Of a stretch of 54,607 nucleotides of DNA, positions 1-54,607 are shown piece after piece (positions within the stretch are counted from its first letter, which is position 1; every line of letters starts with the position of its first letter). Location of the stretch: NCBI GenBank assembly GCA_017302505.1, contig JAFLDH010000008.1, forward strand, positions 1 to 54,607, given 5' to 3'. Under the pieces are notes generated by a model that saw only the letters and a program-made list of their open reading frames with translations, was not told where the DNA came from and did no database searches. The DNA is from Burkholderiales bacterium. GTDB lineage: Bacteria > Pseudomonadota > Gammaproteobacteria > Burkholderiales > Burkholderiaceae_C. The translations under genes were made by a program, and so were the position numbers.

Positions 1-9
1 ACCCGGCGT

Positions 10-40
10 CAAGTCGAGGCGGCGGTGCCGCGGCGACTTG
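10..40. other. Two-tier hairpin at the left edge
   Basis: CAAGTCG (10-16) pairs with CGACTTG (34-40), and inside it GCGGC (19-23) pairs with GCCGC (27-31) around a GGT loop. No T-run follows on either strand, so it is not a standard terminator. It sits at the edge of an AT-rich stretch (about 41-175) in which I find no gene. It could be a mobile-element end or part of an origin; the function is unknown. Confidence 0.4.
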
Positions 41-74
41 AGCGAAAGATTACCGATTCTTGGCGCGTGGTGTC

Positions 75-90
75 AACGCATATTAGCGTT
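75..90 (+). repeat. Palindromic motif AACGC-N6-GCGTT in an AT-rich region
   Basis: A short inverted repeat (AACGCATATTAGCGTT) preceded by GTC. A related sequence occurs in inverted orientation at about 15284-15300, where the minus strand reads GTCGCGCATTAGCGG. The two copies bracket the accessory block that holds the tyrosine recombinase. The similarity is short and may be coincidental. The rest of 41-277 shows no gene. Confidence 0.3.
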
Positions 91-277
91 ACATGTACTT
101 TCTGAACAGACTAGACGGCACTGGAAGTAAATTAGTTAGTGCGTATTGCGTCAGTATCATTTTGTGAGTGCGCGCAATTCGCCAAATGGATCGTCCTTCA
201 GTGGTGGGCCGGGAATCGCCGCAAGCCGGTGCGGGCCGCTTGTTCCCAGCGTCTGACGAATGCCAGTTGCAGCGCCC

Positions 278-1171
278 TCAGGCGGCCGGCGCTTCGGGGG
301 TGAACCCCACCTGCAGGGCATTGAAGATCGTCAGCGGCCGTGTGGGCTTCTCGTAGAGCAAGGCACGGTAGGAGGCGCCGACCATGGCGAGTTCCTCCTC
401 GCTGGCAATGCCCGTCGCAATCTGCCCGGTGAGGATGACCACCGGCCCCGACGGAACGCGGGCGCGAATCTTCGAGAGCAGGTCCTTGGCGGTGGTGTCA
501 CCCAGCAGCCAGTCCACGACGAAGCCCTCGAAGGGCTCGGACTCCATCGCGGCCAGCAAATCGCCGGCGCAGTTGAACGGCTGCGCGTCCATCCCCTTGG
601 CACCGAGGAAGTCGACGATCGACTGGGCCGAGTCGCTGTCGTCATCGAGAACGGCGACCCGCCTGGGCGGCGAGCGCTCGAACAGCAGTCGTGCGAGTTC
701 GTAGCTGGGGCTGTCGGCGACCTCGGACGCCGACGCGACGGTCCATTGATCGGTGGTCTCGTCGTGCATCGCGACCATCGGCCCGATGCGTCCTGCAAGG
801 GGCTCGCCGACGGGCCAGATCGTGCACGGCAGGGCGGCGCCGGCGAAGGGCAGCGTGGCCGGGATGCCGGGTACATCGGCCAGGGCCGCCATGATCGGGA
901 TCAGCGGTTCGTGGAAGTGACCGGCGAGTTTCCTGATCTCCTCGATGGACCAGGGGGCCTCGCCCACCATGCGCCGGCGCACCTGCGTGTACGACATGCC
1001 AAGAGCGGCTTCGAGAGCGCGAAACCGCTGGCGCTCGGGCACTCCGTGCCGGTCCAACATCGTCTCGATGAAGGCAGCGAGGGCTCGGTGCCGATCTTCT
1101 TCTGGGTGTTCGGCTGCCATACCTAGCCCAACAGGATGAGCGGAAAACTTGCGTGCGGAGTCATCATTCAT
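278..1171 (-). CDS. Response regulator with BetR-like N-terminal domain and receiver domain
   Basis: About 297 residues. The N-terminal third (roughly residues 25-90) is a helix-turn-helix-like region that resembles the BetR family. The C-terminal part (about 170-290) is a CheY-like receiver: an acidic pocket in AVLDDDSD, a phospho-acceptor Asp in FVVDWLLGD, a Thr in ILTG and a Lys in YEKPTR. This is an inverted order compared with OmpR/NarL regulators. The start at 1171 is chosen because the reading extends plausibly; an alternative ATG at 1120 lies closer to the HTH. It probably takes phosphate from a histidine kinase, and the unpaired hybrid kinase at 11608-13494 is the only candidate in the window. 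Transcribed on its own beyond the terminator at 1401-1430. DNA targets are unknown. Confidence 0.75.
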   Translation of the reverse strand: MNDDSARKFSAHPVGLGMAAEHPEEDRHRALAAFIETMLDRHGVPERQRFRALEAALGMSYTQVRRRMVGEAPWSIEEIRKLAGHFHEPLIPIMAALADVPGIPATLPFAGAALPCTIWPVGEPLAGRIGPMVAMHDETTDQWTVASASEVADSPSYELARLLFERSPPRRVAVLDDDSDSAQSIVDFLGAKGMDAQPFNCAGDLLAAMESEPFEGFVVDWLLGDTTAKDLLSKIRARVPSGPVVILTGQIATGIASEEELAMVGASYRALLYEKPTRPLTIFNALQVGFTPEAPAA

Positions 1172-1400
1172 CGCCGCCAAGTGCAAACGAAGGCCAAACA
1201 GATTGGCATTCGCCGATCCTTGTTCTTGTCCCTCCCCGCAACCGTCGGATGCTACTGGATTTCGCGGGGGTCGTCGCCTATGGCGAGCACGGGACACGGA
1301 GCGATGCTGTGGGTGGTCGGCATGCCGACGAACCTACCCCGAACTCGGAAGCTTATGTCCCTGCGCGCGGTTGTGCACGGGGGAAAGTCGCAAGCAGGCG

Positions 1401-1430
1401 AAAAAAAGGGCGCCGCGGTTGCGGCGCCCC
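1401..1430 (-). terminator. Intrinsic terminator of the minus-strand array
   Basis: Read on the minus strand this is GGGGCGCCGCAACCGCGGCGCCC followed by seven T residues. It is a strong GC stem with a U-tract, 40 bp downstream of the DUF932 gene stop at 1470. It ends the transcript of the seven-gene array that begins near 8478. Confidence 0.9.
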
Positions 1431-1469
1431 TTCAGGGTGATGACGACCGCGCGGGTCGTTCGATTCAGC

Positions 1470-2534
1470 TCAGGCGGCTTCGGCCAGTTCGCTCCACTCC
1501 TTCGCGCCTTGCTCGAGCATGCGGCCGCCGATGGCCTCCAACTCGGTCGAGCGGTCGTACAGGTCGAGTTCCTGCGCGTAGCCGGTGACGGCATTGACCA
1601 GGCCGAAGCCGGTCAGGTCGCCGTCCTTGATGAGGGCGCGCAGCACCCCGACCTTCTCGTGCTCCTGCAGCAGGTACTTCACCGCCAGGCGCTCGACGCT
1701 CTTGACCGGGTCGCCCACCAGCTTGATGCCCATCGTCTTGCGCATGCGCTCGGCGATCAGCGAGAAGGTGGCCTGCGACACCGCCGCTTGCACGGTGTCG
1801 CGGACCTTGAGGAAGAACGCGGCGTCGTCGGCGGCGAGCGTGTCGTCCTTGAAGATGGTGACCTCGTCGGGCGAGGTCTCGCTCATGCGCCCGATGTGGG
1901 TCTTGCGCATGGACTGGTCGGCCGCGATGAGGCCATTGCGGCACAGCAGCCGGAAGATCAGCGGGCTCACCGAGAGCGAGCCCTGGCCGGTTTCGGAGTT
2001 GCTGATCACCACGCCAGCATGCACGACGTCACCCGGCGCCAGTTCGAACTGGACGCGGGAGGTCACGACCTTCAGGTACATGCGGCTGTCGGTGACCTCG
2101 CAGGATTCGACGCGGGCGCCGGGCAGTTCGCGCAGCATCGGGTAGACGTGCGCCAGCAGGTCATAGTTGTCCAGCCGGCGGTAGCGGTCCGACAGGAAGG
2201 CCCGCGCGTTGCCGTCGAGCGTGCGCACCATGCGCTGCTCGGGCTGCGCGTGAAGCCACGTGTCGATGTTGCGATCCAGCAGCGCGGGCTGGTCGGTGCG
2301 CATGCGCTCGAAGTAGGCGAACGGGATCTTCAGGCGGTCGGCGAGCTGCCGGCGGCAGTTCTCGGTCGTCCTGAAGGTGCGCACGCCGTCGTGCGTTTCG
2401 ATGTTGAGGACCGACGTGCCGTTCTCGCTGGTGATGTGGTGCAACAGCGGGGTCGGAACGATCATGTCCTGCTTCGTCGCGAGCTGCCGCTCGAGTTCGG
2501 TGGCGAGGTCGACGAGGGAACGTCCGTACTTCAT
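1470..2534 (-). CDS. DUF932 family protein (plasmid/ICE type)
   Basis: 354 residues from the ATG at 2534, which has a GGAG ribosome site 6 nt upstream. The sequence matches DUF932 proteins, common on conjugative plasmids, ICEs and phages. Their molecular role is not established; links to DNA metabolism or conjugation have been suggested. It is the last gene of the minus-strand array, preceded by a 250-bp leader carrying one copy of the structured motif (2633-2756) and followed by the terminator at 1401-1430. No signal peptide or membrane segment is visible, so it should be cytoplasmic. Confidence 0.85.
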   Translation of the reverse strand: MKYGRSLVDLATELERQLATKQDMIVPTPLLHHITSENGTSVLNIETHDGVRTFRTTENCRRQLADRLKIPFAYFERMRTDQPALLDRNIDTWLHAQPEQRMVRTLDGNARAFLSDRYRRLDNYDLLAHVYPMLRELPGARVESCEVTDSRMYLKVVTSRVQFELAPGDVVHAGVVISNSETGQGSLSVSPLIFRLLCRNGLIAADQSMRKTHIGRMSETSPDEVTIFKDDTLAADDAAFFLKVRDTVQAAVSQATFSLIAERMRKTMGIKLVGDPVKSVERLAVKYLLQEHEKVGVLRALIKDGDLTGFGLVNAVTGYAQELDLYDRSTELEAIGGRMLEQGAKEWSELAEAA

Positions 2535-2632
2535 GGAGATCTCCAAATGAAATACGGGGACGGCTCTACCCCTGCAGCGGGGAAGCGCGTCCCCGCGGGG
2601 GTGTGGGCTCAGCGTGGCTGAGCGGCGATGCG

Positions 2633-2756
2633 GCACGAACGGCGACCGTCGTGCACTGGGATTGAAGGGCTACCTTCGCTGGAGTTCAGCGTGGCCTGGC
2701 AGCTGCCACTTGGGAAACCTCTGTCGCTGTGCCCGCACGGGGCACACGGAAAGAGT
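2633..2756 (-). promoter_or_regulatory. Structured leader motif, copy A (candidate cis-regulatory RNA)
   Basis: Read on the minus strand in the leader of the DUF932 gene. A stem-loop with GTGTGCCC/GGGCACA lies first, then GGCAGCTGCCA, then hairpin 2 (CGCTG 2677-2681 with CAGCG 2687-2691), then AGCCCTTCAATC (2660-2671), then hairpin 3 (GCACGA 2633-2638 with TCGTGC 2649-2654). Two further copies (6578-6700 and 8555-8674) keep the linkers while the stem bases differ and still pair. A second GC hairpin region (about 2566-2604) lies nearer the start codon. It may belong to a described class such as the radC RNA motif; I cannot test this here. Confidence 0.6.
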
Positions 2757-2784
2757 GGGTGGCATTGCTGCCACCCCTGAAAGC

Positions 2785-3801
2785 CTACGCCGCGCGCTTG
2801 TCCTTGGCAAGCGAGGCGAGCCAGATGTCGGCCCAGTCCGTGCCCGCTTGGCGGGGCACGAAGACTTCGACCGTGCGATGGATGCCGGCCTTCTTCGCTT
2901 CGCGCACGAGGCGCTGGGCGAGGATGTAGGCCGAGGCCTGGCCAGCGAACTCGGCGTCCGCGTCGTTGTCCGCGTAGATGCACACCCGCCGCACCTGCTC
3001 GGGGATCCAGATCCTCTCGAGGTTGCCGCAGTTGATGGCCGCCCAGGTCGGCTTGCCGGTTCGCAGGCGCACCGCCAGCGCGGTCTCGATCCCTTCGGTG
3101 AGCGCCAGTTCGTCCGTGGCCTCGTCGAGTCGCACGGCCGCGCCGTTGATGCCGGCGGACAGCAGCTTCTTGGACTGCTCGCCGAGTGCCTTGCGACCCT
3201 CCTTGAGGTACGTCCGGTGCAGGGTGACGGCGTGGCCGTCCGGCCCCTGCACACAGGCGACCATCGCGGCGTAGCTGGCGATCAGCTTCGAGCGCTTCTG
3301 CCCGGGTTGCTTCTCGTAGTAGCCCAGGGCCGGATGAAACCGCAGCGTCCTGGGGTAGGCGCCCTGGTTGATGCCGCGGCCGCGCAGGTAGCGGTCGACT
3401 TCGTCGCCGATGGTGACCGGCTTGGCCTCGGTCCAGGTCTGGTGGCACAGCCGCTTCATCCGCTCCAGCGTCGGGCCGGCCAGGCCGGTCAATGTCGCCG
3501 GCCGCACCGATCCCACCAGCGACTCGATGTCGTCGAGCAGTTCACTGAACCGCCCGCCGCGTACCGCGTGGGCGAGCTTCAGTCCGCCACCCGCACCGCA
3601 CGAGCGGCAGTGGTAGTTGCCTTCGCCGAATTTGTCGGTGTACTGGAAGCGGTCGGTGCCGCCGCAGCCGTCGATCGGGCAGGGCAGGTTTTTGCCCTTG
3701 AGGATGTCTTCGTCGACGCCCAGCGACCGCAGGATGCCCGTCCAATGCCCGTGCGCACGGGACTTCACGTCGCTCACGCGCGCTTCAAAGTCATGGTTCA
3801 T
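2785..3801 (-). CDS. Primase-like protein: zinc ribbon plus Toprim domain
   Basis: 338 residues from the ATG at 3801. The N-terminus (about residues 35-75) has a primase-type zinc ribbon: CPIDGCGG followed by CRSC, four cysteines. The C-terminal half (about 215-320) is Toprim-like, with TEGIETALA supplying the conserved Glu and YADNDAD the acidic pair. This matches the DUF7146/Toprim_3 proteins of plasmids and ICEs, thought to act as accessory primases that synthesise primers on transferred single strands. It lies 88 bp behind the ribonucleotide reductase gene in the same transcript. A strong hairpin (GGTGGC/GCCACC, about 2758-2775) follows its stop. Confidence 0.8.
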   Translation of the reverse strand: MNHDFEARVSDVKSRAHGHWTGILRSLGVDEDILKGKNLPCPIDGCGGTDRFQYTDKFGEGNYHCRSCGAGGGLKLAHAVRGGRFSELLDDIESLVGSVRPATLTGLAGPTLERMKRLCHQTWTEAKPVTIGDEVDRYLRGRGINQGAYPRTLRFHPALGYYEKQPGQKRSKLIASYAAMVACVQGPDGHAVTLHRTYLKEGRKALGEQSKKLLSAGINGAAVRLDEATDELALTEGIETALAVRLRTGKPTWAAINCGNLERIWIPEQVRRVCIYADNDADAEFAGQASAYILAQRLVREAKKAGIHRTVEVFVPRQAGTDWADIWLASLAKDKRAA

Positions 3802-3889
3802 GGTCTTGTCCAATGGATTGAGGCTGGGTGACCGGAGCCTCGCCACGAGGGCGGAACTCCGTGCACTCCCCAGGTCCTCGATGGAAGAT

Positions 3890-6391
3890 TCAGCCGCAGC
3901 TGCCGACGTGGTTGCACTCGGTGCAGCGTTCGCAGCCATCCACGCGTTGCAGCGCGCGCGCCCCGCACTCCGGGCACTGGCGGCCACGGGTCACGAAGCT
4001 CGTGGTCGCAGGCTGCGTGTCGTGCCGGTCGATTGCGACCGAGTCATCGTCTCCGCCCAACTGCAGTTCGAGCTGGCGAGACAGCCTTGCGGACATCTCG
4101 AGCACAGGCACCTGGTGGCCGTCGGCATCCAGAAACCCGCGCTTGGCCAGCATCTGCTGCAGCCAGTAGCCGATCGCGGCGACCTCGGATTCATGCCAGC
4201 GCCGCGCGGTGTGGCCATCGCCACGCAAGACGACGCCGCATTGCACGGGCCCCTTGTCCCAGACCACCTCGCGCATGTTCTGCAGTGCCTTCTCGATCGA
4301 CCCGCCGGAGCGGCCGACCATCGAGAGCATCCGCATGTTCGACGCGATCCATTGCTGGCCCTCGTCGCGCTGTCCGGCCGGCATGAAGAACTCGACCGGC
4401 CGTTCGATGACGACCTGGCGGCCGTCGACGGTTCCCGCCACGCGCATGAAGTTGATGGTCAGGTAGACCGACTTCTTGCCTTCGCTCGTGCAGTACTCGA
4501 CCTTCGAGGTGACCCCTTCGAGATCGCCCGGCGGCCGGCTGTCGAACTGCCGGCGCAGCGGGTCATCACCGTCCGATGTGGGCAACGTGGCCGCCGGGGC
4601 ACTTTGGACGCTCAGCACCGCCCCGGTCACGGGGTTGGGCCGGAAGGTAGCCAGTCCCTTGATGCCGGCCTGCCAGGCCTGCAGGTACAGGTCCTTGAAG
4701 TCCGCGTAGGGGTAGTCCGCCGGGACGTTGACCGTCTTGGAGATGGCGGTGTCGATGCACGGCGCCACGGCGGCCACCATGGCCACGTGGTCGGTCGCGC
4801 TGAGCTCCAGCGCGGTGACGAACGCCGGTGTCAGCGTTGCCTGCTCGCCCTTCAGATGCCGATACAGCCGCCACGCATGATCCTCGACGGCGTACTCCTT
4901 CGTGCTGCCGTCCGGCATGCGCTTCTTGCGCTGGTAGCTCCAGCTGAAGGCGGGCTCGATGCCATTGCTGGCGTTGTCCGCAAAGGCCAGGCTGATCGTG
5001 CCCGTGGGCGCGATGGACAGCAGGTGCGAGTTGCGGATGCCGTGCTGCCGGATCTGCTCGCGCAGGTGCGCAGGCAGACGCGAGGCGAAAGTGCCAGGCG
5101 ACAGGTAGTGCTCGGCATCGAACGCCGGGAAGGCCCCCCGCTCGCGCGCGAGTTCCACCGACGCCGCGTAGGCCGCGTCGCGCATCAACTCGGCGATGCG
5201 CCGGGCCTCCGCGCGCGCTTCGGGCGTGCCGTAGGCAAGGCCCAGCATCACGAGGGCATCGCCCAGGCCGGTGAAGCCCAGACCCACCCGGCGCTTGTCG
5301 ATCGCCTGCCGCTGCTGTTGCGCCAGCGGCCACACCGTCGTGTCGAGCACGTTGTCCAGCATGCGCACCGCGACGCCGGCCACTTGCGTGAACCGTTGGT
5401 CGTCGAAGCGCGCCGCCGGCTCGAACGGATCGAGCACGAACCGTGTCAGGTCGATGGAGCCCAGGCAGCAGCAGCCATAGGCCGGCAGCGACTGCTCGCT
5501 ACAGGGATTGCAGCTCTCGATCGTCTCGCAGTACGACAGGTTGTTGTCGCGGTTGATCGTGTCGATGAAGAGCACGCCGGGTTCGGCGTGGTCGTAGGTG
5601 GACCGCATGATCTGGTCCCACAGGTCGCGGGCCTTCACGGTGCGGTAGATCCAGGCGCGCTCGCTGCCTTCGCGTCGGCGCGCGCCAGTGGCCTTTTGTG
5701 CTTCGCCCGGCTCGGCTCGGTGAACCAGGTCCACCTCGCCATCGGCCAGGACGGCCTGCATGAACGCATCGGTCACGGCGATGGAGAGGTTGAAGTTCTT
5801 CAGGCCACCGTCGTCCTTGGCGTGAATGAACTCCTCGATGTCCGGGTGCTCGCAGCGCAGGACGCCCATCTGGGCGCCGCGCCGCGCGCCGGCGCTTTCC
5901 ACGGTTTCGCACGAGCGGTCGAAGATCTGCATGTAGCTCACCGGGCCCGAAGCGTGGCTGCGTGTGCTGCCCACCCAAGCGCCGCGCGGGCGGATGCGCG
6001 AGAAGTCGTAGCCCACGCCGCCGCCGCGCCGCATGGTCTCGGCGGCTTCGGTCAGCGCGGTGTAGATGCCGGGATAGCCATCGTCGACTTGCGCGATGGA
6101 GTCGCCCACCGGCTGCACGAAGCAATTGATGAGCGTGGCCGCGAGCGGCGTGCCTGCGGCGGACTGGATGCGACCGGCCGGCAGGAAGCCCTGCTGCAGT
6201 GCCCACAGAAAGGCTTCACGGTGCTGGTCTCGACGTTCGGGCTCGACGTCCGCGAGCGCGTTGGCGACGCGCGCGTTGACGTCCTCGATCGACGTCTCGT
6301 TGTCCTTGCAGTACTTCTCGCGCAGGACATCGAGGCTGATCGCTTGCGGCTTCAGGGCCGCGGCGGAGGGGACAAGGTCTCTGAGGTTCAT
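3890..6391 (-). CDS. nrdJ: Adenosylcobalamin-dependent (class II) ribonucleoside-diphosphate reductase
   Basis: 833 residues from the ATG at 6391, which has a GAGGAG site; an upstream in-frame extension lies inside the leader and is rejected. It converts ribonucleotides to deoxyribonucleotides without oxygen or an R2 subunit. Visible motifs: a redox Cys in INCFV (about residue 90), an Asn in FNLS (about 200), NPCSE with the radical Cys (about 295-299), PTGT (about 462-465) and a cysteine-rich tail (CPECG ... CERCTEC ... SCG) for re-reduction. Full length for NrdJ. Lying with a primase-like gene and DUF932 in a mobile array, it probably supplies dNTPs for element replication or transfer. Its 400-bp leader carries copy B of the structured motif. 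Confidence 0.95.
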
Positions 6392-6577
6392 GAAAACTCC
6401 TCGGGAACGGGGTACCCACGCGGCAAGGCGCTGCCAGGCTGCTCGCGGTGTTGCGAGGCAACCGGCAACGCTCGGATGCGCTTTGTGGGCGGGAGGTCGG
6501 CGGATGGCCTTTGCAGGCCGATCGGTGTGCCGCCCGACGGGGGATGGCCCGGACAAGACGGGTCTGGTCCGGTGTGT

Positions 6578-6700
6578 GGCCACTGCTGGGCAGTGGCCGC
6601 GATTGAAGGGCTGACTTCGCGCCGTAGGGCGCCAGGCCTGTCAGCTGCCTGCTGGGGAAGCGATGCTTTCCTAAGGGTTGCACTCCCTCGGGAAAGAACC
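6578..6700 (-). promoter_or_regulatory. Structured leader motif, copy B, upstream of nrdJ
   Basis: Read on the minus strand. Hairpin 1 pairs CTTTCC with GGAAAG (6691-6696 and 6666-6671). Then come GGCAGCTGACAGGCC, hairpin 2 (GCGCC 6619-6623 with GGCGC 6628-6632), AGCCCTTCAATC (6601-6612) and hairpin 3 (GGCCACTG 6578-6585 with CAGTGGCC 6591-6598). The linkers match copy A nearly base for base while the stems are different but still complementary. It lies about 190 nt before the nrdJ start. B12 riboswitch hallmarks were not recognised. Confidence 0.65.
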
Positions 6701-6797
6701 GCCAGCACGTCGCGCGACTTTCGACGACAGCGGGCCACCGGGGTCAGCCGCGCCGCCTGGGGGGCGATGCGACCGACCACGGTGGTGCTCAGGATCT

Positions 6798-7151
6798 TCA
6801 GCGTCCGCGCCGTGGTGGCACGAACTGCGGGTCCTTGATGCGCCAGGTCGGCGAGACCGCGTAGCCGGTTGGCGTGCGACGGCCGGTGTCCTCGAAGAGG
6901 CCGGTGGCGAGCAGGGGCTCGATCAGCGGTTCGTTCTCGGACCACGACTTCACGCAGAACTCGTCGTCGGCGAGCGTGACACCCGAAGGCGCCAGGTTGC
7001 AGCTCAGCATGGCCAGCGGCTCCGGTATCTCGTCGTCGGCCGTGTAGAGCTCGACGAACAGGGCGCCGCCGACGGGATAGCGGCCCACGTGGATGCTGGC
7101 CAGGCCGTAGGGGGTCTGTGCGGAGCCGATGGAGGGAAGGTTCATCGACAT
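6798..7151 (-). CDS. DUF4313-like small protein
   Basis: 117 residues from the ATG at 7151, with AAGGAG nine bases upstream; a second ATG lies at 7145. The C-terminal pattern (hydrophobic-GL-x-E/D-x-TGR-x(4)-G-Y/F ... P) and the N-terminal GGALFVELYTADDE segment resemble DUF4313, an uncharacterised family found on mobile elements. No membrane segment or catalytic motif can be seen. It is the fourth gene of the minus-strand array and its stop is followed by the long nrdJ leader. Confidence 0.6.
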   Translation of the reverse strand: MSMNLPSIGSAQTPYGLASIHVGRYPVGGALFVELYTADDEIPEPLAMLSCNLAPSGVTLADDEFCVKSWSENEPLIEPLLATGLFEDTGRRTPTGYAVSPTWRIKDPQFVPPRRGR

Positions 7152-7205
7152 GATGGTGTTCTCCTTGAAAGGACCGACCTGCGAAGGCCGGTCGTTCGAG
7201 TTGCG

Positions 7206-7517
7206 CTACTGCGCCAACGGCTCCGTGTAGAGCAGGCCGCACGCCATGGCGCTTCCGATGGGGTGGCTGGCCAGCTCGCGTGCCGTGGCCAGCACTTCGT
7301 GCGGCATGGCGCTGTCGAGCCGGGCGATCTGGAATCCAGCGACGTCGGCGTGCACCTGGTAGGCGGGCCGATCGGCGCCGGCGACCACGAACGTGCGGCC
7401 GGGCGCGCCGGTGAGGACTTCGATTTCCTTCACGAGGTGCTCGAACTCGTCGAGCGATCGCACCGGCAGCAGGCGCTGCATGGGCAGCGCGCGGATGGAC
7501 AGGTTGAGGTGGTTCAC
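7206..7517 (-). CDS. Hypothetical protein of the mobile array
   Basis: 103 residues from a GTG at 7517 that overlaps the stop of the preceding gene (7514) as GTGA, with AGGAG upstream. This overlap indicates translational coupling. I do not recognise the family. The protein is soluble-looking, with an acidic amphipathic segment (SLDEFEHLVKEIEVL). It ends 55 bp before the DUF4313-like gene. Confidence 0.65.
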   Translation of the reverse strand: MNHLNLSIRALPMQRLLPVRSLDEFEHLVKEIEVLTGAPGRTFVVAGADRPAYQVHADVAGFQIARLDSAMPHEVLATARELASHPIGSAMACGLLYTEPLAQ

Positions 7518-7837
7518 GGGGTCTCCTGTTCGTCGGTGACGACGCACGTCAGACGGCGGCTTGTTGCGGCGTGGCGGCCTGCCGCCCCAGGTGGGGTCGG
7601 CGAGTACGCCGTGAGGACGGGCGTGGGGGTTTGGCGCACCGAGCCCGGCCCGGCCTCCTCCACGACACACAGCAGGTGCAGCGCCTGCGCGGCCGGGTCG
7701 CCCTCGGTTGCGGCGGCCTCGGCCTGCACGGGCTCCGGGTCGAAGCCCTCGAGAGGCTCGTCCAGCTTCCCGGCGATGCCCCAGAGCACGACGACGATCA
7801 GCAGCAGCACCTCGGGACGCATCAGTTGAGCGGGCAT
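7514..7837 (-). CDS. Small protein with one N-terminal membrane segment
   Basis: 107 residues from the ATG at 7837, preceded by AGGAGG. Residues about 8-24 (EVLLLIVVVLWGIAG) form one hydrophobic helix; the remainder is acidic, proline-rich and probably disordered. The family is not recognised. It overlaps the gene before it by 16 nt and the gene after it by 4 nt, so the three genes from 8478 to 7206 form a tight translationally coupled group. Confidence 0.6.
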   Translation of the reverse strand: MPAQLMRPEVLLLIVVVLWGIAGKLDEPLEGFDPEPVQAEAAATEGDPAAQALHLLCVVEEAGPGSVRQTPTPVLTAYSPTPPGAAGRHAATSRRLTCVVTDEQETP

Positions 7838-8478
7838 GCGGCCTCCTGCACTTCGTCACCGATGTGCGATGCCAGCGCGAACAGGTCTCGCTGGGCGGCC
7901 TGCGACGATGTCGATGCCTCGTGCCGCCGGATCTGCTCGTTGAGCCACTGGGGATTCGCCGTCAGCTGGGCGGCGGCGAAGTGGGGGTCGCTGTAGAACA
8001 GCTCCTGGGCCCACTGCGGGTAGCGCGCGATGGATTCGCGAAGCCAGCGCCGCGCGTTGACGAGCAGCCATTGGCGCAACTCGTCGACGTCGACGCGGCC
8101 GAAGTACGCCGTGGGCGACATGGGGCTGGTGCCGACGACGCGGACGCACGAGGCGAACGAGAAGGGGAGGTGATCGTTCGACGGACTGGTCAATGCCCAG
8201 TCGAGCGTCTCGATCTTCTCTTCCAGCGGCGTTTCGGGATCGGTGAGCTTTCTCAGCTCCTGCAGCAGCACCCAGTGCAGTTGCACCACGGCGGACTCGC
8301 TCCACTCGGGAGCGTCTTCGATCGCGATCAACGGCTGCGGCGCGTCCTGGGTCTGCAGCGGCAACTGGTGCAGTTGCAGGGTATGGACGGCATCGGCACG
8401 GCCGGGGATGGATGGGGGTTCGTCGAGGTCAAACAGCGAACCTCGGATGCAAGCGTTGGCGACACTCATGTTGAGCAT
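7822..8478 (-). CDS. Hypothetical protein, first gene of the minus-strand array
   Basis: 218 residues from the ATG at 8478, chosen over two upstream ATGs because GGAGG lies five bases in front of it. The family is not recognised. The C-terminal half is rich in Trp and Arg (LRQWLLVNARRWLRES, YPQWAQELFYSDP). No signal peptide or membrane span is visible. It heads the array; its leader holds copy C of the structured motif, and the divergent AcaB-like gene starts 455 bp away at 8933. Confidence 0.65.
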   Translation of the reverse strand: MLNMSVANACIRGSLFDLDEPPSIPGRADAVHTLQLHQLPLQTQDAPQPLIAIEDAPEWSESAVVQLHWVLLQELRKLTDPETPLEEKIETLDWALTSPSNDHLPFSFASCVRVVGTSPMSPTAYFGRVDVDELRQWLLVNARRWLRESIARYPQWAQELFYSDPHFAAAQLTANPQWLNEQIRRHEASTSSQAAQRDLFALASHIGDEVQEAACPLN

Positions 8479-8554
8479 TGCTGCCTCCATGGATGCGCGA
8501 GGCAACGCCCATCCCCGCAGGGGCAGCAGTTGCCCCGCGGGGGTTGAGTGAGTG

Positions 8555-8674
8555 GCCGGTCATGAACCGGCATATAGGGCTGGCTTGGGCGGCAAGAGCC
8601 GCTGGATCGGTGTGCCAGCTACCGATCGGGAGAGACCTTTCGGCGCACGACGAAACGGGTCGCGCCTCGAAAGG
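8555..8674 (-). promoter_or_regulatory. Structured leader motif, copy C, at the head of the array
   Basis: Read on the minus strand. Hairpin 1 pairs CCTTTCG (8668-8674) with CGAAAGG (8636-8642). Then come TAGCTGGCA, hairpin 2 (GCGGC with GCCGC at 8589-8593 and 8598-8602), CCAGCCCTATAT and hairpin 3 (GCCGGT 8555-8560 with ACCGGC 8566-8571). The order of elements and the AGCCCT linker match copies A and B, though the sequence is more diverged. A GC-rich palindrome (about 8511-8544) lies between it and the start codon. The remaining 8675-8932 is the divergent promoter region; no gene is seen. Confidence 0.55.
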
Positions 8675-8932
8675 CTGATCGGCGGATGCGGATGTTCCCG
8701 GCGGGGCCGGGCGGTGCGTCTAAGCGACGCTCTGGAGGGCTTGCCTGATTTGAAGTGCAGGGCCAGCTACTGCACAAGCGTGAACCTTAGCGCCCGGCGC
8801 CGTGCGCTGTCAACGGCGACGCGACGGTCGATTTGGAGGGGGGGTTCGACCCGCCTTTCCGGTGGCGCGCGTTGGCGGTGGTCGGGATGATTGCGGTACC
8901 CGCCCAACCTCACTTGGACAACGGAGCGTGCC

Positions 8933-9736
8933 ATGACCTCAACCCGACTCGCCGTCATCGACACCGGCCAGGTGAACGAGCGCATTCTGAACAAGGACGA
9001 GTACCGGGCGGACTTTCGCAAGGTCGAAGGCGCCTCGCTGAAGCGGACCACGCACCTCTCCAGCCCGCATGCCAAACGCATGTTCGCGCGCTGCTTCTAC
9101 AGCTTCCAGGCGTCGATGTACTTCATCAGCCAGCTCGGCCGTGCCAAGCTCGATCACGAGGTGGTGGAACGCATCGAGCAGAACATCCGCGAGGCGCTGG
9201 ACGCGGCGACGGATGAGATCAACAGAGCCATCGACCAGGCCGAGGCGCTGCTCAAGCACCACAACATCGAGACGCTGGCGTCCTACGACACGGTGCCTCT
9301 GCAGGAAGAAATCGGCATCACTTCCTCGTTCGGCCGGCGCTACTTCGACCTGATGCACAAGCTCGACATCATCATGCCGATGATGGAGACGCTGGCCATC
9401 GAGGAGATCATCAGTGAACGCGAGCTCGAGACGCGCCGGTCCCTGTACAAGCGGGTCGTGCTGAGCATCTCGACCAAGGCGCGCAACCTCTGGATGGGCG
9501 TGCGTCGCCGCATGAACGAACGTGACGCGAGGCTGGCAGCGGAAGCTGCCAAGCCGCGGCCGCCGGCCCCACGACCAGCGCCCTCGACCAACCCCGACCA
9601 GGACGGGCCCCTCGCGGGCGAAGCTGCAGCCGATCAGCGCGTCGATGAACCCCCTCCAGTTTCGGGTGAGCAGACGGCAACGCCGATTCCGCAAGCCGCG
9701 GGTCAGGAGACCGAGTCGATGGCCGCCGGCGCTTAG
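8933..9736 (+). CDS. DUF1845 / AcaB-like protein of conjugative elements
   Basis: 267 residues from the ATG at 8933 (GGAG site). The pattern of the first 190 residues matches DUF1845/AcaB proteins carried by ICEs and IncA/C-type plasmids: a start like VIDTGQVNERILNKDEYR, a helical middle with RIEQNIREALDAATDEI, TVPLQEEI and LAIEEIISERELETRR. The last 70 residues are proline- and alanine-rich and probably disordered. The exact activity is unknown. It is transcribed away from the minus-strand array and converges, with a few bases of overlap, on the small gene at 9733-10011. Confidence 0.75.
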   Translation: MTSTRLAVIDTGQVNERILNKDEYRADFRKVEGASLKRTTHLSSPHAKRMFARCFYSFQASMYFISQLGRAKLDHEVVERIEQNIREALDAATDEINRAIDQAEALLKHHNIETLASYDTVPLQEEIGITSSFGRRYFDLMHKLDIIMPMMETLAIEEIISERELETRRSLYKRVVLSISTKARNLWMGVRRRMNERDARLAAEAAKPRPPAPRPAPSTNPDQDGPLAGEAAADQRVDEPPPVSGEQTATPIPQAAGQETESMAAGA

Positions 9737-10011
9737 CTGCCGAGGCCGAGCCGACCGACGATCCAGCGGCGAAGCGCGGCGCTGCCCTCCGCGTCGGCCA
9801 CCAGTTCCTTCGGCGTTCTGCCTGCCAGCTCTGCGATGGGCAGCGACACCCAAACCGAATAGCCGAGCGCAGCCGGGACGATCTGCTCCGGCGCTTCCTC
9901 CATGCCGAGTTCCAGCAGCAACCTGCGGACGTGGGCGATGGCCATCAGGTCGGCGGGCATGGGCTCGTGCGGCAGGATCCAGTGCCAGCCGCGGTCAGTC
10001 CGGGCGCTCAC
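9733..10011 (-). CDS. Small protein coupled to the tyrosine recombinase
   Basis: 92 residues from a GTG at 10011, overlapping the end of the recombinase gene by 17 nt, so it is probably co-translated. The C-terminus (LAGRTPKELVADAEGSAALRRWIVG) loosely recalls the MbcA/ParS/Xre antitoxin-type toxin-binding region, but the match is weak. A later ATG at 9960 is possible. It may be an accessory factor for recombination; function unknown. Confidence 0.5.
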   Translation of the reverse strand: MSARTDRGWHWILPHEPMPADLMAIAHVRRLLLELGMEEAPEQIVPAALGYSVWVSLPIAELAGRTPKELVADAEGSAALRRWIVGRLGLGS

Positions 10012-11068
10012 TCGAGTAGTCGACGCGCCGGTAGCGGTCCATCACCCGCATCTCGACCACCCCGAGCCACTTGGCCACCAGGTCCGGTGACTTGCCGCGG
10101 CGCAGCTGGCGCAGCGCGAAGGTGTGGCGCAGGCGGTAGGCACCGCCCTCGACCAGGCTCTTGTCGATGCCGGAGGCTTCGAGGACCGCCTTCACCGCGT
10201 CGTAGTGGGTCACCTTGCCCCATGGCTTGCCAGTACGCGTCGCGGGAAACAGGAAGTCGCCAGCGAGCTTCTGTTCCTTGCGCACCTGCAGCCAGTAGGC
10301 CAGCACGCGGCCTGCCCACTTGATCACCGGTGCTTCACGTTCCGGGCTGTCGCCGTAGGCGGGCACGTGGACGGTGCCCGGCACGCCTTTCTCTTCGCCC
10401 GTGCGCAGCACGGGGGATGTCAGGCGAAGCATGCGGACGTCCGCGGGGGTCAGCCCGGAGCCCAGGTGCAGCGCGACGGCAGTGCGATTGCGCAGTTCCT
10501 GCCACGTGATGTCGGCGCCGCGACGGCCCGAACGGGGCAGCCCAGCGGAGAGGTAGTTGACGAGGATGCGGGCCTCGGCAGGGGCCAGGTAGTCGGGCAG
10601 TGCGTCGCGCCGATTGGCGTTGGCATAGAGCCAATCCTCACGGGATTGCAGCAGGGTGGCTGCCGCCCGGTTCGGGGCGGCAGCCCCGGTGGCCACTGCG
10701 CGGATCTCCAGCACGCTGTCGATGAGCTTCAGTAGGCGCCATGCGTGCCGCGGCGTGAACTTCCCGGCCTCCTTGAGCCGGCTGGGCTTTGCACGAGACG
10801 CGTTGGCGGGTTCGAGCCGGCTGTTGATGAACGCGCCGAGGTCCGCTTCGGAGATGCCATCCAGGCCGATCACGGGTGACTGACTCAGGCACCACTCGGC
10901 GAAAGCCTGCCACAGCACCGTGTACGCGCGGATGGAGGACGTCAATGTGATCTTGCGCGAGGCTGCCGTGCGCTGGTGATCGAGCCATTGATCGAAGGCC
11001 TCCTGGTACGCCCGCACCTGGTCAGCCGGGTCGGCGTCGTCGAACAGGTCAAGGTTCTGGGTGGCCAT
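9995..11068 (-). CDS. Tyrosine recombinase/phage-integrase family protein with altered active site
   Basis: 357 residues from the ATG at 11068. Residues about 25-95 look like a SAM-like core-binding domain and about 155-350 like the catalytic domain. Visible: LRHTF with the second Arg (about 314), the LG turn (about 335) and a C-terminal Tyr nucleophile candidate in DRYRR (about 346). The usual first Arg of the GLR box is replaced by Thr (GSGLTPADV, about 207), and the His of HxLR is replaced by Tyr (YRLR). It may therefore be inactive, need a partner, or use a neighbouring Arg (VRML). It is the only integrase-like gene in the accessory block. Confidence 0.8.
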   Translation of the reverse strand: MATQNLDLFDDADPADQVRAYQEAFDQWLDHQRTAASRKITLTSSIRAYTVLWQAFAEWCLSQSPVIGLDGISEADLGAFINSRLEPANASRAKPSRLKEAGKFTPRHAWRLLKLIDSVLEIRAVATGAAAPNRAAATLLQSREDWLYANANRRDALPDYLAPAEARILVNYLSAGLPRSGRRGADITWQELRNRTAVALHLGSGLTPADVRMLRLTSPVLRTGEEKGVPGTVHVPAYGDSPEREAPVIKWAGRVLAYWLQVRKEQKLAGDFLFPATRTGKPWGKVTHYDAVKAVLEASGIDKSLVEGGAYRLRHTFALRQLRRGKSPDLVAKWLGVVEMRVMDRYRRVDYSSERPD

Positions 11069-11607
11069 GGGCAAGGATCATAAAACCGAACCAACGGCGC
11101 GGGACGTTGCTTCGCCAGCATTCCTGCCTTGGCCACTTCGCCGGCCCCAAAGACGCAAGCCAGGAGAGGGGGCGAGCGGCGGCGCCGTTGGTTCGGATTT
11201 GGGCGCCCGGTATCCGGCAGTGCACGCGACGGAGCACCACCCGTCAGGCCCTCCTGCCGGTGCACCGCGACGTGGGCCCCCAATGGTGGGTACCCATCAA
11301 CTCGCTCGTTGGGGCGATCGGTGAATTCGCCGACCGGCGGGAAGATTGGTTGCAGCGCGCCCGTGGTCGCGCCGCGCTACAGACGATTTGCAGGGCCTGT
11401 TTCGATCGGTCGGGCCGCATTGCAGAAGGAACGTGGAAACTCTGCGTTCACCTCAGTGCGGTTGGATGCAGGTTGAGACGGTCTGCGTACCTCTTGCAGG
11501 CGGGCTTGACGGCGCGCAGACGCCGAGCACCCTGGGGCATGGACAACAGAACCAGTCGACGAACCGTTGGAGCGGGCAGACGGACCAATCTCAGGACGAA
11601 AAACGAC
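11069..11607. other. 539-bp intergenic region between recombinase and hybrid kinase
   Basis: Divergent promoter region. Open frames continue upstream of the kinase start, but the residues there are Arg/Pro/Gly-rich, match nothing and have no ribosome site, so I call no gene. No clear repeats, attachment site or terminator were seen. Confidence 0.5.
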
Positions 11608-13494
11608 ATGAGTGAGCAGGGCAGGGCCGCGGAGGGACCGCAGGTCGAAGTCGCGGGCAAGGCTGCTGGCGGGGACTACTCGCCCGACGCCGGTGAGACT
11701 GCGCGCGCGATGACTGCCAACGCCGTCGTCTCGGCTGTGGCCAACGTGCCGCTGCTGCTGGCCGCGGTCGCGCTGGTCGTGTACATGGCGTTCGAGGCCG
11801 GGCTGAGCGTGCCGGGAACGATCTTCGGCGCATTCGGGCTCGCGGCATCGGGCTGGCGCTGGTCGATGAGCAAGCGCTACCGCTGGCGCGAACCCTTTGA
11901 CGAGGCAATGGCGCGGGCAGCGCGACGCGAGGTCGAGCTCAACGCCGGCCTGTCCGGTCTCATGTGGGGCTACGGTGCCCTGGCCATCTACCCGCACCTC
12001 AAAGAGGTCGCGCAGATCGCCTACCCGATGCTGCTGGCTGGATCGGCCGGCGTGGCGGCCCTGTATGCCCCGTTGGCAGGGCGTGCCTACCTCTACATGA
12101 TCGTGCCGCAGGTGGCGTCGCTGGTCATCGCCCATCTGGCCTTCGACGGCCTGCGCTCGATCGGACTGGCCGCCATCGTGGCCGGGTTCGGCTTCACGAT
12201 GCACCGGTCCGCGCAGTTGTCGAAGGCAGCGGGCGAACGGCTCGCGAGAGCCCTGCTCGAACGCGATCGCCTGAGGGCTGACCACGCGCGCCTCGCAGAG
12301 CTGGAACTCACCGAAGCCAAGCTGGCGGCCGAGTCGGCCCGCAACGAAGCGGCGGCCACACGGGACCTGTTCATCGCCAAGGTCTCGCACGAGTTCCGCA
12401 CGCCCCTGCAGACGATCGTCGCCCTGGCCGACCTGCTCGCGCTCAAGACCGCTGACGAGAGGTCCAAAGGCCTTCAGGAGCCGGTCCAGCGGCTGTCACG
12501 AGCGGCCGACCAACTGATGCACCAGGCCAATGACCTGGCCGCCTTCGTGCGGGCCAATCAGGCCGCAGGCTACGAGATCCGTGAACGCCCGGTGCGGCTG
12601 GACGAAGTGGTGGCTGCGTCGATCACCGAACTCCGGGAGTTGGCCAACCGCAAGGGGGTCGACGTGCGCGTCACCGTCCCGGCCATCTCGCTGCTTGCCG
12701 ACGACATGCGCCTGCAGCAGATCATCGGGAACCTGGTGAGCAACGCGGTCAAGTACACGAGCCATGGCCACATCGAGATCCACGCGGACGTGGATGGCGA
12801 CGGGCCCCACACCATGACCTTGTGGGTGAGCGACACGGGCAGCGGCATCGCCGAAGAGGTTCTGCCGAATGTCTTCGATCCGTGGTTTCGAGGCACCCGC
12901 GAAGCGCGCGGGCTGGGACTGGGGCTGTCGATCGTGCGGTCCCTCGTCGCCCAGCTCGGCGGGACAGCGGAGATCAAGTCGGAGAAGGGCCACGGCACCA
13001 GGGCCACCGTGCATATCCCGGTGAAGGTGCTGGACCAGCAACCGACGCGACCGCTGGCTGGATCAGCGAGCCTGTCGGGCCTGCACGTCCTCGTTGTCGA
13101 CGATGAAGACTCCGTTCGCAGCGCCGTCGCAGATCTGCTGCGCGCCAAGGGAGCCGAGTGTGTGGAAGCGCCGGGCACCGACGAGGCGCTGCTAGAACTC
13201 GGTTCGAAGGCCTTCGAGGTGGCGCTGGTGGACATCCAGATGCCCGGCGCGGATGGCTACGAGCTGGCACGAAGACTAAGGGCTCGCTCGCCGAAGTGCG
13301 ACACCAGACTGATCGCCATGAGCGCCTTCGGACTGGCCGAGCAGCACGGCCATCTCTTCGACGCCTACGTCGCCAAGCCCTCGAAGGCCGACAAGATGGT
13401 CGGCACGATCATCCAGACCTTGGCGCGCGATCGCACCGCCGCTGCCAATTCGGCCACCACGAGCAACTCGGGCGGCGCCTCCAGCTCCCGGTGA
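11608..13494 (+). CDS. Membrane-bound hybrid sensor histidine kinase with C-terminal receiver
   Basis: 628 residues from the ATG at 11608. Hydrophobic segments between about 38 and 200 suggest five to six membrane helices with no large periplasmic sensor. A coiled linker (about 200-250) leads to a HisKA domain with His261 in KVSHEFRTPL. The HATPase follows: N-box NLVSNAVKY (about 375-383), DTGSGI (409-414) and GLGLGLS (436-442). A receiver ends the protein: Asp498/Asp499, phospho-Asp542 in VDIQMPG and Lys590 in AKPSK. It resembles membrane hybrid kinases of the RpfC type. The separate receiver protein at 278-1171 is a plausible partner. The stimulus is unknown. Confidence 0.92.
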   Translation: MSEQGRAAEGPQVEVAGKAAGGDYSPDAGETARAMTANAVVSAVANVPLLLAAVALVVYMAFEAGLSVPGTIFGAFGLAASGWRWSMSKRYRWREPFDEAMARAARREVELNAGLSGLMWGYGALAIYPHLKEVAQIAYPMLLAGSAGVAALYAPLAGRAYLYMIVPQVASLVIAHLAFDGLRSIGLAAIVAGFGFTMHRSAQLSKAAGERLARALLERDRLRADHARLAELELTEAKLAAESARNEAAATRDLFIAKVSHEFRTPLQTIVALADLLALKTADERSKGLQEPVQRLSRAADQLMHQANDLAAFVRANQAAGYEIRERPVRLDEVVAASITELRELANRKGVDVRVTVPAISLLADDMRLQQIIGNLVSNAVKYTSHGHIEIHADVDGDGPHTMTLWVSDTGSGIAEEVLPNVFDPWFRGTREARGLGLGLSIVRSLVAQLGGTAEIKSEKGHGTRATVHIPVKVLDQQPTRPLAGSASLSGLHVLVVDDEDSVRSAVADLLRAKGAECVEAPGTDEALLELGSKAFEVALVDIQMPGADGYELARRLRARSPKCDTRLIAMSAFGLAEQHGHLFDAYVAKPSKADKMVGTIIQTLARDRTAAANSATTSNSGGASSSR

Positions 13495-13539
13495 GTCGGC
13501 GTCGGCGCTGCAGCGCGGAAGGGGGTGCCGTCGAGTGCG

Positions 13540-13815
13540 TCAAACGCCCCTGAAACCTGGCAGCACCTCGTTGACCGACACAGCACGCAGATCGCCGACC
13601 AGGCGCCCCTGGCCGTCGGTGATCACCAAGCCTCTTCGCGCGGCCTCCCGACAAAGCGCTTCCAGCCGCGGGTCCGCAAAGCTTGCGGGCGGATCGTAGG
13701 CCTGCAGTTGCAGGCCAGCGACCGCGAGCAAGCCGTCGGCGCTGGCCTGATCCCGTCCGGAGGGACCACAAAGGCCAGCGAGCGCGGTTCGCAACGGTGA
13801 TGTCCGGGGCTTCAT
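13540..13815 (-). CDS. Hypothetical protein, possible short gene
   Basis: 91 residues if started at the ATG at 13815; a longer frame reaches 13938. The C-terminal half (ADPRLEALCREAARRGLVITDGQGRLVGDLRAVSV is the character, not a known motif) looks coded rather than random. No ribosome site is clear and the family is not recognised. It faces the hybrid kinase gene and may be a small regulator or a decayed remnant. Confidence 0.4.
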   Translation of the reverse strand: MKPRTSPLRTALAGLCGPSGRDQASADGLLAVAGLQLQAYDPPASFADPRLEALCREAARRGLVITDGQGRLVGDLRAVSVNEVLPGFRGV

Positions 13816-13959
13816 GGCGCAGCGGGTGCAGGGCACCCCATCGTGCGGCCGACCACGTGACCGCGCAACTCGAAACCCCGGTCCAACCCCCCGCCGAAAT
13901 CGGGCGCCGAATTCAGATGGCCAGCCGTCCCGACGCACCTGCGGACTCGCCCCTGCGTC

Positions 13960-14262
13960 TCACGGCGTTTGCTGAGCCACGTGCTTGACCCGCAGGATCT
14001 CGACGGTGCGAGAGGTGTCGATCACCCGATAGAAGGCGATGTAGTTGGCGTGCAGCACGAGTTCGCGAACGTCGGCTGGCAGCCCGGGGCGGCCCTCATG
14101 GCCGAGCAGCGGGTGCTGGGCCAGCGGCTGGACCTTCTCGCGCAGCTTCTTGCCGAAGGCGCGCGCTCGGGTAGGACTGTCCTGGGCGATGTAGCGGACG
14201 ATGCTGCGCAGGTCTTCCAGAGCCTTGGGACGCCAGGCGATGCGGTAGTCGGCCCCCGGCAT
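13960..14262 (-). CDS. RelE/ParE family toxin
   Basis: 100 residues with a typical ParE layout: YRIAWRPKALEDLRSIVRYIA helices at the N-terminus, then HPLLGHEGRPGLPADVRELVLHANYIAFYRV strands and a terminal VEILRVKH strand. ParE toxins poison DNA gyrase, while RelE members cleave mRNA; which applies here cannot be told. The ATG overlaps the stop of the preceding gene as ATGA (14262). It is the last gene of a three-gene operon in which the first gene has an antitoxin-like C-terminus. Confidence 0.88.
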   Translation of the reverse strand: MPGADYRIAWRPKALEDLRSIVRYIAQDSPTRARAFGKKLREKVQPLAQHPLLGHEGRPGLPADVRELVLHANYIAFYRVIDTSRTVEILRVKHVAQQTP

Positions 14263-14627
14263 CAGTCCCCGAGCTCCGGCCGCCAGGCCTGCACGATGGC
14301 CTTGAACTCGGCCTCATAGCCCAGGCTGTCGGGGTAGCGGTGAACGCGGCCGATCAGGCCGAACACGGTCGTCATGTCGGCCACGATGGCGGTGTCCAGT
14401 GCCCACAGCGAGGTCAGGTCGAAGGCACCGCAGCTGCCTGTGTTCCACCAGGCCAGCAGAAAGTCCGCAACGACCCGGCTCTGCCCGGAGTCGCGCCTGG
14501 CATGCGCGAGCAGGCGCTCGAGTGCCGCCACTTCCTCGGAGGTGATCGCAGGGGGCGGCGCTTCAGCGGCGGCGGCCAGCATCGCCTGCGCAATGACCTG
14601 ATCGGGTTGGCGCGGCGTCGTGCTCAT
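14262..14627 (-). CDS. DUF7673-like protein in a toxin-antitoxin operon
   Basis: 121 residues from the ATG at 14627, which overlaps the upstream gene stop by 4 nt; its own stop overlaps the toxin ATG by 4 nt. The sequence (VVADFLLAWWNTGSCGAFD, LWALDTAIVADMTTVFGLI, YPDSLGYEAEF) resembles conserved proteins of proteobacterial mobile elements annotated DUF7673, to my recollection. No catalytic motif is obvious. Strict coupling between antitoxin and toxin suggests a third TA component or a chaperone-like modulator; this is inference. Confidence 0.65.
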   Translation of the reverse strand: MSTTPRQPDQVIAQAMLAAAAEAPPPAITSEEVAALERLLAHARRDSGQSRVVADFLLAWWNTGSCGAFDLTSLWALDTAIVADMTTVFGLIGRVHRYPDSLGYEAEFKAIVQAWRPELGD

Positions 14628-15091
14628 GCGCCTTTCCTTCGTGCGGAGCCGGCACGCTGGAGCTCGATCGCATCGATTTCGGCATCCATGGCCGCCATGG
14701 CCTCGTCGTGCGGGACGCTCGGGCGCGGATCGTCGAGCGATTCCTGGATCTCGGCGGCGAGCCACCGGTTGTGCGCCGCAGCCTGGTGGGCCGTGCGCAT
14801 CGCTTCGGCCTGGCTGGAGCGGCTGCGGCTCATGTCCTTTTCGTCGGGGTTCCAGTCGGTGGCGTCGAGCTGCGCCACGGCGATGCCAACCTCGCGCAGC
14901 AGGATCATGGCCGAAGCCGGGTTGCCGAAGCGGCGCGGCTCGGTGCTGCGGGCCTTGGCCAGGACGGCGTCCTGGCCGCTTCGGGTGGCGATGCGCAGCA
15001 TGAAGGCGCCGCCCTGGCCCTTGAGCGTGACGCCGGCGACGCCGCCGGCGGCCGCGGTGGCGCGCAGTTGTTCCAAGGTCATGCTGTGCAT
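14624..15091 (-). CDS. Antitoxin-like protein, first gene of the TA operon
   Basis: 155 residues from the ATG at 15091. The C-terminal 60 residues (W-x-AEIQ-x-SLDDPRPSVPHDEAMAAMDAEI) have the acidic helix pattern of ParE/RelE antitoxin toxin-binding arms. The N-terminal 90 residues are a separate small domain (MTLEQLRATAAAGGVAGVTLK ...) that may bind DNA. An antitoxin longer than the usual 80 residues fits a three-component operon. A promoter probably lies in 15092-15270. Confidence 0.65.
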   Translation of the reverse strand: MHSMTLEQLRATAAAGGVAGVTLKGQGGAFMLRIATRSGQDAVLAKARSTEPRRFGNPASAMILLREVGIAVAQLDATDWNPDEKDMSRSRSSQAEAMRTAHQAAAHNRWLAAEIQESLDDPRPSVPHDEAMAAMDAEIDAIELQRAGSARRKGA

Positions 15092-15269
15092 AGGATCCAC
15101 CGCATCAGAGATGGAATCATTGTGCACGGTTGACAGAAGTCGTGCAACGACCGCCGGCCCAAGCACGAGATTCGATGAGAGTCCGGAAGCACCGCGCCAC
15201 AAGGGCGACAAGGTCCCAGCAAAGCCAGCGCTGGCGGGAGCAGCGCTCATCTCGTATGCTTCTGCCGCG

Positions 15270-15300
15270 ATTGTCGCCCAAACCGCTAATGCGCGACAAT
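15270..15300 (-). repeat. Inverted repeat ATTGTCGC-N15-GCGACAAT
   Basis: Perfect 8-bp arms at 15270-15277 and 15293-15300 between the antitoxin gene and the end of the helicase-partner gene. The inner arm and spacer (minus strand GTCGCGCATTAGCGG) resemble the motif at 72-90 in inverted orientation. It may be an operator of the TA operon, 180 bp upstream of its start, or a mobile-element end. TGTCAACTTGAGCGG at 15309-15323 next to it looks a little like an IS21-family terminus, but no transposase is nearby. Confidence 0.4.
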
Positions 15301-15368
15301 AATGTTTATGTCAACTTGAGCGGATTTCAGCTGTCGAATCCGGTCGCGACGCCGCGCTTCGGCGCCAG

Positions 15369-16937
15369 TCAGCCGACCGCGTCATGTGGCAGGGTCGCAA
15401 AGTGGTCAAGGAAGGCGAAGTCGCTCACGACCGCGTCACCAAACCAGAACCTGCGCTCGTCGGGCGTGCTGCCGTTCCCTCGACCAGAGCCGTAGAGCGA
15501 TGACGCCAACACTGCCCGGGCAAACTCAGCCATCTTCCGCAGCTTGGCATCGGACTGGGTTACAAACCCCAGTGGCACGTTGTATCGATCGGCGCTGGGA
15601 ACCGCCCACTGATACGCCGCTGCGCCGAAGATGCCGGGGACCAGCAAGACCTCGATGCACTCTTGCGCGGGCTGGTAGGGACCAAGAAGCACTCGGCTGA
15701 AACCTGCATCGAGCAGATGGCGCGCACGCTTGACCAGGCGATCTCGGTTCTCATCCTGCCGGCATGGCGCAACGGCAACAATGTCCAGTTCTGAGCCCAT
15801 GCCCTCCTTGAGCGCGGCACGGATGCCGTTGATGAGGTCACGAACAAGGCTCGTACGTCCCCACAGATCGGAATCCGGAATCACCCAAAAGATGGCGGCT
15901 GGAAGTTCGGGATGCGCCGTCCTCTTGGGAGCAGAGAGCGATTTGCGCAACACATCGAGAAGACGCGACTGGCATTTGGGCATGTAGAGCGCACCCAGGA
16001 GAGCCTTGCTCTTGCCTGCGTCATAGACCTCGCCGTTCGCCTGTCCATGCACGTCTCGCACGTACCGTGCAAAGTCGAGTGTCGGATCCTTTCGCAACCC
16101 TATCCGCCCGTCAGGCTTGACCACGGTGGTCTTCTCACCACTGGTGGACGGAGTCAGCAGATAACGCGCCAGCAATTCATCGTCGAATCGCTCAATGAAG
16201 GCGCGCAGGTGGTCGGCTCGAATCGAGAGGGCGGCGATCCGATCGGCAGTCAGCGTTCTCACCTGAGAGCGCAGCGACTCCGGCAAGAGTTCGAGCTGTG
16301 CATCAATCTCGAACTCAACATTGCCCTCGACGTCGACTTCGAAGTGCACGGGAAGCGGGACGCTGAACGGGCGACCGGCGCGGATCTCATCCACCTTGTA
16401 GCAAGCGTAGGCGCGTCGGGAGACCTCTTCCAGTTCGAAGCGCTCGATGTCGAGGAAGTGCTTGTGAAACGCCGCCTCTGCGCGGTCGATCGTCTTACCT
16501 TCCATGGGATCGTCCGAGTTCCACTTCAGTTCCAGGGCGTTGTCCCAATAGCTGCTCGACAATGCCTTTGGCAGCGGTGTGAAGCTCAGCAACTCGAAGA
16601 CGGGACGGCTCTGCCGCTCAGCGATCTTCGTGAACCGCGGCAACCCGTCAGACGATGCCGCGAAACGCGATTCGGCATACGACGTCAATGAAATTCGGCC
16701 GTTGGCCTCGCCGACGAGGCCTTCTTCCCTCAAGAGTTCAAGCAGATCCCGCAACTCACTTGGGGAGAGGCCAAAGTACTCTCGCAGCGCGCCGACCTCC
16801 AATGGACCGCTCAGATGCAGCAAGCGCACCGCAAAGTCCGTCATGACAGGAACCTGGCGATCGATGGAGACATGGCAGCGAACGTTGAAGAGTTGCGCCG
16901 GAATGGCCACTGCGACAGTATTGAAACGCTCACGCAT
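15369..16937 (-). CDS. Winged-helix protein of unknown function, partner of the NERD-kinase-helicase
   Basis: 522 residues from the ATG at 16937, which overlaps the 3' end of the helicase gene by 8 nt and has GGAG eight bases upstream. Residues about 32-95 form a likely winged helix (GPLEVGALREYFGLSPSEL, then LLREEGLVGEANGRISLT). The remaining 400 residues include an all-alpha middle and a Rossmann-like alternating C-terminal region (about 330-480: AAIFWVIPDS, LDIVAVAPCR, RVLLGPYQP, VLLVPGIFG). No HKD phospholipase, Walker or nuclease motif was found. Tight coupling implies that it works with the helicase, perhaps as its DNA-sensing or regulatory subunit. Family not recognised. Confidence 0.8.
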   Translation of the reverse strand: MRERFNTVAVAIPAQLFNVRCHVSIDRQVPVMTDFAVRLLHLSGPLEVGALREYFGLSPSELRDLLELLREEGLVGEANGRISLTSYAESRFAASSDGLPRFTKIAERQSRPVFELLSFTPLPKALSSSYWDNALELKWNSDDPMEGKTIDRAEAAFHKHFLDIERFELEEVSRRAYACYKVDEIRAGRPFSVPLPVHFEVDVEGNVEFEIDAQLELLPESLRSQVRTLTADRIAALSIRADHLRAFIERFDDELLARYLLTPSTSGEKTTVVKPDGRIGLRKDPTLDFARYVRDVHGQANGEVYDAGKSKALLGALYMPKCQSRLLDVLRKSLSAPKRTAHPELPAAIFWVIPDSDLWGRTSLVRDLINGIRAALKEGMGSELDIVAVAPCRQDENRDRLVKRARHLLDAGFSRVLLGPYQPAQECIEVLLVPGIFGAAAYQWAVPSADRYNVPLGFVTQSDAKLRKMAEFARAVLASSLYGSGRGNGSTPDERRFWFGDAVVSDFAFLDHFATLPHDAVG

Positions 16938-19900
16938 GAGACAGGCTCCGCTTCAATTCCTTGGACGGCACGAACTGGGCGAGTCGTTGCTCCGCAAGGC
17001 GAGCGACTTCATCAAGCACGCGGTGCATCGGTGTAGCCGTGCGAGGCCTCCACATGGCTGAAGAGCTCACGATCACCAGCCGATCCTTCGCTCGGGACAT
17101 CGCCACGTTGATCCGCTCCGGATCGTTCAGGAAGCCGATTTGCTCGCTGGTGTCGTTGCGCACCACCGAGAGCACGATGATGCGGTTCTCCTTGCCCTGG
17201 TAGCTGTCCACCGTACCTACTGAGAAGCGGCCACGAAGACCGGATGCCCATTCAGCCTGCTCGAGCTTCTTCCGGATCAAGTCGCGTTGATCGGCGTACA
17301 TGGCGATGACCCCGATGACGGGCTCACGGTCGCCTTCTTTCGCTTGTACCTGTTCCAAGAACTCCGCCGAAGTCAGGATGGCCCGAACTACTTCTACGAC
17401 AGCTGCAGCTTCTTGCTCATTCACAAGCGCACCTTCGTGGGTGCCGGCTGAACGGTGGAAGGCCTCGCGACCCTGGTCTTGGGTGTCGACCCATACGACC
17501 TGCGAGGCGAGGAACGGCGGCAGACTCTCGTATTCGTCCCCCGGTGGTGTGCGCCCGACCTCGAGTGCATCGGCGTAGAAGCAGTGCGACACCAGCCGGC
17601 TGATGTGCTCCGCCATGCGGTACTGCACGCGTAAGGTCCGTCCAACCGACTGGCCATACTTCGAGGAGAACGCCCGCTGGAAGTTGTTCATCCGCCGGAA
17701 GTCCTTGCGCGACATTCCCAGCAGCGCTGAGGCTTGGTCCTCAACGGTGCGAGGGTAGGACGGCGGCAGTTGCAGGTGATCTCCCACCAACAGCACTCGC
17801 TTTCCAGCCTGCATCGCGACGACCAACTCCATCGGAGACGCTCGTGCCGCCTCATCGACAATGACCCAGTCGTAGGGAACTTCCGTGATGCCAAGCGCCT
17901 GCTTGCCAACGCCTACGCAGGTACCCGCGACAATGCTGGAACTGCGTGCGAGGAAGGCGGTGTAGTTGGAGCGCGGGCTGCGCAGCACCTGGGTAAACTC
18001 CGTCGACAGGCGAGCGATCTGCGCCAGACGAGCGCGTTTGGCCGGGCTCGGCGAGCCGTGCTGATGAGCCAGTGCCTCTAGCCTGTCGTCCAGGAGATCG
18101 CGGAAGTTGGCTTCATCGCCAACCGACGCATGAATGTCGAATTGACGTCCCGCGACCTCGACGACCACCTGACTAAGCCTTTGCAGATGCTCTTTGGCCG
18201 AGGCGTCTTTGCCGTCGGCCTCGTCGATAGCGCGTGTGAGGCGGTCAATGCTCTCGAGCAATGGCCCTAGTGTCGTGTGAAGTTCCGTCGCGGCCCGCAC
18301 ATAGCCTTCCGGTAGGCCCATGGCGACGCCCACCGCTCGAACGCGATCCTTGATTTCAGCGTCAAAGCTCTCACGGTAGCGCTGGCGCAGCGAATCTTCT
18401 TGGACGCTACGGAGACCGGGTGACACCATGGATTGCAGACCGACGCGCACCATGGACACCTCCATGTTCGAGGCACGCAGCGATCCGGTCACCTTGTCCA
18501 TCGCGTTGTTCACTGCCTCGTGCGACTGGCTGACCAGCAAGATGTTGTGACCCAGCCCCCGCGATAGAACCAGGTGAACAAACGATGCAATGAACTTTGT
18601 CTTCCCCGTGCCGGGTGGCCCCTGCAGTAGTGAGATCGGGCCGTACGACAGGGCCGTCCGCAATGCTTCTTCCTGGGATGCGTTGAGGTCGTACTCACCG
18701 AGGTCCCCCAGGTCGACCGCGACGTCATGCTTCGGCATCCGTTCGGTATCTGGATCGAAGTAATCAACCAGCGAAGGGATGAGGCCACCACCCGCGAGCA
18801 CCCTCTTCATCGCCGCTACCCGCCGTTCGGACGCAACTCTTTCGAAGGTGCCGCGCACATGCAGGACATCGCCGGTCTTCGGAGAGAAGCGCATGCTCTT
18901 GGCATGCACCCGCATCACGTCGCGCCCGATGTCAGGCGAGACCCAGCCCACGGTGAACCATCGGTCGCTGCCGTCGGTAGCGTCCACCCCGCGCTCCAGC
19001 AACTCTATGTCCTCGTCCTCCGAGAAGTCGAGAACCCCGCCCTCGCAGTCAAAGGGGATGATCCACTCATCGCTTTGCGGGGGGAATTGCTTCGCGCCTT
19101 GCCGCACCGTGATCTTGGTGACGTTCATTTCATCGGTGTCCGACAGCGCCGTCCAGAGTGCCATTGCCGAAACCCGCTGCAACGGCGCGGCCTCAGACTG
19201 ACGGGCGTATGGGTCGGCACCGACGGCCGCGGCAGTTTCATCACCTTCAGGCTCATCCGGGGCGTTCGCGCTGTAGAGCTGATAGAGCAAACCGGCCAAT
19301 GCGGCGACGTCAGCCTCTTCCGCAAAGGTGACTTGTATCTCTGCGTTCAGCGAGAACGCCTTGCGCCGGTAGGCGCTGACGAAATCGATGTGGTCGATTT
19401 CCTTCACTGCAGCGTCTAGGACAACGTCTTCTTCAGGGTCGTATTTGATGTAGAGGTCTTGGCGCATCCCGACGACGTTGAATCGCACGTGCCCGGTCTC
19501 CGCATGTCGAATCGCGCGCACCGAGTACTCGCCATTGTTGGAGACCAAGGCCAGCGACGAGGGCCCGCCACGGCCACGGCGCTTGAGGGTGGTCTTGAAC
19601 GTCGGAAGCGACCGCGGCTTCGGGAAGAGTTCGTCCTGCAGCGTCTCCGCCAGAAGGTCAAGCGGCGGCAGGGCATCCACCAACTCAATAGCACGCGCTA
19701 CGTCGCTTCGAGTGCCCGCGAACTCCTCCGGCAGCAGCGCAAGAACAAGCGCACACACAGCAGACGCGTCGCGGTGCAGCGGTGAAGCACTCTCCAATGC
19801 CTGCGGCACCATGCCGACTGTGATCCCATCGTCGCCATCGGCGCTCAGATCCGGGATGTCCACCAACACGACCCGGGGCAACTCGCCCTCAAGGGTCTGC

Positions 19901-21795
19901 GGCACAACGACGTTGTCCGCCTTCACGTCGCCGTGCGAAAGGCCCAAGACGTGAAGGCGTCGCACGGCGTTGAGCAGGGCGTGCGCGACGAGTGCGCGTT
20001 GCCGGCCGTCTGGGGAGGCCGATAGCCACTCGGTCAGCGTCTGACCTTCCGTCCACCGCGTGACCAGCATCAGGCCGAATGTGTTCAGTCCAAAGTCAAG
20101 CACCTCTGGCGCGGCATTGAACCCGGACTGCCGCAGCGACCGGGCCTTCTGCAGAAAAGCGAGCAGCCGCAGGTTGCGCGCCGAGTACTTCGGGTCGAAC
20201 TTGAGCTGCGGCCAGCACTTCACTAAGACGCGGTCGCCGTTTTGCTCTGACTCGTAGACCATTTTGGTCGGGACAGACGAGATCACGCGCTTGGCCATGA
20301 GCGTCATCGGACCGGCGTCGGTCTCGTAGCCCTCGAAGTCCTCGGCGCAGACATCAGGCCCAGCATCGACGGCCAAGCAAGCGTTCAAGGCGTCGAGGGC
20401 CTCGGATGCGTTTCGGTAGCGTGCTTCAGGGTCGAGATCCATGGCCTTGGCGTACCAAGGTGCAAGCGCTGGGACATTGAGCGTGAGAGTGCTGTCGTAG
20501 ACGGGTACGTCGTTGAGACGCTCCAGTTCGCGGCCCTCGAGCATTTCGTAGACAAGCACGCCAAGCAGGAAGACGTCGCGGACAAAGGGCTCCGATGACC
20601 GCGCGTGCGCGGCGACGCCTTCGTCTTCGGGCAGTTCGATCGATCCAGTCTCCAGCTCAATCCGATGGACGCCGACGGTTTGAGCTTGGGGGATCCGCGC
20701 GGCGGCAAATGTCGACAGGATCACGCGGGCGGGTTCGAGCACCCACAACGTGCGCTTCGTGATGTCGCGGTGGGCTATCCCCAACGCATGCAACTTTGAG
20801 AAGCGAGACAGGATGCTCTTTGCCAACGAGCGTCGATCAGACTCGCTCATGTCGCCGTTGCGAGCCAAGTGCTCGGAGAGGCGTTCAATGCCTGTCGGAA
20901 GGCGATACGCCTCTACAAAATTGGTGGTGATGTCGTCTGCCGTCGCCGAGCCAATGGGCTCCAACAGGTCTACGTGCAGTTCTGGCGCTTGGACTCGAAG
21001 CGTCTCGTTCAGGCGCAGTTCGCGAAGGCCTATGGTCTGGCGCTCGACTGTGGATGTGCCACCAGCAGCGAGTTCTTCGAAGTTCCACTTTCGCAGTAGC
21101 GCCTTGGAACTTCGGCTCTCCTGGTGCTCGGCCAAGAACTCCGACCAGATCTTGCGTGGATGGACGTAGTCCGCCTGGTCCTCGATCTGCTCAAAGCCAT
21201 GCAGCACGGTGCGGCGCTTGAGCACTGCCGGGTTGGATGTGGAAAAGATGGCGTTGTATTGCTGCCGCTGGGGCAGGGGATCTACCGATCGATAGTTCCA
21301 CGTCGGCGGGATGTCGGGAAAGCGCTTCTTGTAGCGAGTCGCGTCGGATGCGGCATGTACGAAGTCGGGAAGCATTGCGACGAAGCGGCGTTGCTCGTCC
21401 GGGAAATTCATCAAGCGGCACTTCGGATGGCACAGCACCACCAGGGACTCAACGAAGGGCACCTTGAGGGAGGCGTTCTTCTCCTGAATGAACTTTCTCA
21501 GCGCGCGTGCCTTGTTGTCGGTGATGTCTACCGGCGACGGCATCGGGTCCCCGCGATGGAACCACTGACCGGCCGAATACTCGATATCGCCGGACCAATT
21601 CTTGAGCTCGACCACCAGGATCCGATTGGTCGTCAGCAACAGCAGATCGATGTCCAGCGGTTGCTTGGAACCTCGCGTGACCAGTCGGAAGGCCGCGTAG
21701 GCACCCCAGTCGCGGGGCAACTTCGCTTCAAGCTCGCGCAAGGCGGCATGCTCGACTTCGAGAACCCCCCGGGGACTGAGATAGTTGATTCGCAC
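16930..21795 (-). CDS. NERD / pseudokinase / kinase / superfamily 1 helicase multidomain protein
   Basis: About 1621 residues from a GTG at 21795 (GGGAGG nine bases upstream); an ATG at 21891 would add 32 unlikely residues. Domains in order, numbered from the GTG: NERD nuclease-related domain (about 10-125; Asp49, Glu63, Lys65 in DID ... ELKNW); kinase-like domain 1 (about 240-470) with HRD at 342-344 but the catalytic Asn and DFG lost (STF), so probably a pseudokinase; kinase-like domain 2 (about 495-715) with VKCW Lys526, HGDVKADN at 621-628 and Asp646; an uncharacterised middle; and a Upf1/DNA2-like helicase with GPPGTGKT (1059-1066), DEAA (1314-1317), GDHLQLPP, QYRM, VDSYQGKE and NVAMSRAK. 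NERD plus kinase recalls PglW of BREX type 2. A phage or plasmid defence role is inferred. Confidence 0.9.
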   Translation of the reverse strand: MRINYLSPRGVLEVEHAALRELEAKLPRDWGAYAAFRLVTRGSKQPLDIDLLLLTTNRILVVELKNWSGDIEYSAGQWFHRGDPMPSPVDITDNKARALRKFIQEKNASLKVPFVESLVVLCHPKCRLMNFPDEQRRFVAMLPDFVHAASDATRYKKRFPDIPPTWNYRSVDPLPQRQQYNAIFSTSNPAVLKRRTVLHGFEQIEDQADYVHPRKIWSEFLAEHQESRSSKALLRKWNFEELAAGGTSTVERQTIGLRELRLNETLRVQAPELHVDLLEPIGSATADDITTNFVEAYRLPTGIERLSEHLARNGDMSESDRRSLAKSILSRFSKLHALGIAHRDITKRTLWVLEPARVILSTFAAARIPQAQTVGVHRIELETGSIELPEDEGVAAHARSSEPFVRDVFLLGVLVYEMLEGRELERLNDVPVYDSTLTLNVPALAPWYAKAMDLDPEARYRNASEALDALNACLAVDAGPDVCAEDFEGYETDAGPMTLMAKRVISSVPTKMVYESEQNGDRVLVKCWPQLKFDPKYSARNLRLLAFLQKARSLRQSGFNAAPEVLDFGLNTFGLMLVTRWTEGQTLTEWLSASPDGRQRALVAHALLNAVRRLHVLGLSHGDVKADNVVVPQTLEGELPRVVLVDIPDLSADGDDGITVGMVPQALESASPLHRDASAVCALVLALLPEEFAGTRSDVARAIELVDALPPLDLLAETLQDELFPKPRSLPTFKTTLKRRGRGGPSSLALVSNNGEYSVRAIRHAETGHVRFNVVGMRQDLYIKYDPEEDVVLDAAVKEIDHIDFVSAYRRKAFSLNAEIQVTFAEEADVAALAGLLYQLYSANAPDEPEGDETAAAVGADPYARQSEAAPLQRVSAMALWTALSDTDEMNVTKITVRQGAKQFPPQSDEWIIPFDCEGGVLDFSEDEDIELLERGVDATDGSDRWFTVGWVSPDIGRDVMRVHAKSMRFSPKTGDVLHVRGTFERVASERRVAAMKRVLAGGGLIPSLVDYFDPDTERMPKHDVAVDLGDLGEYDLNASQEEALRTALSYGPISLLQGPPGTGKTKFIASFVHLVLSRGLGHNILLVSQSHEAVNNAMDKVTGSLRASNMEVSMVRVGLQSMVSPGLRSVQEDSLRQRYRESFDAEIKDRVRAVGVAMGLPEGYVRAATELHTTLGPLLESIDRLTRAIDEADGKDASAKEHLQRLSQVVVEVAGRQFDIHASVGDEANFRDLLDDRLEALAHQHGSPSPAKRARLAQIARLSTEFTQVLRSPRSNYTAFLARSSSIVAGTCVGVGKQALGITEVPYDWVIVDEAARASPMELVVAMQAGKRVLLVGDHLQLPPSYPRTVEDQASALLGMSRKDFRRMNNFQRAFSSKYGQSVGRTLRVQYRMAEHISRLVSHCFYADALEVGRTPPGDEYESLPPFLASQVVWVDTQDQGREAFHRSAGTHEGALVNEQEAAAVVEVVRAILTSAEFLEQVQAKEGDREPVIGVIAMYADQRDLIRKKLEQAEWASGLRGRFSVGTVDSYQGKENRIIVLSVVRNDTSEQIGFLNDPERINVAMSRAKDRLVIVSSSAMWRPRTATPMHRVLDEVARLAEQRLAQFVPSKELKRSLSHA

Positions 21796-21961
21796 AGTAG
21801 AGACCTCCCGAGTCTGACTTGCTGGTGACCCGCCTACGTCGGACGGATCCCAAGAACCTCGAACTGTGGTGTCGGGCTCACGCCACAGCATAAGCGGTGG
21901 ATGGGTTGTTCAATCGCCTGTGCGCATTCCAAGTCGATCCTGAGGCACGAAAGTGTCGTCC

Positions 21962-24900
21962 CTAGTGAAAATCCCGGCTCGCCGTCATCAACCCGCCCAG
22001 CATCCCGGACAGGTCCTCCACGTGCGCCGCAATGAGGTTGCGCACATCCCCATCGCGCTGCCACGTCCCCTTCACCGCCAGCAACCGTGACCGAAGCAGC
22101 GGTGCCCTCAGCCGCGCCTTCACCTTCGGCCACACGATCACCTGCACGCTGCCGGTCTCGTCCTCGAGCGACACGAACATCACGCCCTTGGCAGTTTCCG
22201 GCTGCTGCCGCACCGTCACGATCCCGCAGGCGCGCGCCAGCCGGCCAGTCTCCAGGTCATGCAGTTCGGCCGCCGTGCGCCAGCCCTGCTTCGCGAGCAC
22301 CGGCCGCAGGATCGCCAGCGGATGCCGCCTCAGCGTGAGGCCGGTCGCCGCGTAGTCCCACACCACCTCCTCGCCTTCCGGCGCCGCCGGCAGCTCAAGC
22401 TCGTCCTCGTCCACCGGCGCGTGCTTCAACAACTGCGGCGCCGAGCGCTGCCCCGCCGCCTCCCAGACCTGCTGCCGCCGGTGTCCGGCCAGGCTCATCA
22501 GCGCATCGGCCGCGGCCAGCAGCGTCATCTCGTGCTGCTCCACCTCGGCCCGCTTGGCCAGGTCCTCGGCACCGTCGAACGGCCGCACGCTGCGTTCCTT
22601 CAGGATGCGCATCGCCGTCTCGGCCTTCAGCCCGACCACCATCCGCAGCCCCAGCCGCACCGCCGGCGGATGGGGCAGTCCTTCGAGCGTGCAGTCCCAG
22701 TCGCTGTGCATCACGTCGACCCGGCGCACCTCGACACCGTGCCGCTTGGCGTCCTGCACCAGTTGGCTCGGCGAGTAGAAGCCCAACGGCTGGCTGTTGA
22801 GCATCGCTGCCAGGAACTCCGCCGGGTGGTGGCACTTGATCCAGCAGCTCGCGTAGACGAGCAGCGCAAAGCTCGCCGCGTGGCTCTCCGGAAAGCCGTA
22901 TTCGCTGAAGCCCTTGATCTGCTCGAAGATCGCCTCGGCAAACGACTGCTCGTATCCGCGCGAGGTCATGCCGTTGACGATCTTGTCGTAGTACTTCTCC
23001 AGGCCGCCCTTGCGCCGCCAGGCCGCCATCGCCCGTCGCAGCTGATCCGCCTCCCCCGCAGTGAAGCCAGCCGCCAGGATCGAGATCTGCATCACCTGCT
23101 CCTGGAACACCGGCACACCGAGCGTGCGCCCGAGCGCCTCCTCGAGCGCCTTGCTCGGAAACGTCACCGGCTCCTTGCCCTGCCGCCGATTGAGGTACGG
23201 GTGCACCATGCCGCCCTGGATCGGCCCCGGCCGCACGATCGCGACCTCGATCACCAGGTCGTAGAAGCAGCGCGGCCGCAGGCGCGGCAGCATGCTCATC
23301 TGCGCGCGGCTTTCGATCTGGAAGACGCCGACGGTGTCGGCCTGGCAGATCATGTCGTAGGTGGTCTGGTCCTCGGCCGGGATGTCCTGCATGCCGAAGG
23401 CGTAGCCTTTTCGGGCGCTGATGAAGTCCAGGCTCTTGCGGATCGCGGTCAGCATGCCGAGCGCGAGCACGTCGACCTTCAGCAGGCCGAGCGCGTCGAT
23501 GTCGTCCTTGTCCCACTGGATCACCGTGCGATCGGGCATCGAGGCGTTCTCGATCGGCACCATGCGCGACAGCGGTCCCTTGGTCAGCACGAAACCGCCC
23601 GGGTGCTGCGACAGGTGGCGCGGCAGGCCCATGATCTGGCTCGTCAGTTCGACCAGCTGCCGGATCGCCAGGTCGTCGAGCGACAGGCCGAGCTCGACGA
23701 TGCGCTCGGTCTTGATGCTGCCGCCGTCCCACCAGGTGTGGTTCTTGGCCAGCGCGTCGATCGTCTCATCCGGAAGCCCAAGCGCCTTGCCGACATCGCG
23801 GATCGCCGACTTCGGCCGGTAGCTGATCGCCACCGCCGTCAGCGCCGCGCGGGCGCGGCCGTACTTCGCGTAGAGGTACTGGATGACTTCCTCGCGCCGC
23901 TCATGCTCGAAGTCGACATCGATGTCCGGCGGCTCGTTGCGCTCCTTGCTGATGAACCGCTCGAACAGCACCGACATGCGCGCCGGGTCGACCTCGGTGA
24001 CGCCAAGGCAGTAGCAGACCACCGAGTTGGCCGCCGAACCGCGGCCCTGGCAGAGGATGTGGCGCGAGCGCGCGAAGGCGACGATGTCGTAGACGGTCAG
24101 GAAGTAGTGCTCGTAGCGCATCTCCCCGATGAGCTGCAGCTCGTGCTCGATCTGCGCTTCGACCTTGGCCGGCACGCCCGCGGGCCAGCGCCGCCCGGCA
24201 CCCTCGTACGTGATGCGGCGTAGGTAGCTCGCCGGCGTCTCGCCGGCGGGCACGACTTCGTCGGGGTACTGGTACTTCAGCTCATCGAGCGAGAAGCTGC
24301 AGCGGTCAGCGACGTTCAGCGTCTCGGCAAGCAGGTCGACCGGAAAGGTCTGGGCCAGGCGCAGCCGCGTGCGCAGGTGCCGCTCGGCGTTGACCTGCAG
24401 TTCTCGGCCGCAGCCCGTCAGCGGCCGGCCGGTGCGTATCGCGGTCATCACGTCGTGCAGCGCCTTGCGCGAGCGCACGTGCATGTAGACGTCGCCAAGC
24501 GCCACCAGTGGGATTGCTGACAGCTCGCTCGCCTCGCGCAGCTTGTGCAGCCACATCTCGTCGTCGAGCTGGCGCAGCAGTTCGACGCCGAGCCAGCAGC
24601 GGCCGGTGAAGTGGGTCAGTAGCCAGCGCGTGAGACCCACCAACTGTGCCGGCGTGGCCCCGCGCGCCGGCGAGGCGATCACCACGCAGCCGGCGAGTTC
24701 GTCGGCTGCGATCTCGTCGCGCGCGAGCCGGTAGGTGCCCTTCTCCGAGGCTCGGCGGAGCTTGGTGATGAACTGGCAGAGGTTGCCGTAGCCGTCGAGG
24801 TGGCAGGCAAGTACGACGAAGCTGAAGGGTCCCGGCTCATCGGGGTGGTCCTCGCCCTCGCCTACCGGCGGCGTCACCGCGAACTGGCTGCCGATCAGGA

Positions 24901-25123
24901 GCTTGAGATCCGCCTTCTTGGCCTCGACGTGCGCACGCACGATGCCGGCGACCGAGCACTCGTCGGTCAGTGCAAGCGCGCGGTAGCCCATCTGCGCGGC
25001 GCGCTGCACCAGTTCCTCGGGCTGGCTCGCGCCGACCAGGAAGCTGAAGGTGCTGACGCAGCGCAGCTCGGCGTAGTCCGGCAGGCCGCCGCCGGTATTC
25101 GGGATCGAAGCGCTGTCGCCCAT
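21962..25123 (-). CDS. dnaE2: Error-prone DNA polymerase DnaE2 (ImuC)
   Basis: 1053 residues from the ATG at 25123, seven bases behind the imuB stop. A C-family polymerase: a PHP-like domain at the N-terminus (ELRCVSTFSFLVGAS, with the usual first His already lost, as in other DnaE2 proteins), then the palm with PDIDVDFEHERRE (about 399-411) containing catalytic aspartates, thumb and fingers, a helix-hairpin-helix region, and an OB-fold near the C-terminus. It ends in SRDFH, typical of this family. It performs SOS-induced translesion synthesis with ImuA and ImuB. Full length. It is the last gene of the cassette, with 165 bp separating it from the upstream helicase module. Confidence 0.96.
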   Translation of the reverse strand: MGDSASIPNTGGGLPDYAELRCVSTFSFLVGASQPEELVQRAAQMGYRALALTDECSVAGIVRAHVEAKKADLKLLIGSQFAVTPPVGEGEDHPDEPGPFSFVVLACHLDGYGNLCQFITKLRRASEKGTYRLARDEIAADELAGCVVIASPARGATPAQLVGLTRWLLTHFTGRCWLGVELLRQLDDEMWLHKLREASELSAIPLVALGDVYMHVRSRKALHDVMTAIRTGRPLTGCGRELQVNAERHLRTRLRLAQTFPVDLLAETLNVADRCSFSLDELKYQYPDEVVPAGETPASYLRRITYEGAGRRWPAGVPAKVEAQIEHELQLIGEMRYEHYFLTVYDIVAFARSRHILCQGRGSAANSVVCYCLGVTEVDPARMSVLFERFISKERNEPPDIDVDFEHERREEVIQYLYAKYGRARAALTAVAISYRPKSAIRDVGKALGLPDETIDALAKNHTWWDGGSIKTERIVELGLSLDDLAIRQLVELTSQIMGLPRHLSQHPGGFVLTKGPLSRMVPIENASMPDRTVIQWDKDDIDALGLLKVDVLALGMLTAIRKSLDFISARKGYAFGMQDIPAEDQTTYDMICQADTVGVFQIESRAQMSMLPRLRPRCFYDLVIEVAIVRPGPIQGGMVHPYLNRRQGKEPVTFPSKALEEALGRTLGVPVFQEQVMQISILAAGFTAGEADQLRRAMAAWRRKGGLEKYYDKIVNGMTSRGYEQSFAEAIFEQIKGFSEYGFPESHAASFALLVYASCWIKCHHPAEFLAAMLNSQPLGFYSPSQLVQDAKRHGVEVRRVDVMHSDWDCTLEGLPHPPAVRLGLRMVVGLKAETAMRILKERSVRPFDGAEDLAKRAEVEQHEMTLLAAADALMSLAGHRRQQVWEAAGQRSAPQLLKHAPVDEDELELPAAPEGEEVVWDYAATGLTLRRHPLAILRPVLAKQGWRTAAELHDLETGRLARACGIVTVRQQPETAKGVMFVSLEDETGSVQVIVWPKVKARLRAPLLRSRLLAVKGTWQRDGDVRNLIAAHVEDLSGMLGGLMTASRDFH

Positions 25124-25130
25124 GGCCCGC

Positions 25131-26444
25131 TCACGCGAAGATGCCGTGCAGGTACCAGGCGGTCTCGTCGCTGGCCAGCCGTTCCTGGTAGACCCACAGC
25201 ACGCCGGCGTGGTCGCTGAGCGCGACCCAGTAGTCGCGCTGGACGTGGCCGGTGCGCGCGTCGGCGCCCTCGCCCAGCCGGTGCCACCAGCCGCCTTCAA
25301 CGCGGTGCGGACCGGTCAGCAGGTGCAGCGCGCCCAGGTATAGCGGTCGGTGGCCGCGCGTCGCGAGCTTCAGCGGCTGGGGCAGCACCCAGGTCGGTTG
25401 CGGCATCGTGATCGGCTCGGCGCCGTTGCGGGGCACGGGCAGTGGCACGGGTTGCCACATCTGCATCCACTCCAGGCGGTGGTCCTCGGTGAGGACCGGG
25501 CGCAGCACGCGGTCGGGGCCGAGGCGTGCGGCGATGCGCTCGAGCACCATCTGCAGCGACTCGCCCTTCTCCGACGGGTCGGGCAGCAGAGAGAGGCTCT
25601 TCTCGTCGAGCGAGACGACCTCGGTGGCGCTGAGCCAGAGTTCGCCGGCGGGCGCTTTCAGCTCGACCCGGGCCAGGTGTTCGGCGAGAAGCCGACACAG
25701 GTGTTCGAGATTGCGACTCGGCTCTGCCGTGCGGATCGTGATCTCGCCGCCCTCCCCCGCCTCCTTGGAGCGCATCACGTCGTGGGACCACTTCAGGGTG
25801 AAGGCGGTGATCCCGCTGTGGCGGGCGGCGAGCCAGCCGCACATCTGCAGCAGCAGGCGGCGCGCGCCGAAGAGCAATGCCGGCGCCATCTCGACGCGCG
25901 ACATCAGCTCCAGCCGCGCTTCGAAGGTGTCGGGGAGTTCGACCCAGACGTGCGCCTCTGGAAGCAGGCCGTAGGCGCGATCGAGCGCACCCAGCAGTTC
26001 CTTGTCGAAGCGGCGGCTGACACCCCCGCGAGGGAGACGGCGCACATCCCCCAAGGTGCGGCACCCGAGGCGCGACAGGATCCCCTCGTGGGGTGCCACC
26101 GCAGTGAGGACCTTCATCGGGAGGGCATCGAGCAACTCTTCCAGGGGGCGCTTGAAGCCGTTCTCGATGCCGGCACGCGCGAGCAGGTGCGCGGCCAGGC
26201 TGTTGGTGGCCCACGCCATGGTGGTCACCCCTTGGTCGGCACCCTCCTGGACGACGCGGTCACGCAGGGCCCGCTTGCCGCCGAACAGGCGCGTGCTGGC
26301 CTCGACCTCGAGGAGGACAGCTTCTTCGGAGGTGGCAACCCGGGGTGTGAACTGCAAGGCCCAAGTGGCAACTCCGCGAAGCGCCTCATCGGACGGGGGC
26401 GTGCCGTCGGGCCCGGGCGGAAGGAGTAGTGCCGCCCAGAGCAT
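25131..26444 (-). CDS. imuB: ImuB, catalytically degenerate Y-family polymerase-like protein
   Basis: 437 residues from the ATG at 26444 with GGGAG upstream, overlapping imuA by 59 nt. Y-family fold: the N-terminus MLWAALLLPPG lacks the catalytic Asp seen in active members, as is standard for ImuB. It contains palm/finger-like segments (LLEVEASTRLFGG, ARAGIENGF, GILSRLGCRTLGDVRRLPRGG) and a C-terminal segment with YWVALSDHAGVLWVYQER. It acts as an adaptor linking DnaE2 to the beta clamp during mutagenic repair. A beta-clamp motif was not pinned down. Confidence 0.93.
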   Translation of the reverse strand: MLWAALLLPPGPDGTPPSDEALRGVATWALQFTPRVATSEEAVLLEVEASTRLFGGKRALRDRVVQEGADQGVTTMAWATNSLAAHLLARAGIENGFKRPLEELLDALPMKVLTAVAPHEGILSRLGCRTLGDVRRLPRGGVSRRFDKELLGALDRAYGLLPEAHVWVELPDTFEARLELMSRVEMAPALLFGARRLLLQMCGWLAARHSGITAFTLKWSHDVMRSKEAGEGGEITIRTAEPSRNLEHLCRLLAEHLARVELKAPAGELWLSATEVVSLDEKSLSLLPDPSEKGESLQMVLERIAARLGPDRVLRPVLTEDHRLEWMQMWQPVPLPVPRNGAEPITMPQPTWVLPQPLKLATRGHRPLYLGALHLLTGPHRVEGGWWHRLGEGADARTGHVQRDYWVALSDHAGVLWVYQERLASDETAWYLHGIFA

Positions 26445-27282
26445 GGACTGCAGCTCCCTGGGGAACGGTGGAAGCCAGCTCGCGCTCGGGCGCAGGCGTG
26501 CGCGAAGGCTCGCGCGAGGCGATGAGGCGGCTGGGCACCATCAGGCGCGGCGTCAGCACCGCGTCGAGCCCACCGGGCACCGAGCGCAGGCGAATGACGC
26601 CGTCGTGCGACGGGCCGCGGCGCTTGAGCACCTGGACGTGGATCTCCCAGTCGAGGGCGAAGCGGGCCATCACGCGCAGCGGCGCGGCCGAAGCCTCGTG
26701 CTGCGCGGCGGCAGGACGGAACAGGAAGACCGGGCCATCGCAGGCCTGCGCACACACCTGCAGGCGGCGGATCTGCTCGGGGCGGGCCTGCGGCAACCAG
26801 GCCACCAGGGCGCCGCAGGCCCCGGCTTTGACGAGCTGTTCGGTGCACCACAGGCGCTCGGCCGGCGTGTCGGCCTGGATCCACACGAGATGCTTCTCGT
26901 CGATGCCGGCGTGGTGCAGGCCGGGTACGTGCGGCGTCTTGGGCGGGCCCACGACGACCACGCGGCCGCCGGCGCCGACGACCCGGCCGAGGGCCGGGCC
27001 GATGACGCGCCACTCGAGCACGGAGGGCTGCGGGCTCAGGACCTCGGAGATGGACTGGCAGGGCCAGCCGCCACCTGGCAGCTCGGCATCGAGCTCCGCG
27101 AAGCCGCTCGGCGTGACCGGGCCGCTCTGCGTGCCGAGGTCGGTACCGCGCCAGAGGGCCTGTTCGACCTCAGGCGGCAGCTCGCCCGGCTGGGAGCGCC
27201 GGGCGCGAGATCGCGATGGGTGAGCGAAGCCCTGGGCCGGCAGCCCATCGTCGTCGCCGGCCCATGACAGGACAGCGGACAT
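26386..27282 (-). CDS. imuA: ImuA, translesion synthesis-associated RecA-like protein
   Basis: 298 residues from the ATG at 27282. The family's opening (ELPPEVEQALWRGTDLG, FAELDAELPGGGWP, EVLSPQPSVLEWR) is easily seen. A RecA/SulA-like core follows (VVVVGPPKTPHVPG, LVWIQADTPAERLWCTEQ). The tail is Arg/Pro rich. It is the first gene of the imuA-imuB-dnaE2 mutasome. A LexA-like box at 27296-27311 ends only 13 bp before the start, which would block transcription or fit a near-leaderless message. No strong ribosome site is visible. Confidence 0.92.
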   Translation of the reverse strand: MSAVLSWAGDDDGLPAQGFAHPSRSRARRSQPGELPPEVEQALWRGTDLGTQSGPVTPSGFAELDAELPGGGWPCQSISEVLSPQPSVLEWRVIGPALGRVVGAGGRVVVVGPPKTPHVPGLHHAGIDEKHLVWIQADTPAERLWCTEQLVKAGACGALVAWLPQARPEQIRRLQVCAQACDGPVFLFRPAAAQHEASAAPLRVMARFALDWEIHVQVLKRRGPSHDGVIRLRSVPGGLDAVLTPRLMVPSRLIASREPSRTPAPERELASTVPQGAAVHALGGTTPSARARRHAPVR

Positions 27283-27295
27283 GGCAAATCATGTA

Positions 27296-27311
27296 CTGTA
27301 TGGGCATCCAG
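27296..27311. promoter_or_regulatory. LexA (SOS) box
   Basis: CTGT-N8-CCAG, one base away from the CTGT-N8-ACAG LexA consensus. The flanks extend the symmetry (TACTG ... CAGTA, 27294-27313). It lies 13 bp upstream of imuA and 122 bp upstream of the divergent SRAP gene, so LexA may control both. Confidence 0.8.
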
Positions 27312-27432
27312 TATTGCACCAGTCCGGCGGCCTTGCCAAGAGGTCGACCAATGCGGGCCTCGAGCGGCCGCTGCGATCGTGACGAAGTGCCCTTCCGTAC
27401 ACTGGTTCGAGCAGACCCGAAGGAGCATCGCC

Positions 27433-28392
27433 GTGTGCTACAGCGCGCAGGTCCAGGCGGACTACAAGAAGTACGTGACGATGTTCGGCGCGGAGATGAG
27501 CATCCGCGAGTTCTACGAGGTGTTCTATCGGCGTGGGCTCGACGCGAAGATCAAGATCCCGAAGGCGGTCGAGGCATCGTTCGCGAACCCGCAGACCGAC
27601 GACGAGCACGCCATCAAGGCATTGATCGACGAGCACAACGACAAGCAGGCGGCGAAGTTCGAAGAGGAGCTTTTCAGGCAGAAGAAGCGCCTGGCCGATG
27701 CCGAGCGGTCACTGCAGTCCAAGCCGACGAAGAAGGCGCAGGAGGACCAGCGCATTGCCTCGGACAAGATCCGGCAACTGATGACGCGGCATGCGGATCT
27801 GAAGCGCACCGAGTTGCTCGATCGTGACAGCCGGATCTATCCGGGCTCGTACGTGCCGGTGATGATCTGGGAGGACGGCAAGCGCGTGATCAAGCCGATG
27901 CGCTACGGCTGCCGGCCCGCCGGCAAGCCGGCCTTCTACGACGTGAAGTTCCCGGGCACCTACAACGCGCGGCGCGACAACCTGCAGGGCTTCTGGAAGG
28001 GCCAGTTCGGCCACACCCACGGCCTCATCGTCGTCAATGCGTTCTACGAGAACGTGAACCGGCACAAGGCCGAGGGGCGCGAGCTCGCGCCCGGCGAGGA
28101 AGTCGAGAACCTGGTGCTCGAGTTCAAGCCGCGGCCCACGCAGGACATGCTGGTCGCGTGCCTCTGGTCGAAGTGGACCGGGCCGGGAGAGCCTGACCTG
28201 TTGTCGTTCGCTGCGATCACGGACGAGCCGCCTGCGGAGGTCGCGGCCGCTGGCCACGACCGATGCATCGTGCCGATCAAGCCAGAGAACGTGGACGCGT
28301 GGCTCAATCCTGCCAATACCTCGGCGGACCGACTACTGGCGATGCTCGAGGACCGTGAGCGTCCGTACTACGAGCACCGAATGGCAGCTTGA
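27433..28392 (+). CDS. SRAP (YedK/HMCES) family abasic-site protein, long form
   Basis: 319 residues. The GTG at 27433 is chosen because AGGAG precedes it and it places Cys at residue 2, the nucleophile that crosslinks to abasic sites in single-stranded DNA. Other active-site residues visible: Asn178 (TYNARRDN), Glu206 (AFYENV) and His275 (GHDRCIVPI). E. coli YedK is about 220 residues; the excess is a charged, probably coiled-coil insertion at about 65-125 (KFEEELFRQKKRLADAER ...). It shields abasic sites from error-prone repair. It is divergent from imuA with a shared LexA box, which fits SOS control. Confidence 0.9.
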   Translation: MCYSAQVQADYKKYVTMFGAEMSIREFYEVFYRRGLDAKIKIPKAVEASFANPQTDDEHAIKALIDEHNDKQAAKFEEELFRQKKRLADAERSLQSKPTKKAQEDQRIASDKIRQLMTRHADLKRTELLDRDSRIYPGSYVPVMIWEDGKRVIKPMRYGCRPAGKPAFYDVKFPGTYNARRDNLQGFWKGQFGHTHGLIVVNAFYENVNRHKAEGRELAPGEEVENLVLEFKPRPTQDMLVACLWSKWTGPGEPDLLSFAAITDEPPAEVAAAGHDRCIVPIKPENVDAWLNPANTSADRLLAMLEDRERPYYEHRMAA

Positions 28393-28636
28393 GACGAAGC
28401 ACGAGGTCGAATTCAAGTCGGGCTCCACTGCCGGGCAGTGGTAGCAGGGACCAAAGAATGCACCGGCACGGTGAGCGGTGTAGAGTTGCGGTAAGGCTCT
28501 CGGCAGGAGCCTGCCGCCCGTCAGTGCGAAGCCGTCATCGGCGCTGCCAGGTGAACTCTTTCGACTCTGGTCAACTTTTCGGCCGGGGCAGCGGTGGACG
28601 GGCGACGCTGGTACCAATGGCTGAGGAGCATCCAGC

Positions 28637-29974
28637 ATGTCACGCGAGTTCGCCCTGCGTCCCTCGTCGATCGAAGGCATCAAGCGTCTTGCCGATCGCA
28701 TCGAGCGAGAGGAATCCATCAAACGTGCCGAGGCCCTGGAGCGGGCGTCCCGCTCCGCCGGGTTCTCGAACTACGCACACGCCCGCCGTTCCCTTGCCGA
28801 ATCCCCCGCGCCCGAGGCGCGGCGGCACGATCTCCACATCACGGCATACTGGCACGATCTACCCACCGGCGAAACTGGCCGAGAGACATTGGTGATCGCT
28901 GTCGACCACCGCCTCGACAAAATGATCGTTCGCAGGCAGTTCGCCAAAAATCGACATCTGCTGGCCTTCCGCCGCAAGGAGAGCGACCACGTCGAGGGGA
29001 AGCAGGTCTTTGGAGATCAGCGTTCCGCTCGCAAGGCCGTGTGCGGCGCAGCCCGCGCGCTGCACTTCATCGATGCAACGGGTCTTCAACCGTACTCGCG
29101 GTCGCTGGTGTCGCCGATCGAGCGCTGGCAGTCGGACCCACTCCCGGGAGCGGACCATGCGAGCACATGGCGCGACGCTGCCTCGGGCGAGCTCGTGATC
29201 ACCGATGAACCCTATCGCCCCGCCATCTCCAGCAGGGACGCCGACCGCTTGACTTGGGCCGCGCGGCATGGCTTGACGCTCAGCGCGTCAGCTTGGCCCG
29301 GTATGTATGCGCCTGGCGCGGGATCGAGCCTGCACGTGCTCGCTCGTGAGCCCCACCTCGCGCAACGGGTCGTGGGTAGCATCGGCCGACTGCGGGCGTG
29401 CCCAGTCGACGAGACGTGGACCGGAACCTCAGCGCCAAGCCGGCCGGTATACCGATCGCCAGTGGAGGCAGCCGGTCGCAAGAGCGTGAGAGCGCCGCGG
29501 GATCCTCGCCTCGCCCGCTCCACCGCAACGACCACGCCGTACGCGCTCGTGATGTCGGGTCACTCGCGCAAACCCACGGGGCGCATGCCGCTCGACGCGC
29601 ACGATGCCGTCGCCCGAGATCTGCGCATGGCGATCGGCAGTGCGGAGTACCGCCCCGGTGTGCGAGAACGGCTCGACCGTGTCCGCAGCGAGCTCGACGA
29701 TTGGGTGCAGGTGGAGTACGACCGTCAGGAATTGGACATGGAGCGCTTCTCCGAGATGTACTACGGGGCGCTGGGCGCGGCTTTCAGGCGGAGACCGACA
29801 GTGGCCGAGCGAGCAGCTTTGCTTGCTGCGATCGGACGGGTCCGTGAACAGCTAGCCCGACGCTATCCAGACTGCGAGCCGCTGCGCTGGCTGATTCGAA
29901 TCATCGACCACGCGCAGCGTTCGGCGCAGAGTTGGTCCGTCGACAAGGGTTCGAGTCCTTCGGCCTCAGCCTGA
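28637..29974 (+). CDS. DUF5623-like protein
   Basis: 445 residues from the ATG at 28637 with GAGGAG upstream. The N-terminus (IEGIKRLADRIEREESIKRAEALERAS, then AGFSNYAHARRSL) matches DUF5623-type proteins, found on accessory regions of proteobacteria and uncharacterised. The same N-terminal pattern (alternating helices then a G-F-x-NYxHA motif) recurs in plasmid-borne proteins. No membrane segment is visible. It stands alone after the SRAP gene; the 244-bp gap contains a hairpin with CCACTGCC/GGCAGTGG arms (28425-28441). Confidence 0.7.
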   Translation: MSREFALRPSSIEGIKRLADRIEREESIKRAEALERASRSAGFSNYAHARRSLAESPAPEARRHDLHITAYWHDLPTGETGRETLVIAVDHRLDKMIVRRQFAKNRHLLAFRRKESDHVEGKQVFGDQRSARKAVCGAARALHFIDATGLQPYSRSLVSPIERWQSDPLPGADHASTWRDAASGELVITDEPYRPAISSRDADRLTWAARHGLTLSASAWPGMYAPGAGSSLHVLAREPHLAQRVVGSIGRLRACPVDETWTGTSAPSRPVYRSPVEAAGRKSVRAPRDPRLARSTATTTPYALVMSGHSRKPTGRMPLDAHDAVARDLRMAIGSAEYRPGVRERLDRVRSELDDWVQVEYDRQELDMERFSEMYYGALGAAFRRRPTVAERAALLAAIGRVREQLARRYPDCEPLRWLIRIIDHAQRSAQSWSVDKGSSPSASA

Positions 29975-30022
29975 CGGCGAGGGGCTGCTAGTTGGGGCCC
30001 TGCGGACGGTCGGGGTACGCGG

Positions 30023-30433
30023 GTGGCGGCCAGCAGACGACCCGTTGCAGACATGCCATTCCCGCAGCGAGTCGCCCGGAGGTCGCCGCTCGGCCCGATC
30101 CTGGACATGGCGAACCGTCTATCCCCCGCTCCCATCCTGATCTCCGAAGAGCAGACTCCCGATGCACCAAACGGCGTGGCCGAAGTTGCGAATCAACTGC
30201 TCGCCCTGGCGCAGATGCGACGCCGCAGTGTCGATGCCGGCGAGCTCGAGGGCTTCGCCAATCTTCGAACGCGTCGGATGCACGTCTCTGCCGCCGACCT
30301 GAGACGGGAACATGGCCGGCCCGCGACGGCCGATGCTCGGAACTTCCGGCCCCAAGCCGGCTGGTCAGAGTGGGGTCTCGAATATCAGCAACGTGGCGTC
30401 GAACTCGCCTGCCGGAGCACCCGGCAAGGCTGA
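30023..30433 (+). CDS. Possible hypothetical protein
   Basis: Up to 136 residues from a GTG at 30023, or shorter from an ATG at 30053 or 30107. The middle (ILISEEQTPDAPNGVAEVANQLLALAQMRRRSVDAGELEGF) has balanced composition and GC-rich third positions, unlike shadow frames. There is no clear ribosome site and the family is not recognised. Otherwise the 603-bp stretch 29975-30577 shows nothing; this gene is tentative. Confidence 0.35.
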   Translation: MAASRRPVADMPFPQRVARRSPLGPILDMANRLSPAPILISEEQTPDAPNGVAEVANQLLALAQMRRRSVDAGELEGFANLRTRRMHVSAADLRREHGRPATADARNFRPQAGWSEWGLEYQQRGVELACRSTRQG

Positions 30434-30577
30434 GCGCAGCCGGCCGATGGACTCGATACTTTGCAGTCGAAGGCCCGATGGTGCTGGCACGGTCCGCCGT
30501 GGCGGTGGCCAAGGGAATGTCTCGAACTCGACCTGCAGCAGCGCCCGAACTGCGGCGACCCGGCTCTGCCGACAAGC

Positions 30578-31033
30578 TCACAGCCCCGGGCGCGGCTCGG
30601 GCAGCCAGTCGGCGCGGGCGCGCCAACGACCTTCGACAGCTGGTTCACCAGCCTGCACCGGCTCCAGCACCAGAACCAGGGCACCTTGTGCAAGACGCGC
30701 CCGCTGCAGTGCGGCTGATGGCACCCGAAGCAGGAAGCGGCCCGGCTGCCCGGGCGGGTGCAGTGCGATCTGTCCCAGGTGCACGCGGTCAGCGGCGCCC
30801 GGCCCGAGGCTCAACAGGGCGCGCCAGACGGGCGGATTCGGGTCCGGGATCGACGCTGGCGTGAAGCTCACCGCCAGCAGCGCTGCATCGGCCGGCGGAG
30901 GTCCCAGCACCACCTGCAGCGCGCCAGCATCGTCGGCAGGCGCGGGGGCCGCCGCGCAGCCGCTGGCACCGGCCCCCGGCAGGACGAGCAACAGGGCCTG
31001 CAACACAGCGAGGGGCAGCCGGCGGCGCTTCAT
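30578..31033 (-). CDS. Secreted protein coupled to the tyrosinase
   Basis: 151 residues from the ATG at 31033, overlapping the tyrosinase stop (31030) as ATGA. The N-terminus has KRRR, a hydrophobic core (AVLQALLLVLPGAGASG) and a Cys in ASGCAAAP, so it is a probable lipoprotein. The rest forms beta-type segments (LLAVSFTPASIPDPNPPVW, GRFLLRVP, LVLVLEP). No family is recognised. Strict coupling suggests a helper for copper loading, folding or localisation of the tyrosinase, by analogy with caddie proteins, though no copper-binding cluster is visible. Confidence 0.65.
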   Translation of the reverse strand: MKRRRLPLAVLQALLLVLPGAGASGCAAAPAPADDAGALQVVLGPPPADAALLAVSFTPASIPDPNPPVWRALLSLGPGAADRVHLGQIALHPPGQPGRFLLRVPSAALQRARLAQGALVLVLEPVQAGEPAVEGRWRARADWLPEPRPGL

Positions 31034-32514
31034 CGCTTCTGTGCGTCCTCACCGAATTGGCGCGCAGCCGGCGCAGTGCTTTGCACCAGCTGCAGTTCGA
31101 GGCCACCCACGCGCAGCCTGTCCTGCCGCGGCGGCCCGCCGCCTTGGCGCACGGCCACCAGCGTGATGCCAATCTCGTCGTCGGAGCCGACGCGTCCGAG
31201 GCCGCGCAGCCGCCGCACTGCGGCAGTGGCGTCGACGAGGAAGGCCGCAGAGCCGGCCTGGCCATGTCCGTGATGGGCGTCGGGGTCGGCGAAGAAGGCG
31301 AAGCTGCCGGCGTAATGGGGATCGGTGATCGGCGTGTTGGCGTCGGCGTCAGGTCGGTTGACGAAGACGCGCACGAACGAATCGCCGCTCGGCGGCTGCT
31401 CGACGCCCCGCACCCGCAGCACGAGCCGCACGTCAGGGCCGCTGGCGGCACCCGCGGCCGCCGCTGCACCGCTCAGGCGCAGCACCTGGCTGGTGGCGCC
31501 GCCCACGGGCACTTCCAGCGCGCCGGTGCCGGCCAGCGTGCGCAGCGGTCGCAGGGCCGCCGTCCCGCCTTCCTCCAGCAGCTTGCGCAGCGCGATGCGG
31601 TCGAAGCGTTCGATGTCCAGGCCGCGCAGGCCGCAGGAGGTGATGGACGAGGTGTCGAACTGGTAGCTCAGCAGCGGCGCTAGGTTCAGGCTGCCGACGG
31701 TCGGGCTGACCGCAGTGCCGTTGCCATCGACGAACATGCCGGCCAGGCTGAAGTTGTTCCAGGCCGCGTCGTTGGTATTGGCGTGGCCGCGCACCACGTT
31801 CCATTCCCACCAGACACGCTCGATCATGTTGTGGTGCATCCAGAACACCGGGTCGCGCGGCGACTGGAAGCTGCTCATGATGCCGCCGACAAAGCCGTGC
31901 ACGGTGTTGTGCGGGTTGCCTTCCAGCGGCCCGTAGCCCACCGGTGGACGCAGGCCCGGCGAGGCGTCGCTGGCGAACAGCAGGAAGTTCGTTTCGTCGA
32001 GGATGGCGTCCATGACCGCGGGGCCGACCGAACCGTCGCCCAGCGCCGCGGGCGGCACGCCCGCGCGGCCAGACACGAACAGGGCATTGGACGCCGAACC
32101 GAGGAAGGGCGCGGGCAGCGTGCGGTTGCAGGTCCAGTTCCAGTATGGCAACGCAAAGTTCTTGTCGCCGATCAGCGTGCGGCAGATCTGTTCGAAGTAC
32201 AGCAGGTAGGCGCGGTGCCAGGGCAAGAAGAACCAGTTGCCGTGCGGGCAGAAGTCGAAGTGGATTTGCGCCTGGCGGTTCCAGTTTCGCGGGTCGGTGG
32301 AGGGCAGCGCCTTCATCTGCGCCACCGCGTCGCGGTAGCCCTGGATGATCGGGTCGTTGGCGGCCAGCGTGGCCAGGTCGCGCCGGCGCGGCCGGTTGGC
32401 GATTTGCGCGAGCAGCGACTCGCAGCCGCCCAGCGTCAGCGGCACCACGCCGAGCAGTGCGGTGCTGCCCAGCATCGTCAGGGTGGCACGGCGGCCGGTA
32501 TCGATGGTGTCCAT
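31030..32514 (-). CDS. Tyrosinase / polyphenol oxidase family copper enzyme, exported
   Basis: 494 residues from the ATG at 32514 (GGAG upstream). The N-terminus has twin arginines (GRRATLTMLG) and a lipobox ending at Cys31, so it is probably a Tat-exported lipoprotein. CuA ligands: His85, His91 and His100; Cys89 near His91 recalls the thioether of plant and fungal enzymes. CuB ligands: His202, His206 and His227 or His228 (NPHNTVH, FWMHHNM). The C-terminal 200 residues include a beta domain (LRVRGVEQPPSGDSFVRVFVNRP is its start region) like that of plant polyphenol oxidases. It oxidises phenols or catechols to quinones. The upstream 268 bp hold the promoter. Confidence 0.93.
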   Translation of the reverse strand: MDTIDTGRRATLTMLGSTALLGVVPLTLGGCESLLAQIANRPRRRDLATLAANDPIIQGYRDAVAQMKALPSTDPRNWNRQAQIHFDFCPHGNWFFLPWHRAYLLYFEQICRTLIGDKNFALPYWNWTCNRTLPAPFLGSASNALFVSGRAGVPPAALGDGSVGPAVMDAILDETNFLLFASDASPGLRPPVGYGPLEGNPHNTVHGFVGGIMSSFQSPRDPVFWMHHNMIERVWWEWNVVRGHANTNDAAWNNFSLAGMFVDGNGTAVSPTVGSLNLAPLLSYQFDTSSITSCGLRGLDIERFDRIALRKLLEEGGTAALRPLRTLAGTGALEVPVGGATSQVLRLSGAAAAAGAASGPDVRLVLRVRGVEQPPSGDSFVRVFVNRPDADANTPITDPHYAGSFAFFADPDAHHGHGQAGSAAFLVDATAAVRRLRGLGRVGSDDEIGITLVAVRQGGGPPRQDRLRVGGLELQLVQSTAPAARQFGEDAQKR

Positions 32515-32782
32515 GGTTCTCGCTCCAGTGGGGTGGATGCGGACATCTCAGCACCGAGGGGGCGGTGGCACATCCCCAGGGGTGGGGACCGGCACATGGA
32601 CTCCCAAGTTTCTACATCATGCGGGGGTCAGAAGCACCGGCAACAGCAGGCAGGGGCCGAGCGGGCTGCGCTCGCCAAGGCACTGCGCTGCGGCAGGCTG
32701 GATGACCGGCCGGGCCGGCCTGGGCCGCCGAGCCTGCGTTGCCACCGCGCCCGGGGCGGCTGACTTCCAGTTCAGGGCCGGT

Positions 32783-33709
32783 TCAGGGCCGCTGGAGGCC
32801 CTGCGTGTGCAGGCGGATGCGGTACAGCGAGCGGCTGGCGACGATGTAGAGCTGGTCGCGGTTGGGGCCGCCGAAGCACAGGTTGCCGACCTTCTCCGGG
32901 ACGGCGATCTTGCCCAGCGCGGTGCCGTCGGGCGCGAACACCTGCACCCCGTCTTCGCTGCTGGTGTAGACCCAGCCCTGGATGTCGACCCGCAGCCCGT
33001 CGGGCAGGCCGGGTTCGATGCAGGCGAATTCGCGCGGCCGCTGCAGCGTCATGCCCTCGACGTCGAAGGCCATGATGTGGTGCCGGCCGCTGCCGTCCTG
33101 GCGCAGCGCGGCCGAGGTGTCGGTGACGTACAGCACCGATTCGTCGGGCGAGAAGGCCAGGCCGTTCGGCTCCTCCAGGGCCTGCGTTGCGGCATGCAGC
33201 CGGCCGCTGGCCGGATCGAAGCAGTAGACCCGGTTGTGTGCCTGTTCGCTGGGCGCGCGGTGGCCTTCGCGGTCGCTCAGGATGCCGTAGGGCGGGTCGG
33301 TGAACCAGATCGTGCCGTCGCGCCGCACCACCAGGTCGTTGGGGGAATTCAGGCGCCGGCCCTCGAAACGGTCGACCACCACCTGGTCGGGCGTCTGGGC
33401 GTGCACGCCGCCCGGGCCCGCCGGCGTTCGCACGATGGCGCGCCGGCCGTGCGAGCAATGCAGCAGGTCGCCATTGAGGTCGCGCACGTGGCCGTTGGTG
33501 AACTCGACGCCCTCGCGCCAGACGCTCAGGCCCTGCGTGGCCGACCAGCGCAGCATGCGGTTGGCGGGGATGTCGCTCCACAGCAGCGAGTCGTCCTCGT
33601 GCATCCAGACCGGGCCTTCGCTCCAGGTGGCGCCGGTGCACAGCTGTTCCAGCTGCGCTCCAGCGACGACAGCAGCAAAGCGGGGATCGAAGACGGTGAT
33701 GGCGTTCAT
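32783..33709 (-). CDS. SMP-30/gluconolactonase family protein
   Basis: 308 residues from the ATG at 33709; the frame runs on upstream into the b561 gene and is not used. A six-bladed propeller lactonase: metal-ligand candidates Glu31 (WSEGPVW), Asn124 (NSPNDLVV), Asn182 (EEPNGLAFSP) and Asp197 (YVTDT). It hydrolyses sugar or other lactones in the cytosol. It lies seven bases behind the cytochrome b561 gene and is last in the four-gene operon with the Bug protein, sulfatase and b561. The substrate is unknown. Confidence 0.88.
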   Translation of the reverse strand: MNAITVFDPRFAAVVAGAQLEQLCTGATWSEGPVWMHEDDSLLWSDIPANRMLRWSATQGLSVWREGVEFTNGHVRDLNGDLLHCSHGRRAIVRTPAGPGGVHAQTPDQVVVDRFEGRRLNSPNDLVVRRDGTIWFTDPPYGILSDREGHRAPSEQAHNRVYCFDPASGRLHAATQALEEPNGLAFSPDESVLYVTDTSAALRQDGSGRHHIMAFDVEGMTLQRPREFACIEPGLPDGLRVDIQGWVYTSSEDGVQVFAPDGTALGKIAVPEKVGNLCFGGPNRDQLYIVASRSLYRIRLHTQGLQRP

Positions 33710-33716
33710 GGCCGGT

Positions 33717-34469
33717 TCAGGTTCGCGGGTGGGCCGGTGGCGCGGCGCGGCGGATGCCCGGCCCGACCGGCCCGACGGCGTGACCCGGATGCTCGTGGCC
33801 CGGGCCCCAGATGGCCTGGTAGGTGTCCAGGCAGCGGCCACGGCGCTGCCAGATGATGAAGGCGACGGCCAGCACGGACCACCACAGGCCGATGAGCAGG
33901 ACCATCCAGCGCGGCGCATCGGCCTGGCGCAGCCCGGTGGCGGTGCTGGCCAGGGCCAGCAGCAGGACCAGGTAGCCGGCGCCCTTGTGCACGGCCTCGA
34001 AGAGGATGCGCCGCGGGGTCATGTCGTAGTGGTCGCCGCGCAGGTCGCGCACGCGGCCGTCCGGGTGCCGCCGCGGCGCGGTCGGGCCACCCTTGCTGCC
34101 GCGCAGATGGGCGCTCAGCAGTTGCACCAGGGCCAGCGCCGCCACGCTCCACCCCAGGGCAGCGTGCAGCGTGCGGGCCGGCCCGGCCAGGCCGGCGCCG
34201 CGTGCGATCAGGGCCAGGGCCAGCGCCGTCAGCAGCACGGCCAGGTAGTTGGCGATGCGGTGGCCATGCCACCAGGTCGGGTTGTCCAGTTCCTGGGGCC
34301 AACGCTGGCCGGGCGTGACCTTGAAGAAGCGTGCCAGCAGCACCGCCGTCGGCACGGCCAGGCTCCAGGCCAGCACCATCAGCCGGCCATGCCAGGCGAA
34401 CTCCGGCGCGATGGCATGGACCGGCGCGCCGCTGATCGGCTGGCTCAGCCATTGCAACAGCGGCGTCAT
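33717..34469 (-). CDS. Cytochrome b561-type membrane protein
   Basis: 250 residues from the ATG at 34469. It has five to six membrane helices with His in or near them (EFAWHGRLMVLAW, TWWHGHRIANYLA, LHAALGWSV, EAVHKGAGYLVLLL), matching a di-haem cytochrome b561 domain that passes electrons across the membrane. The C-terminal tail is Pro/Gly/His rich. The start is 14 bp behind the sulfatase stop. Coupled to a sulfatase and lactonase, it may recycle redox equivalents in a catabolic pathway; this is inference. Confidence 0.85.
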   Translation of the reverse strand: MTPLLQWLSQPISGAPVHAIAPEFAWHGRLMVLAWSLAVPTAVLLARFFKVTPGQRWPQELDNPTWWHGHRIANYLAVLLTALALALIARGAGLAGPARTLHAALGWSVAALALVQLLSAHLRGSKGGPTAPRRHPDGRVRDLRGDHYDMTPRRILFEAVHKGAGYLVLLLALASTATGLRQADAPRWMVLLIGLWWSVLAVAFIIWQRRGRCLDTYQAIWGPGHEHPGHAVGPVGPGIRRAAPPAHPRT

Positions 34470-34483
34470 GGTCGCAGGCCGCC

Positions 34484-35941
34484 TCAGTGGCCGGGCATCA
34501 GCTGCACCGCCTCGCCGGGGATCGGCGTGTAGCTGCTGCCGCCGCGCTGGAGGATGGCCTCGGGACCGCCGTGGCGGGCGATCAGCTGCGCCTGGTCGGC
34601 CTTGGCGCGGGCGTCGGTGGCTTGCGGATCGCAGATCGAGTGCAGCAGGGTCTGGAAGTGCTCCCGCAACGGCGCGCTTTGCGCCAGCGGGGCCAGGTCG
34701 TTCATCTCCTCCGGGTCGGCCTGCAGGTCGAACAGCTCGGGCTCGAAGCCGGTGTAGTGGATGTACTTGTGCCGGCCCTGGCGCAACATGTAGGCCGCGC
34801 TCAGGCTGCCGGCGGCGTGGTATTCGCTCAGGACATGGCGCTGGGCGTCGTCCGGCGCGGCGGCGATGTCGAACAGCGACTGCCCGCGCAGCCCGGGCGC
34901 GTCGGCGCCCTGCGCGCCCACGGCCTGCAGCACGGTGGGGTAGGCGTCGACGTGCGACACCGGCGTGGCCACGCGGCGGCCGGCAGCGATGCCGGGGCCG
35001 GCCATCATCATGGGCACGCCGGCCGATTCCTCGTACATCGTGGACTTGCCCCACAGGGCACGCGATCCCAGGTTGTCACCGTGGTCGGACAGGAAGACCA
35101 CGCGCGTGCGCTGGTTCAGCCCGGTGTCCTCCAGGGCCTTGAGGATGTGGCCCACGTTGGCATCGAGGAAGGTGCACAGGCCGTAGTAGGAGGCCACGGC
35201 GATGCGGCGCTGCTCGTCCGATTCGAAGTAGCCGTCAAACCCGTAGCAGTCGTTCCAGGCCTGGATCCAGGGGTGGTAGCGCGCCGGCTTCTTGGTCGAC
35301 AGGCTCACGCTGGCCGGTGGGTACAGCGCAAAGTACTCCGGCGGCGCGATCAGCGGCGAGTGCGGGGCGATGAAGGAGGTGAACAGCACCCAGGGCTTGT
35401 CGCGGCGGGCGCGGCCCTCGGCCTTGAGCCACTGCACGGTCTTGGCGGTGATGTCGCGGTCGTAGCGGGTGTAGCTGCTTTCGCCCGGGCCGATGCGGCG
35501 CGCCAGGTCGGCCGACTGGTGCCGCGTCGGCAGCGGGTCGCGGATCAGGCCGTACAGGTCGCCCACGCCGGCCTCGATGTGCATCGGGATGATCTGCTCG
35601 CTGAAGCCGCCGTCGACCTCGCCGCTGGCGTAGTGCAGCTTGCCGATCGAGGTGACCTGGTGGCCCGCGTCACGCAGCACATGGGCCCAGCTGCGCGGCT
35701 GGCCGCTGTAGGCGATGGCGTTGTCCCAGCAGCCGGTTTCGTGCACATGGCGGCCGGTGGCAAAGGCGGCGCGCGCCGGCACGCAGATGGGCGAGCTGCT
35801 GTAGGCGTTGGAGAACACCGTGCCGGCGGCCGCCAGCCGGTCCAGGTGCGGCGTCTTGACCTGCGGATGGCCGGCATGGCCGAGCATCTTCTTGTTGTGT
35901 TCGTCGTCCATGATGACGACGAGGTTCATGGCTTCCAGCAT
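34484..35941 (-). CDS. Sulfatase (alkaline phosphatase superfamily, Cys type)
   Basis: 485 residues from the ATG at 35941, or 481 from the ATG at 35929 (GGAAG just before it). The C-x-P-x-R formylglycine motif is CVPAR with Cys53. The acidic metal site near the N-terminus is MDDEH, and a second metal motif is SDHGDNLGS. Without a signal peptide, it should act in the cytoplasm on a sulfate ester such as choline sulfate or an organosulfate. Two bases separate it from the Bug protein gene, so co-transcription is certain. It needs a formylglycine-generating enzyme, not present in the window. Confidence 0.92.
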   Translation of the reverse strand: MLEAMNLVVIMDDEHNKKMLGHAGHPQVKTPHLDRLAAAGTVFSNAYSSSPICVPARAAFATGRHVHETGCWDNAIAYSGQPRSWAHVLRDAGHQVTSIGKLHYASGEVDGGFSEQIIPMHIEAGVGDLYGLIRDPLPTRHQSADLARRIGPGESSYTRYDRDITAKTVQWLKAEGRARRDKPWVLFTSFIAPHSPLIAPPEYFALYPPASVSLSTKKPARYHPWIQAWNDCYGFDGYFESDEQRRIAVASYYGLCTFLDANVGHILKALEDTGLNQRTRVVFLSDHGDNLGSRALWGKSTMYEESAGVPMMMAGPGIAAGRRVATPVSHVDAYPTVLQAVGAQGADAPGLRGQSLFDIAAAPDDAQRHVLSEYHAAGSLSAAYMLRQGRHKYIHYTGFEPELFDLQADPEEMNDLAPLAQSAPLREHFQTLLHSICDPQATDARAKADQAQLIARHGGPEAILQRGGSSYTPIPGEAVQLMPGH

Positions 35942-35943
35942 GT

Positions 35944-36918
35944 TCAGCGCTTCGCGTCCAGTCCGGCCGATTGCGCCACCTTGGCCCAGCGCTGGACCTC
36001 GTTGGCCACGTGGACGCCGAGGTCGGCGCCGCTGCTGAAGGCCGGCTCGGCGCCCAGCCTGGCGAACTGGGCCTTCACGGCGGCGCTGGCCAGGGCCGTC
36101 TGCACCGCCTTTTCCAGCGTTGCGCGGGCCTCGGCAGGCAGGCCGGCCGGTGCGAACAGGGCATGCCAGTTGTCCACCTCGAACGCGGGCAGCCCCACTT
36201 CCGTGGCCGATGGGACGTCCGGCAGCGCCGAGGAGCGGCGCGGGGTGGTGACGAACATCGGCACGATGCGCTTGGTCTGCAGCAGGGCAATGGCCGCCGG
36301 AATGCCGGCAAAGCCCAGCTGGGCATCACCCGAGGCGACCGCGTTCAGGGCCGCGCCGCCGCTCTTGAACGGCACATGCACCATCTTGATCGACAGCTCC
36401 TTTTCCAGCAGCACGCCGGCCAGGTGCTGCGGGCCGCCGATGCCGGGCGAGGCGTAGGCCGCCTCGCGGCCGCCGCTGCGCAGCTTCTCGCTCAGCTGGG
36501 CCATGGTGGGCGCACCGTAGGCGGCCGAAGACACCAGCACCAGGGGCACCGAGGCCACCATGGCGACGGGGGTGAAGCTCTCGGTCGGCTTGTACTTGAT
36601 GGGGTAGAACGAAGGCGCCAGGGCGATGTTGGCCACCGTGCCCATGAGCAAGGTGGTGCCGTCGGCCGCCGCCAGGCTCACGGCGGTGGCGCCCACCGTG
36701 CCGGCGGCGCCGCTGCGGTTCTCGATGATCACGGGCTGCTTCAGCAGCGACTCCATCTCCCGGCCCAGGCTGCGGGCCAGCACGTCGGGGGCGCTGCCGG
36801 CATCGGAGCCGACGACGATCTTCACCGGGCGATCGGGGAAGGCCGGCTGCGCGAGTGCGCCGGTGGCGGCCAGGGCCAGGGCCGTGCCGCGCAGGGCCTG
36901 AAGGAGCTTGAGGATCAT
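35944..36918 (-). CDS. Bug family (tripartite tricarboxylate) substrate-binding protein
   Basis: 324 residues from the ATG at 36918 with AGGAA upstream. Signal peptide: ILKLLQALRGTALALAATGALA, with cleavage before QPAFPDRPVK. Typical Bug signatures: PVKIVVGSDAGSAPDVLAR, ENRSGAAGTVGA and ASPGIGGPQHLAG. It is a periplasmic receptor for a carboxylate-like ligand. No TctA or TctB membrane genes adjoin it, as is common for Bug proteins in Burkholderiales. It is first in the four-gene operon; its ligand may be the sulfate ester or its product. Confidence 0.93.
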   Translation of the reverse strand: MILKLLQALRGTALALAATGALAQPAFPDRPVKIVVGSDAGSAPDVLARSLGREMESLLKQPVIIENRSGAAGTVGATAVSLAAADGTTLLMGTVANIALAPSFYPIKYKPTESFTPVAMVASVPLVLVSSAAYGAPTMAQLSEKLRSGGREAAYASPGIGGPQHLAGVLLEKELSIKMVHVPFKSGGAALNAVASGDAQLGFAGIPAAIALLQTKRIVPMFVTTPRRSSALPDVPSATEVGLPAFEVDNWHALFAPAGLPAEARATLEKAVQTALASAAVKAQFARLGAEPAFSSGADLGVHVANEVQRWAKVAQSAGLDAKR

Positions 36919-37004
36919 GGTGGATGGTTCCTGTCGTGGAGGCGTCCGCGCCGGCTGCGGCGGGGCGCGGGACAACGCATCCTAGGTGGCGCGTCCATCT
37001 CCGT

Positions 37005-37027
37005 AAAATCACTTATCGGCAGATTTT
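37005..37027. promoter_or_regulatory. LysR-type operator between the Bug operon and its regulator
   Basis: AAAATC (37005-37010) and GATTTT (37022-37027) form an inverted repeat with an 11-bp spacer, the usual T-N11-A layout of LysR sites. It ends 14 bp before the LysR start and about 90 bp from the Bug start in the divergent 123-bp region. Confidence 0.65.
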
Positions 37028-37041
37028 GATAGCCACAGGTT

Positions 37042-37980
37042 ATGGATGAAATCGGCGAAGACCTGCACCGGGTGCTGAACCGGGTGCGGTTGCGGCAACT
37101 GGCGCTGCTGCTGGCCCTGCAGGAACAGGGCACCCTGAGCGCCGCGGCGCGAGAGATGGGCATGTCCCAGCCTGCGGCCACCAAGATGCTGCGCGAGCTG
37201 GAATCGGCGCTCGGATACCGCCTGTTCGAGCGTGTCGCGCGCGGGCTGCAGTTGACGGCGGCGGGCCAGACCACGCTGGCCCATGTGCGCGCCGTGCGCG
37301 GCACCCTGCAGGCCTTGCTGCGCGATCTGGCCGCGGCGAGCGGCCGCGGCAGCCTCAGCGTCGGCAGCATCATGGCGCCATCGCCCACCATCCTGACGCA
37401 GGCGGTGAAGGCGACGCAGGAGGCGCTGGCGGGCCTGACCATCCGCATCACCATCGACACCAGCGACCGCCTGGTCGAGCGCCTCGAACTGGGGCATCTG
37501 GACCTGGTGGTCGGGCGCCTGCCCGAAGGGCACTCGCGGCGCGATTTCCGGGTCGAGCTGCTGGCGCAGGAGGCGCTGGCCATCGTGGCCTCGCCGGGCC
37601 ACGCGCTGGCGCGGCGGCGACGCCTGCGCGTGGCCGACCTGGCCGCCGGACCCTGGGTGCTGCCGCCCCGGGACACCCCGGCGCGCGAACTGCTGGAACG
37701 AGAGTTCCGGCTGGCCAACCTGGACATGCCGGCCGGCCCGGTGGAAACGCCGGCCATCTTCACCACCGCCAACCTGGTGGTCGGCGGTGATCACCTGGCG
37801 CTGCTGCCGCTGTCGGTGGCGCGCCAGTTCGCCGACAACGGCATGATGGTCATCCTGCCCCTGGCGCTGAGCGCGCGCCTGGAGCCCTTCGGCACGATCC
37901 TGCGCCGCGGCCGGCCGGTTTCGGCGGCGGCGCGGCACTTCCTGGAGACGATCCACCGCATTGCCCTGGCCGTTGAATGA
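37042..37980 (+). CDS. LysR family regulator of the Bug-sulfatase operon
   Basis: 312 residues from the ATG at 37042. The N-terminal winged helix (GTLSAAAREMGMSQPAATKMLRELESAL, about 29-56) resembles GbpR-type LysR regulators; the effector domain follows (about 105-305: LDLVVGRLPEGHS, VETPAIFTTANLVV). It is divergent from the four-gene operon and close to an operator-like inverted repeat, so it probably activates that operon when its ligand is present. Confidence 0.92.
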   Translation: MDEIGEDLHRVLNRVRLRQLALLLALQEQGTLSAAAREMGMSQPAATKMLRELESALGYRLFERVARGLQLTAAGQTTLAHVRAVRGTLQALLRDLAAASGRGSLSVGSIMAPSPTILTQAVKATQEALAGLTIRITIDTSDRLVERLELGHLDLVVGRLPEGHSRRDFRVELLAQEALAIVASPGHALARRRRLRVADLAAGPWVLPPRDTPARELLEREFRLANLDMPAGPVETPAIFTTANLVVGGDHLALLPLSVARQFADNGMMVILPLALSARLEPFGTILRRGRPVSAAARHFLETIHRIALAVE

Positions 37981-37985
37981 TGGCC

Positions 37986-37996
37986 GGGGGGGGGGG
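37986..37996 (+). repeat. Homopolymer of 11 G residues
   Basis: An unbroken G-run six bases after the LysR stop codon, in a 212-bp convergent gap with the M48 protease gene. Phase variation is unlikely to affect either coding region, but length errors in assembly or slippage are possible. The gap holds no gene. Confidence 0.7.
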
Positions 37997-38192
37997 CGGA
38001 TGCCGGACCTCGCCGCTGATCTGCGCCGCCGCCCGGGCCGGCATCAGCGGCAACTGGCCGGTCTGCTCGCCCAGGCGCGCGAACACGGCCGTCGTCTTCG
38101 TCTGAGCATCCATGCCCGCATGAAACTTGCGCTGCCTGGGACGCCGGCGGCCAAGGCGTGCGCAGATCGGCCCGGCGCTGCGCTCCAGTGCC

Positions 38193-39554
38193 TCAGGGCG
38201 TCCCCATCGCCTCCCTCCAGCGCATCGCATCGTGAATCCGATGCCGGGCGCTCGGATGGTGGAAGAAGACCAGCTCCTCCAGGCGCCCCGGATCAGGTTT
38301 GCGGTAGTCCGAAAGCTTCAGCACCACCTCGGCAAAGCCGTGGGGATCGCGGGCCAGATTCAGGCCGAAGCGGTCGGCCTCGATCTCCTGGATGCGGATG
38401 ATGCTGTGAAACACCGGTGTGGCCGCCAGCATGAAGACCGAGAACACGGCAGCCAGCAGTGGCAAGCCGGCCACATCGGCCACGTCCTGCGTGCGCCAGC
38501 GGTGGCCATGGCGTGCAGACAGCCGGCGCATGCCCCATTGGCAGAACAGCAATCCGAACAGGATCAGCAGACCGAACTGCATCAGCATCTTCGGCGCGTG
38601 GTTGAGCACATGGTGGCCCAGCTCATGGGCCATCACGGCACGGATCTCGGGCAGCGAAGTGCGATGGAGCAGGTTGTCGTTGAGCCGCACCGCCGCCGTG
38701 CCGCCCAGGCCGCTCACATTTGCGCTGATGCGCTTGGTTTGGCGCGAGGCGTCGAAGACGTCAACCTCATCCGCCGGCACGCCATTGGACTGCGCCATGG
38801 CCAGCACGGCGTCGCGCACCGGGCCGTGCTCCAGCGGCTTGTAGGTGTTGAACAGCGGATCGATCAGGATCGGGCTGACGAGCAGCATCAACGCCAGCAA
38901 AGCGGAGCCGGCGGCTGCGCCCCAGAGCCACCAGCGCTCGCCGGCTCGGCGGAACACGGCATACAGCACCGCCACCGCCACCGCCGTGCCGGCAACCTCG
39001 ACGCCGAGGGTCAGGACCCACTCGCCCCACCAGTCAGCGGCGGTTTGCGTCGACATGCCGTAGCCGTGTTCACGCCAGTACCCCCGGTAGAAGTTCAGTG
39101 GCAGCAGCAGCAGCCCGGTCGCCAGGCCCCAGACGCCCCCGACCAGGCTGTCGCGCAGCAGCGCATGGCGACCGACCCGCTGCGCCCAATCGCGCACGCG
39201 TGCCGAACGGCCGCCGTGCAGCATCAGCGCGGCGATGGCGAGACCGAGCAGGAATTCCCAAAGCTGCAGCCAGTAGCCACCCTCGTCGTAGTCGTTGGAG
39301 CGCATCACCGCGCCGACGGGGAGGCGGTCGAGGTAGGCCTGCGTGGCCAGCCTGGCATCGCGCGGCAGCGCCGCCCGCCAGGCATCGTCGACCGGTGCGA
39401 TGTGCTGCGGCGCGCGCACGCCGTCCTCGCCGGCGTGCGTGTGCAGCTGAGCAAACTCCGCCGCGCGCACGGGCGCGCCAAGGTGCAGACAGCACAGCAG
39501 CAGCAACAGGCCGATGCGGCGCATCGGCGCCGGCAGGAGCGTTGGCGCATTCAT
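38193..39554 (-). CDS. M48 (Ste24-like) membrane metalloprotease
   Basis: 453 residues from the ATG at 39554. Signal or anchor: MRRIGLLLLLCCLHLGAP. Several membrane helices follow (about 98-113, 136-155, 178-202, 210-230, 325-345, 360-382). The zinc site HELGH (310-314) lies in RAVMAHELGHHVLNH and the third ligand in EIEADRFG (about 390-394). This matches the Ste24/CAAX-type M48 peptidases that cut membrane or prenylated proteins in eukaryotes and serve membrane quality control in bacteria. It is preceded by a long region without genes. Confidence 0.9.
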   Translation of the reverse strand: MNAPTLLPAPMRRIGLLLLLCCLHLGAPVRAAEFAQLHTHAGEDGVRAPQHIAPVDDAWRAALPRDARLATQAYLDRLPVGAVMRSNDYDEGGYWLQLWEFLLGLAIAALMLHGGRSARVRDWAQRVGRHALLRDSLVGGVWGLATGLLLLPLNFYRGYWREHGYGMSTQTAADWWGEWVLTLGVEVAGTAVAVAVLYAVFRRAGERWWLWGAAAGSALLALMLLVSPILIDPLFNTYKPLEHGPVRDAVLAMAQSNGVPADEVDVFDASRQTKRISANVSGLGGTAAVRLNDNLLHRTSLPEIRAVMAHELGHHVLNHAPKMLMQFGLLILFGLLFCQWGMRRLSARHGHRWRTQDVADVAGLPLLAAVFSVFMLAATPVFHSIIRIQEIEADRFGLNLARDPHGFAEVVLKLSDYRKPDPGRLEELVFFHHPSARHRIHDAMRWREAMGTP

Positions 39555-40214
39555 GGGTGGTGTCTCGGCAGCAAAGCGCGCAGTTTCCTGAACTGGCGCG
39601 GCGGCGGCGCGCCGCATGCGACGAGGCGGCCAACGGCCGGGATCAACAGCCGAAACGAGGGAACTGTCGGCATGACGTTCGTGGCCCTTCCAGCCCCATC
39701 GCCGCCGGCGGGCTTTGGCCAACGCGCCCAGCCGACCGCCGCAAGTGCGGTATGACGCCGACGCCCTGGCTGGCCCGCATTGCCGGCTGCATCTGGCCGG
39801 CCGCGAAAGTCCGGCAGGACGTTGCGAGCGGCCGCGCTGAAGCCCTAAGCGGTCAGCGCGCCCACGAGCGTCGCTTGTCCACCGCATCGCCGCCGCCCGA
39901 GGCTGGCGGCTGGCCGGCTCCCCACGACCCAATCCCGTCTTCCGAGCTTCTCCAAAGCTGCCCGACGCTCGGACCGGCTAGTTGCGGAGTTCGCCTCCGC
40001 GAAGCTGCCGTTCGCGGCCACCAGGAGCCGGCCAGGAGCGGAAGGCCGCCAAAGACGGCTTTTGTGCGGTCCGGTCTCCAGACCGGCGAGGAAGACCTGC
40101 CCCACAAATAGGTCGAGCGCAGCACTGGCGCCGTCGCCCGCTCAGGCTATCCGCACGCTGCCTTCGCCGGCAACTCGGCGCGCAGGTGCCGCGCCGCTCA
40201 GGAGCGGCAGGACC
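39555..40214. other. 660-bp region without genes, GC-rich and repeat-like
   Basis: No convincing coding frame. It contains short repeat-like units such as GAAGCTGCCGTTCGCGG (about 40000-40016), echoed by GAAAGCTGCCGCTAGCGG (about 41190) in the next gap. Such degenerate dyads are common between genes in Burkholderiales and probably represent a dispersed palindromic repeat family. No terminator with a T-run was seen. Confidence 0.45.
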
Positions 40215-40886
40215 TCAGATGGTGCGGTATTCGCGACAGACCATCGGCAGTAAGCTGCCCGGCTGGATGAGATGGGCCTCGTCCTCTCTGAGCCGAGCGT
40301 TGGCCTCGCTGAGCAGCAGCTCCCGTATCTCATCCATGGAATTGAACCAGCTCTCCGCAATGCCGTCGCAGGATCGCGCAGCATTTCGGAAGTCGGGATG
40401 TATATGGTTCTGGATGTAGGCGTTCATGTGGGGCAGCGCGTTGTTCAGCGCCGCGTGCGGCCCGCGCCAGTAGTCGCAGAACGCCTGATCCGACAGCGCT
40501 TCGAGCTTGAAGAGCGGATTGACAATCTTGATGCGGTCGGGATGGGGCGGCGGCGGTGCCTTCGGGGCGAGCGGGTTCACCTCCACGACGGTGATCGGGC
40601 AACGCACGCTGAAGTCAACGAAGTTCGCCTCGTCGTCGATCATCGCCCGGAAGGCGTCGCTCTGCCGCGCCGACGCAACCGCCGCGGCGTCGTCCCACCA
40701 CGCATTGGCCAGGCCGTCCCACGGCGTGTCCGCGCGCTGGAGGTCGGAGCGCACGATCGAGATCGTCTGGCGCCGGATCTCGCCCACCTTCGCCACGACG
40801 GCAACGTGCCTTCCGAGCCAATAGTCCGCGAAGGCGTCCTTCGTCATGCCGGCCTTGCGCTTAACCAGTAACTGAGTCTTGATCAT
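40215..40886 (-). CDS. Tandem EthD-domain protein
   Basis: 223 residues from the ATG at 40886 (AGGAG upstream). Two EthD-like ferredoxin folds: one at about 1-100 (LLVKRKAGMTKDAFADYWLGRHVAVV) and one at about 115-215 (LFKLEALSDQAFCDYWRGPHAALN). EthD proteins accompany cytochrome P450 or other degradative enzymes and may act as small decarboxylases or dimerisation partners. Here it stands alone between two gaps without genes, so the substrate is unknown. Confidence 0.85.
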   Translation of the reverse strand: MIKTQLLVKRKAGMTKDAFADYWLGRHVAVVAKVGEIRRQTISIVRSDLQRADTPWDGLANAWWDDAAAVASARQSDAFRAMIDDEANFVDFSVRCPITVVEVNPLAPKAPPPPHPDRIKIVNPLFKLEALSDQAFCDYWRGPHAALNNALPHMNAYIQNHIHPDFRNAARSCDGIAESWFNSMDEIRELLLSEANARLREDEAHLIQPGSLLPMVCREYRTI

Positions 40887-41340
40887 CTCGGGTCTCCTGC
40901 CTGTGGTGCCTGGGCGCGATTCGCGTTTCACGTGCGGGTGTGAGTATTCGGCCTGCTCGACAAGGGCGCTGCGCCGCCCGGCAGCTTGCTCGAGCGCCAT
41001 ATTGTGAGTGGCACGCGCGGAATGGAAGCGTGTCTGCGCGACGGGCGCTCCAAAGCGCACTGCAATGCGGACCCGAAGGCAGCTTGGAGGTGGCGAGATC
41101 GGGCGGGCGAATGCCGTTCCCGGGTCCTCTGCGACGGCCGGCCTTTCGGACTCACCGCCGGAAAACTGACGTCTGAGGTCCAACGCTCGAAAGCTGCCGC
41201 TAGCGGACGATTCGAATTGACCCGGTGCAAACACCCTTGGTCTTGATCCAGCCGCCCTAGAACTGCCGGTCAGACCCGCACTCGGACACCGGTAGGAGAC
41301 CCCGCAGCGGCAGGCACAAGAATCCGACCAGGCCGCCATC
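40887..41340. other. 454-bp intergenic region
   Basis: No coding frame of quality. It holds a dyad unit (GAAAGCTGCCGCTAGCGG, about 41190) like that near 40000. The promoter module of the following cluster begins at 41345. Confidence 0.4.
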
Positions 41341-41344
41341 GCTC

Positions 41345-41402
41345 ATTGATCAGCGATTGATCAGGCCGCCGCAAGGACGGCAAGCCCCCCGCTGCCTACG
41401 CT
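41345..41402 (+). promoter_or_regulatory. Promoter/operator module, copy 1
   Basis: ATTGATCAG occurs at 41345-41353 and again at 41356-41364 (11-bp direct repeat). Seven bases later come CAAGGAC (41372-41378), then exactly 17 bases, then CTACGCT (41396-41402). Copy 2 at 42724-42781 has the same boxes and the same spacings with a diverged spacer. This fits an alternative-sigma promoter with an upstream binding site of an OmpR-type activator. The TPR gene starts 30 bp downstream. Confidence 0.6.
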
Positions 41403-41431
41403 CTGTCGGACCCACTCCTGCCGAGTCCGAC

Positions 41432-42739
41432 ATGAACACACGCACGCCTTCGCCGTCTCTGGTCGATTGCCGCGGCGACGCCCTCAGCGGCGCAACGCCG
41501 GCCGCCTTGCCGCACTACGAGCGAGCTGCCGCCGCCTTCCTGCACTGGCGCGAGGGCGCCGAGGCGCAGGCCCTCGCGGCGCTGGCGCTGGCCCCTGGTT
41601 TCACGATGGCGCATGTGCTGCTCGCCTGGCTGCGCGTCAACGGACGCGACCCGGCGCGCGTGCGCAGTGCGCACCCTCATGTGGCGTGCGCCGCGGCCCT
41701 GCCGGGAAACGCTCGCGAGCGCCTGCACGTCGCTGCGTTGCAGGCGGCGCTGGCCGACGACTTCGCGCTCATGCACGCACACCTGGCTCAGCTGCTGCGG
41801 ATGGCCCCACGCGACGCGCTCGCGCTACAGACGGCGCACGCGTTCGACCACTTCGCAGGCGAAGAGGCCATGCTGCTCGCCCGCGTCGAGGCGGTGCTGC
41901 CTGCATGGTCAGTCGAACTGCCCGGGTACTCGGCAGTGTTGGCGATGCATGCCTTCGCGCTGGGCGAAAACAGCCGGCATGAACGGGCCGAGCACGTGGC
42001 GCGCAGTGCGCTGGCCATCGATCCGCTGGAGGCGCGAGCGCACCACGTCATGGCGCATGTCTTCGAGATGACCCAGCGCCCGGAGGCCGGGCTGCTCTGG
42101 ATGCGCGAGCACGCCGCGGCGTGGGCTTCGGGCAGCGCGGTGAGCCGGCATGCCTGGTGGCATGTGGCGCTCTTTGAGTTGGCGCGCGACAACGCCGCTG
42201 CGGCGCTGGCGATCTACGACGAACACGTACGTGGCGGTCGGCCGGGCGCGATCGGCGACCTGATCGACGCGGCCTCGCTGTTGTGGCGCCTGAAGCTGCG
42301 CGGCGTGCCCGACGAAGGCCGCTTCGCCGAGTTGGCGCTCGCGTGGGCACCGCATGCCGACGACGCCTACTGCAGTTTCAGCGACATCCACGCGATGCTG
42401 GCCTTCGTCGGTGCCGGCCGGCATGGTCTCGCGCGGTCGCTTGAGATCGGGCTTCGTCGCAAGGTCGCGCAGCCTTGCCTGCGTCACGGCGCGACGACCC
42501 GTTCGGTCGGCCTGCCAGTGATCCGTGCGCTGGCCGCCCACGGCCGCGGCGACGACGCGCTGGCCGCGCAGCTACTCGCGCGCGTGCCACCGCTGGCGCA
42601 TCGCATCGGCGGCAGCCGGGCGCAGCGCGCTTTGCTTCAACTCACGCGACAGCATGCGCAACAGCGCTGCGCAGCGCGGAACGACGTTGTGTGCCGGTCC
42701 GCCGGCGGGCGGTCGTCGCCGCAAAGCATCAGCAATTGA
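41432..42739 (+). CDS. Tetratricopeptide-repeat protein (TTC38-like)
   Basis: 435 residues from the ATG at 41432. All-alpha, with helical repeats through about 30-410 (for example YERAAAAFLHWREGAEAQALAALAL, then HVMAHVFEMTQRPEAGL, then LALAWAPHADDAYCSF). The pattern resembles the tetratricopeptide repeat protein 38 family. The C-terminal 50 residues are low complexity. No signal peptide. It is the first gene of the cluster and follows promoter copy 1; its final bases contain promoter copy 2. The role is unknown; such proteins usually mediate protein contacts. Confidence 0.75.
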   Translation: MNTRTPSPSLVDCRGDALSGATPAALPHYERAAAAFLHWREGAEAQALAALALAPGFTMAHVLLAWLRVNGRDPARVRSAHPHVACAAALPGNARERLHVAALQAALADDFALMHAHLAQLLRMAPRDALALQTAHAFDHFAGEEAMLLARVEAVLPAWSVELPGYSAVLAMHAFALGENSRHERAEHVARSALAIDPLEARAHHVMAHVFEMTQRPEAGLLWMREHAAAWASGSAVSRHAWWHVALFELARDNAAAALAIYDEHVRGGRPGAIGDLIDAASLLWRLKLRGVPDEGRFAELALAWAPHADDAYCSFSDIHAMLAFVGAGRHGLARSLEIGLRRKVAQPCLRHGATTRSVGLPVIRALAAHGRGDDALAAQLLARVPPLAHRIGGSRAQRALLQLTRQHAQQRCAARNDVVCRSAGGRSSPQSISN

Positions 42740-42781
42740 TCAGGCCGGCACAAGGACTTCGCAGACCTCTCTGCCTACGCT
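42724..42781 (+). promoter_or_regulatory. Promoter/operator module, copy 2
   Basis: Degenerate half-site AAGCATCAG (42724-42732), then ATTGATCAG (42735-42743) 11 bp on, seven bases, CAAGGAC (42751-42757), 17 bases and CTACGCT (42775-42781). It overlaps the stop of the TPR gene (42739) and lies 37 bp before the tandem DUF4242 gene. The shared geometry with copy 1 argues for a real regulatory element. Confidence 0.6.
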
Positions 42782-42818
42782 TCACCTCACTGATCCGACG
42801 CACTCCAGGGCCACCTCG

Positions 42819-43427
42819 ATGACACACATCTACCTCGTTCGCCGCAGCGGCGTGGCCGCCAGCGCCAGCGAACTCGACGCCGCGCTCATGCGGCTGCGCT
42901 CGCTCGACGAGCAGGCCCCCGCGGACCTCGATGCCCGCTGGCTGCATTCCTACGCACTGCGCGAGGCCGATGGCCGCTTTGGCCTGGCCTGCATCTTCCG
43001 TGCCGACACGATGGCTACGCTGTACCGACACGCCGCGCGGGCCGCCCTGCCGGTCCTTGACATCGTGCAGGTGCATTCGACGCGGGTGCAGCGCAGATTC
43101 GCGCCGACCAGGGTGTACCTGGTGCGCCGGCATCGGGTCGGCGTCGACACGGCACAAATCGACCGTCGGCTTGCCACCGCGCGCCGCATCGCCGACGAGG
43201 ACATGCCGCGCCAGCTGAGCTGGCTGCACAGCTACGTGCTGCACGAAGACGGCGGCGCGCTCGGCACCGCCTGCCTCTACCAGGCCACCGATCCTGGCGT
43301 GCTCCGCGAGCACGCACTGCGTGCCGGACTGAACACCGCCGAGATCCATCCCGTGTTCGGCCGCGTCGTCTTCCGCGACGAGCACGACCCCTCGCAACCC
43401 GCCCCCGACCAGGCTCTGCCGGCCTGA
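42819..43427 (+). CDS. Tandem DUF4242 (SCO4226-like) protein
   Basis: 202 residues from the ATG at 42819. Two copies of one ferredoxin-like module: residues about 3-90 (IYLVRRSGV ... RWLHSYALREADGRFGLACIF) and about 97-185 (VYLVRRHRV ... LSWLHSYVLHEDGGALGTACLY). The shared H-S-Y-x-L-x-E/D signature is typical of DUF4242, whose Streptomyces member SCO4226 binds nickel. No Ni-binding test is possible here. A second, single-domain DUF4242 gene lies at 44330-44602 in the same cluster. Confidence 0.8.
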   Translation: MTHIYLVRRSGVAASASELDAALMRLRSLDEQAPADLDARWLHSYALREADGRFGLACIFRADTMATLYRHAARAALPVLDIVQVHSTRVQRRFAPTRVYLVRRHRVGVDTAQIDRRLATARRIADEDMPRQLSWLHSYVLHEDGGALGTACLYQATDPGVLREHALRAGLNTAEIHPVFGRVVFRDEHDPSQPAPDQALPA

Positions 43428-43455
43428 CTTTCACGCTCCACCCAAGGACCTGCGC

Positions 43456-44007
43456 ATGAACCACTTCCTCCGCTCCACCCTGTCGCTGGCCGTCGCCCTC
43501 GGCGCCTGTGCCGTCGTCACGTCGCCACGGGCCCATGGCGATGCGCCAGTCGGCGCCTTCAATCTGCACAAGCTGCTGGCCGAGGTGCGCAAGGCGACGG
43601 CGCCCTTCAACGACGTCAACACGGCGATCGCCGCGAACTACGTCAAGTTCCCCGACCTCACCGGCGACTGCGTCGCGCAGCCCGGCCAGGGCGGCATGGG
43701 TATCCACTACCTGAACAGCGCGCTGGTCGACGCCGAACTCGATCCGCTGCGTCCCGAACTGCTGGTCTACCACCAGGGCATCGGCGGCAGCCTGGAACTG
43801 GCTGCCCTCGAGTACGTCGTGCCGCAGCCGGTGTGGGATGCGCTGCACGCGCAGCCGCCGTCGCTGTTCGGCCACCCCTTCCACCTGCTGCGTGTGCCGA
43901 ACCGCTACGGCCTGGCGACGCCGCTGTACACGCTGCACGTCTGGGCGTGGGAGCACAACGCCGATGGACTCTTCAACGATTGGAATCGCCGTGTCAACTG
44001 TCAATGA
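43456..44007 (+). CDS. Exported hypothetical protein
   Basis: 183 residues from the ATG at 43456. Signal peptide: FLRSTLSLAVALGACAVV, then a mature protein with Cys in TGDCVAQP and at the C-terminus (RRVNCQ), which may form a disulfide. Conserved-looking segments: GGMGIHYLN, LLVYHQGIGGSLELAALEYVVP and LHVWAWEHNADGLFNDWN. I recall similar uncharacterised exported proteins. The acidic/His-rich faces could bind metal; unproven. It is followed by an overlapping GTG-started DUF1127 gene. Confidence 0.7.
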   Translation: MNHFLRSTLSLAVALGACAVVTSPRAHGDAPVGAFNLHKLLAEVRKATAPFNDVNTAIAANYVKFPDLTGDCVAQPGQGGMGIHYLNSALVDAELDPLRPELLVYHQGIGGSLELAALEYVVPQPVWDALHAQPPSLFGHPFHLLRVPNRYGLATPLYTLHVWAWEHNADGLFNDWNRRVNCQ

Positions 44008-44236
44008 ACTTCGTCCTGCGCTGCAGCCTGCATGGCTGTCTGCGCTGCTCCTGGCCCTGCGCCGCCACACCGAACGCCGGGCCGGCTTGCGCCATGCCCG
44101 GCAAACCTTGAACTCGCTGAGCCATCTCGACGCTCGCACGCTGCGCGACATCGGGCTGGACGCCAGCGAGGTGGCGTCGGTCTCGCTGGAGTTGGCCGGG
44201 CTCATCGAGGCCACACGCTGGCGCGCCTGGGTCTAG
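43991..44236 (+). CDS. DUF1127-type small basic protein
   Basis: 81 residues from a GTG at 43991 that overlaps the end of the secreted-protein gene by 17 nt. The C-terminal half (TLNSLSHLDARTLRDIGLDASEVASV) matches the YjiS-like DUF1127 motif, found in small Arg-rich proteins that regulate metabolism or bind RNA in alphaproteobacteria. The N-terminus here is unusual for the family. The start is uncertain. Confidence 0.6.
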   Translation: MSTVNELRPALQPAWLSALLLALRRHTERRAGLRHARQTLNSLSHLDARTLRDIGLDASEVASVSLELAGLIEATRWRAWV

Positions 44237-44329
44237 CGCGCCTCGTTCTTCCCGTCGAACGGTCGCTTCCGCAGCGCGACCGCCAGACCTCCTTGTCCGC
44301 TGCGGCTCTTCCTTCTCTGAAAGTCAACC

Positions 44330-44602
44330 ATGAAACGCTACGTGATCGAACGCAACATCCCCGGTGTCGGCCGCCTCGACGACGCACAGCTCAAGGACGC
44401 CTCCGCCACCTCCAACGCCGCGCTGGCCCGGCTGGGCGGTAAGGTGCAGTGGGTGCAATCCTTTGTCGTCGACGACAAGACCTTCTGCATCTACCTCGCC
44501 GATGACGAGGCCCAGGTGCACGAGCACGCCGCGCTGAGCGGCTTCCCCGCCAGCAAGGTCAGTGAGGTGCGCAGCGTCATCGAGCCGATGACCGCCGTCT
44601 GA
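44330..44602 (+). CDS. DUF4242 family protein
   Basis: 90 residues from the ATG at 44330. Single module: MKRYVIERNIPGVGRL, then KVQWVQSFVVDDKTFCIYLADDEAQV, then HAALSGFPASKVSEV. Matches the stand-alone DUF4242 (SCO4226-like nickel-binding) type, with its characteristic HxxxSGFP stretch. Soluble. It is separated from the mddA-like gene by 67 bp holding a strong hairpin (44616-44638). Confidence 0.8.
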   Translation: MKRYVIERNIPGVGRLDDAQLKDASATSNAALARLGGKVQWVQSFVVDDKTFCIYLADDEAQVHEHAALSGFPASKVSEVRSVIEPMTAV

Positions 44603-44615
44603 CGGCTCGCCCGCA

Positions 44616-44638
44616 GCCGCCCCGCGCCGCGGGGCGGC
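44616..44638 (+). terminator. Perfect 10-bp GC hairpin between DUF4242 and mddA
   Basis: GCCGCCCCGC pairs with GCGGGGCGGC around a three-base loop. No T-tract follows, so it is a candidate attenuator or mRNA-stabilising element rather than a full terminator. It could set the ratio of the upstream and downstream genes. Confidence 0.45.
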
Positions 44639-44669
44639 CCCGCCACTCCGATCTTCAGGAGACACCAAC

Positions 44670-45434
44670 ATGGGACTCTTCATCGCCCTCTACGGCGTGG
44701 TCGCCTACGCGATCTTCTTCGCTACCTTCTGCTACGCCGCCGGTTTCGTCGGCAACCTCGTCGTGCCCAAGAGCATCGACGTCGGCATCCCTCCCAGCGC
44801 GGTCGACGAGCCGCTGGCGCTGTCCATCCTCGTCAACTTTCTGCTGCTCGGCGTGTTCGCAATCCAGCACAGCGTCATGGCACGCCCTGCCTTCAAGCGC
44901 TGGTGGACGCGCATCGTGCCGCCGGCGGCCGAGCGCAGTACCTTCGTGCTGTTGGCCAGCCTGGCACTGCTCTTCATGGTTCTCGAGTGGCGACCGCTTC
45001 CGGGAAACGTGTGGGACCTGTCGGGCAGCTCCGCCGGCGCCCTGCTGCACGGTGTCTACGCGCTCGGCTGGGGCCTCGTCCTGGTCGCCACCTTCCAGAT
45101 CGACCACTTCGAGCTGTTTGGCCTCAAGCAGGCGTGGCAGAGCCTGAGCGGCCGCGCCACGCCGACGCCGGCGTTTCGCACGCCCCTGTTGTACCGCCAC
45201 GTGCGGCACCCGATCTACCTGGGCTTCCTGCTCGGCTTCTGGGGCACGCCGGTGATGAGCGCCGGGCACCTGCTGTTCGCAGCCGTGACCTCGGCTTACA
45301 TCCTGGTCGGCATCTGGTTCGAGGAGCGCGACCTGCTCGCGCAGTTCGGCCAGCGTTACCGAAGCTACCGCCAACAGGTCGGCATGCTGCTGCCGCGCCT
45401 CGGCCGCCGGCGCAGCAGCCGTGCCGAGGTCTGA
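44670..45434 (+). CDS. mddA: Methanethiol S-methyltransferase (MddA-like)
   Basis: 254 residues from the ATG at 44670 (AGGAG upstream). About six membrane helices. The sequence runs closely along the MddA pattern as I remember it: AAGFVGNLVVPKSID, FAIQHSVMARPAFKRWWTRIVPP, ERSTFVLLASLALL, then LLYRHVRHPIYLGFLLGFW and EERDLLAQFGQRYRSYRQQV at the isoprenylcysteine-methyltransferase-like C-terminus. It would use S-adenosylmethionine to convert methanethiol to dimethyl sulfide. Next to it are two DUF4242 genes and a VOC protein. Confidence 0.85.
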   Translation: MGLFIALYGVVAYAIFFATFCYAAGFVGNLVVPKSIDVGIPPSAVDEPLALSILVNFLLLGVFAIQHSVMARPAFKRWWTRIVPPAAERSTFVLLASLALLFMVLEWRPLPGNVWDLSGSSAGALLHGVYALGWGLVLVATFQIDHFELFGLKQAWQSLSGRATPTPAFRTPLLYRHVRHPIYLGFLLGFWGTPVMSAGHLLFAAVTSAYILVGIWFEERDLLAQFGQRYRSYRQQVGMLLPRLGRRRSSRAEV

Positions 45435-45435
45435 G

Positions 45436-45855
45436 ATGAACGAGCCTGCGACGGCCTCACCGGGTGCGTTCTGCTGGGTCGACCTTGCCGCCAACGATGC
45501 CGGGCGGGCGATGTCCTTCTACGCCCGGGCGTTCGGCTGGCAGTTCGAGCCGCAGCCTGCCAACGGCGGGCGGTTCACGCGCTGCCGCCATGGCGGCAGC
45601 GACGTCGGCTCGCTCTACGAGCTCCGGCCCGCGCAACTCGCGCGTGGCGTGCCTTCGCACTGGACGCCATACCTGCGCGTGGACAAGCTGGACGCGACGG
45701 TGCCGCGCATCGTGGCACTGGGCGGGCGCATCCTGGTGTCGCCCTTCGAGGTGGATGGCGTCGCACGCATCGCGCTGATCGAGGACGCCGTCGGTGCCGT
45801 TGTCGGCCTGTGGGAGCCACTGCCTCAGGCTCCGCTTGGCACAATACGCCCGTGA
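45436..45855 (+). CDS. VOC (glyoxalase/bleomycin resistance) family protein
   Basis: 139 residues from the ATG at 45436. One VOC fold: FCWVDLAANDAGRAMSFYARAFGWQFE at the N-terminus, a middle beta part, then PYLRVDKLDATVPRIVALGGRILVSPFEV and a C-terminal DAVGAVVGLWEP. Such proteins bind small molecules or act as dioxygenases or glyoxalases. It starts two bases behind mddA and overlaps the next gene by 4 nt (GTGA), so all three are one transcript. Confidence 0.85.
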   Translation: MNEPATASPGAFCWVDLAANDAGRAMSFYARAFGWQFEPQPANGGRFTRCRHGGSDVGSLYELRPAQLARGVPSHWTPYLRVDKLDATVPRIVALGGRILVSPFEVDGVARIALIEDAVGAVVGLWEPLPQAPLGTIRP

Positions 45856-47621
45856 CGTCGGATGCCACGACCTTCCGTTTCGGTGCCTGCGAGCTCGACG
45901 AGGCGCGTCGCTCGCTGACGGTCCATGGGCGCGAGCTGAAGCTGCAGCCGCTGGTGTTCGCCCTGCTGTGCTACCTGGTACGCCACCGCGAGCGGGTGGT
46001 GACCAAAGAAGAGCTGCTGGAGGCGCTGTGGCCGCGCACGATCGTGGTCGACAACGCGCTGCAGCGGGTGGTCAGCCTGGCGCGCAATGCGTTGGACGAG
46101 GCCGGGCTTGCCGACGTTGTCCGCACCTACCCGCGCCACGGCTACCGCTTCTGTCTCGACGAACCGCCCCCCGCGAGCGCTACGGCGCCCGCCGACAACC
46201 GATTGGCCGCCGCCCGCGCCGCCTGCGATCGCAGCGACTGGACTGCCGCCTGCGAGGCCTTCGCTGCGGCCGACGCGCAGGCTGCGCTGGCCAGCGAGGA
46301 CATCGAGACCTGGGGCCGCGCCGCTATCTGCGGTGGGCAAGGGCCGAGCGCCGTCGGCGCGCTCGAGCGCTTGGTGGCCGAACGCAGCGCGGCCGGCGAC
46401 GTGCTGACCGCAGCGCGTGCCACGCTGCTGCTGGTGCAGATCCGTACAGACCAGCGCCAGGGTGTCATCGCACACGGCCTGCTGCAGCGCGCGTCGCGCT
46501 GGCTGGTTGGCCATGTCGACAGTGTTGAACGCGGCCACTACGCCTGGATGTCGGCTCGCATGGCGCTGGTCGGCGGCGACGCCGAGGCCGCACTGGCCCA
46601 CGCCGACGAAGCGTGCCGCATCGGCCGTGCGCAGCACGACGCCGATCTCGAATGCCTGGGACTGACCTACCGCGGGCACTGCCTGATGTCGCGAGGCGAC
46701 GTGGCCGAAGGCCTGGCGCAGCACGACGAGGCTGCCGCGATGATCCGCCTCGGCGGCGTCTGCCCCTGGGCGGCGGGCTGGGCACTGTGCTCGATCCTCT
46801 ACGCGGCGCGCTACCGCAGCGACTGGCTGCGTGCTGCCCAGTTCGCGCACGCCTACGAGGAATGGAGCCGGGCGAGCCGCATGCCGTCGTTTCCCGGCAC
46901 CTGCCAGCTGCACCGCGCCGCGGTGCTCAACGTGCAGGGCGACCTGGACCAGGCCGCCGCCGAGGTGCGCTCCGCAGCGGCGCTGCTCGCGCAGGCGGCC
47001 CCCTGGGCCGAGGGCGACGCGTACTGCGTGCTCGGCGACATCCAGTTGAGCGTCGGCGACCTGGAGGACGCCGAGGCGTCCTACCGCCAGGCGCATGCGC
47101 TCGGCTGGAATCCGCAGCCGGGGCTGGCCCGGCTTCAGTTGCTGAGCGGCCGCGCCGCCGAGGCGCAGCGCGGCCTCGAACGCGCCCTCGACGCGCCCGA
47201 CTTCACGCTGCGCGAACGGCGCACGCAGCTGCTGTGCCTGCTCGTGCACGCCGCGGTCGCCGCCGGTGACATCGCGCGCGCCCGCGAGGCGATGGACCTG
47301 CTCGGAGACGAAGCCCGACGTCAAGACAACGAGTCTCTCACTGCGATGCACAGCGCGGCCGTGGCCGAACTCGCGCTCGCCGATGGCGACGCCAGGCTCG
47401 CGGCGCTGAAGCTTCGCCGCGCGATCCGCGGGTGGCACGAGGTGGGTTCGCCAGTGGGCGAAGTTGAAGCACGCTTGCGCCTGGCCGAGTGCCTGCTCGA
47501 CGACGGCGACCCGCCGGGTGCCGAACTGGAACTGCACGCGGTGCAGACTGCGCTGGCATCGGCCGCGGGGCCATACCGCAAGCGGGTCGAGGCGCTGCGC
47601 GCACGGCTGTCGGCGGCGTAG
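45852..47621 (+). CDS. OmpR/CadC-type winged-helix regulator with TPR region
   Basis: 589 residues from a GTG at 45852. Residues about 5-100 form a winged helix of the OmpR/PhoB type (FRFGACELDEARRSLTVHGRELKLQPLVFALL, then EELLEALWPRTIVVDNALQRVVSLAR, RTYPRHGYRFCL). No receiver or membrane segment follows; instead about 120-585 is helical TPR-like repeats, as in cytosolic winged-helix/TPR activators. It probably senses a ligand or protein partner. The 11-bp direct repeats upstream of 41432 and 42819 are the spacing used by PhoB-type winged helices, so this may be their regulator. Last gene of the cluster. Confidence 0.85.
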   Translation: MTSDATTFRFGACELDEARRSLTVHGRELKLQPLVFALLCYLVRHRERVVTKEELLEALWPRTIVVDNALQRVVSLARNALDEAGLADVVRTYPRHGYRFCLDEPPPASATAPADNRLAAARAACDRSDWTAACEAFAAADAQAALASEDIETWGRAAICGGQGPSAVGALERLVAERSAAGDVLTAARATLLLVQIRTDQRQGVIAHGLLQRASRWLVGHVDSVERGHYAWMSARMALVGGDAEAALAHADEACRIGRAQHDADLECLGLTYRGHCLMSRGDVAEGLAQHDEAAAMIRLGGVCPWAAGWALCSILYAARYRSDWLRAAQFAHAYEEWSRASRMPSFPGTCQLHRAAVLNVQGDLDQAAAEVRSAAALLAQAAPWAEGDAYCVLGDIQLSVGDLEDAEASYRQAHALGWNPQPGLARLQLLSGRAAEAQRGLERALDAPDFTLRERRTQLLCLLVHAAVAAGDIARAREAMDLLGDEARRQDNESLTAMHSAAVAELALADGDARLAALKLRRAIRGWHEVGSPVGEVEARLRLAECLLDDGDPPGAELELHAVQTALASAAGPYRKRVEALRARLSAA

Positions 47622-47637
47622 CGGCCGAGCCGGGCGC

Positions 47638-47675
47638 GGGGTAGTCGTACTTTTCGTGCAGATTGGTGCGCATTC
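47638..47675 (+). repeat. Candidate Tn3-family terminal inverted repeat (left)
   Basis: Begins GGGGTAGTCG and runs about 38 bp, the length and GGGG start usual for Tn3 ends, 120 bp upstream of the transposase. It lacks the ACGCTAAG box of classic members. No matching right end was found down to 51816, so the element may be larger, decayed or of a divergent type. Confidence 0.35.
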
Positions 47676-47796
47676 GCCTGAACCCCAGCATCCATGCGGC
47701 TTTCCGTGCGATGCCTCCGCTCCCAAAGGCCGGAGCCACTGAGCCAGCGGCGACCGCAGGCGTACATTGGCTGCCGACCCGTTTTTGCCCGATGCC

Positions 47797-50736
47797 ATGC
47801 CCGCGTTCGCCCTTCGTTTCGTCGGTCAGGAGGCCCTGCCGCCTCGCCTGAGCGATTTCGACCTGGAGCAGTTCTTCACGCTGCTCTCGGATGACGTTGT
47901 GGCCATCCGGGCGCAGTTCCGCAGCGACCATCGCCTGCCGGCGGCGCTGATGCTGCTGTTCATGCGCGTGGCCGGCCGACCGCTGGACGGCTTCAACGTA
48001 CTGCCTCGCACGCTCCTGCGCAAGACTGCCGAGGCCCTGGCGGTCTCTCAGCCGTCCATCGCCAGCCTGCGTTCGATCTACAAGCGCCGGCAGACGCTTT
48101 CGAAGCACCAGCTCTGGGCCAAGACTTACCTCGGCCTGCGCGAACTTGAGTCCGACGACGATGCCGCGCTGACAGCCACGCTGTTGGCTCAGGCCGCCGA
48201 CGCCTCCCACTCCGATGACCTCGTTCAATCGGCCTGCCAGTGGTTGTTCACGCGTCGCATCCTGATCCCCGGCGCACGCCGCCTGCAGGACTGGGCCAGA
48301 GGAGCCTTCGCAGCGGTTGAGGCCCAGATCCTCAGAGACGTGAACGCTGCCGTGCCGCCTGGCGCCGCCAGCAAGGTGATCGACTCTGCCTACAGCGCCC
48401 GACCGAACGGCGACGGCACGCACCTGGAGTGGCTGAAGACGCCGCCGAAGCGCCACGGCCCCAGCACGCTTGCCGAGACCCTCGAGAAGGTCCGCTACCT
48501 GAAAGCGCTCGGCGTCCACGACTGGAATCTGAGTGCCGTATCGCTGGCCAAGCAGCAGGCCTACGCCCGACAAGTCCAGGCCCGGCGCCCCGTGAAGACG
48601 CGGGACATCAAGCCGTCGCGCCAGCTGATCGAGCTGGTCTGCTTCCTGCGGGTGACCCTGCTCGAACTCACCGACGTGGCGCTGCTGCAGTCCAGCCGAC
48701 GCAGCCAGCAACTGTTCCGCGAGGCAGCGGATAAGGCCCAGTCGAACCGTGCTCGTAGCACGACGAGCCTCGTGCAGCAAGCTGCCAAGGCGCGAGCCGT
48801 TCTCCACGACGAATCCAAGACCTGGCAATCCCGCGTCATCGAGGCCAGGGAACTCCTCGCTGAACTGGCCGAGACCGCAGGCGGCAGCTTCGTATCGCAG
48901 GTGCGCAAGGCTCTGACCGAAGACGGCCAGCGCGTGCACGCCTGCCTGGCGGCACTGAAGGATCTGGAGTTCGGTGGGCGGGAGGGGGATCCGGGATTCG
49001 AGCAGTGGAAGGCGTGGGCAGAACTGCAGCGCGTTGGGGCGACCGAGATGAAGGAAGACGTCGCGCTCCCAGATGTGGGCGCAGCCTGGCATGGGCTGGT
49101 GCGGGACCTCGACCCCCGCTCGGGGTACCGGGCATACGAGGCCTGCACGATGATGTCGCTGCGCAAGAGCCTGCGTCGCGGCAGCGTCTGGCTGGACCAC
49201 TCGTTGAGCTTCCGCGAGCGAGACCAGATGCTCATCCCGCCGGCGCAATGGGCTGTGCAGCGCGACGAACAGGTCGAGCTGCTCGGGATGCCCACGTCGG
49301 CGGCCGAGTTCCTGGAGCCCTTGCTGGCCAACCTCGTGGCCGGCATGTCCGCCGTGGCCGAGGCGCAGCGACGCGGCAAGATCGAGATCCGTGCCGACGG
49401 CATGCTGCACCTGCCGGCGATGACGTCACTGGCCGATCAATCCGAGCCGGTCCGCACCCTCGAGACCATCTACAAGTTCATCGGCAGCGTGCAGTTCCCG
49501 GACCTGTTGCTGGAGGTGGATGCCGCCACCGGGTACAGCGAAGCGCTGCTGGGCCACCGCGCGCAGTCCCCGGGCGAGCTCGTGGCTCTGTACGGCGCCC
49601 TGCTGGCTCATGGCACCGATGCCGACGCCAGGGGCGTCGCCTCGATGATCCCCGGGCTCGAGCCAGCGCAGGTCACGGTGGCCATGCGTGCGCTGGAGGG
49701 CGGCGGACGGCTGCGACGCGCCAACGAGCGCGTGGCCGAGTTCCAGAGCAGGATCCCGATCGCGGCTCTCTGGGGCGACGGTGACAAGGCCTCGGCCGAC
49801 ATGATGTCGCTGGACGCCTCCCGCCACCTGTGGAACGCCCGTGTCGATCCACGCAGGCGCACCTATGCCGCCGGCCTGTACACCCACGTGCGTGACCGAT
49901 GGGGCATCGTGTACGACCAACCGATCGTGCTGAACGAGCGGCAGGCCGGTGTCGCCATCGAAGGCATCGAGCAGCACAACAGCGCGGCGGATCGGATCCG
50001 GATCTCCTTGCTCGCGGTCGACACCCATGGCTACACGAACCCCGCGATGGCCATCGCCAAGCTGCTTGGCTTCGATCTGTGTCCACGGCTGCGGGACCTG
50101 GCCGAGAGAAGGCTCTACCTGCCGCGAGGCTTCACCGTTCCCGAGGGCCTGGAGGCCGTCACCATAAGGCGGGTTTCCATGGCCGCCATCGAGCGCGGTT
50201 GGGACGAACTGCTGCGCCTGGCGGCGTCGATCCGGTCCGGCCGTGTCTCCGCGACGCTGGCGTTGCAGCGTTTCGGGTCGGCAGCCCAGGGTGATCCGCT
50301 GCACCGGGCCGCAGAGCACCTGGGCAGGTTGCTGCGCACCGTGTTTCTGTGCGACTACATCGCCATCGAGGACTTCCGGCGCGAGATCCACACCCTGCTG
50401 AACCGCGGCGAGTCGGTGCATCAGCTTCAGCGCGCGGTGTACTCCGGCAAGGTGGCGCCCGAGCGCGGCCGGCGGCGCGACGAGATGAAGGCGATTTCTG
50501 GCTCGCACGCACTGCTGACGAACATCGTGCTGGCCTGGAACACTGCTCGGATGCACGAGGTGGTCGAGCGGCTCAGGCGGGACAAGATCGAGGTGGAAGA
50601 CGACTGGCTTCGCCGCATCGGACCAGCGCACTTCTCGCACATCAACTTCCGCGGCACGATGAGGTTCGGGGTCGAGAAGTTCGCTGCCGCGCTGATCGAG
50701 CGTGCGTCGAGCCAGGCATCTCGGGCGGCATCGTGA
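47797..50736 (+). CDS. tnpA: Tn3-family transposase (DDE)
   Basis: 979 residues from the ATG at 47797; a TTG at 47767 would add 10. Full length for the family. The N-terminal DUF4158-like DNA-binding part has FALRFVGQEALPPRLSDFDLEQFFTL. The catalytic part has an Asp in GDGDKASADMMSLD, the YTHVRD motif, VDTHGYTNPAMAIAKLLGFDLCPRLRDL, AWNTARMHEVVERL with the Glu region and HINFRG at the C-terminus. Clearly a Tn3 TnpA but divergent from the Tn3/Tn21 subgroups. Intact, with no frameshift. Confidence 0.92.
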   Translation: MPAFALRFVGQEALPPRLSDFDLEQFFTLLSDDVVAIRAQFRSDHRLPAALMLLFMRVAGRPLDGFNVLPRTLLRKTAEALAVSQPSIASLRSIYKRRQTLSKHQLWAKTYLGLRELESDDDAALTATLLAQAADASHSDDLVQSACQWLFTRRILIPGARRLQDWARGAFAAVEAQILRDVNAAVPPGAASKVIDSAYSARPNGDGTHLEWLKTPPKRHGPSTLAETLEKVRYLKALGVHDWNLSAVSLAKQQAYARQVQARRPVKTRDIKPSRQLIELVCFLRVTLLELTDVALLQSSRRSQQLFREAADKAQSNRARSTTSLVQQAAKARAVLHDESKTWQSRVIEARELLAELAETAGGSFVSQVRKALTEDGQRVHACLAALKDLEFGGREGDPGFEQWKAWAELQRVGATEMKEDVALPDVGAAWHGLVRDLDPRSGYRAYEACTMMSLRKSLRRGSVWLDHSLSFRERDQMLIPPAQWAVQRDEQVELLGMPTSAAEFLEPLLANLVAGMSAVAEAQRRGKIEIRADGMLHLPAMTSLADQSEPVRTLETIYKFIGSVQFPDLLLEVDAATGYSEALLGHRAQSPGELVALYGALLAHGTDADARGVASMIPGLEPAQVTVAMRALEGGGRLRRANERVAEFQSRIPIAALWGDGDKASADMMSLDASRHLWNARVDPRRRTYAAGLYTHVRDRWGIVYDQPIVLNERQAGVAIEGIEQHNSAADRIRISLLAVDTHGYTNPAMAIAKLLGFDLCPRLRDLAERRLYLPRGFTVPEGLEAVTIRRVSMAAIERGWDELLRLAASIRSGRVSATLALQRFGSAAQGDPLHRAAEHLGRLLRTVFLCDYIAIEDFRREIHTLLNRGESVHQLQRAVYSGKVAPERGRRRDEMKAISGSHALLTNIVLAWNTARMHEVVERLRRDKIEVEDDWLRRIGPAHFSHINFRGTMRFGVEKFAAALIERASSQASRAAS

Positions 50737-50785
50737 CCGGCGTCTGCAATCGCTGAGCTGTGAGGGTGCAGGCTGGCAGTACGTG

Positions 50786-50802
50786 TTGACAACCGTTGTC
50801 AA
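50786..50802. promoter_or_regulatory. Palindromic ParD operator
   Basis: TTGACAAC-C-GTTGTCAA, a perfect 8-bp dyad with one central base, 18 bp upstream of the antitoxin start. Its left arm includes a TTGACA -35 hexamer, so a bound ParD dimer would block the promoter: classic TA autoregulation. Confidence 0.75.
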
Positions 50803-50820
50803 ACAACCCAAGATTGCGAC

Positions 50821-51072
50821 ATGAGCCGCCAGACCATGAGTTTCGCCTTGCCCGAGTCGATGCGTGAGTACATCGACAACCGGGTCGCCGCCGGCAACTA
50901 CGGCAACACCAGCGAGTACATCCGCGACCTGGTCCGGCGCGACCAGGAAGAACAGGCCAAGCAGCGGCTGCGCAACCTCATCGAAGAAGGGCTGGCGTCC
51001 GGGCCCGGTCGGCGTCGCACCAAGGCCGACGAGAAGGAACTGCTGGCGATCGCTCGCGGCGAGATCGATTGA
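50821..51072 (+). CDS. parD: ParD antitoxin
   Basis: 83 residues from the ATG at 50821. Ribbon-helix-helix DNA-binding N-terminus (TMSFALPESMREYIDNRVAAGNYGNTSEYIRDLVRRD) followed by an acidic C-terminal arm that neutralises the toxin (QAKQRLRNLIEEGLASGP). Typical ParD length. It should bind the palindrome at 50786-50802. The stop overlaps the toxin start by four bases. Confidence 0.93.
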   Translation: MSRQTMSFALPESMREYIDNRVAAGNYGNTSEYIRDLVRRDQEEQAKQRLRNLIEEGLASGPGRRRTKADEKELLAIARGEID

Positions 51073-51395
51073 AGCCGGCGGTTCTGCGCCCGCAGGCGCT
51101 GCGCGACCAGCAGGGCGAGGTCCGGTACTACCGAAAGGAAGGCGGCACCCGCCTGGCGATGAAGGTGGCTAAGGCCACGAACCAGGCGCTCGATCAGGTT
51201 GAACTCGAACCGCGCATGGGCTCGCCGAGGCTGGGGAACTTGCTTGAAATACCAGGGCTGAGGACGTGGCGGGTGGGCAAGTTTCCGCTGGTGTGGTGCT
51301 ACTTCGAGCGAGGGAACCATCTGGACGTGGTGCGGCTGCTCGGTGAGCGCCAGGACATCGTCGCGATCCTGGGCGGCGAGTTCGGCTCGAACTGA
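51069..51395 (+). CDS. parE: ParE toxin
   Basis: 108 residues from a TTG at 51069 whose last bases overlap the parD stop (TTGA). The RelE/ParE fold is visible: LRPQALRDQQGEVRYYRKEGG, MKVAKATNQALDQVELEPRMG, LGNLLEIPGLRTWRVGKFPLVWCYFERG and VVRLLGERQDIVAIL. A probable gyrase poison. The use of TTG at an overlap limits toxin output. Located in the transposon region. Confidence 0.9.
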   Translation: MKPAVLRPQALRDQQGEVRYYRKEGGTRLAMKVAKATNQALDQVELEPRMGSPRLGNLLEIPGLRTWRVGKFPLVWCYFERGNHLDVVRLLGERQDIVAILGGEFGSN

Positions 51396-51816
51396 CGCCG
51401 CCGCTTGCTTCGATTCGACACGGGGCCGTGGTCAACGACCGGTCTACGGCAAGCAGATCGCCGGGACGGTCGACTCGAATCGACCCTGAAGAGTCAACCG
51501 CAGCAATGATCTCGCCGCTCAAAAGGTGACGGTCGGACCGTTCATCCTCAATGCCGACTATGCGGTGTACCCGGAGTCGATCCGCTGCGGACGCCCGTTC
51601 TGTCCACCCGGCTGCCGTCAAGTTGCCACCCTCGTCCGCGGCGCGCTTTGGCCGGCCTTGATGCCCGTGCCGGGAGCCATGAACCCCGCGCCGTGCGGGT
51701 ACAGTTCCGCTGCGGCCGGCGCAGGCGGGCTGTGGCTTTCGCGCGCGCCACGTCATGCCACCGCGCACGGAACCTCGTCGTCCGCACACCTGCAGTTGCA
51801 GATTCTTTCAGGGAAA
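51396..51816. other. 421-bp intergenic region
   Basis: No gene. It contains an inverted repeat GGTCGA-N6-TCGACC (about 51470-51487), which may be a decayed element end or an operator. The right inverted repeat of the Tn3 element was looked for here and not found. The LysR promoter lies at the right. Confidence 0.45.
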
Positions 51817-52719
51817 ATGATCACCGACCTCGGAGCCGTCCAGGCCTTCGTTGCCGTGGCCGACTGCGGCAACTTCGCCGAAGCGGCGCATCGGCTGGCC
51901 TTGTCGCCTTCCGTCGTCAGCCGGCGCGTCGCCGCACTCGAAACCCAGCTTCGCGCCCCGTTGCTGGTGCGCACCACGCGCGGCCTGTCGCTCACCGAGC
52001 CTGGTGAGCGCTTCTACCGCCGCTGCCGCGGCGTGCTGGCCGAACTGGCGCTGGCCGCCGAGGACATCGAAGGCGACGTCGACCGCGTCACCGGGCTGGT
52101 GCGCATCACGGCGCCGCAGTCGCTGCTGGGTACGGCGCTCATCGCGCCCGTGCTGACCGGCCTGCTGCAGCGCCAGCCGGGTCTTCGCTTCGATGTGGTG
52201 CTCGACGACCGCAAGCTCGACCTCGTGTCCGGTGCCTACGACGTGGCCGTGCGCGTCGGCCCTGTGCCGGACTCGCGCGTGTTCGCGCGGCCGCTGGCAA
52301 CGCTGGAAGGGGCCCTCTATGCGAGCCCGGCCTACCTGGCGCGGCACGGTCTGCCGCAGCATGCGTCCGAACTCGTGGATCACGTGTGCCTGGAACACGC
52401 CGCTCTCGGCCCGCAGGGCCTGTGGCGCATGGATGACGGAGAGATGCCGCGCCGCCTGGTGCGGGCCAACAGCTTCGAGCTGCTGCTGCAGTTGGCGCGA
52501 TGCGGTGCCGGCATCGCGGTGATGCCGTCGTTCGCCGTCGCGGGCGATGTGGCAAGCGGAGCGTTGCAGCCGCTGTTGCCGCAGTGGCGCAGTCCAGCCT
52601 TCGAACTGTTTGCCGTCGCGCCGCCCGCATCGCGCCTCTCGGCCCGCGCCCGGCTCGTGATGGACGCGCTGGCGGCCTACGCCGGCAGGCCTGTCGATCG
52701 CTGGGGCGAGCCTACCTGA
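51817..52719 (+). CDS. LysR family regulator
   Basis: 300 residues from the ATG at 51817 (AGGGA just before it). Winged helix at the N-terminus (NFAEAAHRLALSPSVVSRRVAALETQLRAPLLVRTTRGLSLTEPG is the region, about 18-62), effector domain after residue 90 (VRITAPQSLLGTAL, VLDDRKLDLVSGAYDVAVRVG). Resembles the DsdC/AaeR-like broad group with RHGLPQHASEL. It converges on the membrane protein gene (8-nt overlap). The target is unknown; no divergent partner lies beside it. Confidence 0.9.
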   Translation: MITDLGAVQAFVAVADCGNFAEAAHRLALSPSVVSRRVAALETQLRAPLLVRTTRGLSLTEPGERFYRRCRGVLAELALAAEDIEGDVDRVTGLVRITAPQSLLGTALIAPVLTGLLQRQPGLRFDVVLDDRKLDLVSGAYDVAVRVGPVPDSRVFARPLATLEGALYASPAYLARHGLPQHASELVDHVCLEHAALGPQGLWRMDDGEMPRRLVRANSFELLLQLARCGAGIAVMPSFAVAGDVASGALQPLLPQWRSPAFELFAVAPPASRLSARARLVMDALAAYAGRPVDRWGEPT

Positions 52720-53515
52720 CCCAAGCGCGAAGCCGGCTCCCGCCCGGGCGGGCCAGCCGCAGCAGGGCCAGCGCCGACAGCGACATGAAGGACGCGGCCC
52801 ACGCCACGCCCGCAGAGGGGTGGTGAAACGCCCCTCGGTGCACGGCCGAGGCCAACGTCACCCCGCTTCCCAGGGCCACCAGGCTCCACAGTGCAAGCCG
52901 CCGTACGCGGTGCCGGCGTTCACGCGCAGCCATCACCAGCGCCGTGGCCCAACCGGCCAGCGCTGCGCCGTACTGCAGCGACGGCTCGGCGCCCAGCGGC
53001 CAGGGCCAAACCTTGGCCATGGCCGCCGGATGGACCGCCAACAGCGCGGCGACCGTGCCGACCGCGGCACCTGCCAGTAGCATTGCGCGGTCCGGTCGCT
53101 CGGCCGGCGCGTTGAGGTCGGTCCGGCGGGCTAGCCAGGCGGCAGCGGTGGCGGCCAGCAGGGCCTGCATCGCCAGCCAAGCACTACCAGCGGGTTGCAG
53201 CGGGGCCAGCGCGTCTGCGCGCAGCAGCACGAGCAGCACGCTGGCGGTAGCGCTGGCCAGCATCTGCGCCAGCGGGATGCGCAGGGCAGCACCGTCGCGT
53301 TCGCGGGCGGCCAGCGCCCAGGGCAGCGCCGACGCGGCCTGCATGGCCCCGATGCAGGCCGCGTGCAGCGGGGGAAGCGCCCAAGGCAGCGTCAGTGCCG
53401 GCTGCAGCCACGCCAGCGTGGCCAGGCCGGCAGATGCCAGGCCGGCAAGGAGCAGGAGCAGGCGCATGCCGGTACCCACGTCGTCGTGGACTGGATCGAG
53501 GCGTTCAGGGTTCAT
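52712..53515 (-). CDS. Multi-pass membrane protein of unknown function
   Basis: 267 residues from the ATG at 53515. Seven to eight hydrophobic segments (for example LLLLLAGLASAGLATLAWL, MQALLAATAAAWLA, LLAGAAVGTVAALLAV, LALWSLVALGSGVTLASAV) separated by short Arg-rich loops. No known transporter or enzyme motif was recognised. A divergent promoter region of 230 bp separates it from the hydrolase gene. Confidence 0.75.
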   Translation of the reverse strand: MNPERLDPVHDDVGTGMRLLLLLAGLASAGLATLAWLQPALTLPWALPPLHAACIGAMQAASALPWALAARERDGAALRIPLAQMLASATASVLLVLLRADALAPLQPAGSAWLAMQALLAATAAAWLARRTDLNAPAERPDRAMLLAGAAVGTVAALLAVHPAAMAKVWPWPLGAEPSLQYGAALAGWATALVMAARERRHRVRRLALWSLVALGSGVTLASAVHRGAFHHPSAGVAWAASFMSLSALALLRLARPGGSRLRAWVR

Positions 53516-53745
53516 GGCGTGAGTGTGAAAGGCGCCTGCGCCGGTGGGACAGAGACCGCTGCCCCGCCGCCCGCGCCTTTGTGGGTGGCCATCGCCCGGC
53601 ACCGGGACCGGTGTCCCGCCCCCATGGAGTCCCCTGACGGGCGCGACGCAAGACAGTCTTGCGCACGGCCGCAAGGCAGGCGGCGTTCGCACAATCCCGC
53701 GCCAGGGCTTGCACCGCCAGTCCGGCTCGAGGCCGGCCCAACCCC

Positions 53746-54607
53746 ATGCACAAGATCCGTTTCCTCAGAAGCCACGACGGCGTCCGGCTGGCCTACGCGG
53801 TCAGCGGCCAGGGCCCGACGGTCATCAAGGCCGCCACGTGGCTGTCGCACCTCGAACACGACAGCGACAGCCCGGTGTGGGGTCACCTGCTGCGCCACTT
53901 CTCAGCGCGCCACCGCCTGGTGCGCTACGACGAGCGCGGCTGCGGACTGTCGGACTGGCAGGTGCCCGATCTCAGCTTCCAGAGTTGGCTGCGCGATCTG
54001 GAAGCCGTGGCGGACCAAGCGGGCGGCGAGCGATTCGCACTGCTGGGCATCTCGCAGGGCGCGCCCATTGCCATTGCCTATGCCGTGCGCCATCCCGAGC
54101 GGGTGACGCACCTCATCCTGCAGGGCGGCTATGCGCGTGGCCGCCTGGTGCGCAGCGCCACCCGGCAGCAGGCCGAAGAGGCCGAGATGATGTGCCGCCT
54201 GGCCGAACTGGGCTGGGGGCGCGACGACCCGAGCTTCCGCCAGTTCTTCACCACCCAGTTCATCCCAGGCGGCACGCCGGCCCAGCACGCCTGGTTCAAC
54301 GAGCTGGAGCGCGTCTCCACGTCGCCCGCCAACGCCGCGGCGTTCATGCGCGAGTTCAACACCATCGACGTGATGGCGCTGCTGCCGCGCGTGCGTTGCC
54401 CGACGCTGGTGCTGCACAGCCGCGACGACGTGCGCGTGCCGTTCGAGGAGGGGCGCTTGCTTGCGATGAACATCCCCGGCGCGACGCTGGTGCCCATCGA
54501 CAGCCGCAACCACCTGTTGCTGGAAGACGAGCCCGGCTGGCGCCAGGCCCGCGAGGCCATCGAGCAGTTCCTGCCCGCCGCCGGCGCCACGCCCGCCGCC
54601 GGGCCAC
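53746..54607 (+). CDS. Alpha/beta hydrolase domain protein, truncated by the window end
   Basis: At least 287 residues from the ATG at 53746; no stop before the window end. Alpha/beta hydrolase: nucleophile Ser103 in GISQG, acid in LHSRDDVRVPF and His in SRNHLLLEDE. The sequence (WLSHLEHDSDSPVWGHLLRHF, VRYDERGCGLSD, HLILQGGYARGR) is the type I associate with hydrolase-domain regulators that continue into a LuxR HTH or cyclase domain. The tail is Ala/Pro rich at the cut, so either the enzyme ends soon or a linker begins. Confidence 0.85.
   Translation, partial: MHKIRFLRSHDGVRLAYAVSGQGPTVIKAATWLSHLEHDSDSPVWGHLLRHFSARHRLVRYDERGCGLSDWQVPDLSFQSWLRDLEAVADQAGGERFALLGISQGAPIAIAYAVRHPERVTHLILQGGYARGRLVRSATRQQAEEAEMMCRLAELGWGRDDPSFRQFFTTQFIPGGTPAQHAWFNELERVSTSPANAAAFMREFNTIDVMALLPRVRCPTLVLHSRDDVRVPFEEGRLLAMNIPGATLVPIDSRNHLLLEDEPGWRQAREAIEQFLPAAGATPAAGP

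What the first reader, a model, noticed from the sequence alone, without database searches (positions are those of the whole stretch)
15369..21795. Two-gene NERD-kinase-kinase-helicase module with a coupled winged-helix partner
Seen: one 1.6-kb-residue polypeptide holds a NERD nuclease-like domain, a kinase fold without its catalytic Asn and DFG, a second kinase fold with HGD-K-N and Asp kept, and a complete superfamily 1 helicase; the next gene overlaps it by 8 nt and encodes a winged-helix protein with no recognised effector. Known: NERD plus Ser/Thr kinase is the layout of PglW in BREX type 2, and NERD-helicase combinations exist. Inference: a single-chain fusion of kinase signalling, nuclease and helicase in an accessory region suggests a phage or plasmid defence system, with a pseudokinase as a regulatory sensor.
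Basis: partly seen in the sequence, partly recalled or inferred. Interest (0 to 1): 0.82.

Follow-up and report, generated by a model that had tools for sequence, protein, structure and literature searches.

The report
Mokosh type I anti-phage gene pair
These two genes are a known kind of bacterial defence against viruses, called Mokosh type I, in a form whose nuclease domain sits on the helicase protein, and they occupy a spot where related bacteria keep other defence genes.

Summary
The long gene (16930-21795, minus, GTG start, 1621 aa) encodes a NERD nuclease, a degenerate kinase, an intact kinase and an SF1 helicase; the 522-aa partner overlaps it by 8 nt. It is not a new system: PADLOC names the pair MkoA (1551 bits, full length) and MkoB (404 bits), i.e. 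Mokosh type I. The defence inference is supported, the implied novelty is not.

Three things go beyond the label. (1) In 16 MkoA rows, window included, the NERD catalytic positions are kept, the first kinase always lacks the DFG Asp and has Arg for the beta3 Lys (Asn changed in 14), and the second kinase is intact in 15. (2) Mokosh I comes in two forms: MkoA without NERD beside an MkoB with a PLD (HKD) nuclease (6 of 6), and NERD-kinase-kinase-helicase MkoA beside an MkoB without HKD (0 of 20). This suggests a nuclease swap. (3) The pair is a sharply bounded, lower-GC insert (15317-21961) behind imuA-imuB-dnaE2; congeners carry PD-Lambda-2 (G008) or IetAS (G008, G022) there.

The mechanism (helicase sensing, kinase-gated NERD cutting) is inferred, not shown.

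The parts
16930..21795 (-). mkoA: NERD - pseudokinase - kinase - middle region - SF1 helicase, 1621 aa from GTG 21795 (first ATG of the frame is at 21891)
   Evidence: PADLOC MkoA PDLC03921 1551 bits, residues 34-1648 of the 1653-aa frame; start from homology and GGAGG before the GTG
21430..21756 (-). NERD nuclease domain of MkoA
   Evidence: Pfam PF08378 8.7e-17, residues 46-154 of the 1653-aa frame; D50, E63, K65
20356..21153 (-). kinase domain 1, degenerate (limits approximate, set by me)
   Evidence: Pfam Pkinase best stretch 337-509 of the 1653-aa frame; R235, T349 and S361 at catalytic positions
19726..20298 (-). kinase domain 2, catalytic residues kept (limits approximate, set by me)
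   Evidence: Pfam Kdo best stretch 608-678 of the 1653-aa frame; K526, D623, N628, D646
17059..18687 (-). superfamily 1 helicase core (UPF1/DNA2/SEN1-like)
   Evidence: Pfam AAA_11 and AAA_12; best PDB sequence relatives UPF1, DNA2, NAM7, SEN1, SMUBP-2
15369..16937 (-). mkoB: 522-aa partner, N-half shared with PLD-type MkoB, no HKD motif
   Evidence: PADLOC MkoB PDLC03923 404 bits; PDLC03922 48.6 bits on residues 6-234; no HKD
15317..21961 (.). variable insert holding exactly mkoB and mkoA
   Evidence: left-flank homology ends at 15316-15319 in 3 congener loci; right-flank homology begins at 21960-21962 in 5 loci; GC 0.614
15294..15316 (+). dif-like site CGACAAT-N5-TTATGTCAACT at the left edge of the insert
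   Evidence: 1 match in the window with up to 3 mismatches, none in 100 shuffles; 9 copies in 7 of 41 genomes with up to 1 mismatch, reversed control 0
21962..27282 (-). flank: imuA (26386-27282), imuB position (25131-26444), dnaE2 (21962-25126)
   Evidence: NCBIfam ImuA 1.1e-62 and error-prone DNA polymerase 1477 bits; the 437-aa frame in the imuB position has no NCBIfam hit at 0.01 and no Pfam hit at 1e-4 and is named from position and by eye
27294..27313 (+). LexA-box-like sequence upstream of imuA
   Evidence: TACTG-N10-CAGTA, the only one in the window; exact in the G008 and G022 loci; in G036 the first two bases differ; the motif is recalled

Best explanation
A complete Mokosh type I anti-phage system in its NERD form. 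Shown by sequence: MkoA carries a NERD nuclease with its catalytic residues, a kinase domain without the residues needed for catalysis, a kinase domain with them, and an SF1 helicase; MkoB is encoded in an overlapping gene and lacks the HKD nuclease motif of the other MkoB form. Inferred: MkoA and MkoB act as one complex. The helicase, perhaps guided by the helix-turn-helix half of MkoB, engages invader nucleic acid (RNA, an R-loop or a DNA end). The helicase state is relayed through the pseudokinase-kinase pair, which phosphorylates MkoA, MkoB or another protein. That releases the NERD nuclease, which cuts nucleic acid and stops phage growth. In this form NERD does the job that the PLD domain of MkoB does in the other form.
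For: Membership: full-length PADLOC matches for both proteins. Partner conserved: of 8 MkoA loci fetched with an MkoA alignment (L023-L030), 7 have MkoB directly downstream; the eighth, L026, is an incomplete MkoA gene near a contig end. NERD: D50 and K65 in 16 of 16, position 63 E in 13 and D in 3; kinase 1 lacks the DFG Asp and the beta3 Lys in 16 of 16 and the Asn in 14 of 16; kinase 2 intact in 15 of 16. Nuclease swap: HKD in 0 of 20 MkoB of this form and 6 of 6 of the other, while none of the six MkoA of the other form has a Pfam NERD hit at 0.01. Defence context: insert limits; PD-Lambda-2 in G008 and IetAS in G008 and G022 at the matching place; homologue between pglX and pglZ of a BREX-1 operon. 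The same NERD - inactive kinase - active kinase order is described for PglW and some DndF (PMC12839542, passages).
Against: No activity was tested and no structure could be predicted. NERD could be a binding domain rather than the effector. L030 keeps NERD but has a degenerate second kinase, so kinase gating may not be general. The two forms look like two clades (two PADLOC models each), so the NERD/HKD pattern may be one or few evolutionary events, and several of the 20 MkoB rows are near-identical. Five of the six other-form MkoB were found with models that contain the PLD part, which favours HKD; only L031 was found through MkoA. That the C-half of this MkoB descends from PLD is not supported. 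The right-edge homology limit coincides with the dnaE2 stop codon, so on that side it is what any new neighbour would give.
Confidence: 0.6

Rival explanations
1. Mokosh type I, but the kinase is the effector: once the helicase senses phage nucleic acid, kinase 2 phosphorylates host or phage proteins and shuts growth down (abortive infection), and NERD only binds or trims nucleic acid.
For: Kinase 2 residues kept in 15 of 16; four of six MkoA of the PLD form also have a clear kinase; PD-T4-6 and MAD6 kinase models match this chain.
Against: NERD catalytic positions are kept in 16 of 16, counting D for E in 3. L030 lacks a normal HGD-N in kinase 2 yet keeps NERD. Two of six PLD-form MkoA have no (L062) or only a weak (L116, 0.005) kinase hit.
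Confidence: 0.25
2. A housekeeping helicase-kinase (for instance RNA quality control, UPF1-like) rather than defence.
For: The helicase core is UPF1/SEN1-like.
Against: MkoB in the own genome only among 61; 6 strong hits (over 180 bits) of 398 genomes across the phylum, own included, and 7 weak ones; found in 40 of 72,556 plasmid records and 1 of 50,697 phage records; other defence genes in the matching place in congeners.
Confidence: 0.03
3. A BREX type 2 or BREX accessory component (PglW-like).
For: PglW and MAD6 models match the NERD-kinase part; the nearest relative lies inside a BREX-1 operon.
Against: The Mokosh model matches end to end and far better (1551 against 91 bits). PglW as described in PMC12839542 (passages) ends in wHTH and STAND-like domains, not a helicase. 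No BREX gene among the window frames scanned (not every frame was scanned).
Confidence: 0.05

Closest known systems
Mokosh type I (MkoA PDLC03921 / MkoB PDLC03923 in PADLOC)
   Same: Both proteins match over their length, same order, overlapping genes.
   Different: PMC11672841 (passage) describes type I as RNA helicase and PLD nuclease in separate genes with an added Ser/Thr kinase. Here MkoA has NERD and two kinase domains, and MkoB has no HKD. A table in PMC10952713 (passage) already lists NERD as well as PLD-like domains for Mokosh type I.
Mokosh type I, PLD form (PDLC03920 / PDLC03922; e.g. L031, L116)
   Same: Related helicase; N-half of MkoB related (PDLC03922 hits the window's MkoB; PDLC03923 hits L031).
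   Different: No NERD, one kinase at most, PLD with HKD on MkoB.
PglW of BREX type 2
   Same: NERD, inactive kinase, active kinase in that order (PMC12839542, passages; model match).
   Different: PglW ends in wHTH and inactive STAND domains, not an SF1 helicase.
MAD6 of the MADS defence system
   Same: NF047741 matches residues 45-511 of the 1653-aa frame at 4.4e-41.
   Different: 141 bits against a cut-off of 460; the model has 612 positions, too few for this helicase (inferred).
Mokosh type II (MkoC)
   Same: SF1 helicase related (107 bits).
   Different: Single chain with C-terminal PLD (PMC11672841, passage).

Membership tests
Mokosh type I | MkoA homologue with SF1 (COG1112-type) helicase | tested here: met
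   PDLC03921 1551 bits over residues 34-1648; AAA_11/AAA_12
Mokosh type I | MkoB encoded next to MkoA | tested here: met
   PDLC03923 404 bits; genes overlap by 8 nt
Mokosh type I | Ser/Thr kinase domain in MkoA | tested here: met
   two kinase folds, the second with K526, D623, N628, D646
Mokosh type I | PLD-family nuclease on the partner (as PMC11672841 describes type I) | tested here: not met
   no HKD in window MkoB nor in the other 19 MkoB of this form examined; no Pfam PLD hit at E up to 1. PADLOC nevertheless names this form MkoA/MkoB, so membership rests on the database definition, not on the textbook one
Mokosh type I | anti-phage activity | not testable with these tools
BREX type 2 (PglW) | PglW with wHTH and STAND C-half | tested here: not met
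   PglW model's best stretch is residues 47-454 at 91 bits; the C-half is a helicase
MADS (MAD6) | NCBIfam MAD6 equivalog cut-off | tested here: not met
   141 bits against 460

The most novel reading that the evidence does not exclude
Mokosh type I is two nuclease-swapped machines built on one helicase-MkoB core. In one, the nuclease (PLD) rides on MkoB; in the other, a NERD-pseudokinase-kinase cassette, shared with PglW and DndF (and its NERD-kinase part with MAD6), is fused to the helicase and MkoB lacks HKD. The cassette would be a portable kinase-gated nuclease head that different sensors plug into. In this genus the system, like IetAS, sits at the tail of an SOS mutagenesis operon with a LexA-like box, and beside a dif-like site, so defence could be raised by the SOS response.
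Probability: 0.3. Interest if true: 0.55.

Novelty: new member of a known kind. Interest (0 to 1): 0.35.

Why it matters
The locus itself is one more Mokosh type I. Its value is comparative: the NERD form and the PLD form give a natural test of which domain is the effector, and the degenerate kinase 1 beside an intact kinase 2 makes kinase gating testable by a few point mutants. The same cassette in PglW and DndF means an answer here could carry over to BREX type 2 and other systems whose kinase role is unclear.

Tried and rejected
Degenerate PLD in MkoB: by eye the C-half (around E429 and VPLGF) resembles the HKD region, but profile comparison does not support it. C-half against C-half, probability 0.2 percent, P 0.39; full length gave only a weak N-half match, probability 12.5 percent; against 22 motif-extracted sequences (at least three look like chance motif matches) P 0.41 and 0.34, no better than the N-half negative control (0.33). 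The positive control (PLD form, 99.9 percent) is partly circular because those proteins are also in the 22. I dropped the claim.

Housekeeping role and BREX membership were rejected (rivals). A plain CTGT-N8-ACAG LexA pattern gave 0 matches. The pattern had the spacing one base short and gave 0; the box was then found by script with TACTG-N10-CAGTA. The motif is recalled.

I first read kinase 1 as having lost its Asn in every row; the exact count is 14 of 16 (L005 and L006 keep it; one search corrects and my second note).

The PDLC03922 search over 249 genomes matched 90, mostly over the PLD part of the model in the rows listed (the list was cut), and rang in 8 of 14 control genomes; of these only G134 (260 bits) was used as a pair. 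G115 pieces (L016, L108, L117) were not pursued. The viral-contig scan gave 3 loci, with matches to the helicase part only. No second dif-like site was found in the window, and no repeat brackets the insert: longest shared word between the two edges is 8 nt.

Full report
What is there. Two minus-strand genes, 16930-21795 and 15369-16937, overlapping by 8 nt. The start at 21795 (GTG) is favoured by where homology begins and by GGAGG before it; the ATG of the longer frame is at 21891. Pfam gives NERD, two kinase-family hits and the two halves of an SF1 helicase for the first, and only weak helix-turn-helix hits for the second. The nearest solved helicases by sequence are UPF1, DNA2, NAM7, SEN1 and SMUBP-2; the partner has no PDB relative at E up to 5. 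The genome holds one copy of mkoA.

What it is. PADLOC matches the first protein to MkoA (PDLC03921, 1551 bits, residues 34-1648 of the 1653-aa frame) and the second to MkoB (PDLC03923, 404 bits), that is Mokosh type I. Mokosh was named by Millman and others in 2022 (recalled; the paper is not held). PMC11672841 (passages) describes type I as helicase and PLD nuclease in separate genes with an added Ser/Thr kinase. A table in PMC10952713 (passage) lists NERD and PLD-like domains for type I. [quoted passage not shown] I saw no experiment for either in those passages. PMC12278908 (passage) only lists MkoA and MkoC among defence helicases. Four paper searches (40 of 60 papers listed; 10 of 14,659; 12 of 28; 18 of 18) listed no paper whose title is about Mokosh's mechanism, and I found no description of the two forms below in the passages read. 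The library lacks most subscription papers, so this is a limited absence.

Active sites across the family. Sixteen MkoA rows (window; seven plasmid or phage-record loci L003-L009; eight genome loci L023-L030; of L005 and L008, which are in two pieces, only the first piece; L026 incomplete; the C-terminal fragments of L010 and L012-L015 left out) were aligned. NERD: D50 in 16, E63 in 13 with D in 3, K65 in 16. Kinase 1: Arg at the beta3 Lys position in 16, Ser (14) or Thr (2) at the DFG Asp in 16, Asn position changed in 14 (kept in L005, L006), H342 and D344 kept in 16. Kinase 2: Lys 16, HGD Asp 15, Asn 15, DFG Asp 16; L030 is the exception. PMC12839542 (passages) reports the same order, NERD then inactive then active kinase, in PglW and a subset of DndF; MAD6 also matches the NERD-kinase part. 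The order is therefore known as a cassette; what is added here is that MkoA of this form carries it, with residue counts.

Two forms of Mokosh type I. Of 20 MkoB of the window's form (21 rows less one duplicate of the window; some near-identical) none has HxK(x4)D/E; of six MkoB of the other form all have it. All six MkoA of the other form match PDLC03920 and have no Pfam NERD hit at 0.01; four (L031, L040, L046, L061) have a clear kinase hit, L116 a weak one, L062 none. Caveats: four of the six (L040, L046, L061, L062) were found with a model built from two PLD-type MkoB and L116 with the PADLOC PLD-type MkoB model; only L031 came in through MkoA (whose list was cut at 80 of 300 relatives). 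A second look by the kinase N-terminus of MkoA, with a model from L031, L040, L046 and L061, found only those same four beside a helicase, each followed by an HKD protein. The MkoB N-halves are related: PDLC03922 hits window residues 6-234 (1.8e-13) and PDLC03923 hits L031 residues 30-207 (2.2e-12); for the other five no such reciprocal hit passed the limits used. Whether the C-half of the window's MkoB is a decayed PLD is not supported. Fusion of the cassette with loss or replacement of PLD is my inference.

Neighbourhood. Homology with congeners ends at 15316, 15319 and 15316 on the left (three loci, from G008, G006, G022) and starts at 21960-21962 on the right (five loci); the segment between holds exactly mkoB and mkoA, GC 0.614 against 0.676 and 0.698, third-position GC 0.71-0.75 against 0.82-0.92 for three flanking genes. 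The right limit is the dnaE2 stop codon. On the right lie an error-prone polymerase gene and ImuA, and between them a frame in the imuB position that no HMM named. Seven congener loci from four genomes were examined (not every frame was scanned). G008:C90 has PD-Lambda-2 B and C between the same flanks, next to a short dnaE2 remnant. G008:C11 has IetA and IetS behind dnaE2, and G022:C37 has the identical pair (100 percent). G006:C48 (HipA-like; PDC-M66A 9e-8) and G008:C138 (PDC-M42C 5.8e-7) have only weak candidates. G036:C61 and G022:C54 had no PADLOC hit among the 4 and 3 frames scanned. So it is a spot used by defence genes, confidently in three of seven congener loci (two genomes), weakly in two, not seen in two. 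The nearest relative of the pair among loci examined (54 and 44 percent identity) lies between pglX and pglZ of a BREX-1 operon on a Polaromonas plasmid. MkoB was found in the own genome only among 61 genomes searched; the MkoB model matched 13 of 398 genomes drawn from the phylum, 6 of them strongly (over 180 bits, own included) and 7 weakly. It is in 40 of 72,556 plasmid records and 1 of 50,697 phage records.

Possible link to SOS and to Xer recombination. TACTG-N10-CAGTA lies at 27294-27313 before imuA; it is exact in the G008 and G022 loci, and in G036 the first two bases differ. mkoA follows dnaE2 in the same direction after 166 nt with no terminator-like site found in 21500-28000 (shuffles average 2). 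Co-transcription is therefore possible, not shown. The left edge of the insert is the end of CGACAAT-N5-TTATGTCAACT (15294-15316): 9 copies in 7 of 41 genomes with conserved arms and variable centre, reversed control 0; five of the nine have no relB-like gene within the stretch held around them. Patterns resembling chromosomal dif occur in relatives, 12 of 41 and 17 of 41 genomes for two variants with up to 3 mismatches, none in the own genome. I read it as a dif-like Xer site; that it is this species' own dif, or an operator of the relB-like gene for four of the copies, is not excluded. No partner site was found at the right edge.

How it works. Shown: domain content, kept and lost residues, gene coupling, family membership, place in the genome. 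Inferred: complex formation, helicase sensing, kinase gating, NERD cutting. I give the kinase-gated NERD model 0.6 including identity as Mokosh (identity alone I hold near 0.95), and the kinase-as-effector version 0.25.

Verdict. A complete, divergent member of a named system. Interest 0.35: ordinary as a discovery, useful as a test case for the NERD-kinase cassette and for the effector of Mokosh.

Noticed in passing
window 15294-15316: dif-like site CGACAAT-N5-TTATGTCAACT marks the left edge of the insert; same arms with different centres occur elsewhere in congeners.
   Followed up: partly
window 21962-27313: LexA-box-like sequence before imuA-imuB-dnaE2, with defence genes directly behind dnaE2 in the window and in G008:C11 and G022:C37 (IetAS): defence cargo at the tail of an SOS mutagenesis operon.
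   Followed up: partly
L142:3975-6414: PD-Lambda-2 B and C genes between the same two flanks in a congener (G008:C90), next to a short dnaE2 remnant.
   Followed up: partly
L003:4137-10551: Mokosh pair embedded between pglX and pglZ of a BREX-1 operon on Polaromonas plasmid NC_007949.
   Followed up: no
L008:1782-7974: Vibrio casei plasmid mkoA in two pieces with an IS3-family transposase gene between them.
   Followed up: no
L006:1-14452: mkoAB in a Pseudomonas phage record (vB_PaeS-D14H) with an integrase gene on one side and three recombinase genes on the other.
   Followed up: no
window 14624-15250: 208-aa protein with a RelB-type antitoxin motif near its C-terminus, beside the insert; conserved in three congener loci.
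   Followed up: no
window 9995-11074: Phage-integrase family tyrosine recombinase about 4 kb from the insert.
   Followed up: no
L030:2656-7917: Acinetobacter MkoA whose second kinase also looks degenerate (HGN, no catalytic Asn) while NERD and helicase are kept.
   Followed up: partly
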